Positions 1 to 64,000 of a stretch of DNA of 64,000 nt are shown piece after piece. The stretch covers positions 6,344,001 through 6,408,000 of the forward strand of contig NZ_CP019431.1 of the NCBI RefSeq assembly GCF_009866765.1, read 5' to 3'. Position 1 is the stretch's first letter. Each line of letters opens with the position of its first letter. The translations under genes were made by a program, and so were the position numbers. The DNA is from Pseudomonas sp. S35. GTDB taxonomy: Bacteria > Pseudomonadota > Gammaproteobacteria > Pseudomonadales > Pseudomonadaceae. The notes beneath the pieces were generated by a model. It did not search any database and was not told where the DNA came from. It was given only the letters and a program-made list of their open reading frames with translations.

Positions 1-987
1 AGGCTTGGCAGCTGGTTTGGCGGCTGGTTTTGCAGCAGCAGTTTTAGCAGCTGGCTTGGCGGCTGGTTTTACAGCAGCAGTTTTAGCAGCTGGCTTGGCG
101 GCTGGTTTTGCAGCAGCGGTTTTAGCAACTGGCTTGGCGGCCGGTTTTGCAGCAGCGGTTTTAGCAGTTGGCTTGGCGGCTGGTTTTGCAGCAGCAGTTT
201 TGGCAGCTGGCTTGGCGGCTGGTTTTGCAGCAGCGGTTTTAGCAGCTGGCTTGGCGGCTGGTTTTGCAGCAGCGGTTTTAGCAGCTGGCTTGGCGGCTGG
301 TTTTGCAGCAGCGGTTTTAGCAGCTGGCTTGGCGGCTGGTTTTGCAGCAGCGGTTTTAGCAGCTGGTTTGGCGGCTGGTTTTGCAGCAGCGGTTTTGGCA
401 GCTGGCTTGGCGGCTGGTTTTGCAGCAGCGGTTTTAGCAGCTGGCTTGGCGGCTGGTTTTGCAGCAGCGGTTTTAGCAGCTGGCTTGGCGGCTGGTTTTG
501 CAGCAGCGGTTTTAGCAGCTGGCTTGGCGGCTGGTTTTGCAGCAGCGGTTTTGGCAGCTGGCTTGGCGGCAACGGCTTTTGCAGGAGTACGCGCGCCCAG
601 CACTTTCGCGACAGCTTCTTTCACACGACCAACGCCCTGGGCCAATTTCAGGCTTTCCTGAGCATCTTTTTTGAGTTGGGAAATATAGGTGCGGGTTTCA
701 GCTTGACGATCCTTGAGGGCGTCCAGCAGGTCCTCAAGTTCTTTGACAGCGTCTTTGGCTTTGGCTTGAGCTTTGGCCTTGCCGGCAGTGGCGGCGTCTT
801 GCAGTTTGGTGCGGGATTTGTGCAGCTTTTCTTGCGCCTTACCGCGTTGTTTTTCCAGCTTGGCGAGCAGTTTTTCTGCATCGGCCAACGCTTGGGAACA
901 CGCGCTTTCCAGATGTTCAAGCAGGCTGCTCGACAGTTGTTGGAGTAAGTGCAACGGGGTATTAACAGGCTTCTGTTTGGCCGACAT
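1..987 (-). CDS. algP: AlgP, histone H1-like alginate regulatory protein (3' end beyond window)
   Basis: The frame is open for 329 codons from the ATG at 985-987 to the window edge, so the C-terminus is missing. A strong AGGAGG ribosome site lies just upstream. Residues 1 to about 125 form a charged, Leu-rich, probably coiled-coil region. About residue 130 onward is a Lys/Ala/Pro tail of 13-residue repeats (pattern KPAAKTAAAKPAA), like the C-terminal tail of eukaryotic histone H1. AlgP of P. aeruginosa binds DNA and affects algD transcription; it lies next to algQ, as here. The repeat DNA is also open in other frames, but only this frame has a proper start and the family N-terminus. Confidence 0.93.
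   Translation of the reverse strand, partial: MSAKQKPVNTPLHLLQQLSSSLLEHLESACSQALADAEKLLAKLEKQRGKAQEKLHKSRTKLQDAATAGKAKAQAKAKDAVKELEDLLDALKDRQAETRTYISQLKKDAQESLKLAQGVGRVKEAVAKVLGARTPAKAVAAKPAAKTAAAKPAAKPAAKTAAAKPAAKPAAKTAAAKPAAKPAAKTAAAKPAAKPAAKTAAAKPAAKPAAKTAAAKPAAKPAAKTAAAKPAAKPAAKTAAAKPAAKPAAKTAAAKPAAKPAAKTAAAKPAAKPTAKTAAAKPAAKPVAKTAAAKPAAKPAAKTAAVKPAAKPAAKTAAAKPAAKPAAKP
8..553 (-). repeat. 39-bp tandem repeat in algP, 14 full units
   Basis: Fourteen near-identical 39-bp units run head to tail and a partial unit follows to about 571. Each unit encodes 13 residues of Lys/Ala/Pro. Units differ by a few substitutions, mostly at the left end of the block (around 70, 127, 138 and 167), while the central units are almost identical. 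That suggests recent homogenisation or slippage. Unit number is likely to vary between strains and to be prone to assembly error. Confidence 0.95.
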
Positions 988-1179
988 GGTTTACCTCCTG
1001 GCTGACGTGGGTGCGGCTCATACTAGCCCTCTGCTCTTACCGCCGCTAGGGCATGTTGACAGTATCCTTTGCCTTGCGTTGCACGGTGGGAAAATTCTTA
1101 TCGATATAACGAAAATACGCGGCACTTTTTGCGTATCCACGCTGGCATAATCCGTCGCACTTTCGGCGGGAGAATGCCT

Positions 1180-1857
1180 ATGTCGCGTTACCTTTTCATT
1201 GTTCTGGGCCTGGCGATTTCCGTGGCCAATGCGAGCGAGCAATCGCCCGCAAAAACTGCACTTCAAGACCAGCACGACCTTGCATACAGCCTGGGCGCAA
1301 GCCTTGGTGAGCGCCTGCGCCACGAGGTCCCGGACCTTCAGATCCAGGCTTTGATCGAAGGCCTCAAGCAAGCATATCAAGGCAAGCCGCTGGCGCTGGA
1401 TAACGCGCGTATCGAACAGATTCTTGCGCAGCATGAGGCCCAGGCCGAAGACAATGCCCAATCCCTCAAAATCGAAAAAGCCCTCAGCGCCGAACAGCTG
1501 TTTTTAGCCAAGGAAAAAACCGCGAAAGGGGTGCGCGAGTTGGCCGATGGCATCCTGCTTACCGAACTGGCGCCCGGCAGCGGTAGCAAGCCCGGCGCGA
1601 ATGATCAGGTTCAAGTGAAATACGTGGGGCGATTGCCGGATGGCACAGTGTTCGACAAGAGCACGCAACCCCAATGGTTTCCTCTGGACAGCGTAATCAG
1701 CGGCTGGAGCAGCGCGTTGCAGCAGATGCCGGTGGGGGCGAAATGGCGCCTGGTGATCCCATCGGCCCAAGCCTATGGTGCCGACGGTGCGGATGAGCTG
1801 ATTGCACCCTATACACCGCTGGTGTTCGAAATCGAATTGCTCGGCACTCGACACTGA
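1180..1857 (+). CDS. FKBP-type peptidyl-prolyl cis-trans isomerase, exported
   Basis: The product is 225 residues. A signal peptide (SRYLFIVLGLAISVANA, cleavage near residue 19) points to the periplasm. Residues about 20-125 are the helical FKBP N-terminal dimerisation domain. Residues about 130-225 are the FKBP catalytic fold, with VKYVGRLPDGTVFD and the aromatic pocket segment IPSAQAYG. It should catalyse proline isomerisation and act as a chaperone, like FkpA/Mip/FklB. I chose ATG 1180 over 1174 because GGGAG at 1168-1172 is then seven bases away; an upstream in-frame start at 1069 would destroy the signal peptide. It faces away from algP and ends at a strong terminator. Confidence 0.88.
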   Translation: MSRYLFIVLGLAISVANASEQSPAKTALQDQHDLAYSLGASLGERLRHEVPDLQIQALIEGLKQAYQGKPLALDNARIEQILAQHEAQAEDNAQSLKIEKALSAEQLFLAKEKTAKGVRELADGILLTELAPGSGSKPGANDQVQVKYVGRLPDGTVFDKSTQPQWFPLDSVISGWSSALQQMPVGAKWRLVIPSAQAYGADGADELIAPYTPLVFEIELLGTRH

Positions 1858-1861
1858 CCCC

Positions 1862-1894
1862 ATAAAAAAAGGTGCGCCATGCGCACCGTTTTTT
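1862..1894. terminator. Bidirectional Rho-independent terminator
   Basis: A GGTGCGC-CAT-GCGCACC hairpin has an A-run before it and a T-run after it. It can therefore stop both the FKBP gene from the left and algQ from the right. Confidence 0.9.
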
Positions 1895-1911
1895 CATCTC
1901 GCCATCAACGA

Positions 1912-2370
1912 TCAGGCCTGAGTGGCAGGCTCTTCCTTGTGGGCGTTGTGCAGAACTTCGATCAGGCAATCTTCCAGTTCGAAACGCTCGTGAAGCAGCG
2001 CGCCCAACTCTTTGAATTTTTCGGCAACACACTGGCCAGCATCACACAGGTCGGTGAACTCCAGCAGTTTTTCGGTGATGACATCGATGCGTGGGTAAAG
2101 GGTCTCAGCCAACTCCAGGCCACGCTTATCATCGAAGGCTTGCGCCTCCTCGGTAAGTTGCTCGTAGACACCGAAATGACCGGCAGACACGTAGTCCACC
2201 AACACTTCACAGAACTCCTGCAGCGGCTTGCGATTCTCAGCCAATGCCTCAGGCTTGGCGCCAAGCGCATCAAAGGCCCGAACCAGTTCGTGACGTGCCT
2301 TCAACCAGCTGTCGATCAGCTTGTGCACTCCACCCCAGCGTTCCTGAGCATTCTGACAACTTTCCAGCAT
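1912..2370 (-). CDS. algQ: AlgQ/Rsd, anti-sigma-70 regulator
   Basis: The 152-residue, all-helical, acidic protein starts [20 protein letters not shown], typical of the Rsd/AlgQ family. Rsd binds region 4 of sigma-70 and favours alternative sigma factors. In P. aeruginosa AlgQ promotes alginate, siderophore and virulence gene expression. Its place between algP and dsbB is the conserved pseudomonad arrangement. Length is normal and a terminator follows at 1862-1894. A longer frame on the opposite strand is a shadow. Confidence 0.93.
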
Positions 2371-2579
2371 GATGATCTCTCTTCCCTATAGGGGCACTGC
2401 CGCCTGATACCCGCGCAACGCTTCAAGGATAAAGGTGCTGCGGGACAAAGCCGAGTCTGACAAGCGGTTTCAATAACGCGTGCGGGCCAGATTATGCCCG
2501 CATGACTATGGCTTCAAGGTACGCAGGAGAGAAAGTTCATACAAGTGTTTAATCCGGTCCTACAAACTGCGGCCTGCGT

Positions 2580-3101
2580 TCAATGCCTTGTCGGGTGCAA
2601 GCGCTGGCCCATCAGCACGCCTGAGAACTGCACAGCACCCAGGACCAGCATCCCCAGGAAAAACAGCAAGCTCCATTCAGGAAGGCTCAAGTCAAACAAG
2701 GTCCAATTGATTTCCACACAATCGACGGTGCCTTTGACCGTCAATTGCAGCGCCTGCCACAGCGACAGGTTTTCGATCATGTAGTGCAGGCTGGGCCCGC
2801 AATCGGCAAGCTGGTCAGAGGCGACATTTTGCAGCAGCACCTGACGCACAGCAGTGATAGCACCGAGCAGTGCGCACCCCATGCCCGCCAGTCCGTAAAG
2901 GCAGACGGCGGAGCGTCTGGGGTTATGAATAGCGGCAACCAGGTTGATCAGCGTGAAGGCGGCTAGAAAGATACGCTGGATCTGACACAGGAAGCAGGGC
3001 CGCAACGATGCACCGAACTCAAGATAAAAGGACGCGCCCAATGTCAGCGCACCCGCCATGAACGCAAGAAAAAACAAGGAGCGTGAAGGGGCCAAAGACA
3101 T
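2580..3101 (-). CDS. dsbB: Disulfide bond formation protein B
   Basis: The protein has 173 residues and four transmembrane helices. The quinone-proximal pair C36-FL-C39 follows helix 1, and the second periplasmic loop carries C101 and C128, which normally exchange with DsbA. DsbB reoxidises DsbA and passes electrons to ubiquinone. P. aeruginosa has a DsbB paralogue (dsbH) at this same position beside algQ. The gene stands alone: about 210 bp separates it from algQ and about 240 bp from hemY. Confidence 0.92.
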   Translation of the reverse strand: MSLAPSRSLFFLAFMAGALTLGASFYLEFGASLRPCFLCQIQRIFLAAFTLINLVAAIHNPRRSAVCLYGLAGMGCALLGAITAVRQVLLQNVASDQLADCGPSLHYMIENLSLWQALQLTVKGTVDCVEINWTLFDLSLPEWSLLFFLGMLVLGAVQFSGVLMGQRLHPTRH

Positions 3102-3338
3102 GCTTTATCCGCATCGCGAAAGATAGGTCGTTACGGTAGAGGAAAGGCCTGACCCCTTTCAATACGCACCAGCGCAGACGATTCTGTGAAAACGCAGGGA
3201 CATTCCCACAGAGCTTGGAGGACCTCAGACAACTGAGCGTAGGAGTTTGTGAAAAAGCGCCTCAGAACGCGTATTTTCAGAGTACTGAAGGGCTGACTGT
3301 CAGACGCACCTGAGCCAACCCTGTACTCCTTTCCTACA
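3102..3338. other. Intergenic gap between hemY and dsbB
   Basis: This 237-bp gap holds no gene I can support. A 101-codon minus frame (3131-3436) overlaps the hemY 3' end and has no family signature. I see no clear hairpin terminator for the hem operon here. Confidence 0.5.
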
Positions 3339-4580
3339 TCAACTCCGGACAGGCACCGGCAGCGGGGATGCCAACAGGCGATTATCCAAAAGACCCAGGC
3401 CTTCCTGAAACAACTGGTTGCTTCGTTCAGTATCACCCAACTGGGCCAGCAGGCGCGCCAGCTCCGCGCACGCTTCAGGGTTGCGCTGCACCTGCAGGCT
3501 CGTGTCGAGATAGTCCCGTGCCTTGCCCCACAGGCTGTTTTGCAGGCACAAGCGGCCCAGCGTCAGCAACAGGCTGGCATCGTGCAGATGGTCCTTGAGC
3601 CAACCCTCGGCAAACTTCAATTGCCGGGCCGGGTCGCTGCCGCGCAGTAGGCCGTACAGCCGGATCAGGTGACTATCGTAACCGCGCTTGATGGCGCCGC
3701 GCAGGACCTCCTCGGCCTTGGCATCTGCGCCTAACTGACGCAGTTGCTCGGCATAGGCAAGGACTAATTGAGGCTCCTGGCGCTGGGCAGACGTCAGTTG
3801 CTGCCAGGCCCGCTCAAGGGACTGCAAACCCGCTTCACCCTGCTCCTCGCGCTGGGCAGCGAGGGTCAGGTTTTCACCCCAGGCGCGACGCTCAAGTTCG
3901 GCCAGCTCACTGGCGGGCAGCACCTTGTCCTTGCGCAACTCCGGCAGCAGGCGAATCACCGACGACCAGTCGCCACGTTGCTGATGCAAACGCTGCAACT
4001 GGCGCAATACCTGGGCGTTGTGGGGATGACGCTCGTGCATGGCCTGCAAGGTGGTCAGTGCGCCGTCCGTATCGCCACGGTCCAACTGCAATTGCGCATG
4101 GCTCAGGGCAACGGCCAGTTCGGCCTGGGGCTGGCGCTCCAGGGCTCGCTCGAGCAAGCCATCCGACTCTTCATAACGCCCCTGCTCATTCGCCGCCCGG
4201 GCCGCGCCCAGGTAGTACAGCAACGGCTGGCGCTCTGCTTCGGCTGCGCGGTGCAGGTGGCGCTCGGCGCTGGCCCAGCGGCCTTCGGCGAGGTCCATCT
4301 GGCCCTGCTCGATGGCGATCTGCACACGGCGACTGCGGTTACGCCGCGACCACGGGTTGACCACGCCACCGGAGGTGGTCACCAGGCTCAGCAACACACG
4401 GATCACGTAGAGGGCAAGGCCGATGGCAAACACAGCCACCACCGTCGCCCACAGGCTCGACTCGTAATGCAGCACGTGAGGGTAGGTAATCAGCACGTAG
4501 CCCGTGTGTTTCGAAATGCCCACAGCCAGTGCCAGGGCGACCGCAATCGCCAACACCAGGATCACATAGAAACGCTTCAT
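3339..4580 (-). CDS. hemY: HemY, TPR-containing heme biosynthesis operon protein
   Basis: The product is 413 residues. Two transmembrane helices lie at about 6-25 and 40-65 (HemY_N domain), followed by tetratricopeptide-type helical repeats to the C-terminus that probably face the periplasm. It is the third partner of the hemC-hemD-hemX-hemY operon and starts five bases after the hemX stop. Its exact function is unsettled; it is not the protoporphyrinogen oxidase also called HemY. Length matches the family. Confidence 0.9.
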   Translation of the reverse strand: MKRFYVILVLAIAVALALAVGISKHTGYVLITYPHVLHYESSLWATVVAVFAIGLALYVIRVLLSLVTTSGGVVNPWSRRNRSRRVQIAIEQGQMDLAEGRWASAERHLHRAAEAERQPLLYYLGAARAANEQGRYEESDGLLERALERQPQAELAVALSHAQLQLDRGDTDGALTTLQAMHERHPHNAQVLRQLQRLHQQRGDWSSVIRLLPELRKDKVLPASELAELERRAWGENLTLAAQREEQGEAGLQSLERAWQQLTSAQRQEPQLVLAYAEQLRQLGADAKAEEVLRGAIKRGYDSHLIRLYGLLRGSDPARQLKFAEGWLKDHLHDASLLLTLGRLCLQNSLWGKARDYLDTSLQVQRNPEACAELARLLAQLGDTERSNQLFQEGLGLLDNRLLASPLPVPVRS

Positions 4581-4585
4581 CGGCT

Positions 4586-5701
4586 CTACTCCTGGGTCGC
4601 CGGCTTGCCAGCCGCCGCCTTGGCTTCGTCGGCAGACAGGTGACGACGTTCGAGGTATGCCTGTACCGCTGCCAGGCTCGCAGCCAAGTCGGGCGTCACC
4701 ACCGAGACGGCTTTGGGCTCAAGCTCGGCAATACGCGCCAGCATCGCCTTGCTCTGCGGGTTGTCCTGGTTGAAGTTGTCCTGCAACACGCTGCGCGCTT
4801 CGCCCAGCGAGCGGCTGTACACGGCCGCCTCACCATTGAGTGCCGCCCACTGGGCTTGCTCCAGGGCCAGGCTCAAGGCCAGGCGCACTTGGTTCAAGCC
4901 CTGGCCAGCGAGCAGTGGCCGGATGTTGTCGTCAGGGTTGAAATCGATGCGGAAGTAGCGAGATATCTGCTCCCACCACTGGCTCCAGCGGTTGTCTGTA
5001 TCTGCGGTCGGGCGCCCCTGAGAAGCGGGTTCGGTGAGCTGATATTCGGGGGCAATGGCCGCCAGTTGCACAACCTGGTCACGCAGCGCCGCCAGTTGCA
5101 GGTACAGCCCGGTACGATCCGGCTGCTCGGTACTGCGCAGCGCGGCCAGGCTCTTGGCCAGTTGCTCACGGGCGGCGTAGGAGCCTGGGTCGCTCTGTTC
5201 ACGCAGGATTTCGTCGGCGCCCTGGACCAGTGCCTGGGCGCTGTTGATATCTTGCAGGGCCGACAGGCGCAGACTCGCCAGACGGATCAAGTGCTCGGCT
5301 TCCGCCAGACGCCAATCCTTGCGGCTGGCACCCAACACGGTTTCCAGGCGCTGGTTCAGGCGCTGTTGATCACCCTGCAATTGGGCAACCAGGCGGCGGC
5401 GCTCCTCCAACTCGTCCGCACCCGGTAACTGGGCCAGACGCGCAGCCAACTGCTGCTGGCTCTGTTTGAGGGACTGGGATTGATCGTCCAGGGTCTGCAC
5501 CTGCCCCAGCTGTTGTTGGCTGCTGGCTTGCAGGGCGCGGACCTGCCAGATCCCCCACCCGCCGGCGGCGACACCTGCAGCACCAAGCAGCAGGGCGACA
5601 ACTGCCAGGCCATTGCCACGGCGCGGCGCGGTGACCGGTGACTCAACCGGCGCATCGAGTGCGGGTTGGGCTTCATCTTTAGGCAAGGCTGTTTCGCTCA
5701 C
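4586..5701 (-). CDS. hemX: HemX-like membrane protein (uroporphyrinogen-III C-methyltransferase family name)
   Basis: The product is 371 residues: a short Pro-rich cytoplasmic N-terminus, one transmembrane helix at about 30-52, then a long Gln/Leu-rich coiled coil (about 55-130) and a helical domain. This is the HemX family, often annotated as a methyltransferase but lacking the SUMT catalytic domain, so enzyme activity should not be assumed. It lies between hemD and hemY, with 18 bp to the hemD stop, and probably forms a membrane partner of HemY. Confidence 0.9.
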   Translation of the reverse strand: MSETALPKDEAQPALDAPVESPVTAPRRGNGLAVVALLLGAAGVAAGGWGIWQVRALQASSQQQLGQVQTLDDQSQSLKQSQQQLAARLAQLPGADELEERRRLVAQLQGDQQRLNQRLETVLGASRKDWRLAEAEHLIRLASLRLSALQDINSAQALVQGADEILREQSDPGSYAAREQLAKSLAALRSTEQPDRTGLYLQLAALRDQVVQLAAIAPEYQLTEPASQGRPTADTDNRWSQWWEQISRYFRIDFNPDDNIRPLLAGQGLNQVRLALSLALEQAQWAALNGEAAVYSRSLGEARSVLQDNFNQDNPQSKAMLARIAELEPKAVSVVTPDLAASLAAVQAYLERRHLSADEAKAAAGKPATQE

Positions 5702-5719
5702 GTATCCGTCCTTTGCGTA

Positions 5720-6481
5720 TCAGAGAGTGGGAACGGCATGACTCCGTAACGCCACTAACAAAGCCGCGGCACTCGCGCCGCGACAATCCACAACTTTTTC
5801 TGCGCCAGCAGCCCGTGCCATCTCGGCGACTCGTGGGCTGGGCACGAACAACGGCAGCTGTGCCACCTGCGGCCAATCGGGACCGGCCAAGGCTTGCAGG
5901 TGCAAAAAACCCTGCCCACTGCTGACCACCAGGCCGTTCAAGCGTTCCAACTGGATGCGTTGCGCCAGCACGCCGGCGTCGTAGGCCGGCATGAACCGAC
6001 GGTACAACTCCAGATAGTCGACACTAGCACCTTGCTCGCGCAAACGCTCCGCCAGCAGCTCACGACCACCCTCGCCACGCAGGATCAACACCCGCGCATC
6101 CGGCCGTGCGATAGCCTCGCGCAACGCAGGCAATTGAAGCAACGCCTCGCTGTCGTCGCCGGTTTCGGGATAGTGAACGTTAAGGCCGTGATCGGCCAGT
6201 ACCTGCGCAGTCGCCGCGCCGACGCTGAACCAGGGCATTTGCGGCGTGGGATGCCGAGCCCGCTGTTGCAGGGCAAGGCGCGCAGCGGGCTTGCTCACCA
6301 CGATCACCGCGCAGTAGCGGCCAAGATCGCCGAAGACGGCCCGTTGTTCAGGGGTAACGGGTAACGGCTCAATGTCCAGCAAAGGCAAGCTGCTGCTGAA
6401 GATACCGGCTTCGTGCAACGCCGCTGCCAGGGCCGACGATTCCTGCGCAGGCCGTGTCAGCAGCACTCGCCAATCGGTCAC
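5720..6481 (-). CDS. hemD: Uroporphyrinogen-III synthase
   Basis: The 253-residue protein closes hydroxymethylbilane to uroporphyrinogen III with inversion of ring D. It begins [12 protein letters not shown], the usual HemD start, and has the conserved two-lobe pattern, including a [14 protein letters not shown] segment ([15 protein letters not shown]) near residue 180. Its ATG overlaps the hemC stop by four bases (ATGA), indicating translational coupling. Confidence 0.95.
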
Positions 6482-7419
6482 TGCGGGCCGGCCTCGCCGT
6501 AGACTTTTTGCAGGATGGCGCCAGCGCCTTTACCCAACAACTCTTCGGCGACCTGGATCCCCAAGGCCGTGGCGTCGCGCTGTGGCCCGCGCACTTCGGC
6601 CGTCAGCAAGGTGCCACCGTCCGGGTCGCCGACCAAGCCGCGCAGCCACAGGTTTTCACCTTCGAGCACGGCGTAGCAGGCGATGGGCACTTGGCAGCCA
6701 CCGTTGAGGTGTTTGTTCAGGGCACGCTCGGCCGTCACGCGCACTTCAGTGTCGTGGTGATCAAGCGGTTTGAGCAGTGCATGGATTTCAGCATCCGCGG
6801 TGCGGCACTCGATGCCCACCGCGCCCTGCCCGCCAGCAGGCAAGCTGTCTTCGACGCTGATGGCCGAGGTGATGCGGTCTTCGAAGCCCAGGCGGATCAA
6901 CCCGGCAGCCGCGAGGATGATCGCGTCATACTCCCCGGCGTCCAGCTTGGCCAGGCGAGTGTTGACGTTGCCGCGCAGAAAGCGAATCTGCAGGTCCGGG
7001 CGACGGCTCAACAACTGCGCCTGTCGACGCAGGCTGGACGTGCCGACAATGCTGCCTTGCGGCAGCTCATCCAGGGAAGTATAGGTGTTGGAAACGAAAG
7101 CATCACGCGGGTCTTCACGCTCGCAGATGCAAAAAAGGCCCAGGCCTTCAGGGAAGTCCATGGGCACGTCTTTCATCGAATGCACGGCGATGTCGGCTTC
7201 GTTTTCCAGCAGCGCGGTCTCCAGCTCCTTGACGAACAGGCCCTTGCCACCAATCTTCGACAGTGGCGAGTCGAGCAGCTTGTCGCCGCGACTGACCATG
7301 GGCACCAGGGACACCTTGAGGCCAGGATGGGCCTGCTCAAGGCGTGCTTTGACGTATTCGGCCTGCCATAAGGCCAGGGCACTTTTACGGGTGGCGATGC
7401 GGATTTCGCGAGAGGACAT
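6478..7419 (-). CDS. hemC: Porphobilinogen deaminase (hydroxymethylbilane synthase)
   Basis: The 313-residue enzyme polymerises four porphobilinogens. It starts [16 protein letters not shown] and carries the substrate/cofactor loops VSRGDK and [11 protein letters not shown], and the dipyrromethane cofactor cysteine in [10 protein letters not shown] near residue 245. It is the first gene of the hemCDXY operon. The 138-bp gap to algR probably holds its promoter. The arrangement next to algR matches P. aeruginosa. Confidence 0.97.
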
Positions 7420-7557
7420 GGATCAATCCGTACTGAATAGATACGGCAGATAATAACAGCTCAGGCAAATACGCTTTGATTTGAATCAGCAAGTGCGGGG
7501 CCTCCCTGGCCACGTCGCACCGGGATAACAACTGCAGACCTCGCCACAGCCCTTGGG

Positions 7558-8304
7558 CTAAAGCTGCTGCATCATCTTGCGAACGCCGGCGACATGGCGC
7601 CGGCTGACGATCAAGGCATCGCCATTGAGCCCCTTGAGGAACAACTGAAAGTGCCCCAGAGGTGTACGTTGCAGGCGTTCGATACGCTCGCGGGCCACCA
7701 GTGCATTGCGGTGGATACGTACGAAGCGGTCACCAAACTCGTCTTCCAAGGCCTTGAGCGGCTCATCGAGCAACACTTCACCGGCCTCGTGCCGCAGGGT
7801 CACATACTTGTGATCGGCAATAAAATAGACCACCTGGCTCAGCGGGATCAGCTCGATGCCTTTGCGGGTGCGTGCGCTGATATGGCTGCGCGGCCCGTTA
7901 CCACTCTGGGCCGCTGGCTGGGTCAAGGCGGCGAGTTGGCTGCGACTGGGACGTTCAGCCTTTTTCAAGGCCTTGAGCAGGGCTTCAGCAGTCACGGGCT
8001 TAACCACGAAACTCACGTCACTGGCTTCCAGCGTCTGCGCTGCGAACTCTTCTTGAGCGGCGCATAACACCACCGCAGGTGGCGATTCGCGCTCACTCAG
8101 GCGAGCGGCAACTTGCAGGCCATCGAGGCCCGGCATACGGATATCGAGCAACACCACATCGGGCTTGAGGCTGTCGATCAGCGTCAACGCCTCCTCGCCG
8201 TTGCTGGCGCTCGGTTCAAGGACTGTATAACCCTCGAGCTCACTGACCAAACGGCTCAGTCGCTCGCGGGCTTGGGGTTCGTCATCAACGATCAGGACAT
8301 TCAT
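7558..8304 (-). CDS. algR: AlgR, LytTR-type response regulator
   Basis: The product is 248 residues, the same length as P. aeruginosa AlgR. An N-terminal receiver domain carries the acidic pocket D7-D8, the phosphoacceptor D54 (VLLDIRMPG) and the K of FVVKP. A C-terminal LytTR DNA-binding domain covers about 140-245. AlgR controls alginate, twitching motility and virulence genes. I chose ATG 8302-8304, preceded by AGGAATCC, over an upstream in-frame start that adds eleven residues not found in the family. The usual partner kinase gene algZ (fimS) is not upstream. Confidence 0.95.
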   Translation of the reverse strand: MNVLIVDDEPQARERLSRLVSELEGYTVLEPSASNGEEALTLIDSLKPDVVLLDIRMPGLDGLQVAARLSERESPPAVVLCAAQEEFAAQTLEASDVSFVVKPVTAEALLKALKKAERPSRSQLAALTQPAAQSGNGPRSHISARTRKGIELIPLSQVVYFIADHKYVTLRHEAGEVLLDEPLKALEDEFGDRFVRIHRNALVARERIERLQRTPLGHFQLFLKGLNGDALIVSRRHVAGVRKMMQQL

Positions 8305-8808
8305 ATTGCGCTGGATTCCTGCGTGAGTCTCGCACAAGGATAGCGTAGACAGGTGCGGTGACTTGCGTCACAGCGATCCACGCTAAGACTAGCGCGAGCG
8401 GCAAAAAGTGCCCCGGCAGCGGCACCCATATTTACCCGGACCTGTTCAATAGCGCCCAAGACCTGCTGCCATCGGGCATCGTCGTAGGGTTTGCTGATAC
8501 ACAATCCGAATACCCCCCGTTTAAATGGATAGTCAGGCTCTGACCGCAATACCCGACTTTGGTGCATTCACACACTATCAGTCCAACTGTAGACGCTTGC
8601 CGAGACGATAGTGCTCAATCGTCAAATATCGTATCAACACGCGTCCATCTCCAGTCTCGTCCTGCACGCGTTCGACGGCAAGGCACTTAGCCATCCTTTG
8701 CACAAATAAAAATGCCGACGACCCGCAGCACCGCCTCCAGGGGCAACCCTGTTATTATCGCCGGCAGACTTCCATGCCTCTTTAATTAAGCAGACCACGA
8801 GCGAATCC
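8305..8808. other. algR-argH intergenic region lacking algZ/fimS
   Basis: This 504-bp gap should contain promoters for algR (leftward) and argH (rightward). In P. aeruginosa the roughly 1.1-kb sensor kinase gene algZ/fimS is here; this gap is too short for it, and no histidine-kinase motif appears in any frame. An 88-codon minus frame (8301-8567) has a receiver-like tail (CISKPYDDARWQQVLGAIEQ) that could be a gene relic or chance. Confidence 0.6.
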
Positions 8809-10203
8809 ATGAGCACCGACAAGACCAACCAGTCCTGGGGCGGCCGCTTCAGTGAACCCGTCGACGCCTTCGTCGCCCGTTTCACCGCCTCCGTCACCTT
8901 CGACCAGCGCCTGTACCGCCACGACATCATGGGCTCCATCGCCCACGCCACCATGCTGGCGAAAGTCGGCGTGCTGACCGATGCCGAGCGCGACAGCATC
9001 ATCGACGGCCTGACCACCATCCGCGGTGAGATCGAAGCCGGTACGTTCGACTGGCGCGTCGACCTGGAAGACGTGCACATGAATATCGAGGCCCGCCTCA
9101 CCGACCGTATCGGTGTGACTGGCAAGAAACTGCACACCGGCCGTAGCCGTAACGACCAGGTGGCCACCGATATCCGCCTGTGGCTGCGCGATGAAATCGA
9201 CCTGATCCTGTCCGAAATCACTCGCCTGCAAAAAGGCCTGCTGGAGCAGGCAGAGCGCGAGTCGGACACCATCATGCCCGGCTTCACTCACTTGCAGACC
9301 GCCCAGCCCGTGACCTTCGGCCACCACCTGCTGGCTTGGTTCGAAATGCTCAGCCGCGACTACGAACGCCTGGTCGATTGCCGCAAGCGCGCCAACCGCA
9401 TGCCGCTCGGCAGCGCCGCACTGGCCGGCACCACGTACCCGATCGACCGCGAGTACACCGCGCAATTGCTGGGCTTCGATGCCGTCGGCGGCAACTCGCT
9501 GGACGGCGTATCCGACCGCGACTTCGCCATCGAATTCTGCGCCGCCGCCAGCATTGCGATGATGCACTTGTCGCGCTTCTCCGAAGAGCTGGTGCTGTGG
9601 ACCAGCGCGCAATTCCAGTTCATTGACCTGCCAGACCGCTTCTGCACCGGCAGCTCGATCATGCCGCAAAAGAAAAACCCCGACGTGCCGGAGTTGGTAC
9701 GTGGCAAGAGCGGCCGGGTATTCGGCGCGCTGATGGGCCTGCTGACCCTGATGAAAGGCCAGCCGCTGGCCTACAACAAGGACAACCAGGAAGACAAGGA
9801 ACCGCTGTTCGACGCCGCCGATACCCTGCGCGACTCGCTGCGTGCGTTTGCCGACATGATCCCGGCGATCAAGCCAAAACACGCGATCATGCGTGAAGCG
9901 GCCTTGCGCGGTTTCTCCACCGCGACGGACCTGGCGGACTACTTGGTACGCCGTGGCCTGCCGTTCCGTGACTGCCACGAAATCGTCGGCCACGCGGTGA
10001 AATACGGCGTAGAGACCGGCAAGGACCTGGCGGAAATGAGCCTGGAAGAACTGCGCCAGTTCAGCGACCAGATCGAGCAGGACGTGTTTGCCGTGCTCAC
10101 CTTGGAAGGCTCGGTGAATGCGCGTAACCACATCGGCGGTACTGCGCCGGCGCAGGTGAAGGCCGCCGTCGTGCGCGGCCAGGCTTTACTGGCTATCCGC
10201 TGA
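8809..10203 (+). CDS. argH: Argininosuccinate lyase
   Basis: The 464-residue enzyme splits argininosuccinate into arginine and fumarate, the last step of arginine synthesis. The fumarase/aspartase superfamily signature [12 protein letters not shown] is at about 281-292, and TGRSRNDQ and [12 protein letters not shown] are the other active-site segments. It is a single-gene unit read away from algR and ends just before a REP pair. A long minus frame across it is a GC-rich shadow. Confidence 0.98.
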
Positions 10204-10207
10204 TCCC

Positions 10208-10301
10208 TGTGGCGAGGGAGCTTGCTCGCGCCGGGCTGCGTAGCAGCCCCAAAATCTTGGGAGCGCTTCGCACTCCAGCGCGAGCAAGCTCCCTCGCCAC
10301 A
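10208..10301. repeat. REP doublet (REPIN-like) after argH
   Basis: Two copies of a palindromic unit (TGTGGCGAGGGAGCTTGCTC and its complement) face each other across about 50 bp. This is the REP-pair arrangement common in fluorescens-group intergenic DNA. It lies between the convergent argH and GST genes and may also act as a terminator. Confidence 0.85.
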
Positions 10302-10311
10302 AAAGCGGTAC

Positions 10312-10971
10312 CTATTTCTTGGCAGCAATCATCGCCATGAACGCCGGCATCGCCGCCTCCCGGTCCGCCGCGACCTTCTGGGCATTGGGCAGTGCATGCA
10401 GCTTTTCCAGCAACGCCTTGGCCGCCGGCATTTGCGCCAGCAAATCCAGGCCAAACAGCTTCTCGCCCACCGCACAGGCGAGGTTCACGCTGTACATGAA
10501 ATACAGGTCTGCAATCGTAAAGCTCTCCCCCGCCACGTAAGGCGCGAACTTGCCGTGTCGGCCTAAAGAACCCATCCCCAGCAACAGCTCGGCCTTGGAT
10601 TTGTCCTTGATCGCCTCCGGTACCGGCATGCCAAAAAACGCCTCGGCGAAACACGCACGGGCAGGCAATTCGATGTACAGCTCGATTTCCCGGCACAGCG
10701 CCAACACCTGGGCGCGCTGGAACGGGTCCGCCGGCAGCAGCGCCGGGCCTTCCTGGGTTTGCTCGATGTATTCGAGGATCACACTGGTTTCGTTGATAAA
10801 GCCCTGTTTGACCCCCAACACGGGCACCTTGCCTCGGGGGCTCACGGCCAGGGCTTCAGGTGTCTGGCCTGCGTAGAAAGGCACCTCTTCAAACAAGAGG
10901 CCTTTCTCCAGCAGCGCCAGTTTCACCATGTTGTAGTAGTTGCTGACCGAAAATCCGTAGAGCTTGAGCAT
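10312..10971 (-). CDS. Glutathione S-transferase family protein
   Basis: The product is 219 residues. An N-terminal thioredoxin-like domain (MLKLYGFSVSNYYN, then KVPVL and the glutathione-binding ETSVILEYIE at about 60-70) precedes an all-helical C-terminal domain. The substrate is unknown. I chose ATG 10969-10971 because GGAGG lies about eight bases upstream and the fold begins there; the frame runs 26 codons further up without family similarity. Confidence 0.88.
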   Translation of the reverse strand: MLKLYGFSVSNYYNMVKLALLEKGLLFEEVPFYAGQTPEALAVSPRGKVPVLGVKQGFINETSVILEYIEQTQEGPALLPADPFQRAQVLALCREIELYIELPARACFAEAFFGMPVPEAIKDKSKAELLLGMGSLGRHGKFAPYVAGESFTIADLYFMYSVNLACAVGEKLFGLDLLAQMPAAKALLEKLHALPNAQKVAADREAAMPAFMAMIAAKK

Positions 10972-11096
10972 CGCAAAGCCTCCAGGCCGTGTGCGGGGTT
11001 GGCTGCAGGAGTTATAGATCCAGGGCGCCGCCCTGACCAGCAGCATCACCTGCCTGAATGGGGGTAGACTGGCGCCCTTTCCTTAAGGAGCCTGCC

Positions 11097-11381
11097 ATGA
11101 GCGAGCCGACCGATATCGACAACGACGAAGAAGAATTCACCGAAAACACGCTGATCGAAGCCATCGAAAACCAAATCGAAAGCGACAACCCACCCGCTGC
11201 CAAAGCCACGTTCAACAAACTGACGCTGGTGGGTTATGAACGTGAAGAGACCCTGAATCTGATGGCCCACGTGCTGGCATTCGAAATCGACGCCATGCTC
11301 GATGAGGACCGCGCATTCAATACCCAGTGGTACGAAGCCGCCCTACGAGCGCTGCCTGAGCTGCCGCCTGAAAAGGAATAA
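11097..11381 (+). CDS. Conserved small acidic protein of unknown function
   Basis: The product is 94 residues, strongly acidic at the N-terminus (DIDNDEEEF) and mainly helical. The ATG at 11097 follows AAGGAG at a good distance. I do not recognise a family with a known function. It is read with the TIGR02647-type gene and cyaA, but gaps of about 95 and 170 bp separate the three. Confidence 0.7.
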   Translation: MSEPTDIDNDEEEFTENTLIEAIENQIESDNPPAAKATFNKLTLVGYEREETLNLMAHVLAFEIDAMLDEDRAFNTQWYEAALRALPELPPEKE

Positions 11382-11476
11382 CCCCGGCACGCTGCAACAC
11401 GCTGGACAGTTCGGCAAAGTGCGTTCACCTTATGGCCTGCTAGCCTCTAATAAATTTTAGAAAGTCTGGAGTCCTT

Positions 11477-11731
11477 ATGTCGTATACCCCTGAGTTGGTT
11501 GCCGAACTGGAAATCCTTGTACTCTTCCCCTTGGACAGCACCAAGGAAGGCCTGAAAGTCCATAACACCGCCGCCCCTGCTGCAATCGCTGCTGCCAAGC
11601 GCCTCCATGCCAAAGGCCTTATTGACCAGCCGGACGGGGGCTACCTGACCAGCCTTGGCCGGGACGCTGCCGAGCAGGCCCAAACCCTGCTGACCATCTT
11701 GACTACAGCCAGCACCAAAGAAGCCGCCTGA
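11477..11731 (+). CDS. TIGR02647-family small protein, probable DNA-binding
   Basis: The 84-residue protein begins MSYTPELVAELEILVLFPLD and has a winged-helix-like pattern (AAIAAAKRLHAKGLIDQPDGGYLTSLG split over two helices and a wing). This matches the TIGR02647 family found in gammaproteobacteria, annotated as possibly DNA-binding but not characterised. An AGTCTGGAG ribosome site is present. Confidence 0.7.
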   Translation: MSYTPELVAELEILVLFPLDSTKEGLKVHNTAAPAAIAAAKRLHAKGLIDQPDGGYLTSLGRDAAEQAQTLLTILTTASTKEAA

Positions 11732-11899
11732 TACCTGATACCGCCCATGGAGTCCGCCTGCTGCGGATTCCGAGGGCGTTGCCGTGGAACGCGCGAAATT
11801 CTGGCGTCAAAAATCATTTCCCTCTAAACCTCCTACGCTACTGGCTGTAAACTCCTACACGGCCGCCCACGTCGGGCCCTGCGAGCCACCGAGTTCGAC

Positions 11900-14740
11900 A
11901 TGACCCGCACCCATGAAATCCGCCCCGACCTGGACGAAGGCATCGACCGCAAGGTGCTGGCCCAATTGCGTGCGCGCTTCATGGCACTCAATGAAGGCCG
12001 CATGGCCCGCGCCGTTGAGGGGCTGACGCCGCGCCAGCAGAGCGTGCTGACGCTGCTGCCGCTGTTTTTCCACGTCAATCATCCGCTGTTGCCAGGCTAT
12101 GTATCGGGCAGCACCCCAGCCGGGCTGTCAAACTTCGAACCCGACGCCCAGGCCCTGACCGAAGCCCAGCGCCTGACCCGCTCGTTCTCTTACAAACCGC
12201 GCCCGGTCAATCAGCCCAAGCCGATCCATGGCCTGTTCCTGATGGGCAGCCTCGGTACGCTGGCCCAGGCGGACCAGAGTGATATGGATGTGTGGGTGTG
12301 CCACGCAGCGGATCTGGGTGACAACGAGCTGGCCGAACTGCGCAAGAAATGCCAACTGCTGGAGGCCTGGGCGATGACCATGGGCGCCGAGGCGCACTTC
12401 TTTCTGATCGAGCCAACACGCTTCGTGCTTGGCGAACGCGATACCCAGTTGAGCTCCGACGACTGCGGTACCACCCAGCATTACCTGCTGCTGGATGAGT
12501 TCTACCGCACCGCCATCTGGCTGGCCGGGCGCACGCCGATCTGGTGGCTGGTGCCCGTGTATGAAGAAACCCGTTACGCCGAATTCACCCACACGCTGCT
12601 CTCCAAGCGGTTTATCCGTGCCGATGAAACCCTCGACCTCGGCCACCTGGCACGCATCCCACCCGGCGAATTCATTGGCGCCGGGCTGTGGCAGCTGTTC
12701 AAGGGCATTGAATCGCCCTACAAGTCGGTGCTCAAACTGCTGCTGACCGAGGTCTACGCCAGCGAACACCCGAACGTGCATTGCCTGAGCCTGCGCTTCA
12801 AGCGCGCGGTGTTCGCCAACCAGATGGACCTGGACGAGCTGGACCCGTACATCGTGGTGTACCGTCGCATCGAGGAATACCTCAAAGCGCGCAACGAGCC
12901 AGAACGCCTGGAACTGGTACGCCGCGCCCTGTACCTGAAGGTCAATCGCAAACTCACCGCCGGCCAACGCAGCACCAGTTGGCAGCGGCTGTTGCTGGAG
13001 CGCCTGGCCCACGAATGGGGCTGGGACCCGCGCCAATTGGCCCTGCTGGACAGCCGTAGCCAATGGAAAGTACGCCAGGTGGCCGCCGAGCGCCGCGCGT
13101 TGGTCAGCGAGCTGAATTACAGCTACCGGTTCCTGACCCAGTTCGCCCGCACCGAACAGACCGTCAGCCTGATCAACAAGCGTGACCTCAACGTGCTGGG
13201 CCGACGCCTGTACGCCGCATTCGAACGCAAGGCGGGCAAGGTTGAGTTCATCAACCCTGGCATCGCCCCGGACCTGGCCGAAGACACCCTGACCCTGGTG
13301 CAGTCGCCCAACCGCAAGGAGCCGGGCCAGCATCATTGGGGCCTGTACAACGGCAACCTCACGGCCTTGGAATGGGAGCACTTCGCGCCGATCAAGCGCA
13401 GCCGCGACCTGCTGGAGATGCTCACCTGGTGCCACCGCAACGGCGTGATCGACAGCAGCACCCGCCTGGCGCTGCACCCCGGCACCAGCGACATGACCGA
13501 ATTCGAGCTGTTCAACCTGCTGGGCAGCCTGCAACAGACCGTCGCCCTGCCGCTGGCCAGCGTCGACGAAGTCAACCTGTTGCGCTCGGCGGTGCCCGAA
13601 GAGGTGTTGCTGCTGATCAACGTCGGCGTCGACCCGCTCAAGCATCACCGCGAACTGAACATCCTGATGACCACCGAGCGCACCGACTCGCTGAGTTACG
13701 CCGGAGTGCGCGACAACCTGGTGCTGACCCTGGACCAGGTCACGCTCAACAGTTGGAACGAGGTGATGGTCAGTCGTTACGACGGCCCGCACGCCTTGCT
13801 CGACTGCCTGCGCGACTACCTCAACCAACTGCCGCCGGATCATCTGCCGCGCCTACGGGTGCGTTGTTTTTGTCACAACCGCGCGCAGTTCATTGCCCAG
13901 CGCGTGGAAGAAATCTTCGACACCGCGCAGAACCTGTTGCTGGGTCAGTCCAACCACCGCTATTTGCTGCAGGTCCAGCAGCACTACCACGTGATGGAGT
14001 TGATGCCAGGCCAGGCCACCCATGTGTCACTGGCAACCCAGGATGCACTGATCGCCTACCTCAGCGAGGAGTTGGCGAGCTACAGCCCATTGCACCTGGA
14101 CGCCAGGGCCCTGGAAGACCACGACCTGGCGCTGCTGTTGCCCATGGGCATGGCCGATTGTGTGCAGGTGTTCTACCGGGTCAACGAGGGTTTTGCCGAA
14201 CTGTATGTGCTGGACGAGTTCAACGCGCTCTGGCAACAACGCCTGCCGTTTCATGATGAGCAAAGCCTGTTGGCACCGTTGCAGCGCTTCCTGCAGTCGA
14301 TCATCTATCGACGGGACGCGTTGTCGCCGCTGGACACGCAACAACCGCTGGGTGCGGTGCAGACCTTGTATTACCAGCTATTGCCGTCAGGCAGTGGGCG
14401 CGCGCGCGGCGTTGAACCTCGCCCAGCGCCGCACAACCCAACGAACAAACCGTTTTACGACGTGCAGGCGATTATCGGCAAGGCCGCACCGGGCCAGGTG
14501 GGCATTACCCTGTACTGCAATCAGCGGGAGTTTTGCGAGTTGGAGTTCGGCGACCAGCTGTTTGCCGTGGTCGCCCAGGAAATCGTCGGGCAGCGCCGTG
14601 AGACTGAACGCTACCGCTGCTACATCACCGACCTCGACCTGTCAGGCCTGCTCGGTGATGTGCAAAGCCCGAGCAACCTGTACCTGCGCTACAAAGCCGA
14701 GCTGGAACTGTCACTCAATGAGGCGCTGAGCCAGATTTAG
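11900..14740 (+). CDS. cyaA: Class I adenylate cyclase
   Basis: The 946-residue protein has the N-terminal catalytic domain of enterobacterial-type cyclases (about 1-530; GSLGTLAQADQSDMDVWVCH holds the nucleotidyltransferase-like Gly-Ser and Asp pair) and the long C-terminal regulatory region. It makes cAMP for Vfr/Crp signalling. The stop overlaps the convergent rnk stop by four bases. Long minus-strand frames inside it are shadows. Confidence 0.96.
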   Translation: MTRTHEIRPDLDEGIDRKVLAQLRARFMALNEGRMARAVEGLTPRQQSVLTLLPLFFHVNHPLLPGYVSGSTPAGLSNFEPDAQALTEAQRLTRSFSYKPRPVNQPKPIHGLFLMGSLGTLAQADQSDMDVWVCHAADLGDNELAELRKKCQLLEAWAMTMGAEAHFFLIEPTRFVLGERDTQLSSDDCGTTQHYLLLDEFYRTAIWLAGRTPIWWLVPVYEETRYAEFTHTLLSKRFIRADETLDLGHLARIPPGEFIGAGLWQLFKGIESPYKSVLKLLLTEVYASEHPNVHCLSLRFKRAVFANQMDLDELDPYIVVYRRIEEYLKARNEPERLELVRRALYLKVNRKLTAGQRSTSWQRLLLERLAHEWGWDPRQLALLDSRSQWKVRQVAAERRALVSELNYSYRFLTQFARTEQTVSLINKRDLNVLGRRLYAAFERKAGKVEFINPGIAPDLAEDTLTLVQSPNRKEPGQHHWGLYNGNLTALEWEHFAPIKRSRDLLEMLTWCHRNGVIDSSTRLALHPGTSDMTEFELFNLLGSLQQTVALPLASVDEVNLLRSAVPEEVLLLINVGVDPLKHHRELNILMTTERTDSLSYAGVRDNLVLTLDQVTLNSWNEVMVSRYDGPHALLDCLRDYLNQLPPDHLPRLRVRCFCHNRAQFIAQRVEEIFDTAQNLLLGQSNHRYLLQVQQHYHVMELMPGQATHVSLATQDALIAYLSEELASYSPLHLDARALEDHDLALLLPMGMADCVQVFYRVNEGFAELYVLDEFNALWQQRLPFHDEQSLLAPLQRFLQSIIYRRDALSPLDTQQPLGAVQTLYYQLLPSGSGRARGVEPRPAPHNPTNKPFYDVQAIIGKAAPGQVGITLYCNQREFCELEFGDQLFAVVAQEIVGQRRETERYRCYITDLDLSGLLGDVQSPSNLYLRYKAELELSLNEALSQI

Positions 14741-15150
14741 AGCGGGAAAGCACCGCCATCTTTGGGCTGGCCTTCAACGCTGAGCAACTCAAGCTTGAGC
14801 GTCTTGCCACCCGGCGCCGGCCAGTCGATGTGCTGGCCGACTTGCAGGCCGAGCAAGGCGCTGCCCACTGGCGCCATGATCGAAATCTTGCCTTCGTCGG
14901 CATTCGCGTGCTTCGGGTACACCAGCGTCAGGTGGTAGTCCTTGCCGCTGCCCTGCTCACGGCAATGCACGCTGGAGTTCATGGTCACGACACCCGCAGG
15001 CACTTCATCGTGGCCAACCACGTCTTCAGCGCGGTCGAGTTCGGCCTGCAACGCTTCGACACCAGGAAACTCGTCGCCCAAGCGGTCGATCAATTGCTCA
15101 AGGCGCTGCACGTCAAGACGGGTGAGGATGATGGACGGTGCGGTGGTCAT
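14737..15150 (-). CDS. rnk: Regulator of nucleoside diphosphate kinase
   Basis: The 137-residue protein has a short N-terminal coiled coil and a GreA/GreB-like C-terminal FKBP-fold domain (YHLTLVYPKHANADEGKISI, then the PVGSALLGLQVG strand-turn). Rnk binds RNA polymerase near the secondary channel and affects nucleoside diphosphate kinase and exopolysaccharide levels. It ends tail to tail with cyaA. Confidence 0.93.
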   Translation of the reverse strand: MTTAPSIILTRLDVQRLEQLIDRLGDEFPGVEALQAELDRAEDVVGHDEVPAGVVTMNSSVHCREQGSGKDYHLTLVYPKHANADEGKISIMAPVGSALLGLQVGQHIDWPAPGGKTLKLELLSVEGQPKDGGAFPL

Positions 15151-15178
15151 GATTCAGGCAGACTCCTTTTTTCTGCAC

Positions 15179-15213
15179 AAAAAAGCAAAACCCCGCCAAA
15201 AAAAGGCGGGGTT
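15179..15213 (-). terminator. Rho-independent terminator of the cyaY-DUF1289 unit
   Basis: The CCCCGCC / GGCGGGG hairpin with a seven-base A/T loop is followed, on the minus strand, by TTTTGCTTTTTT. It lies downstream of the DUF1289 gene and upstream of rnk. Confidence 0.85.
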
Positions 15214-15281
15214 CTCACGGGCCTCGATGAGTTGAGGCGTACCCGGACACTACCACAGCGTCACAAATAAACAAGACAGCC

Positions 15282-15500
15282 TCAGGCGTGCGCCCTGCGC
15301 TGCTCGGCCTCGGCACAGATCACCCGGCGCCGGGCATCGTCGGCGGAGCGCCATTCACGGATGTCTTCGACGTGGCGGAAGCAGCCGAGGCAGACTTTTT
15401 GCTCGTCCAGGCGACACAAACTGATACAAGGTGACGGCACGGCCGGGCTGACGTTACTGAACAGCGGCTTGGGCGGGCGTACGGGTGCGGGCTGGGTCAC
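15282..15500 (-). CDS. DUF1289 family protein
   Basis: The 72-residue protein has the family core PCISLCRLDEQKVCLGCFR, with four cysteines that probably bind an iron-sulfur cluster or zinc. It starts two bases after the cyaY stop, so it is co-transcribed with frataxin. That supports, but does not prove, a link to iron-sulfur metabolism. Confidence 0.85.
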   Translation of the reverse strand: MTQPAPVRPPKPLFSNVSPAVPSPCISLCRLDEQKVCLGCFRHVEDIREWRSADDARRRVICAEAEQRRAHA

Positions 15501-15502
15501 GA

Positions 15503-15835
15503 TCAGATCTCGTCGAAATCCAGCTCGGCGCCGGTATAATCGAGAACCAGGCGCATGAGCATCTCGCCCAACAGCTCTTCACTTTTGTCGCACTGCCATT
15601 TGCCGCTTTCTTCGTCGTAGTCGAAGTGCACGCCACCCGAACGCGCTGCCAACCACAGCTGACGCAACGGTTCCTGACGACTGAAGATCAGTTGCTGGCC
15701 GCTCTCGAACTTGACAGTCAGCACGCCGGCCGAGTTTTCCAGGTCCACGTCCAGGCCGCTGTCGTCGAAAATATCTTCCAGCGCCTGCTGGGTCGCATCC
15801 ACCAGGTCGTGAAAACGGGCTTCGGTCAAACTCAT
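15503..15835 (-). CDS. cyaY: CyaY, bacterial frataxin
   Basis: The 110-residue protein has the acidic first helix (ALEDIFDDSGLDVDLE) that binds iron, and the frataxin beta sheet (GGVHFDYDEESGKW). It modulates iron-sulfur assembly on IscU/IscS. It diverges from lptM-lysA-dapF across a 238-bp gap. Length is normal for the family. Confidence 0.95.
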   Translation of the reverse strand: MSLTEARFHDLVDATQQALEDIFDDSGLDVDLENSAGVLTVKFESGQQLIFSRQEPLRQLWLAARSGGVHFDYDEESGKWQCDKSEELLGEMLMRLVLDYTGAELDFDEI

Positions 15836-16073
15836 TGTGGCAACCTCAAAAGTGTCTGGCTTTGCTCAAGCGCCGCACCATACGGGCGAGCTTCGCCGAT
15901 TGCAAAGGATACCGATTTCATCACGAATGGCGGAATGAAATATCCCCTTCAAGCGTAGGACGTTTCTCGACAATCTCGGCAAACCCCCGCCGGACGGGTA
16001 TTTCAGCGCATAGGCAAGCCGGCGGGTGGTCGGTATACTCGGGCGCAATTAATGCATATTCAAGGATTTCGCC

Positions 16074-16244
16074 ATGAAGCGCCTGATCTCTTCCCTTGCT
16101 GCGCTCGTCGCGGTCGCTTGCCTCGTTAGTGCCTGTGGTCAAAAAGGCCCGCTGTACCTGCCAGATGACAGCAAAGACCCGAACGAACAGGCGCAATCGT
16201 CGCAAAAGCCATCCAAAGCGCATAAGCACGACACCTACGAATAA
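16074..16244 (+). CDS. lptM: LptM (YifL), small outer-membrane lipoprotein
   Basis: The ORF is 56 codons. A lipoprotein signal ends in the lipobox LVSAC, and the mature end is [10 protein letters not shown], the LptM/YifL signature. A hydrophilic Lys/Ser tail follows. LptM assists assembly of the LptD-LptE lipopolysaccharide translocon. It lies ten bases upstream of lysA, as in many gammaproteobacteria. Confidence 0.9.
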
Positions 16245-16253
16245 GGGAACTTC

Positions 16254-17501
16254 ATGGACGCTTTTAACTACCGGGACGGCGAGCTGTTCGCGGAAGGCGT
16301 GGCGCTGTCCGCGATTGCCCAGCGCTTTGGTACCCCGACGTACGTGTACTCACGTGCGCACATCGAAGCCCAATATCGCTCCTTCACCGACGCACTGGAC
16401 GGCGTACCGCACCTGGTGTGCTACGCGGTCAAGGCCAACTCCAACCTCGGTGTACTCAATGTCCTGGCGCGCCTTGGCGCCGGTTTCGACATCGTTTCCC
16501 GTGGCGAGCTGGAGCGGGTACTGGCCGCAGGTGGCCAGGCTGACAAGATCGTGTTCTCCGGCGTCGGCAAGAGCCGCGAAGACATGCGTCGCGCCCTGGA
16601 AGTCGGCGTGCATTGCTTCAACATCGAGTCCACGGACGAGCTGGAGCGCCTGCAAGTCGTGGCCGCCGAGATGGGCGTTCGCGCGCCGATCTCCCTGCGC
16701 GTCAACCCGGACGTCGATGCCGGCACCCACCCTTACATTTCCACCGGTCTCAAAGAGAACAAGTTCGGCATCGCCATTGCCGACGCCGAAGACGTGTACA
16801 TCCGCGCCGCCCAGTTGCCAAACCTTGAAGTGCTGGGTGTCGACTGCCATATCGGCTCGCAACTGACCACCCTGCCGCCGTTCCTGGATGCGCTCGACCG
16901 TCTGCTGGCGCTGATCGACCGCCTGGGCGAATGCGGCATCTACCTGCACCACATCGACCTCGGTGGTGGCGTGGGCGTGCGGTATCGCGATGAAGAGCCG
17001 CCGCTGATTGCCGACTACATCGCAGCCGTGCGCGAGCGCACCGAAGGCCGCGACCTGACGCTGATGTTCGAGCCAGGCCGTTATATCGTCGCCAACGCCG
17101 GTGTGCTGCTGACCCAGGTCGAGTACCTCAAGCATACCGAACACAAGGATTTCGCCATCGTCGACGCGGCGATGAACGACCTGATCCGCCCGGCGCTGTA
17201 CCAGGCCTGGATGAATGTCACCGCCGTGACGCCTCGCGAAAGCGAAGCCCGCGCCTATGACATCGTCGGCCCGATCTGCGAAACCGGCGACTTCCTGGCC
17301 AAGGATCGCCAGTTGGCCCTGGAAGAAGGCGATCTGCTGGCCGTGCATTCGGCCGGTGCCTACGGGTTTGTCATGAGTTCCAACTACAACACCCGCGGCC
17401 GTACCGCCGAGGTGCTGGTGGACGGTGATCAAGCGTTTGAAGTGCGTCGCCGCGAGACGGTAGCCGAGTTGTATGCTGGCGAAAGCCTGCTGCCGGAGTA
17501 A
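16254..17501 (+). CDS. lysA: Diaminopimelate decarboxylase
   Basis: The 415-residue fold-type III PLP enzyme converts meso-diaminopimelate to lysine. K60 in CYAVKANSN is the PLP lysine; HIGSQ, GGGVGVRY and EPGRY are the cofactor and substrate loops, and ICETGDF holds the active-site Cys. It is the second gene of lptM-lysA-dapF. Confidence 0.97.
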   Translation: MDAFNYRDGELFAEGVALSAIAQRFGTPTYVYSRAHIEAQYRSFTDALDGVPHLVCYAVKANSNLGVLNVLARLGAGFDIVSRGELERVLAAGGQADKIVFSGVGKSREDMRRALEVGVHCFNIESTDELERLQVVAAEMGVRAPISLRVNPDVDAGTHPYISTGLKENKFGIAIADAEDVYIRAAQLPNLEVLGVDCHIGSQLTTLPPFLDALDRLLALIDRLGECGIYLHHIDLGGGVGVRYRDEEPPLIADYIAAVRERTEGRDLTLMFEPGRYIVANAGVLLTQVEYLKHTEHKDFAIVDAAMNDLIRPALYQAWMNVTAVTPRESEARAYDIVGPICETGDFLAKDRQLALEEGDLLAVHSAGAYGFVMSSNYNTRGRTAEVLVDGDQAFEVRRRETVAELYAGESLLPE

Positions 17502-17504
17502 GCC

Positions 17505-18335
17505 ATGCTGCTGCGTTTTACCAAGATGCACGGGTTGGGCAATGATTTCATGGTCCTTGACCTGGTCAGCCAGCACGCGCACATCCTGCCCAAACACGCT
17601 AAACAGTGGGGCGACCGGCATACCGGGATTGGTTTCGACCAACTGCTGATCGTCGAGGCGCCGAGCAACCCGGAGGTTGATTTCCGTTACCGGATCTTCA
17701 ACTCCGACGGCTCCGAAGTGGAACAGTGCGGTAACGGTGCGCGCTGCTTTGCACGTTTTGTGCTGGACAAGCGCCTGACCGCCAAGCGCCAGATCCGCGT
17801 CGAGACCAAGAGCGGCGTGATCGAACTGGACATCCGCAGCGACGGCCAGATCAGCGTCAACATGGGCGCGCCGCGCCTGGTGCCGGCGGATATTCCGTTC
17901 CAGGCCACCGAGCAGGCCGTCAGTTATGCACTGGACGTGGATGGCCAATCGGTCGACATCGCTGCCGTGTCCATGGGCAACCCCCATGCCGTGCTGCGGG
18001 TCAACGACATCAACAACGCCCCCGTGCATGAACTGGGGCCGAAGATCGAACACCACCCGCGCTTTCCGGCACGGGTCAATGTGGGCTTCCTGCAGGTGAT
18101 CGACCGTTCCCGCGCACAATTGCGCGTGTGGGAACGCGGCGCCGGCGAAACCCAGGCCTGCGGCACCGGTGCTTGCGCCGCTGCCGTGGCCGCGATCAGC
18201 CAAGGGTGGATGGATTCGCCGCTGCTGATCGACCTGCCCGGTGGACGCCTGTCCATCGAATGGGCAGGCCCAGGCCACCCGGTGCTGATGACCGGGCCGG
18301 CCTCGCGTGTATACGAAGGACAGGTCCGTCTATGA
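17505..18335 (+). CDS. dapF: Diaminopimelate epimerase
   Basis: The 276-residue enzyme interconverts LL- and meso-diaminopimelate with two catalytic cysteines, seen in [14 protein letters not shown] and [12 protein letters not shown]. It starts three bases after lysA, giving adjacent steps for lysine and peptidoglycan precursors. Confidence 0.97.
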
Positions 18336-18348
18336 GTGAGCCAAGCTA

Positions 18349-19065
18349 ATGACCGATAAGCCTCAAGTACCCGCACCCGCAACCCCGAGCGAAAGTCTGG
18401 AGGCCGCTGCTGTCGCGGCGTACCTTGAGGCGAACCCGGACTTCTTCGTCGAGCACGAAGAACTGCTGCCGGCGCTGCGCATCCCCCACCAGCGCGGCGA
18501 CACCGTGTCGCTGGTGGAGCGCCAGATGAAGATCCTGCGCGAGCGCAATATCGAGATGCGTCACAAGCTCTCGCATCTGATGGACGTGGCCCGCGACAAC
18601 GACCGCCTGTTCGACAAGACCCGTCGCCTGATTCTGGCGCTGATGGATGCCACCAGCCTGGAAGAAACCGTGATCGCGGTGGAAGACAGCCTGCGCCAGG
18701 ACTTCCAGGTGCCGTTTGTCAGCCTGATCCTGTTCAGCGACAACCCGATGCCGGTAGGTCGTTGGGTCAGCGGCAGCGACGCGCAAACTGCAATTGGCGG
18801 CCTGCTCTGCGAAGGCAAGACCATCAGCGGCACCTTGCGCGAGCATGAGTTGGACTTCCTGTTTGGTGCCGAACAGCGCAAACAGATCGGCTCCACCGCC
18901 GTCGTCGCCCTCACCTATCAAGGTTTGCACGGCGTACTGGCCATCGCCAGCCGCGATCCTGCGCACTATAAAAGCTCGGTGGGTACGCTGTTCCTGACCT
19001 ACATCGCCGAAGTGCTGGGCCGCGTTCTACCGCGCTTCACCACTGCCCTGCGCGCGGTGCGCTAG
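18349..19065 (+). CDS. DUF484 family protein
   Basis: The 238-residue protein has an N-terminal helical part ([12 protein letters not shown], then a coiled coil with [13 protein letters not shown]) and a GAF-like C-terminal domain. DUF484 genes lie between dapF and xerC in many gammaproteobacteria (YigA in E. coli). Function is unknown. It starts 13 bp after dapF and ends two bases before xerC. Confidence 0.88.
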
Positions 19066-19067
19066 CG

Positions 19068-19967
19068 ATGGAACGGCAACTGGACGCTTACTGCGCTCAC
19101 CTGCGCAACGAGCGCCAGGTGTCGCCCCATACGCTGGAGGCTTACCGGCGGGACTTGAACAAGGTCCTGGCGTACTGCGAAAAACAGCAGGTCACCAGTT
19201 GGAAAGCCCTGGACATCCAGAGCCTGCGCAGTCTGATCGCACGCCTGCACCAGCAAGGTCAGTCCTCGCGCAGCCTGTCACGCCTGCTGTCGGCGGTGCG
19301 GGGGCTCTATCACTACCTCAACCGCGAAGGCCTGTGCGACCACGACCCCGCCAATGGCCTGTCTCCACCCAAAGGAGAGCGGCGCCTGCCCAAGACCCTG
19401 GACACTGACCGCGCCCTGCAATTGCTGGACGGTGCCGTGGAGGATGACTTTCTCGCCCATCGCGATCAGGCCATCCTCGAATTGTTCTATTCCTCAGGCC
19501 TGCGCCTGTCGGAACTGACCGGCCTGAACCTCGACCAACTGGACCTGGCAGACGGCTTGGTGCAAGTGCTGGGCAAGGGCAGCAAGACCCGCGTGTTGCC
19601 GGTGGGCAGAAAGGCCCGCGAAGCCCTGCAACTGTGGTTGCCACTCAGGGCGCTGGCCAACCCGGCGGATGATGCGGTATTTATCAGCCAGCAAGGCCGG
19701 CGCCTCGGGCCACGGGCGATACAAATAAGGGTCAAGACCGCCGGCGAGCGCGAACTGGGCCAGAACCTGCACCCGCATATGCTGCGGCACTCGTTTGCCA
19801 GTCATATGCTGGAGTCATCCCAGGACCTGCGCGCCGTGCAAGAGCTGCTCGGCCACTCCGATATCAAGACCACGCAGATCTACACCCATCTGGACTTCCA
19901 ACACCTGGCAACGGTGTACGACAGCGCCCATCCACGGGCCAAACGCATCAAGGGCGGCGACTCATGA
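19068..19967 (+). CDS. xerC: Tyrosine recombinase XerC
   Basis: The 299-residue protein has a SAM-like N-terminal domain and a catalytic domain with [26 protein letters not shown] and nucleophile Tyr272. With XerD it resolves chromosome dimers at dif. It belongs to the dapF-DUF484-xerC-HAD operon and overlaps the next gene by four bases. Confidence 0.96.
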
Positions 19968-20659
19968 GTATCAAGCTGATCACTTTCGACCTGGACGACA
20001 CGCTCTGGGATAACGTGCCGGTCATCATCAGCGCTGAAGCGTCGATGCGTGAATGGCTGGCGGTCAATGCTTCCAAGGTAGGCGACTTGCCCCTGGAGCA
20101 TTTCGCCAGCCTGCGCCAACAGGTGTTGCAGCGTCACCCGGAGCTCAAACACCGCATCAGCGTGCTGCGCCACCGGGTGCTGATGCACGCCTTCGAGGAG
20201 GCCGGATACCCACAGCCACAAGCCACGGAGATGGCCGATGTGTGCTTCGAGGCCTTCATCCACGCACGTCACCAGCTCACCGTATTTCCCGAAGCCGAAC
20301 CGATGTTGCAGGCGCTGCGCCAGCACTTCCTGCTGGGGGTGATCACCAACGGCAACGCGGATGTGCAGCGCGTCGGCCTGGCGGACTATTTCCACTTTGC
20401 CTTGCGTGCGGAGGATATCGGCATCGCCAAGCCGGATGCGCGATTGTTCGAGGCAGCGTTGCAACGCGGTGGCGTCGATGCCAGTGCGGCGGTGCACGTC
20501 GGCGATCACCCAGGGGATGACATTGCCGGAGCCCAGCAGGCCGGGCTTCGCGCGGTGTGGTTCAACCCGACGGACAAAGCATGGGAAGCAGACAAGCGCC
20601 CGGATGCGCAGATTCGCAGTCTGACCGAGCTACCGGAATTGCTCCGCAAGTGGCAGTAA
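19964..20659 (+). CDS. HAD-family hydrolase (YigB-like)
   Basis: The 231-residue protein has the HAD nucleophile motif [10 protein letters not shown] (D9/D11), a helical cap, VITNGNAD, the K of [10 protein letters not shown], and [12 protein letters not shown]. coli YigB, in the same place after xerC, dephosphorylates FMN precursors; that role is plausible here. Its ATG overlaps the xerC stop (ATGA). Confidence 0.9.
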
Positions 20660-20702
20660 CACATTGGGATAACCACAAGGTTCCAATAAATCATCAGGCA
20701 TG

Positions 20703-20733
20703 AAAAAGCCCGCAGCGACGGCGGGCTTTTTTA
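20703..20733. terminator. Bidirectional terminator between HAD gene and sutA
   Basis: AGCCCGC and GCGGGCT flank a seven-base loop, with A-run and T-run on the two sides. It serves both convergent units. Confidence 0.9.
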
Positions 20734-20750
20734 CAAGCAGGAAGCAGACC

Positions 20751-21077
20751 TCAGATAGGTCGGCTGCCGTACTTGTTATCCGGCTTCTTCGGTGGGTCGG
20801 CCACCACGTTAGCCTCGACTTCCTGCACTTTGCCGCCTTTAGCGAGGAACTCTTCCATCGCGCGGGCCAGGGCATCACGCTCTTTGTTCTTGGCTTCAAC
20901 GCTCGGCAATTCATCTACCGAAACAGCCGCCTTGGCTTTACCTTTGGCAGCCGGGGCAGGCGCATCATCGCCACCGTCGTCTTCAGCAACGTCATCAGCC
21001 GCCGCTTCAAGACCTTCTTCGGTGTCGTCTTCGTCACCTACTTCGAGTTCGTCGTTTTCCAGATCATCGTCGCTCAT
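20751..21077 (-). CDS. sutA: SutA, RNA-polymerase-binding regulator
   Basis: The 108-residue protein is very acidic for its first 45 residues (DDDLENDELEVGDEDDTEE), has an Ala/Pro/Lys linker, then a short helix (RDALARAMEEFLAKGG) and a C-terminal tail ending KYGSRPI. This is the layout of SutA, which binds RNA polymerase and supports transcription in slow-growing P. aeruginosa. Its position near amtB-glnK also agrees. Confidence 0.85.
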   Translation of the reverse strand: MSDDDLENDELEVGDEDDTEEGLEAAADDVAEDDGGDDAPAPAAKGKAKAAVSVDELPSVEAKNKERDALARAMEEFLAKGGKVQEVEANVVADPPKKPDNKYGSRPI

Positions 21078-21179
21078 GTTCTACCTCATGACTTGCGAAA
21101 AGCAGATTAGTTATAGCCCAGCTTTACCCTCTGTCGAGGCCACCGGGAAAAAATCAACATCCACTGGATAACCAGTGGC

Positions 21180-21605
21180 TTATGCCCCATCACCGTGCAA
21201 GGTGGCGAGGACTTTACGGGCACCGCCGTGATCACGGTGCTCGCCCAGATAAACCCCTTGCCAGGTCCCCATCGCCAAGCGGCCGGCCCTTACCGGCAAA
21301 CTCAGCTGGCAGCCCAGGAGACTGGCCTTGAAGTGCGCCGGCAGGTCGTCCGGACCTTCGTCGTTGTGCTCGAACCCGGTGCGGCCTTGCGGCACCAGCG
21401 AGTTGAAAAAACGCTCGAAGTCACGGCGAACCGCCGGGTCGGCATTCTCGTTGACGGTCAACGACGCCGAGGTGTGCTGCAACCACAGGTGCAACAGGCC
21501 CACACGACACGCCTTCAGTTCAGGCAAGCCGGCAAGCAACTCATCGGTCACCAGGTGAAAGCCCCGGGGCTTGGCCCGCAGGGTAATCAGGGTCTGTTGC
21601 CACAT
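21180..21605 (-). CDS. YjbQ/UPF0047 family protein
   Basis: The 141-residue protein has the family core [18 protein letters not shown] and [16 protein letters not shown], with conserved His/Glu/Asp residues that bind metal. Members have weak thiamin phosphate synthase activity; the true role is unclear. It stands alone between sutA and amtB. Confidence 0.9.
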
Positions 21606-21775
21606 ACAGTTCTCCGCCCATCGGCGCGCATTCTAGCGCGCTCTGGGAAAAAACAAAGTATCGAATATGCCTACATGCCTGTAAGACATTCGCACGCTGA
21701 AAAACGCCATGGGCGCCTCACCCCAAACTCAGCGCAAAAACCGGCACAGCGTGTTACGACTGACAAACATCAGAC

Positions 21776-21808
21776 AAAAAAATGCCCGGCAAGCCGGGCA
21801 TTTTTTTA
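21776..21808. terminator. Rho-independent terminator downstream of amtB
   Basis: The near-perfect hairpin AATGCCCGGC-AA-GCCGGGCATT has flanking A- and T-runs. It can end amtB transcription on the minus strand. Confidence 0.9.
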
Positions 21809-21815
21809 CGCATAC

Positions 21816-23153
21816 TTACAAGTTGTAGCCGCGTTCGTTGTGTTGTGCCAGGTCGAGGCCGACAGCCTCTTCCTCTTCGGTGACACGCAGGCCCATGACC
21901 ATGTCGAGCACCTTGAGGATGACGTAGGTGACGATCGCCGTGTAGATCACGGTGAAGCCGACACCTTTGCACTGGATCCAGACTTGAGCCGCGATATCGG
22001 TCACGGTGCCGAAGCCGCCCAATGCAGGGGCTGCAAATACACCGGTGAGGATGGCACCGACGATGCCGCCGATACCGTGCACGCCGAATGCGTCCAGGGA
22101 GTCGTCATAGCCCAGCTTGCGCTTGAGGCTGGTCGCGCAGAAGAAGCAGACCACACCGGCCACCAAGCCGATCACCAGGGCGCCCATCGGGCCAACAGTG
22201 CCGGCAGCCGGAGTAACGGCTACCAGGCCTGCGACCACACCCGAGGCGATACCCAGTGCGCTTGGTTTGCCGTGAGTGATCCACTCGGCGAACATCCAGC
22301 CCAGCGCGGCGGCGGCGGTGGCGATCTGAGTCACCAGCATCGCCATGCCGGCAGTGCCGTTGGCCGCAGCAGCGGAGCCGGCGTTGAAGCCAAACCAGCC
22401 GATCCACAGCATTGCCGCGCCCACCAGGGTGTAACCCAGGTTGTGCGGGGCCATCGGGGTGGTCGGGAAGCCTTTACGCTTGCCGAGCACGATGCACGCC
22501 ACCAGGCCAGCCACACCGGCGTTGATGTGCACCACGGTGCCGCCGGCGAAGTCCAGCACGCCCCAGTCCCACATCAGGCCGCCGTTGCCGCTCCAGACCA
22601 TGTGCGCGATCGGCGCATAGACCAGGGTGAACCAGATGCCCATGAAGATCAGCATCGCAGAGAACTTCATACGCTCGGCGAAGGCACCGACGATCAGCGC
22701 CGGGGTGATGATCGCGAAGGTCATCTGGAAGGTGATGAACACGGCTTCAGGGAACAACGCCGCAGGCCCGGTGATGCTGGCCGGGGTCACGCCCGCCAGG
22801 AACGCCTTGCCCATGCCGCCGAAGAAGGAGTTGAAGTTGACCACACCCTGTTCCATACCGGTGGTATCGAACGCAATGCTGTAGCCGTAGACGACCCACA
22901 GGATGCTGATCAGGCCGGTGATGGCGAAGCACTGCATCATCACCGACAGAATATTCTTGGAGCGGACCATGCCGCCGTAGAACAGCGCCAAGCCGGGGAT
23001 GGTCATGAACAGCACCAATGCGGTGGCGGTCAGCATCCAGGCGGTGTCGCCGGAGTTGAGGACTGGAGCAGCCACTTCGTCTGCCGCCATGGCCAGGCTT
23101 GGCATTACGATGGACAACAGGGCTCCGAGCCCTGCGAATTTACGCAGAGTCAT
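21816..23153 (-). CDS. amtB: Ammonium transporter
   Basis: The 445-residue protein has a signal peptide (TLRKFAGLGALLSIVMPSLAMA) and eleven transmembrane helices; the Amt signature with VHINAGVAGL and DAFGVHGIGG carries the two pore histidines. It imports ammonium and is blocked by GlnK. I chose ATG 23151-23153 because AGGAG precedes it and the signal peptide starts there. It is co-transcribed with glnK, 34 bp upstream. Confidence 0.96.
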   Translation of the reverse strand: MTLRKFAGLGALLSIVMPSLAMAADEVAAPVLNSGDTAWMLTATALVLFMTIPGLALFYGGMVRSKNILSVMMQCFAITGLISILWVVYGYSIAFDTTGMEQGVVNFNSFFGGMGKAFLAGVTPASITGPAALFPEAVFITFQMTFAIITPALIVGAFAERMKFSAMLIFMGIWFTLVYAPIAHMVWSGNGGLMWDWGVLDFAGGTVVHINAGVAGLVACIVLGKRKGFPTTPMAPHNLGYTLVGAAMLWIGWFGFNAGSAAAANGTAGMAMLVTQIATAAAALGWMFAEWITHGKPSALGIASGVVAGLVAVTPAAGTVGPMGALVIGLVAGVVCFFCATSLKRKLGYDDSLDAFGVHGIGGIVGAILTGVFAAPALGGFGTVTDIAAQVWIQCKGVGFTVIYTAIVTYVILKVLDMVMGLRVTEEEEAVGLDLAQHNERGYNL

Positions 23154-23187
23154 ATTGTTTTCTCCTGGGGCGTTGGGGTTTGGCGGC

Positions 23188-23947
<760 letters not shown>

Positions 23948-24208
23948 ATGCTCGCGCCCAAAGACCTCCTCGACGCCCTGAGCGGCCACGCCTCTCGCCT
24001 GTTCAGCGGTGACACCGCGCTGCCGCGCAATGAAATCGAAAGCCAATTCAAGGCCTTGCTGCAAAGCGGCTTCAGCAAACTCGACCTGGTGAGCCGGGAA
24101 GAATTCGACAGCCAGATGGTGGTGCTCGCCCGCACGCGTGCGCGGCTGGAGAGCCTGGAGGCGAAGGTGGCAGAGTTGGAAGCGCGGCTGACCAACACTG
24201 CCGAGTAA
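23948..24208 (+). CDS. ubiK: UbiK (BMFP/YqiC family) ubiquinone accessory factor
   Basis: The 86-residue protein is amphipathic at the N-terminus (APKDLLDALSGHASRLF) and has a C-terminal trimeric coiled coil (LEAKVAELEARL). UbiK aids ubiquinone biosynthesis in the Ubi complex. I chose ATG 23948 because the family starts there; the upstream extension is not conserved in character. Confidence 0.88.
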   Translation: MLAPKDLLDALSGHASRLFSGDTALPRNEIESQFKALLQSGFSKLDLVSREEFDSQMVVLARTRARLESLEAKVAELEARLTNTAE

Positions 24209-24225
24209 CTGAGGCAACTCGGTCA

Positions 24226-24320
24226 AAATGTGGGAGCGGGCTTGCTCGCGAATGCGCTGGATCAGTCAGCATCTTCGTGTCTGACAGACTGCATTCGCGA
24301 GCAAGCCCGCTCCCACATTT
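24226..24320. repeat. REP doublet (REPIN-like) between ubiK and comM
   Basis: AAATGTGGGAGCGGGCTTGC and its complement enclose about 35 bp; the stems extend over about 30 bp (through GCTCGCGAATGC). This REP class differs from the one after argH. Confidence 0.88.
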
Positions 24321-24433
24321 GTTTTGCGCTGCACCTCGGATACGTTCTGTAAAACCTCCCCCACGCTGCACTCCCCCACCTCATCTACCCTTGAAAAACC
24401 GCAGGAAGCGGCCGCCCATTTCAAGGAACGAGC

Positions 24434-25084
24434 ATGTCCCTCGCCATCGTCCACAGCCGCGCCCAGATCGGCGTCGAAGCCCCTGCCGTCACCGTCGAAG
24501 TGCATATGGCCAATGGCTTGCCGTCCCTCACACTGGTGGGTTTGCCCGAAACCGCCGTCAAGGAAAGCAAAGACCGCGTGCGCAGCGCCATCCTCAACTC
24601 GGCCCTGCAATACCCCGCGCGCCGCATCACCCTCAACCTCGCGCCCGCCGACCTGCCCAAGGACGGCGGGCGTTTTGATCTGGCGATTGCCCTGGGGATC
24701 CTCGCCGCCAGCGTGCAGGTGCCAGCGTTGATGCTCGATGACATTGAATGCCTGGGTGAGTTGGCGTTGTCCGGTGAAGTGCGTGCGGTGAAAGGCGTGC
24801 TACCGGCGGCTTTGGCGGCGCGCAAGGCCGGGCGCACCGTGATAGTGCCTCGGGCGAATGCCGAGGAGGCGTGCCTGGCGTCGGGGTTGAAGGTGATTGC
24901 GGTAGACCACTTGTTGCAAGTGGTGGCGCACCTCAATGGGCACGTGCCGATTGAGCCCTACAAGTCCGATGGTTTGCTGTACCTGAACAAACCCTACCCA
25001 GACTTGAGCGAAGTGCAGGGCCAACTGTCGGCAAAGCGCGCCCTGCTGATCGCCGCAGCGGGTGCGCATAACCTGTTCTTTTAA
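24434..25084 (+). pseudogene. comM: ComM (YifB), N-terminal part, cut by insertion
   Basis: Residues 1-214 match the N-terminal half of ComM: a LonB/ChlI-like fold (MSLAIVHSRAQIGVEAPAV, then GLPETAVKESKDRVR). The frame breaks after GAHNL, where the intact family continues into the Walker A segment; a TAA from the inserted element ends it. Joining 24434-25077 to 30930-31782 restores a 498-codon frame, the usual family length. ComM is a hexameric branch-migration helicase that helps natural transformation. Confidence 0.93.
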
Positions 25085-25099
25085 GCAACCATTAGACCC
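25076..25099. other. attL: TT core plus left 12-bp inverted repeat
   Basis: The core TT is at 25076-25077, ten bases separate it from the repeat ACCATTAGACCC at 25088-25099. The same repeat occurs inverted at 30905-30916. In a circular form the two would flank the core almost symmetrically, as in a recombinase attP. Confidence 0.7.
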
Positions 25100-25266
25100 C
25101 ATAAAAATCAGATCAAGGACTCAGAGTTGCTGGGTTAACGCAACGGGCTGGACTGCAAAATGTTCCCATTTAGCGTCATTTCCTTGCAAAACCCGCGAAA
25201 AGGAGAAAAGCTATGATCATAGGGGCAGAATGCTGGCCACAAACAAATCTGAATCCAAGGAAAGGG

Positions 25267-25294
25267 TTGACAAGCCTGTTTTTTGTGATAGATT
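25267..25294 (+). promoter_or_regulatory. Sigma-70 promoter before abiF leader
   Basis: A perfect -35 TTGACA (25267-25272) and a -10-like TAGATT (25289-25294) are 16 bases apart. The predicted start, about 25300-25302, is just before the hairpin at 25308-25342. Confidence 0.65.
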
Positions 25295-25299
25295 GAATC

Positions 25300-25350
25300 C
25301 CAACAACGCCCGATACGTCCTTTAACAAGGAAGTCATTGGGCTTTTTTTT
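25300..25350 (+). ncRNA. Candidate abiF-associated small RNA
   Basis: From the predicted start the RNA would be about 50 nt. GCCCGAT (25308-25314) pairs with ATTGGGC (25336-25342), including one G-U pair. An inner stem TCCTT/AAGGA (25318-25322 with 25327-25331) has a four-base loop. Eight T residues follow (25343-25350), so it ends like a terminator ten bases before the abiF ATG. A structured 'abiF RNA motif' upstream of abiF genes has been described computationally; I match it by position and shape, not by covariance model. Confidence 0.55.
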
Positions 25351-25359
25351 GGCAAAAAA

Positions 25360-26292
25360 ATGAGCTATTCAGAATACCTCAAGCCGCACATCGACCCAGT
25401 GGGGCTCATCCCCTTCCTCCAAGCCAAAGGTTTAACTGTCACTGACCCAAATCAAGCACAGTCAACTTTAGAGAATATCAATTACTTTAGATTTAAAATT
25501 TACCTTTGGCCATTCTACGACGAGGTCAATTCTTGCTATGAAGCAGGATCAACTTTTGAACATGGCGTAGAAATTTATAGATTTGATGAAGAACTGAGAA
25601 ATTTTTTATTTTCTATCATTGGCCGCATAGAGATTAAACTGCGAACTAAAGTTGACCAAGTAGTAACTGCACATACAGGAAACCCGTTTTGGTATCTGGA
25701 CGATGCACTTTTCGAAACCAATATAAACTCGGTAAGGTCTGGGCTTGCTTCTCAGTTCCAACAGTCTAGAATCCCATTCGCTCTACATTTCAAATCGACC
25801 TATTACAACAAAACCAACCCTGACTTCAAGCAACTCCCTCCGTTTTGGACAATCTCCGAACTGACAACTTTTGGGAATATAAAAACATTTTATAGTAGCT
25901 TGAAGAAAAATTTATTTGGAGCACCACCAAACAACAAGCTCGATCTATTGGCTAAAGAATTTGGTGCTCGAAACCTTAAAAATCTAAACAATTGGATTAC
26001 GTTAATTAGAGATATTCGGAACGTATGTGCCCACCACAATCGGGCTTGGAACGGAAACTATCGAGAACCGGTGGAAATCACTAACCTGTTCTCACCACAT
26101 TATTTGCCATCTCACCCAAACAGAATATATCATTTTTTGGGGCTGCTACACGTCATCAATAAGTCACTGAATTTAAACATAGCTATATGTCAGTTCGTAG
26201 TCGACCTTACAAACAAATATCCAGCAATAAAAGGGAAGCTAAGTTCGGCAGGATTTCCAACTGACTGGGAGTTGGACCCTTTTTGGACTTAA
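25360..26292 (+). CDS. AbiF/AbiD-family HEPN abortive-infection protein (Abi_2)
   Basis: The 310-residue protein matches the Abi_2 pattern: LIPFLQAKGL near the N-terminus, INYFRFKIYLWPFY at about 40-53, YRFDEELRNFLF at 73-84, RIEIKLRT at 89-96, and a C-terminal HEPN RNase motif R220-N-V-C-A-H225 (Rx4H). Such proteins stop phage growth by killing or arresting the host cell, probably by RNA cleavage. Base composition is far more AT-rich than the core. No clear ribosome site sits near the ATG; the hairpin and T-run directly upstream suggest control by the leader RNA. Confidence 0.82.
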   Translation: MSYSEYLKPHIDPVGLIPFLQAKGLTVTDPNQAQSTLENINYFRFKIYLWPFYDEVNSCYEAGSTFEHGVEIYRFDEELRNFLFSIIGRIEIKLRTKVDQVVTAHTGNPFWYLDDALFETNINSVRSGLASQFQQSRIPFALHFKSTYYNKTNPDFKQLPPFWTISELTTFGNIKTFYSSLKKNLFGAPPNNKLDLLAKEFGARNLKNLNNWITLIRDIRNVCAHHNRAWNGNYREPVEITNLFSPHYLPSHPNRIYHFLGLLHVINKSLNLNIAICQFVVDLTNKYPAIKGKLSSAGFPTDWELDPFWT

Positions 26293-26983
26293 AGACCTAG
26301 GTCGCCAAAGGTGCGGGGACTTGTACCCGTGCATTTGGGGGCCGGGTAGGTTCTTATGTGAAGGCAGGGGTCGCGTGCGTGTGTCTTGAAAACCCTAAGG
26401 GGTTTTCGCTTTGCTCTTAACTCTCAGCATTGCCGCGAAGCGGCTTCGCCTTTCTCGGCAAAGCTGCTCCTTCCTACCAAATCAGCAAAAAACGAAAATT
26501 TCGTTCACTGAGTTCTCAGAATAGAGCCTTTGCCGAATGAGGGCAGCGAGTCCCTTTCTCGGATTTAGGTCGAAATACACTCTCGCCTAAATTTTGAACA
26601 CTTTATGCCTGTGTAGTGCGGCATCTGGCACCCTGTTCAACACTGTTTCCAGCGGCTTGCGGGCTGATAACCAATTCCTTGCCAGTTCCCCGTTGTAGGA
26701 TCTTGCTTCGCGTAGTCCAACTATCTCCTGAAAAGGCTGGTTCGGCCTATTCCTAAACTACGGAAGGGCTAATACTGATTTTATAGTTATTGATTATTTT
26801 TCGGCAGAAGGTCTTGAAATAAAGTCTTGAGGTGATATAACTTTAATTACGTTGAACTGCTGTCATCAGTATCAACCCGAAGCCCAAATGGTTCTGCCAT
26901 TTGGGCTTCACTGTTTATAGCAACTTACCATTTCAATTCAAAAAGTCAAACCCTAGGCAATAAAAGCTTTTAGCTTTAGATGT
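26293..26983. other. Non-coding stretch of the element, candidate oriT region
   Basis: In 691 bp I find no plausible gene. Several hairpins are present: GAAAACCC-TAAG-GGGTTTTC at 26388-26407, GCCGC/GCGGC near 26432-26446, and the long one at 26879-26909. In an element with a Mob-like protein this could hold a transfer origin, but I cannot identify a nic site. Confidence 0.4.
26879..26909. terminator. Perfect 13-bp hairpin, probable terminator
   Basis: GAAGCCCAAATGG and CCATTTGGGCTTC flank a five-base loop. It lies about 75 bp downstream of the minus-strand HEPN gene. No long T-run follows on either strand, so termination is likely but not certain. Confidence 0.6.
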
Positions 26984-27703
26984 TTACAAAGTATTATTAA
27001 AAATATTGGTTTCAACAGCTTTGCCTTCCAATAGTTTAATTAATTCATCTATTTGGGCTGCTTGAACCGAACCAAAATCGATCTCATCGAAGAGCTTGGC
27101 AGCATTTAGCTTTACATGCTCGGGCACTGCTATTGATGACCTCAAGAACTCTAGTGCTTCTGCCTTTGCTTTTTCAGGGGAAATATTCAGTTCAAGTAGA
27201 CCCTCGATTCTCAAATGACTTAATGTGGCCCTACCTATTGCAGGGTCTGCCTTTTCGATTATATCAAGTAGATAAAGGCCGAAAGCCTGCCTCTTCGATT
27301 TTCCTGACTCATTCGATATTTCTTGCTGAACAATTAGTAAAGGGAGTCCGTCCTCTGCAATGTGAGCTGATGAACTAATATCTGCCCCCCTATGAACCAC
27401 GCTGTTTCTCAATTCTTTAAGGTACAGATAGTTGGCTTCTCCTTTTCCATTGGAGTCAAAATCCAAAGCCTCATACAGAATAGCCTTATATCGTTCGTGT
27501 GCTTTAGAGTCGGGCCCTTTGAAATCCTTAGCGAGAATTTCCGTTGCCGCCAGTAAGTTTGCGAGATACTGAGAGTAGTTAACTCTCAAATCTTTCTGGT
27601 CAGCTACCGAAAGCGGGCAGCGTATTCGAAGTGCATTTTTTATGGCTAGATTTTTTGCTTCGAAATACCATTTTATTCCTGATATGGCCTCTAATGCGTC
27701 CAT
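26984..27703 (-). CDS. HEPN-domain protein of unknown function
   Basis: The 239-residue protein is not a family I can name. Residues 90-108 include YLKELRNSVVHRG, a HEPN RNase signature (R99-N-x3-H104). The C-terminal half (about 150-235) is helical and charged. HEPN proteins are common in toxin-antitoxin and abortive-infection systems. It is AT-rich like its neighbours and stands alone between two non-coding stretches. Confidence 0.65.
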   Translation of the reverse strand: MDALEAISGIKWYFEAKNLAIKNALRIRCPLSVADQKDLRVNYSQYLANLLAATEILAKDFKGPDSKAHERYKAILYEALDFDSNGKGEANYLYLKELRNSVVHRGADISSSAHIAEDGLPLLIVQQEISNESGKSKRQAFGLYLLDIIEKADPAIGRATLSHLRIEGLLELNISPEKAKAEALEFLRSSIAVPEHVKLNAAKLFDEIDFGSVQAAQIDELIKLLEGKAVETNIFNNTL

Positions 27704-27899
27704 GTGTAGCCTCCATTGAATACGGTAGCCAAGCTACACTGGAGTTTATTTTCAGGTCAAATGGATTTTTGCTTTAGCGGGTCTCGGGTCGCAGACCTGA
27801 GCAAGTAGGAAGGTTGCCGATAGGCCAACCGTCAACTCCGGAGGAGTTGTCCTATCTTGAATTGCTTTTATTTTTTGACAGATACCCATTTACAAATGA

Positions 27900-27939
27900 A
27901 AAATATATGTTATTCATTTATATGAACAACATATATTTT
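27900..27939. promoter_or_regulatory. 12-bp inverted repeat before the mob-like gene
   Basis: AAAATATATGTT (27900-27911) and AACATATATTTT (27928-27939) form a perfect inverted repeat ending four bases before the ATG. It could be an operator for self-control or a relaxase binding site. A smaller AACTCC/GGAGTT hairpin lies at about 27834-27848. Confidence 0.55.
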
Positions 27940-27943
27940 GAAC

Positions 27944-28867
27944 ATGGCGAATAATTTAAGGAACTGGTTTGTACGTAGTGAAAGAGTTAAGGGCAGGCAC
28001 GCCGGAGTTATCAAATACGGAAAATATTTGACTGATCCGAATCATCCGAATCACAAAGGCAAAACAAGAGAGATAATTCCGATTTATGGGACGGTAGAAA
28101 GTTTCGTCAATGAGTGTGCTGGTGAAAGTGTAAGGCTTGATTTGACTAACTCGAAGAGTAAGGGCGGACGCCCTGTCGAGAGTTATGCCCAAAGTTTTAA
28201 CTTTGTGTTACCCCCAACTGTTCACAAACCAAGCAAAGAACAATGGAAGGCTGTTTTTAAAGATGTTATGTCTTCGATAGCTGAAAAAATAGGGTTAACA
28301 TCAACCTCGCAACTTAAAGGCAAAGTTTTTGCAAATGTGCATGACCAAGATAACCCGCACCTTAACGTAATGGTTTCAAGGGTTATCGACGGCAAGGCCA
28401 TAGCGAACCTTGACCAAAAGGCTGTGATTGGAGTCGCCAAGCGTTCGTTTACTGCCTCCGTGTTGAAACATTGCGGTTTAGACGTTTCTTCTTATACGCC
28501 GCTACAAACTAATCTGGGGAAGCGACAAGCAAACTGGCAGTTGCAGCAAAGAGCCGCTGAGAAAGCGACCAAGGATCAGGAGAAAGCAACAAAAAATGTT
28601 ATTGAACGGTTAGAAGATGAAATAGAAAATGCAAAAGAGTTACAAAGGCTTACGGCGATGCTTCAAAATCAAGTTTTTAAATGGATGGACGCTGTAGAGC
28701 AACAAGATAAAAAGCAGGAAGCTAGACAAGGAAACAGAATAAACAACACAATAAATAAAATTAACGACCTGAACATTGACCCTGAAACCGCTGTTCTTTT
28801 GGATAGCGTAGTTCAGCAGGCAGAAAACAAGGTCGGCAAGAAAATCACTATAGGAGCAAAAATATGA
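27944..28867 (+). CDS. Mob-like relaxase/replication-initiator family protein
   Basis: The product is 307 residues. Residues 133-141 read HDQDNPHLN, a variant of relaxase motif III (HxDxxNPHxH) with the last His replaced by Asn. Before it come GGRPVESYAQSFNFVLP, and after it a helical, Lys/Glu-rich C-terminus (about 190-260 coiled coil). This suggests a DNA-nicking protein for mobilisation, perhaps divergent or degenerate. I use ATG 27944 rather than the TTG two codons earlier. It overlaps the next gene by four bases. Confidence 0.6.
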   Translation: MANNLRNWFVRSERVKGRHAGVIKYGKYLTDPNHPNHKGKTREIIPIYGTVESFVNECAGESVRLDLTNSKSKGGRPVESYAQSFNFVLPPTVHKPSKEQWKAVFKDVMSSIAEKIGLTSTSQLKGKVFANVHDQDNPHLNVMVSRVIDGKAIANLDQKAVIGVAKRSFTASVLKHCGLDVSSYTPLQTNLGKRQANWQLQQRAAEKATKDQEKATKNVIERLEDEIENAKELQRLTAMLQNQVFKWMDAVEQQDKKQEARQGNRINNTINKINDLNIDPETAVLLDSVVQQAENKVGKKITIGAKI

Positions 28868-29091
28868 ACAAGAATGAAATAGATACAGTTAAAAATTATT
28901 TAATCAGTAGGCTTACCGAAATTAACGCTGAAATATGGGAGCGGGCCGGCAAAAAAAATCACCAAGCACGAAGTTTGAGCGACGATGAAAAATGGAAAAA
29001 CGAGGTACGCTCATCAACCCTCAATACAATTGCTTACGCATTAGAAAGAGAGCTTGATTCATTAGCAGAATTAAGTATAAAAGGGGCATAA
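28864..29091 (+). CDS. Small partner protein of the mob-like gene
   Basis: The 75-residue, helical, charged protein is not recognised. Its ATG overlaps the stop of the mob-like gene (ATGA), and GGAGC lies just upstream, so the two are translationally coupled. It may be an accessory protein of mobilisation. Confidence 0.6.
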   Translation: MNKNEIDTVKNYLISRLTEINAEIWERAGKKNHQARSLSDDEKWKNEVRSSTLNTIAYALERELDSLAELSIKGA

Positions 29092-29098
29092 AGCCCCG

Positions 29099-30862
29099 TT
29101 ATAACCCTACTTTAAGCGGAACAATAGCAAATCCTGCGTCGCTGTGTTTCTGTTTTTTTTGCTCGTCTGTCAGATTGAACCACTCGGCTATTTCTGCAAG
29201 GTCTTTCTCTCGTTCCTCGCCTTCGGCTTTTGGTGGAATATTTCCATACATACCGCCTTCATGAAGAAAACGGCGAACCCCACTTTTAAAGTTTATTTCA
29301 ACTGTTCTATCTATAAAATCAATTTTAATATCTTGGATAATTAACCGCAAACGCTCATTGATTTTTGACCTAACTTCAAAAACTGTTTGTTCATCTTCGG
29401 TACAGCTTAGATGCCGTAAGCTTTCGATATCCTTATCTATATCGGTTTTTTGCTGCTCTAATGCTTGATAAATTTTCGACTCAATGTCTTTCCTTTGAGT
29501 GGTCAACTCCTCTAGTCGCTGTTCACTCTCGATAGTCATCGACCTTTCCAAGTCGCTGACTTTGCCACGCAATCGCTTAAAGTCTGCCCTAAAATTAGCG
29601 AGCATCTCTTGCGTCTCACTGGCTTCCGATTCAATCTCATACTTTTTATTAACCAGCTCATCAACCTTATTATCTTCACTCAAAATACTCTTAATATCAG
29701 CCTCAGCCAAAAAAGTTAAGAGCTTTGTTTCGACTGCCTCATAAGGCCATGCCCTGTAACCACAGCCGCCATGTTTGGCACGATAGCATACTAAATATTT
29801 ACCCCCCTTACTCTTGTTTGAACCTTTGTTAATATGGGTAGCAGTAGCCCCGCATATCGAGCAATGGGCCAACTTCGTGAAAAGATTGCTAAACTTCTTC
29901 CCTTTATTCCCCTGCCCCGCCTCCGCTCGTCCCTTCCTTTTTTCCTGAACACGCCGATAGAGTTCCGGGCTTATAATCTGAGGGAAATAGTTAGAAATTT
30001 CCGATCCATGATTTATCCGACGCCTCCGATTATCTTCCAGCTTCTCCCAAGTCATTGGCTGGTAGTAGCCCATCACCGCTCTGCTATCGAGAATTTTTTT
30101 GATATATGACGGCTGCCAAAAATCACCATAGTTCGGATTTTTTCTTGAGTTTTCTCGTGTAAATGTAGGAATTCCTCTTTCGGTTAACAGTCTCGCTGTA
30201 GCAATGGCCCCGACGTTATTATCCGAAAGTCGGTATATTTCCCTCACCACGTCAACCCGTTCAGATATTGCTTCGATGGATCTGATTGTAGAACCATGTT
30301 CAATGGTTTTAAGTGCACGGAGCCATAACGGAAGTCGTGATGTGGCTACTTCGCCGGTCTGTGAGGCTCTTAGCTTTTTACCGTTCCAAGCCTCTCGAAC
30401 TCGCCTGCCCTTTTCCTTACTCTCGATAAAACCCCGCTGAAGCTCACCAATGGCAATATATAACTGAGTGATGTCTTCGCCCTGCTTATAAATTTGACTG
30501 CTAGCAGTGATGGCAATTTTTATGCCCTTGTTCAACAGGTCAAGAATAATAGGGAGACTTTCCATTGGATCAAGCCGTGTAATGCGGTTAATTGCCTCCA
30601 CCGCGAGATAATCCCCTCTCTTGACTACTCCACTATCAACTGCGTCTAAAAACGTCTTAAATCTCCCTTTTAAGATGTTCTTGCCGGTATAACCGGATAC
30701 ACCGAGGTCGTTCAGGTCAAGACTTGTATCAATCACCGCTCCTTCAGCGATGATTTCAGGGCGTGCTGCAAAGCTATCGATCAAATCTTGCTGCCGCCGC
30801 AGGCTATCGCCCTTGCGTTGCTCTTCGCTACTGAATCGTATGTAAGGCCATATCTTAGGCAT
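29099..30862 (-). CDS. Large serine recombinase (integrase)
   Basis: The 587-residue protein has a resolvase catalytic domain (about 1-150) with nucleophile S11 in YIRFSSEEQ, then a recombinase domain (about 170-290), a zinc ribbon (CSICGATATHIN, then CYRAKHGGCGYRAW), and a long coiled coil to about 480. It most likely integrates and excises the element at the TT core in comM. It is read toward the mob genes and begins about 65 bp from the right junction, beside its attachment site. Confidence 0.92.
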   Translation of the reverse strand: MPKIWPYIRFSSEEQRKGDSLRRQQDLIDSFAARPEIIAEGAVIDTSLDLNDLGVSGYTGKNILKGRFKTFLDAVDSGVVKRGDYLAVEAINRITRLDPMESLPIILDLLNKGIKIAITASSQIYKQGEDITQLYIAIGELQRGFIESKEKGRRVREAWNGKKLRASQTGEVATSRLPLWLRALKTIEHGSTIRSIEAISERVDVVREIYRLSDNNVGAIATARLLTERGIPTFTRENSRKNPNYGDFWQPSYIKKILDSRAVMGYYQPMTWEKLEDNRRRRINHGSEISNYFPQIISPELYRRVQEKRKGRAEAGQGNKGKKFSNLFTKLAHCSICGATATHINKGSNKSKGGKYLVCYRAKHGGCGYRAWPYEAVETKLLTFLAEADIKSILSEDNKVDELVNKKYEIESEASETQEMLANFRADFKRLRGKVSDLERSMTIESEQRLEELTTQRKDIESKIYQALEQQKTDIDKDIESLRHLSCTEDEQTVFEVRSKINERLRLIIQDIKIDFIDRTVEINFKSGVRRFLHEGGMYGNIPPKAEGEEREKDLAEIAEWFNLTDEQKKQKHSDAGFAIVPLKVGL

Positions 30863-30904
30863 CGTTCCTCTCCCTTTGCCGCATTCTGACGCTTCTTTGG
30901 GTTA

Positions 30905-30929
30905 GGGTCTAATGGTGTATGAATTCCTT
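30905..30929. other. attR: right 12-bp inverted repeat plus TT core
   Basis: GGGTCTAATGGT (30905-30916) is the inverse of the left repeat; eleven bases then lead to the core TT at 30928-30929, where comM resumes. Confidence 0.7.
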
Positions 30930-31782
30930 GTTCAGCGGCCCACCGGGCACCGGCAAGACCTTGCTCGCCAGTCGCCTGCCCGGCCTGTTGCCCCCCTTGA
31001 GCGAACAGGAAGCTCTTGAGGTGGCGGCGATCCAGTCCGTCGTCAGCCTCGCGCCGCTGAGCCATTGGCCACACCGGCCGTTTCGCCAGCCACACCACTC
31101 TGCGTCAGGGCCGGCGCTGGTGGGCGGCGGCTCGAAACCACAGCCTGGGGAAATCACCCTGGCTCACCATGGCGTGCTGTTCCTCGATGAGCTGCCGGAG
31201 TTTGATCGCAAGGTGCTGGAGGTTTTGCGCGAACCGCTGGAGTCGGGGCATATCGTAATTTCCCGCGCCCGCGACCGCGTAAGTTTCCCGGCACGCTTTC
31301 AACTGGTGGCGGCGATGAATCCCTGCCCTTGCGGCTATATGGGTGAACCTAGCGGGCGCTGTCGCTGTACACCGGAGCAGATCCAACGCTATCGCAACAA
31401 ACTGTCCGGACCGTTGCTGGATCGGATTGATCTGCACCTGACCGTGGCGCGCGAGGCTACTGCGCTCAACCCCTCCCGACAGGCCAGTGACACTACCGCG
31501 CAAGCGTCCGCCCAAGTCGCACAAGCCCGTGAGCGTCAGCAACAGCGCCAAGGTTGTGCCAATGCGTTTCTCGATCTGCCGCGGCTGCGTGAACACTGCC
31601 AGTTGGCGAAAGCCGATGAAAGCTGGCTGGAGGACGCGTGTGAGCGGCTGACGCTATCCCTACGCGCAGCCCACCGGCTGCTCAAGGTCGCGCGTACTCT
31701 GGCAGACCTTGAGCATGTGGAAGGCATCGCTCGCCATCATTTGGCGGAGGCCCTGCAGTACCGACCAGCAACCTCCACCTGA
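30930..31782 (+). pseudogene. comM: ComM, C-terminal AAA+ part, separated by insertion
   Basis: This part holds the Walker A GPPGTGKTLLASRL, Walker B (VLFLDELPEF), the Mg-chelatase-type NPCPCGYMG cysteine motif and the C-terminal helical domain, all in frame. An ATG at 30919, supplied by the element end, is in frame (MNSLFSGPPG), so the AAA+ part alone could be made, though no good ribosome site precedes it. Its final residues (ATST) differ from those of the second comM 3' end at 39769-39890. Confidence 0.9.
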
Positions 31783-31900
31783 GACCCTATACACAACTTG
31801 ACCTGTTACCTGTCAGATATAATTGCAATCCCGTGGTCTACTACACATAGATTAAGAATTTTCCAGAAAAAGCACGAATTCAACAGTAAACACATAAAAA

Positions 31901-32812
31901 TCAGCGAACGATCCCATAAAAGTTCGCAATTAAATAATCAACCAAAACCTTCAACTTTTTCGAGCCATACTTATTAGGCTTATATAATAACCACGCCATA
32001 CCTTGAGAACTGCCGATATATCTCCAGTTTGGCAAAATAGCAATCAGCCGCCCCGCACTCAGATCTGACTCTGTAGCGGCACTAGGTAAGCATGCTATTC
32101 CCAAACCATTTAGCGTCGCCTTGAGGACCGCTTCAATATCATTCGAGCAATAGCGCCCGCTGATCATCACTTCAGATTTTTCGTGCTCATTAGCGAATTC
32201 CCACCGCTTGTCTCCTGAGCTGTCAGCAATTGCGATACAGCTATGCGTCGACAATTCAGAGGGGTGATTTGGAACTCCGTAAAAATTGATATACTCCGGC
32301 GTTGCACACACTATAAAATCTACATTGAAGAGTTTTCTAGCGACCAACCCCAAAGGTGGCGCATCAGTTATTCCTATACTTAAATCAATCCCATCAGAAA
32401 CCAAATCTTCTTCAACACCATCAAAAATAAACTGAACGTTTATTTTTGGAAACTTTCGCAAAAACTCTGGCATAAGCTGATTAAGAGTGTTGTTCATCAT
32501 TTTGGGGGCAGAGATCTTTATCAGACCCTGCGGCTGCCCAAGCTCTTCTTTCAGATCAAATACTCTCGACGAAAAATCAAGCAAATCCTTACAATGGTAA
32601 TAAACTTTCACACCATCAGAATTTACTTTTAGATGTCGTGTACTACGCTCAATTAAGCGCAGAGACAAAATCCCCTCCAACTTTGAAATTTGCCGACTAA
32701 CAGCAGAAGCAGATACCCCTAGCTTTTCCGATGCCTCAATAAAACTACCTGTTTCCACTACAACTGCGAATGCAGCCATGTAGGGGAGCATATCGACATA
32801 ATCCTTATGCAT
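31901..32812 (-). CDS. LysR-family regulator of the biosynthetic island
   Basis: The 303-residue protein has an N-terminal winged helix (FAVVVETGSFIEASEKLGVS, AVSRQISKLE) and a substrate-binding domain from about 95. It resembles the CrgA-type LysR group. It lies at the 3' end of the operon, 241 bp after the exporter gene, in the same direction and equally AT-rich; it probably controls the cluster. The effector is unknown. Confidence 0.85.
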   Translation of the reverse strand: MHKDYVDMLPYMAAFAVVVETGSFIEASEKLGVSASAVSRQISKLEGILSLRLIERSTRHLKVNSDGVKVYYHCKDLLDFSSRVFDLKEELGQPQGLIKISAPKMMNNTLNQLMPEFLRKFPKINVQFIFDGVEEDLVSDGIDLSIGITDAPPLGLVARKLFNVDFIVCATPEYINFYGVPNHPSELSTHSCIAIADSSGDKRWEFANEHEKSEVMISGRYCSNDIEAVLKATLNGLGIACLPSAATESDLSAGRLIAILPNWRYIGSSQGMAWLLYKPNKYGSKKLKVLVDYLIANFYGIVR

Positions 32813-33053
32813 ATAGCTTCTCGCTTCACTATGAAAACGTCATATTATTTTAAATCACCAACCTTGAGGCTCGTGATTACTTTCATATCCGCAACCATAC
32901 TTTCGCTAAAACCAACTGTGCGCATCGCAACACTAAAAACAAGCCAGAAAATGAAATCTCTTAAAAAGCAAGACCTCGATGGATTAGTATTTCAATGAAT
33001 GAATACCATCCCTACAGCAAGAGACTCAACATACAATAACTTTAACCGTTTAA

Positions 33054-33920
33054 TCAATTAAACATATGCAAAATTATGGCCCCCATCAACACAAGTACAA
33101 CACCGAGTACCTGCCACCCTCGCAGCAGTTCCTTGAGGAACAAACAACCTAATATTGCAGCTATTCCACCCGAAAGCGTGCTGATTACGGTAACAATAGA
33201 AACTGAACCATTAATAGCGCCCCAAGAAAAAGCGGAAAACCCACCTAAATTTAGCAAACTAGCTATGACTAACAAGCCTATATTTTTTCGGGGTGGCAAT
33301 TTGAGACCCGCACTCAATTTAATCACTATAAAAAACAGCGCGAATAGACCTACGGCATAACCCAGCCATAGCATTGTAACTGGACCTAATATAGGAAGCG
33401 CATATTTCCCTTGTATCCAAAAACTTGTACCGTACAGAATCGCTGCTACAAGACCAAAAAGAATCGACACTTTATTTCTGCGATTTGTCTTCACATCAAC
33501 ATCCACATGAATGCTTGTAAGCAGGACCCCGACGACACAGATTAGAATACCAACGAACTGACTAAGAACAATAACATCTCCACTAGCCCAAGCTAGCGCA
33601 GTGGTAAATACACCATAAGAGGTTATCAACGGTGCAACAACCGCGGTCTTCCCGACTGCAAACGCTTTAGAGAGTGCTAAAGCACCTGCTACGGTGCATA
33701 TCGCAGCAGCTAGCCCCGCGCCCCAAATTACCAAGGGCGCTGACAGCGACTTGATAAAATAGAGTGGGTAAAGCAACAATAGGATGCTCATCAACACAAA
33801 GCCTAATGCCTGACCAAAAAAAACAGCCCTTTTTACGCCAACAGCACGGGCATTTAACCCTACAAGGAAATCAGTCCCCCCCCAAAACAATGCAGCAACA
33901 AGCCCCATCATCACATCCAT
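33054..33920 (-). CDS. EamA/DMT-family transporter, probable exporter
   Basis: The 288-residue protein has ten predicted helices in two EamA repeats. DMT proteins often export amino acids or small metabolites. A good ribosome site (AGGAAGGGG) precedes the ATG. In this operon it most likely exports the product or gives self-protection. Confidence 0.85.
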   Translation of the reverse strand: MDVMMGLVAALFWGGTDFLVGLNARAVGVKRAVFFGQALGFVLMSILLLLYPLYFIKSLSAPLVIWGAGLAAAICTVAGALALSKAFAVGKTAVVAPLITSYGVFTTALAWASGDVIVLSQFVGILICVVGVLLTSIHVDVDVKTNRRNKVSILFGLVAAILYGTSFWIQGKYALPILGPVTMLWLGYAVGLFALFFIVIKLSAGLKLPPRKNIGLLVIASLLNLGGFSAFSWGAINGSVSIVTVISTLSGGIAAILGCLFLKELLRGWQVLGVVLVLMGAIILHMFN

Positions 33921-34004
33921 AACCGTAGTCCCCTTCCTACTTCTTTAAATTATTTTTATATAATTGGCAGAAAGTAGTCTAGGACCGATAAAAAAGTCAA
34001 CTTC

Positions 34005-35258
34005 TCACTTTATCCCTTTTATTTGTACATCAGCGCCCCCCCCGTATAACTTCGCAAAAAATTTCAGCAGCGGAGGAGTCATCACAATCGATAAAAGTGC
34101 GACAATTAGGAAAATTCCGTAGGCCTTTTCCGATAAAACCCCCAGCTGCAATCCGATACTCAAAATTACAAGTTCGACGAGTCCTTTCGTATTCATCAGT
34201 AAGCCGACCTCCATAGCTATAGTCGGGCTCAGCCCGCAGATTCGACCGCCTAAATAAGTACCCACCACTTTTCCGAAAAAACCACCGACCGCAAAAATAC
34301 TTAGCCATAACCAAGTATCAAATTGTGAAAAATAGTCAAAACTGACCCGAAGCCCAGAATAAGCAAAAAATAAAGGTATGAAAAACACATGCGCAAAACT
34401 CCCAACTGTTCGCCTCCAAGTATGCTCAAGCCCAGGAACCTTGCAAAATACATATGCCGCAATTACCACACCTATGGCTTGATGGAATCCTAATTTTGAG
34501 GTTACCTCAGCGCTCACCAAACAATAACAAATCGCAAAAACTAACTGCATGCTCTTATTTCTCTGAGCCGCTCGCTCACGATACAAAAGGGAGATTAGAG
34601 GACGAATCACGTAAAAGGAAAACCCACAAAACGCAATTAAACTCAATGTATTTATCAGCACCCCAACAATATTTGTTTTTTCAGCAGTATAAAAAGCAAC
34701 TAAAAAGGCTACTCCGACCCAAGCAAATACGTCCGTGTAGATTGCGCTAGATAACGCAATAGAAGCCGTCGACACAGATATATGTCTCAAGTGATTAATT
34801 ATTCTGATTAATACTGGCAACGCTGTAACTGATAACGCAAGACCACAGAAAAATACGTACGGCCAAAAAGCGATATCAGGCGCTACACTTTCCTTGGAGA
34901 TGGTTGCAATTAGACATCCAATCAGGAACGTTAATGAGACTCCGAATAGGGTGATGACAAAGGGTATCAATCTAGTATGACGTATTTTTTCAGCATGCAT
35001 AAACGGCGTATGCCATACTACCTCGAACATTAGGAGCACCAGTCCCAAGTCCGCAAGGACCTTTAAATCCTCCAAAGAGTCAGTGAAAAATACTACGGCG
35101 TGCCCCTGGGGCCAAAGGACACCAAATACTGACCCCCCCAATAACAAGCCAGCACTAATTTCTCCTATCATCCGGCTTTGTCCGACCTTCTCCGCTAATC
35201 GCCCTAACACAAGAGAAAAAATAAGGATTAGAGAGACTTGCACCATCCAACTAGCCAT
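34005..35258 (-). CDS. Cation/proton antiporter, CPA2-type
   Basis: The 417-residue protein has about twelve helices and the Na+/H+ exchanger pattern (RLAEKVGQSRMIGEISAGLL, then VLLMFEV, and a MNTKGLVELV motif near 362). No TrkA-N or other regulatory domain follows, unlike KefB. Its role in a biosynthetic operon is unclear; it could energise export or maintain ion balance. Confidence 0.82.
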   Translation of the reverse strand: MASWMVQVSLILIFSLVLGRLAEKVGQSRMIGEISAGLLLGGSVFGVLWPQGHAVVFFTDSLEDLKVLADLGLVLLMFEVVWHTPFMHAEKIRHTRLIPFVITLFGVSLTFLIGCLIATISKESVAPDIAFWPYVFFCGLALSVTALPVLIRIINHLRHISVSTASIALSSAIYTDVFAWVGVAFLVAFYTAEKTNIVGVLINTLSLIAFCGFSFYVIRPLISLLYRERAAQRNKSMQLVFAICYCLVSAEVTSKLGFHQAIGVVIAAYVFCKVPGLEHTWRRTVGSFAHVFFIPLFFAYSGLRVSFDYFSQFDTWLWLSIFAVGGFFGKVVGTYLGGRICGLSPTIAMEVGLLMNTKGLVELVILSIGLQLGVLSEKAYGIFLIVALLSIVMTPPLLKFFAKLYGGGADVQIKGIK

Positions 35259-35334
35259 TCTGTTGCCCTACATAAAGTCGCCGCGATGGAATATGGGCAT
35301 TACTATTCTGAGCGAATTGCCTCTAAACTGAATA

Positions 35335-36567
35335 CTAACGGCAATGCAGCCGCATAACGCCATGCACTAGTTTCGAGTGCTCTTCGAGAACATTTTGATT
35401 TTCATGCATTAAATACACAAATCCCCATGTGGATAAAAAATCTTGGGTATCCTGAACAAGATCTCCAGCCTTTACCAACACATCGATATTGACCAACGAG
35501 GAAAGCTCTTTGACTTCATCAATACCTGAAACTGAAATAACTTCTCCTACACTCACATTAACAAGACAACAAATACAAAAATGTTTTTTATAGTTAACAC
35601 CTTTGAAATCACCTATAAAGCGCCCTAGAAAAACATCAAGATTGAGGCTATACCAATTCAATCCAGTGCATTGCTCTGCAATAGCGGGCACATTAGCCCC
35701 AGGAAGCCGCCCGTTTTGTTCAATAATAACCCATCCATCTACGGAGTTTTTAAACTCGATGTCATTAATCCCATAGTCTACCTCTAAGGCCTCATTGATT
35801 TTTCTTATATATTTGAATGCATGCCTTGCCTGCGAACTCAAGGTTGATAGGGATCGAATATTTTTGTACACGCTGGGATTGTTACCAACTCGGATTTTTT
35901 CGTACTCCGCAAAACATAATATATTTTTCTTTTTATATTTTCCGAAATTCGCTGTAGCCATGAAATACTCAGGCCCTTCAATGAACGTTTCAATTAGAGC
36001 ACCTCTCTCCTCTTGTATATAACCCTCATGCGCCGATTCGATCGCCGCGACTGCCTTAAAGACATCAGCTCGACTATGACAAATTTTAACATTTTTGCTC
36101 CCCGTCCCCTGGCAAGGTTTCACTACGGCTGGGTACTTAAACTCAACAGAATCACACTTGAGTAGTTGATCCAGCGAAACTTCTGTAGAGATAGTTGCTG
36201 GAACGCTATTGGCATGCAGGCGATGCTTCATTGCGAGTTTGTTGGTCCTCGCTTGCCGCGTTGCGACCGGATTACCAATCAGACCGAAATATTGAGCCAG
36301 TTCATCACTCAACTTAAGAGCAGAGTCAGACCCTGGTAAAATGGCCTTAACATTAAGGTCCAAAAGCCTTTCGATTGCTTCAGAAAAATCGTAGGCCTTA
36401 ACAGTCATCTCGAACCCATCGCAACTGTGCAATCTGTCGAGCATCCCGGGGAATCGGTCTCTCGTAACAAGCGCCACCGAACGAAAACCTTTCTTTGTTA
36501 TCTCAGTTCCGTATCGCCTAGCGGAGCTGACAGGATCAATGACTACTATAGATTGGAGCGTCTTCAT
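35335..36567 (-). CDS. ATP-grasp ligase
   Basis: The 410-residue protein has a pre-ATP-grasp domain (1-110), the ATP-binding lysine K150 with the Gly-rich loop (YPAVVKPCQGTGSKN), LIETFIEGPE at 191-200 and the Mg-binding IIEQNGRLPGA at 281-291. Such enzymes join amino acids through acyl phosphates. BesA, the ATP-grasp enzyme of the beta-ethynylserine pathway, makes a glutamyl dipeptide; an equivalent role here is inferred from context. The ATG lies two bases after the HDO stop. Confidence 0.85.
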   Translation of the reverse strand: MKTLQSIVVIDPVSSARRYGTEITKKGFRSVALVTRDRFPGMLDRLHSCDGFEMTVKAYDFSEAIERLLDLNVKAILPGSDSALKLSDELAQYFGLIGNPVATRQARTNKLAMKHRLHANSVPATISTEVSLDQLLKCDSVEFKYPAVVKPCQGTGSKNVKICHSRADVFKAVAAIESAHEGYIQEERGALIETFIEGPEYFMATANFGKYKKKNILCFAEYEKIRVGNNPSVYKNIRSLSTLSSQARHAFKYIRKINEALEVDYGINDIEFKNSVDGWVIIEQNGRLPGANVPAIAEQCTGLNWYSLNLDVFLGRFIGDFKGVNYKKHFCICCLVNVSVGEVISVSGIDEVKELSSLVNIDVLVKAGDLVQDTQDFLSTWGFVYLMHENQNVLEEHSKLVHGVMRLHCR

Positions 36568-36569
36568 AC

Positions 36570-37442
36570 TCAGATACCCCGCATGGCTTCGTACATATAC
36601 TTATAATATTTAACCGCAACGTTGTAGCGAATCATAACTCCAATTGCCAACTCCTGGATTACCTCCGCGCCAGTTTGTGAATAGTGCTGCAACACTGTTT
36701 CAAACCAAGCTTCGCTATGACGAGTATCGATACCGATATGAGCCTTGTGATAAGCGATAACCTCGCGAGGTAAACTCAATCGCTCGAGTGCGTGTGTTGT
36801 AGCGCCAAATCGAGCTGGCGCCGATCCTTCGACCAATCCCATAGCTCCTATCAACCGAACGTTAAATTCTCGACGAACTGCCCACATTAGGAGTATATTC
36901 CCATTCATCAAACACTCTTTAGAAGCCACTCCTAAACTAACATCTGTCCGCGCTAAAACCTGACGCATATAAGCAGAAGATATTTTGAACATAGACGTAT
37001 GGACAAAATCGAAGTTTCCGTTCCCCATCTCATCCCAATAGTTCTCTCCTGCTACCATTTTACAATGCACTGGCATCCCTACCTGCACAATGGCCATCAG
37101 ATCATCAAAGGAGCCATCCACCATTTCCTCCATACAAATGTAAAATGCAACCTGCTCCAATGTCGCGCTATACTTTATATAATCAACAAAAAAGGCAATT
37201 TCTTCATTAATACCTTTTTCTCGATTCAAGTACCACTTTAAAAACCCCTCCTTTGTTTTGGGAAGACTTTGAATATCCAATCTATCTTCTTCTGCAGCAG
37301 TCCACTCACTTTCTATTCGCTCTATCACTCTCCGTAATGCATGCAAGTGTGGGCCCTGGCCTACCAAGTCCGCGGGATCACTCAAGAGCGCTCGATAATA
37401 ATCGGCTAAATATTGCTGGCCTTCTCGACTTTCACAGTTCAT
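36570..37442 (-). CDS. Heme-oxygenase-like diiron oxidase (BesC-like)
   Basis: The 290-residue all-helical protein has the HDO pattern: YWDEMGNGNFDFVHTSMF at 135-152 (E138, H148), GAMGLVEGSAPARF at 199-212 (E205) and YHKAHIGIDTRHSEAW at 231-246 (D239, H242), with E105/E106 upstream. These are likely iron ligands. Known members cleave or oxidise amino acids and fatty acids (BesC, UndA, SznF). BesC splits chlorinated lysine to a vinyl amino acid. Next to a BesD-like gene, a similar role is likely. Substrate is unknown. Confidence 0.78.
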   Translation of the reverse strand: MNCESREGQQYLADYYRALLSDPADLVGQGPHLHALRRVIERIESEWTAAEEDRLDIQSLPKTKEGFLKWYLNREKGINEEIAFFVDYIKYSATLEQVAFYICMEEMVDGSFDDLMAIVQVGMPVHCKMVAGENYWDEMGNGNFDFVHTSMFKISSAYMRQVLARTDVSLGVASKECLMNGNILLMWAVRREFNVRLIGAMGLVEGSAPARFGATTHALERLSLPREVIAYHKAHIGIDTRHSEAWFETVLQHYSQTGAEVIQELAIGVMIRYNVAVKYYKYMYEAMRGI

Positions 37443-37452
37443 ATATAGGCTC

Positions 37453-37896
37453 CTAATAGATTACGGCAGGGAGTGTGCTTGACTTAAGATCAAATGCTTG
37501 TAAGGAAGGGCCGATTTCGTAAAGTAGCGTCATTTTTTCATGTGCCTCTTCCAATGTTGGAAAATGGTTATTATCAACCCACCACAACACCACACGAGGC
37601 CCTCTTAAAGGCAAGAACCACTCTGGTCCTCGTCGACGAAACTCATCATGGGGCGTTCGATATAAAAAATCTTTTAAGGCCTCAGGATCTTTCCACAATG
37701 AAAGTGTATAGAGATAACCTTCACCCCATAGTTCATCCAGTCGCTTTTGATCTTCGTTACTCTCTCGCCATATAAAACCCGGATGACGCTCAGCTAGTCC
37801 GTTTACATACTGGGTCGACGAGTAAAACCCTTCCATACGCGGATCATCCTTTGAAAATCTAGGTTTAACTAAATCGAACTGTGCAAGAATAGCCAT
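37453..37896 (-). CDS. DUF3291 family protein (dimeric alpha-beta barrel)
   Basis: The 147-residue protein has the DUF3291 pattern (AERHPGFIWRESNED, LYTLSLWKDPEALKDFLYRT, and a Trp-rich strand PRVVLWWVDNNHFPTLEEA). The fold is that of antibiotic-biosynthesis monooxygenases, but catalytic residues are not defined. It lies seven bases after the VOC gene and about ten before the HDO gene. Confidence 0.75.
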   Translation of the reverse strand: MAILAQFDLVKPRFSKDDPRMEGFYSSTQYVNGLAERHPGFIWRESNEDQKRLDELWGEGYLYTLSLWKDPEALKDFLYRTPHDEFRRRGPEWFLPLRGPRVVLWWVDNNHFPTLEEAHEKMTLLYEIGPSLQAFDLKSSTLPAVIY

Positions 37897-37902
37897 TAAC
37901 GC

Positions 37903-38352
37903 TCACTCCCATACCTGTATTTCGATGATGTTTCTGTCTGGATCTCTCACATAGACAAAGGTACAAACGCCCACGCCCTCCACAACCTGACTTACCAACT
38001 TTCCGAGCATCCAACCGCCCTCGCGAATAACTTTTAAGCATACTTCATTCAAGTCCGACACCTCGAAAGCAATATGCGTTAACCCCTTAGAATTCGCGTA
38101 TGAGATCTCACGTTCTTTAATCTTGCGATACTGAAATATTTCCAACGTTGGACCTTCTGCACCACAACCTGGAAGCCTCAAATGCACGCCCTCAATTTGC
38201 GCACTCTCGACGTTGGTTCCTCCTGACAGACTTTTCCCTGACAGAAAACGCTGCGGCCCGACTTGCTCACATCCAAATACCTTCTTATAAAAATTTGCAA
38301 GTCGCCTCCAGTTGGGCGTGACCAAGTTGGTGTGACTGTATTTTATGCTCAT
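37903..38352 (-). CDS. VOC-family (glyoxalase/bleomycin-resistance fold) protein
   Basis: The 149-residue protein has two beta-alpha-beta-beta-beta modules, with candidate metal ligands H7 (SHTNLVTP), the His of GLTHIAFEV and the Glu of NIIEIQVWE. It could be an isomerase, dioxygenase or lyase, or a resistance protein. The gene starts 21 bases after the halogenase-like gene. Confidence 0.8.
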   Translation of the reverse strand: MSIKYSHTNLVTPNWRRLANFYKKVFGCEQVGPQRFLSGKSLSGGTNVESAQIEGVHLRLPGCGAEGPTLEIFQYRKIKEREISYANSKGLTHIAFEVSDLNEVCLKVIREGGWMLGKLVSQVVEGVGVCTFVYVRDPDRNIIEIQVWE

Positions 38353-38373
38353 CTTTTGATCCTGATACGAAGA

Positions 38374-39120
38374 TCAATCCCTGAAAACAAAAGTCTCATG
38401 TTCTACATGACGCTCTTTATCACGCGCACGTTCCCATGTAGTGTTTAAAATTATACGTACCACATCCTGAGTTAATGGCTTTACACGATGCAGCGTTGTA
38501 TCTGCCTTTAAAAGATATACGTCTCCCGTCACATGAAAGTATGAGTCGATAGTATTTTCTACCAACAGACGTTCTATTCTGGAATTCTTCTTATCCCAGT
38601 TCGTGTGCGGCACACACTCTAGCAATCCTCCAGATTCTATACTTGGGGCTTCTACGACCCAAATAATTGTGTACGGATAGTCTCCCCAGTGCCATCCATG
38701 TGTATCTCCCGCTTTATGTTGACTATTAATGATATAGTTATCCCATCTCCACGGTGTAGGGATGACCTCCTCCTTCACAATACTTCGAATCAAACTCAAC
38801 AAATATTTTGATTTATAGGCAGTCGGGATATATTTTCCAAACTTTTCAATATCATCGCGAGTGACATTACTCAGATAACGCGGCGTATTGCCAGTTGATT
38901 CGATCAGAAGATCACGCCGTTTTGAATGATTAGCCAATAAGCATTTCACGTCGGTGATGATTTCATCTCGTACCATCGGATCAATCAAATGATTAATCTT
39001 CAAATAACCATCCCGAGCAAATCGGTGCTGCTCCCAAAACATGTCGTGACCGGTATAGGGTTCACTATTAAGAATATCCATCTGCACTTGATTGATATCA
39101 AACGATCTAGATTCACTCAT
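38374..39120 (-). CDS. BesD-like Fe(II)/2-oxoglutarate amino-acid halogenase candidate
   Basis: The 248-residue protein has the cupin core of the PhyH-like dioxygenases. Residues 140-150 read THGWHWGDYPY: H144 is followed at +2 by G146 where hydroxylases have Asp or Glu, the HXG halogenase motif. The distal His is H211 (TTLHRVKPL). BesD residues as I recall them (R74, H134, H137, G139, D140, H204, N219, T221) all map at a constant offset of +7 (R81, H141, H144, G146, D147, H211, N226, T228). BesD E120 becomes D127, and its C-terminal Trp is not obvious. It should chlorinate a free amino acid; which one is open. First gene of the operon; GGAG lies eleven bases before the ATG. Confidence 0.8.
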   Translation of the reverse strand: MSESRSFDINQVQMDILNSEPYTGHDMFWEQHRFARDGYLKINHLIDPMVRDEIITDVKCLLANHSKRRDLLIESTGNTPRYLSNVTRDDIEKFGKYIPTAYKSKYLLSLIRSIVKEEVIPTPWRWDNYIINSQHKAGDTHGWHWGDYPYTIIWVVEAPSIESGGLLECVPHTNWDKKNSRIERLLVENTIDSYFHVTGDVYLLKADTTLHRVKPLTQDVVRIILNTTWERARDKERHVEHETFVFRD

Positions 39121-39544
39121 CAGATTTATATCTCCGGGTAAGACATCAGTACAACCGTATTAAGCTCAAATGGATCCTATCCAATTTCAACTACCGGATA
39201 AATGACAGCCGAGCATTTCAGTCATGCTCGAAACGAGGGAATTAGAAACACTTCTGAAAAATCGCACCCGCACAATCATTACGCATGGTTGAACGTCACG
39301 GTAAGAGCGGCTTGGCCCTCTGTTACGTCAAAGCACAGTTATGTATCGCGGACACTTTTCCCGACAAGAAAGTTTGCGTACAAAGGCAAAACCATACCCG
39401 TATGGTTGGTTTGGTTGGCTGAGAATAATAGATATGCGGCCCCTAATAACCTCATCCGGTGTCGCTTCTGCCCAATATTCGACCAAGAATCTGAGCAATA
39501 GGACAAACGTATGATGAGTCTCGAACACCCACACACTCACATAT
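39121..39544. other. Upstream region of the biosynthetic operon
   Basis: This stretch of about 420 bp has no supported gene; 99- and 117-codon frames here carry no family signature. The minus-strand operon promoter should be here, but I see no strong -35/-10 pair. A palindrome at 39210-39230 may be an operator. Confidence 0.45.
39210..39230. promoter_or_regulatory. Palindrome upstream of the halogenase operon
   Basis: CGAGCAT-TTCAGTC-ATGCTCG is a perfect seven-base dyad about 90 bp before the halogenase start. It may bind the LysR protein or act as a hairpin; neither is proven. Confidence 0.4.
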
Positions 39545-39760
39545 ACCTTCACTGATTTATTGGTCCGAGTAATCCTCAGCCTGCATGGGCTAAAACACAG
39601 AACATCGGGAGTTGCCGCTAGCATGGTGTTGGCGCGACACCTTGTCGATGTCTTCGAAAGACATGTGCCGATCATCGCCACAGCGATAGTTTCAGTAGTC
39701 GGAGTGGCGGTGTTCTTTTTATCGAACCGTGGATTGGCCCAACGCGCCTACTACAAGGGT
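39545..39760 (+). pseudogene. Decayed fragment of an ABC-transporter TM-like gene
   Basis: The fragment's translation (VLARHLVDVFERHVPIIATA, then IVSVVGVAVF) aligns with residues of the intact gene at about 40900-41080 (VLAREFVDFFEKHVPIIATA). It has no start or stop of its own and joins directly to a comM fragment. Confidence 0.8.
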
Positions 39761-39768
39761 GCTGTGCG

Positions 39769-39890
39769 CTACGCTCGGCCCATCGACTGCTCAAAGTCGC
39801 GCGTACCCCAGCGGACCTTGAGCAAGTAGAATGTATCGCTCGCCATATTTGGCGAAGGCACTACAGTACCAACCGGCAGCAGTTGGCTAA
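39769..39890 (+). pseudogene. comM: Second, decayed 3' end of comM
   Basis: About 120 bp match comM 31660-31773 at roughly 80 percent, with one base deleted (CATATTT against CATCATTT), ending in-frame style at ALQYQPAAVG-TAA. It overlaps the tetR 3' end. It is probably a relic of the comM end that originally faced tetR. Confidence 0.85.
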
Positions 39891-40472
39891 CAGCGGTCGG
39901 GAGAAACCCAGTAGCAGCCTCGCCACTTCCAGCACCTCATCCAACACTGCTTCTGCCGACTCGGCGGAAGGCTTGAGCATCAGGTCATCGGCATACCCCA
40001 TTGCCAGCGCGAATATCTGGCGCGCAGCGCGTTGAGGCGATTGGCAACGAAAGACCTCAGCCGCAACGCCACACTCGATCACCTCGGCGAGCATGCTTTG
40101 CCATCGGGCGTTGATCACCAGGTAAGCCTGGGCCATTTGCGCATCGTGCATGGCCTCATCCCAGGCATCCAGCCACAGCGCCCATCCCGCATCAGCGGTG
40201 CTTGGCAGGCAGTCGCTCAAGAACCCCACAAGCGCCTCCAGAGGCGGCGCATCCGCCAACGGTTCGCGCACTTCATCCAATTGTTCATTGGCAAAACGCA
40301 CGAAGGCTTCGCGGCGCAACTCATTCCAGTCGCTGAAGTAGTGATAGACGTGGCTACGGGATAAGCCGGCATGCTCGGCCAGATCGCGGGTGGATACATC
40401 GGCAAAACCCTTGCTGCGAAACAGCTCCAGGGCGGCGGTGATGATCTGGTCTTTACGGTCGATACGCGACAT
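39861..40472 (-). CDS. TetR-family transcriptional regulator
   Basis: The 203-residue protein has an N-terminal helix-turn-helix (DQIITAALELFRSKGFADVS, then DLAEHAGLSRSHVYHYF) and a ligand-binding helical domain. ATG 40470-40472 is preferred over an upstream start lying in the operator region. Its last ten codons overlap the comM relic. It probably represses itself and the divergent gene. Confidence 0.9.
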   Translation of the reverse strand: MSRIDRKDQIITAALELFRSKGFADVSTRDLAEHAGLSRSHVYHYFSDWNELRREAFVRFANEQLDEVREPLADAPPLEALVGFLSDCLPSTADAGWALWLDAWDEAMHDAQMAQAYLVINARWQSMLAEVIECGVAAEVFRCQSPQRAARQIFALAMGYADDLMLKPSAESAEAVLDEVLEVARLLLGFSRPLLANCCRLVL

Positions 40473-40515
40473 AGGCAATTCCTTCGAGCACCGACAGATA
40501 AGCGGCGCTTGATTT

Positions 40516-40553
40516 TTGAGCGATCGCTCAAAGATACTTGAGCAGTCGCTCAA
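40516..40553. promoter_or_regulatory. Twin 16-bp palindromic operators for TetR
   Basis: TTGAGCGATCGCTCAA (40516-40531) and TTGAGCAGTCGCTCAA (40538-40553) lie 22 bases apart, about two helix turns, in the divergent promoter region. This is the usual layout of TetR operators. Confidence 0.8.
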
Positions 40554-40584
40554 GGATAGCGTCTATCAACCCCTTGGTGCACCC

Positions 40585-41499
40585 ATGACATCCCTCACCC
40601 CTCAGGTTCTGATCGAAGAAAGCAAGAGAATCGGCCAACAGTCCGCCAGCCAGACGCTCAAGTCCATTGCCAAAGCCTATCCCGCAAAACTGTTCTGCAC
40701 CTTGTCACCGGTGGCACTTGAGAACGCGTTGTTGCTGGCCTATCCGCTGTTAGCCGGGTTTGCGGTGGACTCGATTATCCGTGGATACGCCAGTAGCGCG
40801 CAGTTCTACGCCCTCGTCGTCATGGCGTTATGGGTGGTCGGGGCCGCGCGGCGTGCACTGGATGCCAGCACCTTCACACAGATCTACGCCGACCTTGCAG
40901 TACCGGTGATCCTCAATCAGCGCCAGCAGAACCACAGCACATCGAAATCCGCTGCACGGGTGGTGCTCGCGCGGGAGTTCGTCGACTTTTTTGAAAAGCA
41001 CGTGCCGATTATCGCCACGGCACTGGTGTCGATAGTCGGTGCTGCGGTGATGCTGATCGTGATCGAGCCCTGGGTCGGCCTGGCGTGCCTGGCCGCACTG
41101 CTGCTGTGCATCACGCTGCTGCCACGCGTTGCCCAACGCAACCAGGAGCTGCATGAGCGCCTGAATGATCGCCTGGAGAAAGAAATCGGCCTGGTGGAAA
41201 AGGTTGGCGCCCCCACCGTGCGACGCCACTACCACGTGCTGTCACGCCTGCGCATCTGGCTGTCAGACCGTGAGGCTGCAGCGTATCTGTTCCTCGGTAC
41301 GCTGGCGGCATTGTTGTTTGTGGTTGCAATCTGTCAGTTGGCGTTGTCGCCGGCGGTCAAGGCCGGCCACATCTACGCGGTCATGACCTACCTGTGGACC
41401 TTCGTCACCAGCATGGATGAAGCGCCAGGGATGGTCGATCAACTGGCGCGACTCAAAGATATTGGCAAGCGCGTGGACCACAGGCTCGGAGACCACTGA
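40585..41499 (+). CDS. ABC-transporter six-TM domain protein without ATPase domain
   Basis: The 304-residue protein matches an exporter-type ABC transmembrane domain (ENALLLAYPLLAGFAVDSII, HVPIIATALVSIVGAAVMLI) but ends before any nucleotide-binding domain, and no ATPase gene is adjacent. The start at 40585 lies after the operators. It is probably controlled by the divergent TetR. Function is unknown. Confidence 0.8.
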   Translation: MTSLTPQVLIEESKRIGQQSASQTLKSIAKAYPAKLFCTLSPVALENALLLAYPLLAGFAVDSIIRGYASSAQFYALVVMALWVVGAARRALDASTFTQIYADLAVPVILNQRQQNHSTSKSAARVVLAREFVDFFEKHVPIIATALVSIVGAAVMLIVIEPWVGLACLAALLLCITLLPRVAQRNQELHERLNDRLEKEIGLVEKVGAPTVRRHYHVLSRLRIWLSDREAAAYLFLGTLAALLFVVAICQLALSPAVKAGHIYAVMTYLWTFVTSMDEAPGMVDQLARLKDIGKRVDHRLGDH

Positions 41500-41502
41500 A
41501 CC

Positions 41503-43479
41503 TCAACGAAACCTGTCAACCTCATGCCGCAAGCCCGCCGCCAATGTCTCCAGTTCCTTGGCAGTAATCGCCAGGTTCGACACCACCTCACGCTGCTCGC
41601 TGTTAGCCAGCGCGATGCTCTGCAAGTTGCTGCTGAGCAAGGTCGCGGTGCTGCTCTGCTCTTGGGTGGCGGTGGTGATCGCGGCGAATTGCTGGCCGGC
41701 CGAGCGGCTCTGCTCATCAATGCGCGCCAGGGCCGAGGCTACGTCGGCGTTGCGCGACAAGCCTTCCTGCATCAGCGTGTTGCCGTGTTCCATAGTGCTG
41801 ATGGCGTTACCGGTTTCCCGCTGGATGCTCTGGATCATCCCGGAAATTTCATCGGTGGCTTCGCGGGTGCGCGATGCCAGGTTGCGTACTTCATCAGCCA
41901 CCACGGCAAACCCACGGCCCTGTTCACCGGCGCGTGCAGCCTCGATGGCCGCGTTGAGCGCCAACAGGTTGGTCTGTTCGGCGATGGACGTGATCACACC
42001 GACGATGCCGCCGATTTCCTGGGAGCGCTGGCCCAGGGTATTGATCACTGTGGCCGTGCTGTTCAGCGCGGTCGCGATATGTTCCAGCGACGACGACGCC
42101 TCCTGCATCGAATTGCGACCAATGCGGGTTTGCTGGGCATTTTCTTGGGCCAGGCGCTCGGTGTTGCCCATGTTGTCGGCAATGTTCAGCGAGGTGGCAC
42201 TGAACTCTTCCACCGCGCCGGCCATGCTGGTGATTTCGCCGGACTGCTGCTCCATGCCGTCATAGGCCCCACCGGACAGACCGGACAACGCCTGGGCCCG
42301 ACTATTGACCTCCTCGGCCGCCTTGCGGATATGGGAAACCATCGTCGACAGCGCTTCACCCATCTGGTTGAAGCTGCGCGCCAGTTGGCCGATTTCGTCA
42401 TGGCTGGATACGTTGAGGCGTGCGCTCAAGTCGCCCGCGCCCAAGGCTTCGGCCTGGCGTACCAAGTCACTCAGCGGTTGCAGCTTGCTGCGCAGCAGCC
42501 ACACCGTGGCGCCCACTGCCAGCAACATCGCCAGCACGCTGCCGATCACCAGGCGAATGCCCACCGCCCAGGTCACTGCGCGGATTTCAGCTTTCGGCAT
42601 GCTCGCGACCACAGCCCAAGGGCCACCGTCGAACGGCACCGAAACACTGTAGAAATCTTCGTTCTTGTCGCTCCAGAAGTGGCCTTTGCCTGGGGTCTTG
42701 GCCAGGTCCAGCATCACCGCAACCGACTGGTCCAACGCCTGCACACCCGCCGGCGGCACCAACCAGCGCTTCTGCTCGTCGAGCAACGCCAGGGAACCGG
42801 TCTGGCCGATGCGAAAGCGCTTGAGGTTCTCGAACTGAGCGGCCTGAGCGTCGGTGTAGTCAAAACCGATGAACAGCACGGCGATCACTTTGCCGCGGGT
42901 GTCGCGTACGGGGCTGTACTGGGTCATGTAGGAGCGGTCGAACAACACCGCGCGGCCAATATACGCCTGGCCACCGAGCACACGCTGGTAAGCCGGCCCC
43001 TGGCGATCCAGCACGGTGCCGATCGCGCGACTGCCGTCCTGCTTGGTCAGGGAGGTGCTGATGCGGATAAAGTCGTCGCCGCTGCGCACAAATACCGTGG
43101 CCACGCCGCCGGACATCTGCTTGAACTCGTCAACTTCGGTGAAGTTGTTGTTGAGCACTTCGCTGCCCAGCAACAGGCTCGGGGTCTGAACCCCAGCCAC
43201 CGCGACCGGCTGATCGGCCTGCACCGTCAACCCGGCGCTGAAGCGCTTCTCGAACAACCCCGTCAGGCGCTGGGTGCTCTCGCGCAACGTGCTGTGGAAG
43301 GTATTGAGTTGGTCGGCAAGCAAGCGCGCCTCGCTGGCCAGGTGCTCCTCGCGGGTATCGAGGTTGGCGGAATCGAGGGAACGCAAGGCGAAAACAGTAC
43401 TGCCGCTGATGACGACAGCCAAAATCACGGCTAACGCGAGACCTAACTGGGAGGCAATCCGGGCGCGAGGTTGAGACAT
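41503..43479 (-). CDS. Methyl-accepting chemotaxis protein with Cache sensor
   Basis: The 658-residue protein has a first TM helix (about 12-32), a periplasmic Cache3/Cache2-type sensor (about 33-300), a second TM (about 305-327), HAMP, and a signalling domain whose hairpin tip reads [19 protein letters not shown]. It directs CheA/CheW for chemotaxis. No CheB/CheR pentapeptide is present at the C-terminus. The ligand is unknown. It converges with the ABC-like gene, three bases apart. Confidence 0.93.
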
Positions 43480-43656
43480 GACAGCTCCTGGCCGAGGCCA
43501 GGATCATCCTGATCTCATAGCGCTGCTCGGCAAATTATCTGGTGGGAAACGTTGGTGCACGATGGTTCCAACACACCTACTTCGGCGGCGTTTTGCAATA
43601 CTTGAGCGAATCGCAGGGGTATCACGCAAACGGTTGCGTCGCTGAGTCAAAACCCC

Positions 43657-44577
43657 TCAATTGAGCCGTTCGACGTCGGGTAAAACCATGGCCTGCACCT
43701 CGCTCTGGAGGAAATCCGCCAGACGCCGCAAGCGCTCACCGCCTGGACGGGTTTTCGGCCACACCAAATAGTAATTTTCCCCACTCGCTACCGCAGTCGG
43801 CCACGGCAAGCTCAAGCGCCCCTGCGCCACATCCTCGGCCACCATCAGCAGGTCGCCCATCGACACGCCATAACCGCGGGCGGCGGCGATCATGCCCAGC
43901 TCCAAGGTATCGAACACCTGCCCGCCTTTGAGCGACACCTGGGACGATAGCCCCATGCGCTCCAGCCAATTGCGCCAGTCTCGGCGGTCGGGTGTGGGGT
44001 GCAGTAACTCGGCGCCGGCCAGGCGGGTCACGTCCCAAGGACCGTCGTTCAACAGGTTCGGTGCACCCACCGGAATCAACAGCTCGGGGAACAGATAGCA
44101 GGCTTCCCAATCCGCTGGAAAATGCCCGTAGCTCAATAACACCGCGCAATCGAACGGCTCCTGGTTGAAGTCCACCTCGTCCACGCTCATCCAGGCGCTG
44201 GTCAGTTGCACCTCATTGCCCGGCTGTAACGCCCGGAAGCGACTGAGCCGCGCCAACAGCCAACGCATGGTCAGGGTGGAAGGCGCCTTCATGCGCAGGA
44301 TGTCATCTTCAGCGTTCAAGGTATGGCAGGCCCGCTCCAGCGCCGCGAACCCCTCGCGCACACCGGGCAACAGCAGGCGCGCCGCTTCCGTGAGCTGGAG
44401 GTTGCGGCCGCTGCGTTGGAACAGGCGGCAGGCAAAATGCTCTTCGAGCGTGCGGATATGTCGGCTCACCGCACTTTGGGTGATCGACAGTTCTTCGGCG
44501 GCGCGGGTGAAGGAATTGTGCCGGGAGGCCGCTTCAAATGCCCGCAGGGCATAAAGCGGAGGAAGACGACGAGACAT
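43657..44577 (-). CDS. LysR-family regulator, GcvA type
   Basis: The 306-residue protein starts MSRRLPPLYALRAFEAASRH, typical of the GcvA/AmpR group, then the helix-turn-helix SFTRAAEELSITQSAVSRHI and a substrate domain. The upstream in-frame extension of 32 residues is not family-like. It is divergent from the MATE gene, which it may regulate. Confidence 0.88.
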   Translation of the reverse strand: MSRRLPPLYALRAFEAASRHNSFTRAAEELSITQSAVSRHIRTLEEHFACRLFQRSGRNLQLTEAARLLLPGVREGFAALERACHTLNAEDDILRMKAPSTLTMRWLLARLSRFRALQPGNEVQLTSAWMSVDEVDFNQEPFDCAVLLSYGHFPADWEACYLFPELLIPVGAPNLLNDGPWDVTRLAGAELLHPTPDRRDWRNWLERMGLSSQVSLKGGQVFDTLELGMIAAARGYGVSMGDLLMVAEDVAQGRLSLPWPTAVASGENYYLVWPKTRPGGERLRRLADFLQSEVQAMVLPDVERLN

Positions 44578-44729
44578 AGGGAAAGCTCCGACAGCACGAT
44601 GACAAAACCCTACCAGAATAAATCCAGCATGAGTTTTAATCATGCGAATGATCGCTTTTATCCCTTTGTGCAATGGGCTGAGAGCGCCGAGAATCGAACC
44701 CTCCCCAACCCTCTGACCTTCTGAGCGTG

Positions 44730-46133
44730 ATGATCATGCAGCATCCGGCACGTACCGAACTCTGGGCCATTCTGCGGCTGTCAGGGCCGTTGATTGCCTC
44801 GCAGTTGGCGCACATGCTGATGGTGCTGACCGACACCCTGATGATGGCGCGCCTGAGCCCCGAGGCTTTGGCCGGTGGTGGCCTGGGTGCGGCGAGCTAT
44901 TCGTTCGTGTCCATTTTCTGCATCGGCGTGATTGCCGCCGTGGGCACCCTGGTGGCTATCCGGCACGGCGCTGGCGACATCGAAGGCGCCACCCGCCTGA
45001 CCCAGGCCGGGCTCTGGCTCGCCTGGCTGATGGCCCTGGCGGCGGCGTTGCTGCTGTGGAACCTCAAGCCGGTGCTGCTGATGTTCGGCCAGACCGACAC
45101 CAACGTGCAGTCGGCGGGGCAATTTCTGACCCTGTTGCCGTTCGCCCTGCCCGGCTACCTGAGCTTCATGGCCTTGCGCGGCTTCACCAGTGCCATCGGC
45201 AAGGCCACCCCGGTGATGGTGATCAGCCTTGGCGGTACGGTGCTCAACTACCTGCTCAACCACGCCTTGATCGAAGGCATGTTCGGCCTGCCGAAACTCG
45301 GCTTGTTGGGCATTGGCCTGGTCACCGCCATCGTCGCCAATGGCATGGCCCTGACACTGATGTGGTACATCCGCAGCAACCGCGCTTACGCCGCCTACCC
45401 GTTGAGCGCCGGCCTGCTGCGCCTCAACACTCAGTATCTGCGCGAGTTGTGGCGCCTGGGCCTGCCGATTGGCGGCACCTATGCGGTGGAAGTCGGGTTG
45501 TTTGCCTTTGCCGCGCTGTGCATGGGCACCATGGGCAGCACGCAATTGGCGGCGCATCAGATTGCCCTGCAGATCGTCTCGGTAGCCTTCATGGTGCCGG
45601 CTGGCATGTCCTACGCCGTCACCATGCGTATCGGCCAGCATTACGGCGCTGGGCAGTTGCTGCAGGCGCGCATGGCCGGCCGCGTCGGCATCGGTTTTGG
45701 CGCAACGGTGATGTTGGGGTTTGCCGTGGTGCTGTGGCTGTTTTCCGACCCGCTGATCGGGCTGTTCCTCGACCATGACGACCCGGCGTTCCATGAGGTG
45801 ATCGTGCTCGCCGTCAGCCTGCTGGCCGTCGCGGCATGGTTCGAGCTGTTCGACGGCGTGCAGACCATCGCGATGGGCTGCATCCGTGGGCTCAAGGACG
45901 CCAAGACCACCTTCCTGGTGGGCTTGGGCTGCTACTGGTTGATCGGCGCGCCTTCGGCCTGGCTGATGGCCTTCACCCTGGGTTGGGGGCCGACGGGGGT
46001 GTGGTGGGGATTGGCGCTGGGGTTGGCGTGTGCGGCTGTCAGCCTGACCTGGGCGTTTGAAGCGAAGATCAAGCGCATGATTCGCCAGGAGCCTGAGGTT
46101 CAAGCCTCGTTTCAGGCTGCACAAACAGAGTAA
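44730..46133 (+). CDS. MATE-family multidrug efflux protein (NorM-like)
   Basis: The product has about 467 residues with twelve helices and two MATE repeats (GPLIASQLAHMLMVLTDTLM near the N-terminus). It exports cationic drugs with Na+ or H+. The exact start is uncertain among GTG 44727, ATG 44730 and ATG 44736, because none has a strong ribosome site. Confidence 0.9.
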   Translation: MIMQHPARTELWAILRLSGPLIASQLAHMLMVLTDTLMMARLSPEALAGGGLGAASYSFVSIFCIGVIAAVGTLVAIRHGAGDIEGATRLTQAGLWLAWLMALAAALLLWNLKPVLLMFGQTDTNVQSAGQFLTLLPFALPGYLSFMALRGFTSAIGKATPVMVISLGGTVLNYLLNHALIEGMFGLPKLGLLGIGLVTAIVANGMALTLMWYIRSNRAYAAYPLSAGLLRLNTQYLRELWRLGLPIGGTYAVEVGLFAFAALCMGTMGSTQLAAHQIALQIVSVAFMVPAGMSYAVTMRIGQHYGAGQLLQARMAGRVGIGFGATVMLGFAVVLWLFSDPLIGLFLDHDDPAFHEVIVLAVSLLAVAAWFELFDGVQTIAMGCIRGLKDAKTTFLVGLGCYWLIGAPSAWLMAFTLGWGPTGVWWGLALGLACAAVSLTWAFEAKIKRMIRQEPEVQASFQAAQTE

Positions 46134-46165
46134 AAGCCCCCTCCCACAGTTGATTGGGTTTACAG
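46134..46165. repeat. Single REP half-site
   Basis: AAAAGCCCCCTCCCACAGTTG resembles one arm of a REP palindrome; no partner lies beside it. Confidence 0.5.
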
Positions 46166-46166
46166 G

Positions 46167-47834
46167 TCAGCAGCCCAGCAGCGCCTGCTGGCCCTTGCCA
46201 AATGTCAGGTACTCCACCAACTCCGGTAACGGCAACGGCTTGCTGATGAGATAGCCCTGGGCTTGGTCGCAGCCAAACAAGCGCAAAAGCGCCAACTGCT
46301 CCGGAGTTTCCACACCTTCGGCCACCACTTCCAGGTTGAGGTTGTGCGCCAGGTTGATCATCGCGTGCACCAGTTTGCGGTTCTCTTCGCGCTCCTCCAT
46401 GCCGCCGACAAAGCTTTTGTCGATCTTCAACAAGGCAATCGGCAGGCTGTTGAGGTGCACAAACGACGAGAAACCGGTGCCGAAGTCATCCAGGGAAAAC
46501 CGCACGCCCAGCCGGCCGAGGGCGTCCATAGTCTGCTTGACCAGGTCGCTGCGGCGCATCACGGCGGTTTCGGTCAGTTCGAACTCCAACCATTGCGCCT
46601 CCACGCCACGCTCGCTGATCAGCCGGCTGAGGGTTGAGAGCAACTGGCTGTCCTGGAACTGGCGGAACGACAGGTTGACCGCCATGTGCAGCGGCGGCAG
46701 GCCGCGCTCGCGCAGGTCCTGCATGTCGCGCAGGGCCCGGGAGATCACCCAATAACCCAACGGCACGATCAGGCCGCTTTGCTCGGCCAGGGGCACGAAC
46801 TCGCTGGGCGGCAACAGGCCGCGCTCGCCGTGGCGCCAGCGCACCAGGGCTTCGAGGCCGACGATATGGCCGTCATCCAGGTCCAGGCGCGGCTGGTAAT
46901 GCAGCTCCAACTCATCACGGCGCAAGGCGCGGCGCAGCTCGCTTTCCAGGTCGGCCAGGCTGCGCGCGTTGCGGTTGATGCGTTCGTTGAAGATATGAAA
47001 GGTGCAACCCTGGGTGCTTTTGGCTTGCTGCATGGCGATATGGGCGTGCCACATCAGCGGGTCGGCACCCGCCCGAGCGCGGGCATGGGCCACGCCCAGG
47101 CTGCAACCGATCAGCAGGCTTTCGCCATCCACCCAATAGGGTTCGGACATGGCTTCGGTGATGCGCTCGGCCATCCACTCGGCGCGCTGCGGTGCGCGGC
47201 GGGTATCGATGAGCAGCGCGAATTCGTCGCTGCCCAGGCGCGCCAGTTGGTCGCCGACCTCAAGCTGGCTCTTGAGCCGCGACACCACTTGCAGGATCAA
47301 ACGGTCGCCAGCCTGGTGGCCAAGAGCGTCGTTGGCATGGCGGAAGTTGTCGAGGTCCAGATGACCGAGCGCCAGGCCGCGACCTTCGTTCTCGGCCAAC
47401 CGCGCAGCCAGCAGGGTCTGGAAGCCCTGGCGGTTGGCAATGCCGGTGAGCGGGTCTTGTTCGGCCAGGCGTTGCAGCGTGTTTTCCAACACGCCGCGCT
47501 CACGCACATGCCGCAGGCAGCGGCGCAGTGTGTCAGCGTCGAGTCCGCCACGGATCAGCCAGTCACTGACGCCAAGCGGCGAAACCAGCGGTTCCTGCTC
47601 CAACAGCAATACGCACGGCAAGCTGCAGCGGCCGGGGCCGGGTTGCAGGCTGGGCGTGGTCAACAGCACGGCGCTGGCGTCATCGTCGAACAGACGACTT
47701 ACCGAGTCCCAGTTTGGCGCGCTGATCAGCACAGCCCCATCGCCCATCGGCGCCAGGCACTCGCGCAACAACGCTGCCCACTCAGGCGCATCGGCCAGTA
47801 GCAGCAAACGCAAGGGTTCGACAGGCGTAGACAA
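46167..47834 (-). CDS. GGDEF-EAL protein, c-di-GMP phosphodiesterase likely
   Basis: The 555-residue protein has a degenerate receiver-like N-terminus (about 1-110), a GGDEF domain (about 125-285) whose signature is LGSDEF instead of GGDEF, and an EAL domain (about 300-550) with intact GLEALVRW and DDFGTGFSSF. The EAL half should hydrolyse c-di-GMP; the changed GGDEF could be regulatory or weakly active. The start is TTG 47834, with AGGGAG six bases upstream. Confidence 0.9.
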   Translation of the reverse strand: MSTPVEPLRLLLLADAPEWAALLRECLAPMGDGAVLISAPNWDSVSRLFDDDASAVLLTTPSLQPGPGRCSLPCVLLLEQEPLVSPLGVSDWLIRGGLDADTLRRCLRHVRERGVLENTLQRLAEQDPLTGIANRQGFQTLLAARLAENEGRGLALGHLDLDNFRHANDALGHQAGDRLILQVVSRLKSQLEVGDQLARLGSDEFALLIDTRRAPQRAEWMAERITEAMSEPYWVDGESLLIGCSLGVAHARARAGADPLMWHAHIAMQQAKSTQGCTFHIFNERINRNARSLADLESELRRALRRDELELHYQPRLDLDDGHIVGLEALVRWRHGERGLLPPSEFVPLAEQSGLIVPLGYWVISRALRDMQDLRERGLPPLHMAVNLSFRQFQDSQLLSTLSRLISERGVEAQWLEFELTETAVMRRSDLVKQTMDALGRLGVRFSLDDFGTGFSSFVHLNSLPIALLKIDKSFVGGMEEREENRKLVHAMINLAHNLNLEVVAEGVETPEQLALLRLFGCDQAQGYLISKPLPLPELVEYLTFGKGQQALLGC

Positions 47835-47904
47835 GCTAGCTCCCTAGACTCTGCAAAAATTCGTTGGCGGCGGGCATTATGACGTGCGGCCTGATAATCA
47901 CCAA

Positions 47905-47919
47905 TGATAAGGGTTATCA
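47905..47919. promoter_or_regulatory. TGATAA-GGG-TTATCA palindrome
   Basis: A perfect six-base dyad sits in the 254-bp divergent gap between the GGDEF-EAL gene and rep, preceded by GATAATCA. It resembles part of a Fur-type box, but the match is too short to name. Confidence 0.3.
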
Positions 47920-48088
47920 AATGCACAGACGGTAAACTTTAGTGCTAAATCCCGCACATCCTGCGGCAAAGTAGCAAAACCGGCAAATTTAGATCGAGTG
48001 GTACGTCACACCGTCGATCCAGAGCAGCAGAATCTTGCCAGCCTGTTAAAATGCCCGCCCTTTTTAGCAACGATTCCCTGAATTTCGT

Positions 48089-50098
48089 ATGTCCCGACTC
48101 AATCCCCGGCAGCAAGAAGCCGTGAACTACGTCGGCGGCCCTCTATTGGTGCTCGCCGGTGCCGGTTCCGGCAAGACCAGCGTGATCACCCGCAAGATCG
48201 CGCACCTGATCCAGAGCTGTGGCATCCGCGCCCAGTACATCGTCGCCATGACCTTTACCAACAAGGCGGCGCGCGAGATGAAGGAGCGTGTCGGCACCCT
48301 GCTCAAGGGTGGCGAAGGCCGTGGCCTCACGGTGTGCACCTTCCACAACCTGGGGCTGAACATCATCCGCAAGGAGCATGCGCGGCTGGGCTACAAGCCG
48401 GGTTTCTCGATCTTCGACGAGACCGACGTCAAAGCCCTGATGACCGACATCATGCAGAAGGAATACGCGGGCGACGACGGCGTCGACGAGATCAAGAACA
48501 TGATCGGCGCCTGGAAAAACGACCTGATCCTGCCCGCCGAAGCCCTGGAAACCGCACGCAACCCCAAGGAACAGACCGCCGCCATCGTCTACACCCACTA
48601 CCAGCGCACGCTCAAGGCGTTCAATGCGGTGGATTTCGACGACTTGATCCTGCAGCCGGTGAAGCTGTTCCAGGAACACGCCGACATCCTCGAAAAGTGG
48701 CAGAACAAGGTGCGCTACCTGCTGGTGGACGAATACCAGGACACCAACGCCAGCCAGTATTTGCTGGTGAAGTTGCTGATCGGCAAGCGCAACCAGTTCA
48801 CCGTGGTGGGCGACGATGACCAGTCGATCTACGCCTGGCGCGGCGCCCGTCCGGAAAACCTGATGCTGCTCAAGGTCGACTATCCGTCCTTGAAAGTGGT
48901 GATGCTGGAGCAGAACTACCGTTCCACCAGCCGCATCCTGCGCTGCGCCAACGTGCTGATCTCGAACAACCCCCACGAGTTTGAAAAACAACTGTGGAGT
49001 GAGATGGGCCACGGCGATGAGATCCGCGTGATCCGCTGTCGCAACGAAGACGCCGAAGCCGAGCGCGTGGCCGTCGAGTTGCTCACCTTGCACCTGCGTA
49101 CCGACCGGCCCTACAGCGACTTTGCGATCCTGTATCGCGGTAACTACCAGGCCAAGCTGATCGAGCTGAAGTTGCAGCACCACCAGATTCCGTATCGTCT
49201 GTCGGGGGGCAACAGCTTTTTCGGACGCCAGGAAGTCAAGGATCTGATGGCCTACTTCCGGTTGATCGTGAATCCGGACGATGACAACGCCTTCCTGCGT
49301 GTGATCAACGTGCCGCGCCGGGAAATCGGCTCCACCACCCTGGAAAAGCTCGGCAACTACGCCACCGAACGCAAGATCTCGATGTACGCCGCCACCGACG
49401 AGATCGGCCTGGGCGAACACCTGGACACGCGTTTCACCGACCGCCTGGCGCGCTTCAAGCGCTTCATGGACAAGGTGCGCGAGCAGTGCGCCGGTGAAGA
49501 CCCGATCAGCGCCCTGCGCAGCATGGTCATGGACATCGACTATGAAAACTGGCTGCGCACCAACAGCTCCAGCGACAAGGCCGCGGATTACCGCATGGGC
49601 AACGTCTGGTTCCTGATCGAGGCGCTGAAGAACACCCTGGAAAAAGACGAAGACGGCGAGATGACCGTCGAAGACGCCATCGGCAAGCTGGTGCTGCGCG
49701 ACATGCTCGAACGCCAGCAGGAAGAGGAAGACGGCGCCGAGGGTGTGCAGATGATGACCTTGCACGCCTCCAAGGGCCTGGAATTTCCCTACGTGTTCAT
49801 CATGGGCATGGAAGAGGAAATCCTCCCGCACCGCTCCAGCATCGAAGCCGACACCATCGAGGAAGAACGGCGCCTGGCCTACGTGGGCATTACCCGCGCG
49901 CGTCAGACCCTGGCCTTCACCTTTGCCGCCAAGCGCAAGCAATACGGCGAGATCATCGATTGTGCCCCCAGCCGGTTCCTGGATGAACTGCCGCCGGATG
50001 ACCTGGCCTGGGAAGGCAATGACGACACCCCGACCGAGGTGAAGGCCGTCCGCGGCAACACCGCCCTGGCGGACATCCGCGCGATGTTAAAGCGCTAG
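48089..50098 (+). CDS. rep: ATP-dependent DNA helicase Rep
   Basis: The 669-residue superfamily-1 helicase has the Q motif (RLNPRQQEAV), Walker A AGAGSGKT, LLVDEYQDTN, GDDDQSIYAWRGA, and the C-terminal motifs VQMMTLHASKGLEF and YVGITRAR. It moves 3'-5' ahead of replication forks. Length matches Rep rather than UvrD. Confidence 0.96.
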   Translation: MSRLNPRQQEAVNYVGGPLLVLAGAGSGKTSVITRKIAHLIQSCGIRAQYIVAMTFTNKAAREMKERVGTLLKGGEGRGLTVCTFHNLGLNIIRKEHARLGYKPGFSIFDETDVKALMTDIMQKEYAGDDGVDEIKNMIGAWKNDLILPAEALETARNPKEQTAAIVYTHYQRTLKAFNAVDFDDLILQPVKLFQEHADILEKWQNKVRYLLVDEYQDTNASQYLLVKLLIGKRNQFTVVGDDDQSIYAWRGARPENLMLLKVDYPSLKVVMLEQNYRSTSRILRCANVLISNNPHEFEKQLWSEMGHGDEIRVIRCRNEDAEAERVAVELLTLHLRTDRPYSDFAILYRGNYQAKLIELKLQHHQIPYRLSGGNSFFGRQEVKDLMAYFRLIVNPDDDNAFLRVINVPRREIGSTTLEKLGNYATERKISMYAATDEIGLGEHLDTRFTDRLARFKRFMDKVREQCAGEDPISALRSMVMDIDYENWLRTNSSSDKAADYRMGNVWFLIEALKNTLEKDEDGEMTVEDAIGKLVLRDMLERQQEEEDGAEGVQMMTLHASKGLEFPYVFIMGMEEEILPHRSSIEADTIEEERRLAYVGITRARQTLAFTFAAKRKQYGEIIDCAPSRFLDELPPDDLAWEGNDDTPTEVKAVRGNTALADIRAMLKR

Positions 50099-50144
50099 AA
50101 TCGACTACTTTTTAATCTACTTTCGGCGCACAACCCGCCATTAG

Positions 50145-50729
<585 letters not shown>

Positions 50730-50744
50730 TCACGCCTGGCGGTA

Positions 50745-50797
50745 TTTTTGTAGTGAGCGAACTTGCCTCGCGCGGGGCAAGCCCGCTCACCACAAAA
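50745..50797. repeat. Single REP palindrome after xpt
   Basis: TTTTGTAGTGAGCGAACTTG and GGCAAGCCCGCTCACCACAAAA face each other around CCTCGCGC. It lies between the convergent xpt and CoA-transferase genes and may terminate both. Confidence 0.8.
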
Positions 50798-50812
50798 GCC
50801 CGGCGCTGCTGG

Positions 50813-52735
50813 CTAATTCGCGGTGGCCAGCAGGCCAGCGAGCAACAGCCGCTGATACAAATCTTCTTTCAGCCCATCGGGCTTATTCAATCCCATGCGT
50901 TCCAGATGCTTGGGAAACGCCTCTGGCTCCGGCGCATCCAACGCCGCCTTGCCCAACTCCAGAATCTCCGTGAGCTTGAATTTGCTCTTGAGCCAGTTCA
51001 GCGCCCGCAGCAAATCCCGCTCCTCGTCCGTGAAATCGCTGCCCAGTGGATACTCCGGGAACAGCCGACGATGACGCGCTTGAATCGCCTGTAACCGTTC
51101 CGGCGTGTTGTCGGCAAAGCGTGGATCCAGCTGGAAATCCTTCGCTAGCTTGCCGGCCTTTTGCGCCTGCTCGATCAAGTCGTCCTGGAACCGTGAGTCA
51201 GTGATATTGAGCAACGCCTCGATCACCTTGGCATCCGTCTGCCCACGCAAATCGGCAATGCCGTACTCGGTGATGACAATGTCCCGCAGGTGCCGAGGAA
51301 TCGTGCAGTGGCCGTATTCCCACACAATGTTGGAACTGACCTCCCCTGCCGACTCGCGCCAACTGCGCAAGATCAGGATCGACCGCGCACCGTCCAACGC
51401 ATGGCCTTGTGCTACGAAGTTGTATTGCCCGCCCACACCGCTGAGCACGCGGCCGTCGTCCAGTTGGTCGGCGACACCCGCGCCGAGCAGCGTCACCATG
51501 ATCGCGCTGTTGATAAACCGCGCGTCCAGGCGCTGCAGGCGCTTGAGCTCTTCCTGGCCATACAGCTCGTTGATGTAGCTGATACGGGTCATGTTGAATT
51601 CGAGGCGCTTGGCGTGAGTCATTTCCTGCAGGCGCTGGTAAAAACTGCTCGGGCCAAGGAAGAATCCGCCGTGGATCGAGATGCCGTCGGGCTGCGCGGC
51701 ATCGTCGAGCGTACCGGCGTTAGCCTGTTCTTGCGTAGCCACATCCGGGTAGACCTTGCGGCGGATAATCCCCGCGTCTGCCAGTACCAGCAGGCCGTTG
51801 ACGAACATTTCACTGCAACCGTAGAGGCCACGGGCGAAGGGGTCGACGCCGCCTTCTCGGCTGATCAACGGCGCCCATTGGTACACATCCAAGTCTGTCA
51901 GCAGCAGTCGATAGGACTCATTGTCCGCCTGGCGGGCCAACAGCGCGGCCGTCAGCGCATCCCCCATGGAGCCGATGCCGATCTGCAAGGTGCCACCGTC
52001 ACGCACGAGGGTGCTGGCATGCAGACCGATAAAGTGGTCCTGGAAACCCACCGGCATATTCGGCGTGGAGAACAACGTGGTGCTGTCTTTTTCATCGATC
52101 AGGTAATCGAAAGCATCCATGCCCAGTTCAGCGTCCCCGGGCATGTAGGGCAAGTCGCTGTGAACCTGGCCGACTACCAGAATGGTTTCGCCGGCCTCAC
52201 GACGCTTGGCAATCATCGGCAACAGGTCGAGGGTGATATCCGGGTTGCAGCTCAGGCTCAGGCGATCCGGGTGTTCGCTGCTGCTGGCGACCAGCTGCGC
52301 GACCAGGTTCAGGCCCGCTGCGTTGATATCGCGGGCGGCGTGGCTGTAGTTGCTGCTCACGTAGCTCTGCTGGGCCGATTCGCTGTGCAACAGGCTGCCG
52401 GGCTGCATGAAAAACTGCTGCACATGGATGTTTTTGGGAAGAGCGTCTTTATGCAGGTCGGCCAGGAAATCCAACTCGGGATAGTCGCCAAACACCCGCT
52501 CGATAAAGGGTTCGAGAAAGCGCTTCTGCAAACCATCGCCGAGCGTCGGGCGGCCCAGGCTTAGTGCGGTGTAGATCGTCAGCGCCCGCTCTGGCAGCTT
52601 GGCGATACGCCGGTACAGCGCATTGACGAACAGATTGGGCTTGCCCAGGCCCAGCGGCATGCCCATGTGGATATGCGCCGGCAAGCGCGCCAGTACGTCG
52701 TCAACTGCTTGCTCGATTGAACACAACTGCACCAT
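50813..52735 (-). CDS. Acetyl-CoA hydrolase/CoA-transferase family protein
   Basis: The 640-residue protein has the two-domain CoA-transferase fold: an N-terminal part (LPAHIHMGMPLGLGKPNLFV) and a C-terminal acetyl-CoA hydrolase domain (LSGVGGQYNFVAQGHAL, TEYGIADLRGQTD). It moves or hydrolyses CoA from an acyl-CoA; the substrate is unknown. It is longer than simple Cat1-type members because of C-terminal helices. Confidence 0.88.
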   Translation of the reverse strand: MVQLCSIEQAVDDVLARLPAHIHMGMPLGLGKPNLFVNALYRRIAKLPERALTIYTALSLGRPTLGDGLQKRFLEPFIERVFGDYPELDFLADLHKDALPKNIHVQQFFMQPGSLLHSESAQQSYVSSNYSHAARDINAAGLNLVAQLVASSSEHPDRLSLSCNPDITLDLLPMIAKRREAGETILVVGQVHSDLPYMPGDAELGMDAFDYLIDEKDSTTLFSTPNMPVGFQDHFIGLHASTLVRDGGTLQIGIGSMGDALTAALLARQADNESYRLLLTDLDVYQWAPLISREGGVDPFARGLYGCSEMFVNGLLVLADAGIIRRKVYPDVATQEQANAGTLDDAAQPDGISIHGGFFLGPSSFYQRLQEMTHAKRLEFNMTRISYINELYGQEELKRLQRLDARFINSAIMVTLLGAGVADQLDDGRVLSGVGGQYNFVAQGHALDGARSILILRSWRESAGEVSSNIVWEYGHCTIPRHLRDIVITEYGIADLRGQTDAKVIEALLNITDSRFQDDLIEQAQKAGKLAKDFQLDPRFADNTPERLQAIQARHRRLFPEYPLGSDFTDEERDLLRALNWLKSKFKLTEILELGKAALDAPEPEAFPKHLERMGLNKPDGLKEDLYQRLLLAGLLATAN

Positions 52736-52825
52736 CCGACCCTCCTGAACATTCCGTGATTAGGGGTTGGACCGAGCTTGCCGGGTCTTTGCTGCAATGA
52801 ACAGCTCGAAACCAAGATTGCAGGC

Positions 52826-52856
52826 ACAAAAAAGCCGCTCGTAAGCGGCGTTTTTG
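52826..52856. terminator. Bidirectional terminator below cycB
   Basis: GCCGCT-CGTA-AGCGGC with flanking A- and T-runs. It ends the minus-strand cytochrome c5 transcript. Confidence 0.85.
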
Positions 52857-52871
52857 GCGAAGATCGGCTGA

Positions 52872-53297
52872 TTACAGGCCAGACATTTTCTTGATCGCAC
52901 CCTTCAGCTCATCATCCGAGCAATCCGCACACGTGCCTTTTGGCGGCATGGCATTGATACCGGTGATCGCCTTGGCCAGGATGCCGTCGAGGCCGCCCTG
53001 GTGATCGGCGCGTTCTTTCCAGGCGGCAGTGTCACCGATTTTTGGTGCGTTCAGCAGGCCGGTGCCGTGGCACGCGTTGCAGTGTTTGGCGATGACTTCA
53101 TCCGGGGTTTTCGCACCACCGCCGCCGCCTGCGGCCACGGCGACTTCCATGCCTTTGCATTCCTGGCCCTGAACGCAGACCTGGCCCACGGGTTCCAGGC
53201 GCTTGGCAATGTCATCATTGGTCGCAGCTTGTGCGCTCACAGCCCATAGGGCCAGTACGGTTGCTGGTGCAGCCAGCATTTTCATAATTAGGTTCAC
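52872..53297 (-). CDS. cycB: Cytochrome c5, periplasmic
   Basis: The 141-residue protein has a signal peptide ending VSAQA and the heme c site C73-N-A-C76-H77; the sixth ligand is likely the Met of NAMPPKG. A second C-x-x-C (CADC) near the C-terminus is typical of cytochrome c5. GTG 53297 follows GAGGGTG and is chosen; ATG four or six codons later is possible. It carries electrons to terminal oxidases. Confidence 0.9.
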   Translation of the reverse strand: MNLIMKMLAAPATVLALWAVSAQAATNDDIAKRLEPVGQVCVQGQECKGMEVAVAAGGGGGAKTPDEVIAKHCNACHGTGLLNAPKIGDTAAWKERADHQGGLDGILAKAITGINAMPPKGTCADCSDDELKGAIKKMSGL

Positions 53298-53465
53298 GCG
53301 TTCACCCTCAATGGTGGCTATTCACGCCTGCGGCCACGGTTTCGCAGGCGGCGAAAGTATAACGGTTAGCCCGCCGGGCCGAAACAACCCTATTAAATAA
53401 AGGGAGATTCGGCCTCGCGGAATACAGCTCGGGGTCTCTGCAACGCTGGCAGGACGCCTCTTTTC

Positions 53466-54014
53466 TTAAAAGTTCGCGGGTGTGGCTGCGCTGATTAGCC
53501 GCGCCGGTACGTCGAACGGATTGCGAAAACGATGGGGCTTGGTACTTTCAAAGTAGTAGCTATCGCCGGCTTCGAGCACAAAAGTTTCAAGACCGACCAC
53601 CAACTCCAGGCGACCTTCCACCAGAATCCCGGTTTCTTCGCCTTCGTGGGTGAGCATTTCTTCGCCGGTGTCGGCGCCCGGTGGGTAGATCTCGTTGAGA
53701 AACGCGATGGCCCGGCTCGGGTGCGCCCGACCCACCAGTTTCATGGTGACGGCGCCGTCAGAGATGTCGATCAGCTCATTGGCTTTATAGACGATCTGCG
53801 TGGGTATTTCCTGGAGGATCTCCTCGGAAAAGAACTCGACCATGGACATGGGGATGCCGCCCAGCACCTTGCGCAAGGAGCTGATCGAGGGGCTGACACT
53901 GTTTTTTTCGATCATCGAAATGGTGCTGTTGGTGACACCCGCGCGCTTGGCGAGCTCACGCTGGGAAAGACCCTTCAACTTACGGATGGATTGCAGTCGT
54001 TCGCCGACGTCCAA
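53466..54014 (-). CDS. pauR: PauR-like XRE-cupin regulator
   Basis: The 182-residue protein has an XRE helix-turn-helix (RLQSIRKLKGLSQRELAKRA, then GVTNSTISMIEKN) and a C-terminal cupin (HEGEETGILVEGRLELVVG). In P. aeruginosa the gene between cycB and dadX is PauR, the repressor of polyamine catabolism; order here is the same. It lies 116 bp beyond dadX. Confidence 0.85.
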   Translation of the reverse strand: MDVGERLQSIRKLKGLSQRELAKRAGVTNSTISMIEKNSVSPSISSLRKVLGGIPMSMVEFFSEEILQEIPTQIVYKANELIDISDGAVTMKLVGRAHPSRAIAFLNEIYPPGADTGEEMLTHEGEETGILVEGRLELVVGLETFVLEAGDSYYFESTKPHRFRNPFDVPARLISAATPANF

Positions 54015-54130
54015 TGCGGGAGCCTCCTAGGATTCAGGCTTTGTTGTAATTGAGCGTTATCATGGCGACAGCGTTCAGTATTTACAACACTTGGGCCTAA
54101 ATCCCAGGCAGCTGTGTTCGTACGCGGCGA

Positions 54131-55204
54131 TCAAGCGCCGCAATAGAGCCTTGGCACCCGGCGCAGGTTGCAGAAGATCTGGTAGGGAATAGTCTCGGCG
54201 GCAACCGCAACCTCACTGGCGAGGATATGTTTACCCCACAGCTCTACCGTGGAGCCCAGGCCAGCCTCAGGCACATCCGTCAGGTCGACGCACAACATGT
54301 CCATGGACACACGCCCCAGCAATTGGCTGCGCTGCCCGGCCACCAGTACGGGCGTACCGGTAGGCGCGTGGCGCGGGTAGCCATCGGCATAGCCCATGGC
54401 AACCACACCGATGCGCATCGGTTTGGGCGTAATGAAGCGAGCGCCGTAGCCCACCGGTTCGCCGGCCGGCAGTTCACGCACGCAGATCACTTTCGATTCC
54501 AGAGTCATCACCGGCTGCAAACGTGCTGCGATGGCGTGGTCTTCGCCAAACGGCGTCGCGCCGTAGAGCATGATGCCCGGGCGCACCCAGTCGCTGGACA
54601 CGCTCGGCCAGCCCAGCACCGATGGCGAATTGCGTAGGCTGACCTCGGCCGCCAGGCCTTGGCGTGCGGCTTCAAACACCGCGACTTGTTCGTTGCTGCT
54701 GACGCAGTCGAGTTCATCGGCGCGGGCAAAGTGGCTCATCAAGACGATTTTCGCGACTTTGCCGCTGGCTAGCAGACGCTGGTACGCCGCGTGGTAATCC
54801 TTGGGGTGCAGGCCGACGCGGTGCATGCCCGAATCCAGCTTGAGCCAGATCGTCAGGGGCTTGCTCAGCTTGGCCTGTTCAATCGCCTCCAGTTGCCACA
54901 GCGAATGCACCACGCACCACAAATCATGCTCGATGATCAGTGGCAGTTCGTCGGCCTCGAAAAAGCCTTCCAGCAGCAGCACCGGCGCACGAATGCCGGC
55001 AGCGCGCAGCTCCAGCGCCTCTTCGATGCACGCCACCGCAAACCCATCGGCCTCGGCCTCCAGCGCCTGGGCCACACGCACGGCGCCATGACCGTAGGCG
55101 TCGGCCTTGACCACGGCAAGGGCCTTGGCCCCGGTGACTTCACGGGCCAGTTGGTAGTTGTGGCGCAGGGCTTGGAGGTCGATCAGGGCACGGGCTGGAC
55201 GCAT
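54131..55204 (-). CDS. dadX: Catabolic alanine racemase
   Basis: The 357-residue PLP enzyme has K33 in [12 protein letters not shown] and the GYGARF loop with the catalytic Tyr. It converts L- to D-alanine, which DadA then oxidises. It forms the dadA-ridA-dadX unit with its neighbours; 78 bp separate it from the RidA gene. Confidence 0.95.
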
Positions 55205-55282
55205 GGCGGCAGGCTTCTAGGCAGCGAAGTGAAGAAAAACCGGCACCGACAGACTGCATCGGCACCGGGAGAGGGATCGTGT

Positions 55283-55636
55283 TTAAGGCAAGGCTGCCAC
55301 GACGGACAGCTCTACCAGAATTTCCGGTTCGCACAGCTTGGCTTCAACCGTGGCGCGAGCCGGGGCGACGCCTTTGGGCAGCCAGGTGTCCCACACCGCG
55401 TTCATGCCGGCGAAATCGGCGTCGATGTCCTTCAGGTAGATCGTCACCGACAGCAACTTGGCCTTGTCGGTGCCGGCCAAGTCCAGCAAGCGCTCGATAT
55501 TGGCCAGGGTTTCACGGGTCTGCTGTTCAATCCCGGCGTTCATGTCGTCGCCGACTTGCCCGGCCAGATACACGGTACCGCTGTGGACGACGATCTGGCT
55601 CATGCGCTCATTGGTGAGCTGGCGCTGGATTGACAT
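55283..55636 (-). CDS. RidA-family enamine/imine deaminase
   Basis: The 117-residue protein has the family pattern ([35 protein letters not shown]). It hydrolyses reactive imines, which DadA produces from D-amino acids. Its start overlaps the end of dadA by 29 bp in another frame, a tight coupling. Confidence 0.9.
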
Positions 55637-56909
55637 GTTGTGCGGACTCCTGGTGGTTGCCGTAACGGGAAATATCGAGGCCTGCGGCGCTGATCTGCGG
55701 AGTTTTCTTCGCCATCAGGTCAGCCAGCAAACGACCGGAGCCACACGCCATCGTCCAACCGAGGGTGCCGTGACCGGTGTTCAGGAACAGATTCTTGAAC
55801 GGGGTGGCACCGACAATCGGCGTGCCATCGGGTGTGGTCGGGCGCAGGCCGGTCCAGAATTCGGCGGTGGCCAGATCGCCGCCCAAAGGATAAAGGTCGT
55901 TGACGATCATCTCCAGGGTTTCGCGCCGACGCGGGTTAAGCGACAGGTCAAAACCGGCTATTTCGGCCATGCCGCCGACACGAATACGGTTGTCGAAACG
56001 GGTGATCGCGACTTTGTAGGTCTCGTCGAGAATGGTCGACGTCGGCGCCATTGCCGGGTTGGTGATCGGCACAGTCAGCGAGTAACCCTTGAGCGGGTAC
56101 ACCGGCGCCTTGATCCCCAGCGGCTTGAGCAGTTTCGGCGAGTAGCTGCCGAGGGCCAGCACGTAGCGGTCGGCGGTTTCCAGCTTGCCGTCGATCCACA
56201 CGCCATTGATGCGATCGCCGGCGCGGTCGAGGCGCTGGATGTCTTGTTCGAAACGGAACTCCACGCCCAACTGCTTGCACATCTCGGCCAGGCGGGTGGT
56301 GAACATCTGACAGTCGCCGGTCTGGTCGTTCGGCAGGCGCAGGGCGCCGGCGAGGATATCGGTGACGTTGGCCAGGGCCGGCTCTACACGGGCAATGCCG
56401 TCGCGGTCGAGCAGCTCGAAGGGCACGCCGGATTCTTTCAACACGGCGATGTCTTTGGCGGCGCCATCCAACTGGGCCTGGGTGCGGAACAGCTGGGTAG
56501 TCCCCAGGCTGCGGCCTTCGTAGGCAATACCGGTCTCGGCGCGCAGTTCGTCGAGACAGTCGCGGCTGTACTCGGACAGGCGCACCATGCGCTCCTTGTT
56601 CACCGCGTAGCGGCTGGCGGTGCAGTTGCGCAGCATCTGCGCCATCCACAGGTATTGGTCGATATCAGCGGTGGCCTTGATCGCCAGCGGCGCATGACGT
56701 TGCAACAGCCACTTGATGGCCTTGAGCGGCACGCCCGGTGCAGCCCATGGCGACGCGTAGCCTGGGGACACCTGGCCGGCGTTGGCGAAGCTGGTTTCCA
56801 TGGCAGCGGCTGGCTGGCGGTCGACCACGACCACCTCAAAACCGGCCCGAGCCAAATAGTAGGCACTGGTCACACCAATGACGCCGCTACCCAAGACCAG
56901 AACGCGCAT
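55608..56909 (-). CDS. dadA: D-amino acid dehydrogenase small subunit
   Basis: The 433-residue FAD protein begins [20 protein letters not shown], the dinucleotide fold. It oxidises D-alanine to pyruvate and passes electrons to quinone. I chose ATG 56907-56909; the upstream extension is not family-like. It diverges from lrp, whose product activates dad genes in response to alanine. Confidence 0.96.
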
Positions 56910-57064
56910 TTTTATATCCTCATCGCGGCTTGGCCGCCGACGTGTGTTGTTCGAGCAATGATGAGCGCAGTATAAAAAGCAATCACCAGTGCATTTCACT
57001 ATATAAATGCCTATATTTGGCGACAATTCTCGGCAAAAACCCTTTTCACAGAGGCGTATCCCCT

Positions 57065-57553
57065 ATGCGTACCAACACCCAGACCAAGCGGGAGCTGGAC
57101 AAGATCGACCGCAACATCCTGCGCATCCTGCAGACCGACGGGCGAATTTCGTTCACCGAGCTGGGGGAGAAGGTCGGGCTGTCGACCACACCCTGTACCG
57201 AGCGAGTCCGCCGGTTGGAGCGTGAAGGGATCATCATGGGCTATAACGCGCGGCTCAACCCCCAGCATTTGAAGGGGAGTTTGCTGGTATTTGTCGAGAT
57301 CAGCCTCGATTACAAGTCCGGCGACACCTTCGAGGAATTCCGCCGGGCCGTGCTGAAACTGCCCCATGTGCTGGAGTGTCACCTGGTGTCCGGCGACTTT
57401 GACTACCTGGTGAAAGCGCGGATTTCCGAGATGGCGTCGTACCGCAAATTGCTGGGGGATATTCTGCTCAAGTTGCCCCATGTGCGGGAATCCAAGAGCT
57501 ACATCGTGATGGAAGAGGTGAAAGAGAGCCTGAACCTGCCGATCCCGGATTGA
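57065..57553 (+). CDS. lrp: Lrp/AsnC regulator (DadR)
   Basis: The 162-residue protein has an N-terminal helix-turn-helix (LDKIDRNILRILQTDGRISF, TELGEKVGLSTTPCTERVRR) and a RAM domain. Its divergent place beside dadA fits DadR, the alanine-responsive activator of dadAX. The 155-bp gap would hold its sites. Confidence 0.93.
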   Translation: MRTNTQTKRELDKIDRNILRILQTDGRISFTELGEKVGLSTTPCTERVRRLEREGIIMGYNARLNPQHLKGSLLVFVEISLDYKSGDTFEEFRRAVLKLPHVLECHLVSGDFDYLVKARISEMASYRKLLGDILLKLPHVRESKSYIVMEEVKESLNLPIPD

Positions 57554-57567
57554 CTGACACAACTGGG

Positions 57568-57598
57568 TCAAATGTGGGAGGGGCTTGCCCCACAGTTG
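57568..57598. repeat. Short REP palindrome after lrp
   Basis: AATGTGGGAGGGGCTTGCCC followed by CCACAGTTG matches a REP unit; it lies between the convergent lrp and YkgJ genes. Confidence 0.65.
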
Positions 57599-57609
57599 AT
57601 CTAGCCCCG

Positions 57610-57963
57610 CTACACCAGCACCTGTCGGGTACTCGCCATGTACTCATGGATCTGCTTCTCCACGCGCGGGTGAATCAGCTCCACCGGCCGCCGCCCGTTG
57701 GGGCATGGCAAGGTTTTGGTGGTGCCGAACAAGCGGCAGATCAACGGCCGCTCGCCATACACCGTGCAACCGTTGGGCCCCAGGTGCACGCAGTTCAGCT
57801 CGTCCATGGCCGCGTCTTGCTCGGCAGCGGTCTTACGCGGCAGACGCGACATTTCCTCGGGCGATGTAGTCACCGGCCCGCAGCAGTCGTGGCATCCCGG
57901 AACGCACTCGAACGAAGGAATCTGTCGGCGCAATGCGCTGATTTTCTGACTGTTGCAACTCAT
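57610..57963 (-). CDS. YkgJ-family cysteine-cluster protein
   Basis: The 117-residue protein has eight or so cysteines in the family pattern (FECVPGCHDCCGPV, CVHLGPNGCTVYGERPLICR), probably binding zinc or an iron-sulfur cluster. Function is not known. Confidence 0.85.
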   Translation of the reverse strand: MSCNSQKISALRRQIPSFECVPGCHDCCGPVTTSPEEMSRLPRKTAAEQDAAMDELNCVHLGPNGCTVYGERPLICRLFGTTKTLPCPNGRRPVELIHPRVEKQIHEYMASTRQVLV

Positions 57964-58078
57964 CGAAGCAGGTACCGAACGGCGAATAGGCGTGGATTCT
58001 GACGCAAAATGCCCTGCGCAGACAGCTTCGTCCGACCGCTGTATCCTGCGTCAAATTTTCCAAACAGGGAGGCTCCCC

Positions 58079-59371
58079 ATGACCGCCAGCGCCCGGCACA
58101 CCGCGTCCTACTACGCCGCCAGCAGCGCGCCGCAACCCGATTACTCGGCGTTGGTGGGCGAAATGATTGCCGACGTGTGCGTGGTCGGCGGGGGTTTCTC
58201 CGGACTCAACACGGCCCTGGAACTGGCCGAGCGTGGGTTCAGCGTGGTGTTGCTGGAGGCGCGCAAGATCGCCTGGGGGGCCAGCGGGCGCAATGGCGGC
58301 CAGTTGATTCGCGGGGTCGGCCACGGCCTGGACCAGTTCACCAACGTGATCGGCGCCGATGGCGTGCGCCAGATGAAGCGGATGGGCCTGGAAGCCGTGG
58401 AGATCGTGCGTGAGCGTGTCGAGCGCTACCAGATCCCCTGCGACCTGACCTGGGGTTACTGCGACCTCGCCAACAAGCCTCGCGACTTGCACGGCCTGGC
58501 CGAAGACGCCGCAGAACTGCGCGGCTTGGGCTATCGCCATGAGGTGCGCCTGCTGCAAGCCGCCGAGATGGGCAGCGTGATCGGCTCAGAGCGCTACGTG
58601 GGCGGCATGATCGACATGGGTTCAGGCCACCTGCACCCGCTGAACCTGGCCCTCGGCGAAGCGGCCGCCGCGCAGGGCTTGGGCGTACAGTTGTTTGAGC
58701 AGTCCGAAGTGACGCGCATCGACTACGGCCCCGAGGTCAAGGTGCACACCGCCCACGGCCACGTGCGCGCCAAGACCCTGGTGCTGGCCTGTAATGCCTA
58801 CCTCAATGGCCTCAACCCGCACCTGAGCGGCAAAGTGCTACCTGCCGGCAGCTACATCATCGCCACCGAGCCGTTGAGCGAAGCGCAAGCCGCCAACCTG
58901 CTGCCGCAGAACATGGCGGTGTGTGACCAGCGAGTGACGGTGGATTACTTTCGCCTTAGCGCCGACCGTCGCCTGTTGTTCGGCGGGGCCTGCCACTATT
59001 CCGGCCGTGACCCCCAGGATATCGGCGCTTATATGCGGCCGAAAATGTTGCAGGTCTTCCCGCAATTGGCCGCCGCGAAAATCGACTATCAGTGGGGCGG
59101 CATGATCGGCATCGGCGCCAACCGCTTGCCACAGATCGGCCGGCTGGCGGATCAACCCAACGTGTATTACGCCCAGGCCTACGCGGGCCACGGCCTCAAC
59201 GCCACGCACCTGGCGGGCAAGCTGCTGGCCGAAGCCATCAGCGGCCAGCAACAGGGTCGTTTCGACCTGTTCGCCAAGGTGCCGCACATCACCTTCCCCG
59301 GCGGCAAGCACCTGCGCTCGCCGCTACTGGCACTGGGGATGCTCTGGCACCGCCTCAAAGAGCTGGTGTGA
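58079..59371 (+). CDS. FAD-dependent oxidoreductase, PuuB/PauB-like
   Basis: The 430-residue protein has the DAO fold with VCVVGGGFSGLNTALELAER and GASGRNGGQL. It resembles gamma-glutamylputrescine oxidoreductases, which fits the nearby pauR, but other amines are possible. GGGAGG lies six bases before the ATG. Confidence 0.85.
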   Translation: MTASARHTASYYAASSAPQPDYSALVGEMIADVCVVGGGFSGLNTALELAERGFSVVLLEARKIAWGASGRNGGQLIRGVGHGLDQFTNVIGADGVRQMKRMGLEAVEIVRERVERYQIPCDLTWGYCDLANKPRDLHGLAEDAAELRGLGYRHEVRLLQAAEMGSVIGSERYVGGMIDMGSGHLHPLNLALGEAAAAQGLGVQLFEQSEVTRIDYGPEVKVHTAHGHVRAKTLVLACNAYLNGLNPHLSGKVLPAGSYIIATEPLSEAQAANLLPQNMAVCDQRVTVDYFRLSADRRLLFGGACHYSGRDPQDIGAYMRPKMLQVFPQLAAAKIDYQWGGMIGIGANRLPQIGRLADQPNVYYAQAYAGHGLNATHLAGKLLAEAISGQQQGRFDLFAKVPHITFPGGKHLRSPLLALGMLWHRLKELV

Positions 59372-59372
59372 A

Positions 59373-59597
59373 TCAGCCGCGCCAGAAGGGCTTCAAGCCT
59401 TCCTGGCGCGCCTGCTCGGCGGTCAGCCCGATATCCTGCAACTGCTCGCGGGTCAACGCCAGCAAAGCCTTGCGTGTGTGACGGCGATGCCAGAACAGGC
59501 TCCAGCGGTTAGCCGTGAGCGCAGACAGTGCCCGCCCCTGCCCTGCTTCCAGTTCCTGACTGTGTAACGCCAGCCGCACATCGCTCATGCCGTTCAT
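59373..59597 (-). CDS. DUF1127 small basic protein
   Basis: The 74-residue protein has the DUF1127 core (WHRRHTRKALLALTREQLQD, IGLTAEQARQE). These proteins are linked to phosphate, RNA or stress control in other bacteria. ATG 59597 has AGAGGGG upstream. It converges with the oxidase gene one base apart. Confidence 0.85.
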   Translation of the reverse strand: MNGMSDVRLALHSQELEAGQGRALSALTANRWSLFWHRRHTRKALLALTREQLQDIGLTAEQARQEGLKPFWRG

Positions 59598-59763
59598 TTT
59601 GCTGCCCCTCTTTGGCGTGTTGCCTTGAGTGACCAGCATGCAAGAACGGCAAAAACCATTACAGATTCAACCCATCTATATTAAATCCATACAGACACTG
59701 CCTATGTACGGCTGAATCCTGTATTTTCCGCCTATCTGTACTGGTCCTTTGGGAGCGACCGCC

Positions 59764-61188
59764 ATGACCCTCTACGTCAACCTCGCGCAAGTGCTGGGCA
59801 CGCGCATCGAGCAGGGCTTCTATCGCCCCGGTGATCGCCTGCCGTCTGTACGGGCCTTGAGCGTAGAGCACGGGGTCAGCCTGAGTACCGTGCAGCAGGC
59901 TTATCGCTTGCTGGAAGATAACGGCCTGGCAATGCCCAAGCCGAAATCGGGCTACTTCGTGCCCGTTGGCCGCGAACTACCGGCCCTGCCCGAAGTAGGC
60001 CGACCGGCACAACGCCCGGTGGACATTTCCCAATGGGACCAGGTGCTGGAACTGATTCGCGCCGTACCACGCAAAGACGTCATACAGATGGGCCGAGGCA
60101 TGCCGGATGTATTGTCGCCCACCATGAAGCCCTTGCTGCGAAGCCTTGCCCGCGTCAGCCGACGCCAGGATCTGCCTGGGCTGTACTACGACAACATCCT
60201 TGGCTGTATGGAATTACGCGAGCAAATTGCCCGGCTGTCATTGGACTCCGGCTGCCAACTGACCGCCGAAGACATCGTGATCACCACGGGCTGCCACGAG
60301 GCGCTGTCTGCCAGCATCCACGCGATTTGCGAGCCTGGGGATATCGTCGCGGTGGACTCACCCAGCTTCCACGGCGCCATGCAGACCCTCAAGGGGCTGG
60401 GCATGAAAGCCCTGGAAATCCCCACAGATCCGATCACCGGCATCAGCCTCGAGGCCCTGGAACTGGCGCTGGAACAATGGCCGATCAAGGTTATCCAGCT
60501 CACTCCCAACTGCAACAACCCGCTGGGCTACATCATGCCGGAGGCGCGCAAACGCGCCTTGCTGACCCTGGCCCAACGCTTTGACGTGGCGATCATCGAA
60601 GACGATGTGTATGGCGAACTGGCCTACAGCTACCCACGCCCGCGCACCATTAAATCCTTCGACGAAGACGGCCGTGTGTTGCTGTGCAGCTCGTTCTCGA
60701 AGACCCTGGCGCCCGGCCTGCGCATTGGCTGGGTAGCCCCCGGGCGCTACCTTGAGCGGGTGCTGCACATGAAATACATCAGCACCGGCTCCACCGCGAC
60801 CCAACCGCAGATCGCCATCGCCGAGTTCCTCAAGGGCGGCCATTTCGAACCGCATTTGCGACGGATGCGCACCCAATACCAACGCAATCGCGACTTGATG
60901 CTCGATTGGGTTACCCGCTACTTCCCAACTGGCACCCGCGCCAGCCGTCCCCAGGGCAGCTTCATGCTGTGGATAGAGCTGCCGGACGGCTTCGATACCC
61001 TCAAGCTCAATCGCGTGCTGATAGAACAGGGCGTACAGGTGGCCGTGGGCAGCATTTTTTCGGCGTCGGGCAAATACCGCAATTGCCTGCGCATGAACTA
61101 CGCTGCCAAGCCCACGCCGCAGGTTGAAGAAGCCGTGCGCAAGGTCGGTGCCGCGGCGATCAAGATGCTGGCCGAGTCGGCAGACTGA
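59764..61188 (+). CDS. MocR-type regulator (GntR + aminotransferase)
   Basis: The 474-residue protein has a GntR winged helix (GFYRPGDRLPSVRALSVEHG) and a fold-type I aminotransferase domain with the PLP lysine in SSFSKTLAPGLRIGW. MocR proteins sense amino-acid or vitamin B6 compounds. Upstream, about 59680-59750, ATACAG/CTGTA-like repeats may be its sites. Target genes are unknown; GGGAGCG precedes the ATG. Confidence 0.9.
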   Translation: MTLYVNLAQVLGTRIEQGFYRPGDRLPSVRALSVEHGVSLSTVQQAYRLLEDNGLAMPKPKSGYFVPVGRELPALPEVGRPAQRPVDISQWDQVLELIRAVPRKDVIQMGRGMPDVLSPTMKPLLRSLARVSRRQDLPGLYYDNILGCMELREQIARLSLDSGCQLTAEDIVITTGCHEALSASIHAICEPGDIVAVDSPSFHGAMQTLKGLGMKALEIPTDPITGISLEALELALEQWPIKVIQLTPNCNNPLGYIMPEARKRALLTLAQRFDVAIIEDDVYGELAYSYPRPRTIKSFDEDGRVLLCSSFSKTLAPGLRIGWVAPGRYLERVLHMKYISTGSTATQPQIAIAEFLKGGHFEPHLRRMRTQYQRNRDLMLDWVTRYFPTGTRASRPQGSFMLWIELPDGFDTLKLNRVLIEQGVQVAVGSIFSASGKYRNCLRMNYAAKPTPQVEEAVRKVGAAAIKMLAESAD

Positions 61189-61250
61189 CCTTTCGCGAGA
61201 AATCGCCGTCATATGCCGACAACCGCCCTGATCTGGAAGCGCCTCCCTTG

Positions 61251-62816
61251 ATGATTCGACGGCTTTTACCGTTTTGCCTGTTGGGAGCCCTCGCCCTGGG
61301 TGGCTGCGCCACGGTGAGCACACCGCGCATCCCCAGCGACGCGCTGCCGGCGGCACAGTCGTCGTTCGGGCGCTCGATCCAGGCCCAGGCCGCACCGTAT
61401 CAGGGTCGCTCGGGCTTTCGCCTGCTGCCCAACAGCAGCGAAGCGTTCATGGCTCGCGCCGAGCTGATCCGCAACGCCCAGGCCAGCCTCGACTTGCAGT
61501 ACTACATCGTCCACGACGGCATCAGCACGCGCATGCTGGTGGATGAACTGCTCAAGGCCGCCGACCGTGGCGTGCGTGTGCGCATCCTGCTGGATGACAC
61601 CACCAGCGACGGCCTCGACCAGATCATCGCCACCCTCGCCGCCCACCCCAAGATCGAGATTCGCCTGTTCAACCCCCTGCACCTGGGGCGCAGCACCGGT
61701 GTGACGCGGGCTCTGGGGCGCCTGTTCGACCTGTCGCTGCAACACCGGCGCATGCACAACAAACTGTGGCTGGCGGACAACAGCGTGGCCATCGTCGGCG
61801 GGCGAAACCTGGGGGATGAGTATTTCGACGCAGAGCCCAACCTGAACTTCACCGATATCGACATGCTCAGCGTCGGGCCGGTAGCCGAGCAGCTCGGGCA
61901 CAGTTTCGATCAGTATTGGAACAGCGCGCTGAGCAAGCCCATCGATGACTTCGTCTCAAACAGCCCCTCCAAAGGCGACTTGGCCGCCGCGCGCGCGCGC
62001 CTTGAAGCGTCGCTGGCCGAATCGCGCCAGCAAAATCACGCGCTGTACAACCGCCTGCGCGCCTACCAGACCCAACCACGCATGGACATCTGGCGCCGCG
62101 AGCTGATCTGGGCCTGGAACCAGGCGCTGTGGGACGCGCCGAGCAAGGTGCTGGCCAAGGCCGACCCAGACCCGCGCCTGCTGCTGACGACCCAACTGGC
62201 GCCGGAGCTTGAGGGCGTCGACCACGAGCTGATAATGATCTCGGCGTACTTCGTGCCGGGGCAACCTGGGCTGGTGTACCTGACAGGCCGGGCCGACGCG
62301 GGTGTTTCGGTGAGCCTGCTGACCAATGCCCTTGAAGCCACCGACGTGCCGGCTGTGCACGGTGGCTATGCGCCGTATCGCAAGGCGCTGCTGGAGCACG
62401 GGGTCAAACTCTTCGAGCTGCGCCGCCAGCCGGGTGACGGCAGCGGCAGCGGCCCGCACCTGTTTCGCCGGGGCACCTTGCGCGGCTCAGACTCGAGCCT
62501 GCACAGCAAGGCGATGATCTTTGATCGGACGAAGTCGTTTATCGGCTCGCTCAACTTCGACCCGCGCTCTGTGCTGTGGAACACCGAAGTCGGCGTATTG
62601 GTGGACAGCCCCGAGCTGGCGGAACACGTGCGCAACCTGGCGCTGCAAGGCATGGCGCCAGCCTTGAGCTATGAGGCGAAATTGCAGGGCGGCCAGGTGG
62701 TGTGGGTGACTGAAGATAACGGCCAGTTGCACACCCTGGCCCGCGAGCCTGGCAGTTGGTGGCGGCGGTTCAATGCATGGTTCGCCACCAGCGTCGGCCT
62801 GGAACGCATGCTCTAG
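61251..62816 (+). CDS. Phospholipase D-family lipoprotein (cardiolipin-synthase-like)
   Basis: The 521-residue protein has a lipobox signal (LLGALALGGC) and two HKD motifs, HNKLWLAD with GGRNLGDEY and HSKAMIFD with GSLNFDPRS. This matches YmdC/ClsC-like proteins. It probably acts on membrane phospholipids from the envelope side. ATG 61251 is preferred over the preceding TTG. Confidence 0.9.
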   Translation: MIRRLLPFCLLGALALGGCATVSTPRIPSDALPAAQSSFGRSIQAQAAPYQGRSGFRLLPNSSEAFMARAELIRNAQASLDLQYYIVHDGISTRMLVDELLKAADRGVRVRILLDDTTSDGLDQIIATLAAHPKIEIRLFNPLHLGRSTGVTRALGRLFDLSLQHRRMHNKLWLADNSVAIVGGRNLGDEYFDAEPNLNFTDIDMLSVGPVAEQLGHSFDQYWNSALSKPIDDFVSNSPSKGDLAAARARLEASLAESRQQNHALYNRLRAYQTQPRMDIWRRELIWAWNQALWDAPSKVLAKADPDPRLLLTTQLAPELEGVDHELIMISAYFVPGQPGLVYLTGRADAGVSVSLLTNALEATDVPAVHGGYAPYRKALLEHGVKLFELRRQPGDGSGSGPHLFRRGTLRGSDSSLHSKAMIFDRTKSFIGSLNFDPRSVLWNTEVGVLVDSPELAEHVRNLALQGMAPALSYEAKLQGGQVVWVTEDNGQLHTLAREPGSWWRRFNAWFATSVGLERML

Positions 62817-62835
62817 AAACGCAATGGATCAAATG

Positions 62836-63978
62836 TCAGGCTGGCTGTGCGGCACCGAATGCACCCTGGCGCAGCAACAGCAGCACCAACCCCAACGCCC
62901 CGGCTGCCATCAGGAAGGGCAACGCATGCCCGCTGATCCACTGGCTGCCGGCGCCGGCCACCAGCGGGCCGATCAGGCAACCGATCCCCCACAACTGCGC
63001 GATATGAGCGTTGGCACGCACCAGCGCATCATCGCGATAACGCTCGCCGATCAAGATCAGCGACAGCGTAAACAACCCGCCCGCACTGGCGCCGAACAAC
63101 ACCCATATCGGCCAGATCAGCAACGTGTGCAACGCCAAGGGAATCGCCAGGCTCGACACCAGCAACAGCACCGCGCAACTCAGAAACAGCGTACGTCGCG
63201 GCAGGTAGTCGGCCAGCGCGCCGATGGGCAATTGCAGCAGCGCATCGCCGACCACCACCGCGCTGACCATCGCCAGGGCAATCTCGGCGGTGAAGCCTTG
63301 TTGCAGGCAATACACCGGCAGCAGTGTCAGGATCATCGCCTCGAACGCGGCGAACAGCGCCACCGCCCAGGCAATCGCCGGCAGGCTGCGGCAAAAGCGC
63401 CACAGGTCGGCGAAGGTCACGCTGAACGAATCGGCGGTGGGTGCGCCGCAACGGCCCAGCAATGCCAGCGGGGCAATCACCAACAAGCCCACACCGACCC
63501 AGATGCCATAGTCATGGTCGGTGCCGATCACGCCCAGCAGCAGTGGCCCGGACAGTTGGCTCAAGGCATAACTGCAACCGTATAGCGCCACCAATCGACC
63601 ACGCCACTGCTCCACCACCAACTGGTTGATCCAGCTTTCACCGAGGATAAACACGATGGTCAGGATCACCCCGATCATCAGGCGCAGAACCAGCCATATC
63701 GGGTAGCTGGGCAGGATCGCCAGTAAACCGATGGACACCGCCCCGCACCACATACACAGACGCATCAGATTGGCAGTGCCGAGCCATGCGGCCAGCCGGC
63801 TAGAGACCTTGGCGCCGAGCAATACGCCGAACGCCGGCATCGCGGCCATCACGCCGATGGCGAAACTGCCGTAGCCCCAACCTTCCAGGCGCAGGGACAC
63901 CAACGGCATGCTCACCCCCAGAGCCAGGCCGACACTGAGTACCGAGGCCAACACGGCGAAATAAGTCGCCCAACGCAT
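62836..63978 (-). CDS. MFS transporter
   Basis: The 380-residue protein has about twelve helices and the YfcJ-like MFS pattern (GVSMPLVSLRLEGWGYGSFA; GESWINQLV). The substrate is unknown. ATG 63976-63978 has AGGAG seven bases upstream, better than the GTG two codons earlier. Confidence 0.88.
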   Translation of the reverse strand: MRWATYFAVLASVLSVGLALGVSMPLVSLRLEGWGYGSFAIGVMAAMPAFGVLLGAKVSSRLAAWLGTANLMRLCMWCGAVSIGLLAILPSYPIWLVLRLMIGVILTIVFILGESWINQLVVEQWRGRLVALYGCSYALSQLSGPLLLGVIGTDHDYGIWVGVGLLVIAPLALLGRCGAPTADSFSVTFADLWRFCRSLPAIAWAVALFAAFEAMILTLLPVYCLQQGFTAEIALAMVSAVVVGDALLQLPIGALADYLPRRTLFLSCAVLLLVSSLAIPLALHTLLIWPIWVLFGASAGGLFTLSLILIGERYRDDALVRANAHIAQLWGIGCLIGPLVAGAGSQWISGHALPFLMAAGALGLVLLLLRQGAFGAAQPA

Positions 63979-64000
63979 TGCCACGCTCCTGTGGATAATT

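Follow-up and report, generated by a model that had tools for sequence, protein, structure and literature searches.

A Pseudomonas operon pairing a BesD-family radical halogenase with an HrmI-type diiron enzyme: a candidate route to a nitrocyclopropyl amino acid

Introduction

What is made by an operon that encodes a radical halogenase, a haem-oxygenase-like diiron enzyme (HDO) and an ATP-grasp ligase side by side? Such an operon lies in Pseudomonas sp. S35, within the stretch of 64,000 nucleotides analysed here (the window). A first-pass annotation took it for a candidate beta-ethynylserine-like route, in which lysine is chlorinated, cleaved oxidatively to a vinyl amino acid and ligated to a dipeptide. 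The halogenase and the amino-acid ligase in one operon were retained by the present analysis but the BesC step was not, and the product is likely to differ from that of the beta-ethynylserine route.

Results

Organization and conservation of the operon

All seven minus-strand reading frames are open over the coordinates given in this and the following sections, with intergenic gaps of 21, 6, 10, 2, 76, and 84 bases. An eighth, co-directional gene for a LysR-family regulator (31901..32812, minus strand, 303 aa; PF03466 and PF00126) is spaced from the seven-gene set by 241 bases. This confirms a real operon of seven packed genes plus LysR, and the gene families assigned before also stand, except for the "BesC-like" label of 36570-37442. 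The GC content of the seven genes is 43.3%, versus 60.8% in positions 1-24000 and 61.8% in positions 41001-64000 of the window. The complete eight-protein set, including the regulator, is present in 8/8 close Pseudomonas loci, and the gene order is identical in seven of them; P. capeferrum WCS358 (L012), a non-pathogenic strain, also bears the operon. Two of the genes encode membrane proteins, a CPA2-type Na+/H+ antiporter family protein (34005..35258, minus strand, 417 aa; PF00999, 3.1e-44; TIGR00932 under its cut-off) and an EamA-family transporter (33054..33920, minus strand, 288 aa; PF00892, 2.3e-20), which is a candidate exporter. A promoter and terminator scan gave fewer sites than the shuffled expectation (8 vs 16.4; 3 vs 7.3) and was uninformative. 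The 5' part of comM was identified by eye.

The halogenase belongs to the HalD/BesD family

The 248-aa protein encoded at 38374..39120 (minus strand) scored 278.5 bits against PF23169 (cut-off 26), a family of radical halogenases that act on free amino acids, and its best solved relatives include HalB (7u6i, 1.4e-68), HalD (7u6h, 2.1e-60), and BesD (6nie, 6.4e-55). Its H144, G146, H211, and R81 align to BesD H137, G139, H204, and R74; the HxG iron motif (H144-W145-G146), the second His and the invariant Arg of PF23169 halogenases are all present. The PF23169 score and the HxG motif bear out the earlier call of a BesD-like Fe(II)/2OG halogenase. Hydroxylases have H-x-D where this protein shows H-W-G, and a hydroxylase was ruled out by the G found at this position in all nine window-clade rows of the tree. 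Among 43 close proteins, fragments included, G occurs in 41, E in one, and a gap in one. The score against the BesD profile of NCBIfam, NF042920 (L-lysine 4-chlorinase), was 226.9 bits, below the curated cut-off of 450.

The position of BesD E120, which we take to be the contact holding the substrate amine, is occupied by D127 in the window protein. D was found in 43/43 window-clade proteins and E in 78/78 relatives, and the E-to-D swap is, as far as these alignments go, private to the window clade. It suggests that the substrate may be a modified amine, for example an N-hydroxylated one, in which case the HDO may act before the halogenase. In any event it warns that the substrate may have changed.

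The solved halogenase inside the supported clade of the window protein is HalD (7u6h, 99/90). In both proteins the HxG motif is followed by DYPYT; at the E120 position HalD retains E, unlike the window clade. The 7u6h structure is presumably that of PkHalD. The product of HalD is 4-chloro-ornithine, and HalB, the best single match of the window halogenase, chlorinates C5. PkHalD was described to act on ornithine and SwHalB on lysine (PMC8407142). Since ornithine would not give the ring proposed below, the substrate of PkHalD counts against our main scheme, as does the C5 chlorination by HalB.

The HDO is a relative of HrmI and not of BesC

The HDO (36570..37442, minus strand, 290 aa; PF14518, 2.2e-25) had been annotated as a BesC-like diiron oxidase. 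Its closest solved relative is HrmI (9n1a, E 8.3e-33; ~30% identity). BesC 7TWA gave no match to it at E<=1, whereas in the same library a genuine ortholog of BesC, as a control, matched 7TWA at 5e-134. The ligand spacing is E-x9-H as in HrmI, whereas BesC has E-x6-H, and the alignment revealed D-x3-FDD and NYWDEMGNG segments common to the HDO and HrmI. The candidate metal ligands E138, H148, E205, H235, D239, and H242, assigned by eye from the alignment, correspond to the 3H/3C diiron set of HrmI, and each of the six is conserved in no fewer than 68 of 70 rows, with gaps in the others.

By the first-pass annotation's own test, an HDO clustering with an unrelated clade would refute its reading, and this is how the HDO turned out. 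In a 36-row tree, whose branches are very long and whose deep forks are unresolved, BesC and its relatives make up a single group (98/100) with the window HDO outside it. The window HDO falls in a separate group (100/98) and not with HrmI, which groups with the enzymes of loci L101, L102, L035, and L039 (98/93); long-branch rows (the four paralogs of the window's genome and L103) were given no weight. A BesC identity was thus rejected on the lack of a 7TWA match, the ligand spacing and the tree position. With it the proposed oxidative cleavage lost its basis, and a BesC-type C-C scission to a chloro-vinyl amino acid is unsupported. The HDO is instead probably an N-oxygenase rather than a C-C lyase, with the side-chain amine as its candidate target. 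Because it is only ~30% identical to HrmI and groups apart from it, its substrate and reaction could differ from those of HrmI.

Pairing of halogenases with HrmI-type enzymes

PazB, a PLP enzyme encoded alongside a BesD-family halogenase, is taken here to be an SHMT-family protein. When the best 80 of 132 halogenase loci were surveyed for partners, 10 had an HrmI-type HDO, 21 a BesC-type HDO, and 12 a PazB-like PLP enzyme, with none of these in 37; the 12 PazB-like loci gave no HDO match. The HrmI-type pairing was found in two separate halogenase clades, namely in eight window-clade loci and in L035 and L039, the clusters of Actinoplanes aureus and Streptomyces iranensis, where the halogenase gene is directly followed by that for the HrmI-type HDO. 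Judged from these clades, the pairing apparently arose twice independently, in Pseudomonas and in actinomycetes, which argues for useful chemistry and not a chance neighbourhood. Neither actinomycete cluster gave a VOC or DUF3291 match, and a ligase-like match was found only in L039, weak and ~7 kb away. It follows that the VOC protein, the DUF3291 protein and the ligase are not required by the enzyme pair. Flavin monooxygenase-like and kinase-like genes, named by eye, were also seen in the two clusters. In the tree, HalD is neighboured by two Marinobacter loci whose HDO is of the BesC type.

No prior report of a Pseudomonas halogenase-HrmI cluster was found in the literature searched, from which subscription journals were mostly absent. 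HDO and ATP-grasp ligase genes have been reported to occur together in at least 25 kinds of gene cluster (PMC13185094), and the present operon may be among them.

A PF10014 enzyme in place of the halogenase and VOC protein

Window-type HDOs (at least 38% identity) were found in 9 of 398 Pseudomonas genomes. The halogenase, VOC, and DUF3291 genes adjoin in seven of the nine. In the other two, a PF10014 Fe/2OG enzyme adjoins the HDO, with a DUF3291 protein 64-71% identical a few genes on; the PF10014 enzyme stands where the halogenase and VOC protein stand in the window operon. We take PF10014 to be the family of IDO, BelL, and HrmJ, the nitrocyclopropane synthases, and the swap suggests that the two kinds of locus may have a common end step. 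PF10014 gave no match in the window's genome; among seven other halogenase genomes examined it was absent from five and occurred as one copy far from the operon in two.

The two PF10014 clusters hold further genes, in L099 those for a GntB-like hydroxylase, GNAT, ThiF, and ArgC, and they may act on another substrate; in L100, all gene names except HDO, PF10014, and DUF3291 were assigned by eye. A partial PF10014 match also lies on the L039 contig, ~17 kb away from the HDO of that locus, and in two Pseudomonas genomes that encode true HrmI orthologs no PF10014 gene adjoins these. The alternative of "halogenase or PF10014" therefore does not hold cleanly outside the window clade.

The VOC and DUF3291 proteins

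The VOC-superfamily protein (37903..38352, minus strand, 149 aa; PF00903) has a full metal site of the glyoxalase type, made up of H7, E71, H93, and E144, which are invariant in 37 aligned rows. Its AlphaFold2 model (pLDDT 95.4) matched 1ss4 best in Foldseek, followed by the Ni glyoxalase I 1f9z, and FosX was among the fold matches. Both the H/E/H/E ligands and the fold of metal-dependent VOC enzymes are present, and the protein is a candidate nitronate-binding and ring-closing enzyme. With 350 relatives at 1e-8 the family is a broad one, so the protein may instead have been recruited for detoxification.

The DUF3291 protein (37453..37896, minus strand, 147 aa) is predicted to have a dimeric alpha/beta-barrel fold like that of antibiotic-biosynthesis monooxygenases. 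Some DUF3291 match was found in 45 of 396 Pseudomonas genomes, a set drawn separately from the 398 used for the HDO, and a match of at least 48% identity in 10. Nine of these 10 have a window-type HDO, which suggests that the DUF3291 protein travels with the HDO. It is not quite an HDO-only marker, because the tenth genome (G231, L121) had no HDO match in the 14 kb read around it. A literature search for DUF3291 together with "biosynthetic gene cluster" gave no match.

The ligase and the missing PLP enzyme

The ATP-grasp protein (35335..36567, minus strand, 410 aa; PF13535, 1.1e-10) scored 41.8 bits for ATP-grasp_4 (cut-off 27) with solved ligases as its best matches, among them the L-amino acid ligase 30vh (5.8e-20), which places it among L-amino acid ligases as a candidate dipeptide ligase; LAL_C2 stayed below its cut-off (25.6 vs 29.4). 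An ATP-grasp ligase beside the halogenase, as first annotated, thus holds. The absence of a BesB-like PLP enzyme is likewise consistent with the family profile search, which detected no PLP family among the eight operon genes. No PazB-like protein was matched in loci L006-L013.

Discussion

In hormaomycin and belactosin biosynthesis, the lysine N-oxygenases HrmI and BelK make 6-nitronorleucine, and the Fe/2OG enzymes HrmJ and BelL close the ring via attack at C4-H, the solved member ScBelL resembling IDO (PMC10764440); the HrmI route passes through N6-hydroxylysine (PMC13108848). For the window operon we tentatively propose a scheme of lysine C4 chlorination and N-oxygenation, with a nitrocyclopropane formed via loss of chloride, and we regard this whole as possible rather than probable. 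Its substrate, chlorinated carbon, nitro oxidation level, order of the two oxidations and ring closure are what we infer from the enzyme families. The halogenase would chlorinate the lysine side chain at C4, with ornithine as an alternative substrate, and the HDO would oxidize the terminal amine, likely to the nitro level. The halogenase may also act after the oxygenase, at the C4-H attacked by BelL and HrmJ. The nitronate carbon would then expel chloride to give the nitrocyclopropane, with the metal VOC protein holding the nitronate and driving the displacement, and the DUF3291 protein might assist the HDO step or its product. The ATP-grasp ligase would form a dipeptide, to be exported by the EamA protein and the antiporter under LysR control. 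The end compound is likely a small amino acid or dipeptide of uncommon structure, on this scheme probably nitrocyclopropylalanine. Whether chloride serves as the leaving group is close to an even call, leaning slightly to the negative. It is somewhat unlikely that the operon arose by substitution, with a radical halogenase in place of the Fe/2OG cyclopropanase, an HrmI-type enzyme making the nitronate and a metal VOC protein closing the ring.

The same halogenase and HDO calls would also fit a product that keeps its chlorine, an N-oxygenated chloro-lysine or its dipeptide acting as an antimetabolite, with the VOC and DUF3291 proteins as tailoring or detoxifying enzymes. VOC proteins include resistance enzymes, FosX is among the fold matches, and the actinomycete pairs do without a VOC match. 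We nevertheless consider this reading unlikely: the apparent exchange of halogenase and VOC protein for PF10014 suggests a common end step, and chlorine acts as leaving group in the characterized pathways of the halogenase family, both at the BesB step (PMC10187165) and in the pazamine pathway. A chloride three atoms from an oxidized nitrogen could, on chemical grounds, be displaced by O, N, or C, and with N6-hydroxylysine as an HrmI intermediate (PMC13108848) an N6-hydroxylated 4-chloro-lysine might close via O or N to an isoxazolidine, isoxazoline N-oxide or azetidine. Nothing among the operon's enzymes favours O- or N-attack over C-attack, and such a heterocycle seems improbable.

Equally improbable is ornithine as the substrate, chlorinated to 4-chloro-ornithine and N5-oxygenated, after which HCl would be lost to a reactive nitroalkene or the chlorine would stay. 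The activity reported for PkHalD (PMC8407142), the place of 7u6h in the supported clade and the shared DYPYT point this way. Against it, HalD has E where the window clade has D, and the shorter side chain should want the longer acidic contact, if E120 indeed holds the amine. Moreover, the Marinobacter loci beside HalD carry a BesC-type HDO, and BesC acts on 4-Cl-lysine (PMC13108848). As for the route first annotated, BesC-like cleavage of 4-chloro-lysine to chloro-allylglycine followed by dipeptide formation and export, a BesD-family halogenase, an HDO and an ATP-grasp ligase do co-occur as it demands. We regard it as very improbable, since the HDO is not detectably BesC-like and BesC-type partners are readily found elsewhere (21 of the best 80 of 132 halogenase loci).

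If a halogenase did take over from the cyclopropanase, nitrocyclopropyl amino acids would be made by two convergent routes, the operon representing the second. We know of no earlier pathway in which a ring is closed by combining halogenation with amine N-oxygenation. If chloride leaves to the nitronate, strained nitro amino acids would be obtained from lysine by small soluble enzymes without a carrier protein, and such a route would be attractive for biocatalysis. The locus also provides a function-linked context for DUF3291, and D127 offers a residue whose role a single mutant could probe. The BesC annotation, plausible but wrong, is corrected here; automatic readers may repeat the error.

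Among known systems, the bes pathway (BesA-E) shares with the operon a BesD-family halogenase, an HDO-fold enzyme and an ATP-grasp ligase. It differs in that the operon HDO is not BesC-like, the eight genes include no PLP family, and the window halogenase lies outside the supported group of BesD and lacks BesD W238/W239. In the pazamine pathway of Pseudomonas, PazA, a BesD-family halogenase, works alongside the PLP enzyme PazB, and a cyclopropane arises by chloride displacement. The host genus, the halogenase family and, as proposed, the chloride-displacement cyclopropane are in common with the operon, but PazB relatives occur in 12 of the best 80 of 132 halogenase loci and in none of the window clade. 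In coronamic acid biosynthesis, CmaB and CmaC carry out cryptic chlorination and carbanion displacement to a cyclopropane on a carrier-protein-bound substrate; the cryptic chlorination and the displacement would be in common with the operon, the carrier-bound substrate would not. The Actinoplanes aureus and Streptomyces iranensis clusters have the same pair of BesD-family halogenase and HrmI-type HDO, but their HDOs group with HrmI, FAD/NAD(P) and FMN enzymes lie downstream, and their halogenases keep E120. Compared with hormaomycin and belactosin (HrmI-HrmJ and BelK-BelL), the operon and its genome lack PF10014, a halogenase and a VOC protein are present instead, and the HDO groups apart from HrmI. 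An HrmI-type diiron enzyme is nevertheless common to these systems, and in belactosin the joining is likewise the work of ATP-grasp ligases (PMC10764440), as is proposed for the product of the present operon.

A compact operon likely gained by horizontal transfer

The packed minus-strand operon noticed in the first-pass annotation was confirmed in the 6.6-Mb, single-contig genome. ORF positions placed seven genes on the minus strand from 39120 down to 33054, encoding the halogenase (38374-39120), a VOC protein (37903-38352), a DUF3291 protein (37453-37896), a haem-oxygenase-like diiron enzyme (HDO, 36570-37442), an ATP-grasp ligase (35335-36567), an antiporter (34005-35258) and an EamA protein (33054-33920), followed by a LysR gene (31901-32812). 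Between the first five genes lie gaps of just 21, 6, 10 and 2 bases. Since the GC content of the operon stretch is 43.3%, against 60.8% and 61.8% in the flanks, it was likely acquired horizontally. The end of the LysR gene lies 118 bases from the 3' part (30919-31782, Pfam) of a comM/YifB-type Mg-chelatase gene that looks split (24434-31782); the 5' part was located by eye at 24434-25084, and a large serine recombinase (29099-30862) lies within a 41-48% GC element between the two parts. Immediately upstream of the operon, short and degenerate ORFs (39328-39830) resemble, by eye, parts of an ABC_membrane_3 protein (40516-41499); no DNA repeat of at least 20 bases was detected, and the ORFs may mark an old insertion scar.

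All eight operon proteins were matched by tblastn in each of eight close Pseudomonas loci from GTDB genomes (L006-L013), and the gene order was identical in seven. In the exception, L013, EamA and LysR are swapped and the tblastn match to the antiporter is weak (23% identity). Of 298 genomes drawn from across the family, 20 were positive for PF23169, and five of these 20 contained the halogenase-VOC-DUF3291-HDO run.

The HDO is related to HrmI

The HDO, a PF14518 protein, had been annotated as BesC-like, which the comparisons contradicted. Its best match among PDB sequences was the lysine N-oxygenase HrmI (9n1a, 8.3e-33), and BesC (7TWA) was absent from the matches at E<=1. As controls, the HDO adjoining a BesD-type halogenase in locus L057 matched 7TWA at 4.7e-134, and that of the actinomycete locus L039 matched HrmI at 9.8e-89 and 7TWA at 0.021. 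In the alignment, the HDO and HrmI share a D-x3-FDD segment, NYWDEMGNG and an E-x9-H spacing, whereas the ligand spacing in BesC is E-x6-H. A 36-row tree resolved three distinct groups, namely BesC (98/100), HrmI with the HDOs of the actinomycete loci L035 and L039 (98/93), and the window HDO with HDOs linked to PF10014 enzymes (100/98), which sets the window HDO apart from both BesC and HrmI. The forks between the groups are unresolved and some branches very long, so that the tree does not tell which of the two is nearer; the nearness to HrmI is drawn from the match scores and alignment. The HDO is thus a relative of HrmI, yet no strict ortholog. In a review, the active sites of HrmI and BesC are described as markedly different, and HrmI as binding lysine with the terminal nitrogen on iron (PMC13108848).

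The halogenase and its partners

The halogenase matched the Pfam HalD family (278.5 bits); its best solved relatives were HalB, HalD, three lysine-halogenase sequences and BesD, and the H-W-G motif, both histidines and the invariant arginine are present. In a tree of 84 sequences (the window, 80 loci and three solved enzymes), one branch (100/99) split off a window clade of nine, which falls with HalD and two Marinobacter proteins in a supported group (99/90). The position of BesD E120 is D in all nine window-clade rows versus E in the remaining 75; the same split holds in another set, of 121 proteins, where D occurs in the window protein and all 42 of its close relatives (43 of 43) and E in each of the 78 others. 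If E120 contacts the substrate amine in BesD, its replacement by D suggests that the window clade takes a substrate with a different amine end.

Partners were sought by tblastn (1e-5) in the best 80 loci of 132 halogenase relatives from genome contigs. A BesC-type HDO was found in 21 loci, a PazB-like PLP enzyme in 12 and an HrmI-type HDO in 10; 37 of the 80, some cut by contig ends, had no match to any of the three. The ten HrmI-type loci comprise eight of the window clade and the actinomycete loci L035 and L039, whose halogenases sit elsewhere in the tree, so that the two enzymes were apparently paired twice independently.

L035 (10007-18363) and L039 (9791-18384) hold a conserved cluster of a BesD-family halogenase, an HrmI-type HDO, an FAD/NAD(P)-binding protein and an FMN dehydrogenase, together with pyridoxamine-oxidase-like and, by eye, flavin monooxygenase-like and kinase-like proteins. 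In five Legionella species (L059, L063, L071, L076, L078), a BesD-family halogenase adjoins a PazB-like SHMT-family enzyme (~40% identity), accompanied by a divergent LysR gene. In two Marinobacter species (L015, L016), a HalD-clade halogenase is paired with a BesC-type HDO (44% identity to 7TWA).

Halogenase and PF10014 enzymes beside window-type HDOs

HDO homologs (E<=0.001) occurred in 13 of 398 Pseudomonas genomes, nine of which, including the window's own, carry the window type (38-100% identity). Halogenase, VOC and DUF3291 genes adjoin it in seven of the nine; in the other two (G036 and G003; loci L099 and L100), a PF10014 Fe/2OG enzyme adjoins it instead, and a few genes beyond lies a DUF3291 gene whose product shares 71% and 64% identity, respectively, with that of the window. 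DUF3291 at >=48% identity was found in 10 of 396 genomes, nine being these same nine; within this clade DUF3291 accompanies the HDO. PF10014 was not found in the window's genome, nor in five of seven other halogenase genomes examined; in the remaining two, one lies far away or on another contig. PF10014 is the isoleucine dioxygenase family. The solved nitrocyclopropane synthase ScBelL resembles isoleucine dioxygenase (PMC10764440).

Since L099 and L100 have PF10014 where the seven have halogenase and VOC, the two look like alternatives within the clade. This simple reading is weakened by the other genes of the two clusters, which may use another substrate: L099 (6677-12464) encodes an FA-desaturase-like (GntB-like) hydroxylase, the HrmI-related HDO, the PF10014 enzyme, GNAT, ThiF, ArgC and DUF3291, and L100 (6025-11742) has the same content, partly by eye. 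To judge from the ArgC gene, their product may be an antimetabolite that acts on arginine synthesis. It is weakened further by true HrmI orthologs (51-53% identical) in two Pseudomonas genomes (L101, 8129-9052; L102, 8342-9250), which have no neighbouring PF10014 enzyme or halogenase, and by the S. iranensis contig (L039) with halogenase and HrmI-type HDO, on which a partial PF10014 match lies ~17 kb from the HDO.

A predicted pathway and its comparison with nitrocyclopropane synthesis

The first-pass annotation considered a chloro-vinyl amino acid or its dipeptide a possible product, from the likeness to the beta-ethynylserine route (lysine chlorination, oxidative cleavage, dipeptide ligation). 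Chlorination of an amino acid is retained and the BesC step abandoned; the genes encode a conserved, apparently undescribed pathway in which a single amino acid is predicted to be both chlorinated and N-oxygenated. Our search of the open-access literature, most subscription journals lying outside it, found no publication on this pathway. A published survey of HDO and ATP-grasp clusters may include the operon (PMC13185094).

We infer the substrate, chlorinated position, oxidation level and ring closure in the scheme that uses the gene content most economically. The halogenase, whose family also acts on lysine C5 and on ornithine (HalB, HalD), would put chloride onto lysine C4, and the HDO would form a nitro or nitronate group at C6 of the same amino acid. 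The C6 nitronate could then displace the C4 chloride. The ligase, EamA protein and antiporter are compatible with subsequent dipeptide formation and export. BesD puts chlorine on lysine C4 (PMC10187165), HrmI and BelK convert lysine to 6-nitronorleucine, and BelL and HrmJ abstract the C4 hydrogen and then form a bond between C4 and C6, the carbon with the nitro group (PMC10764440). Displacement of a C4 chloride by a C6 nitronate would reach the same nitrocyclopropane ring as BelL and HrmJ, and a PF10014 enzyme would thus not be needed to close it.
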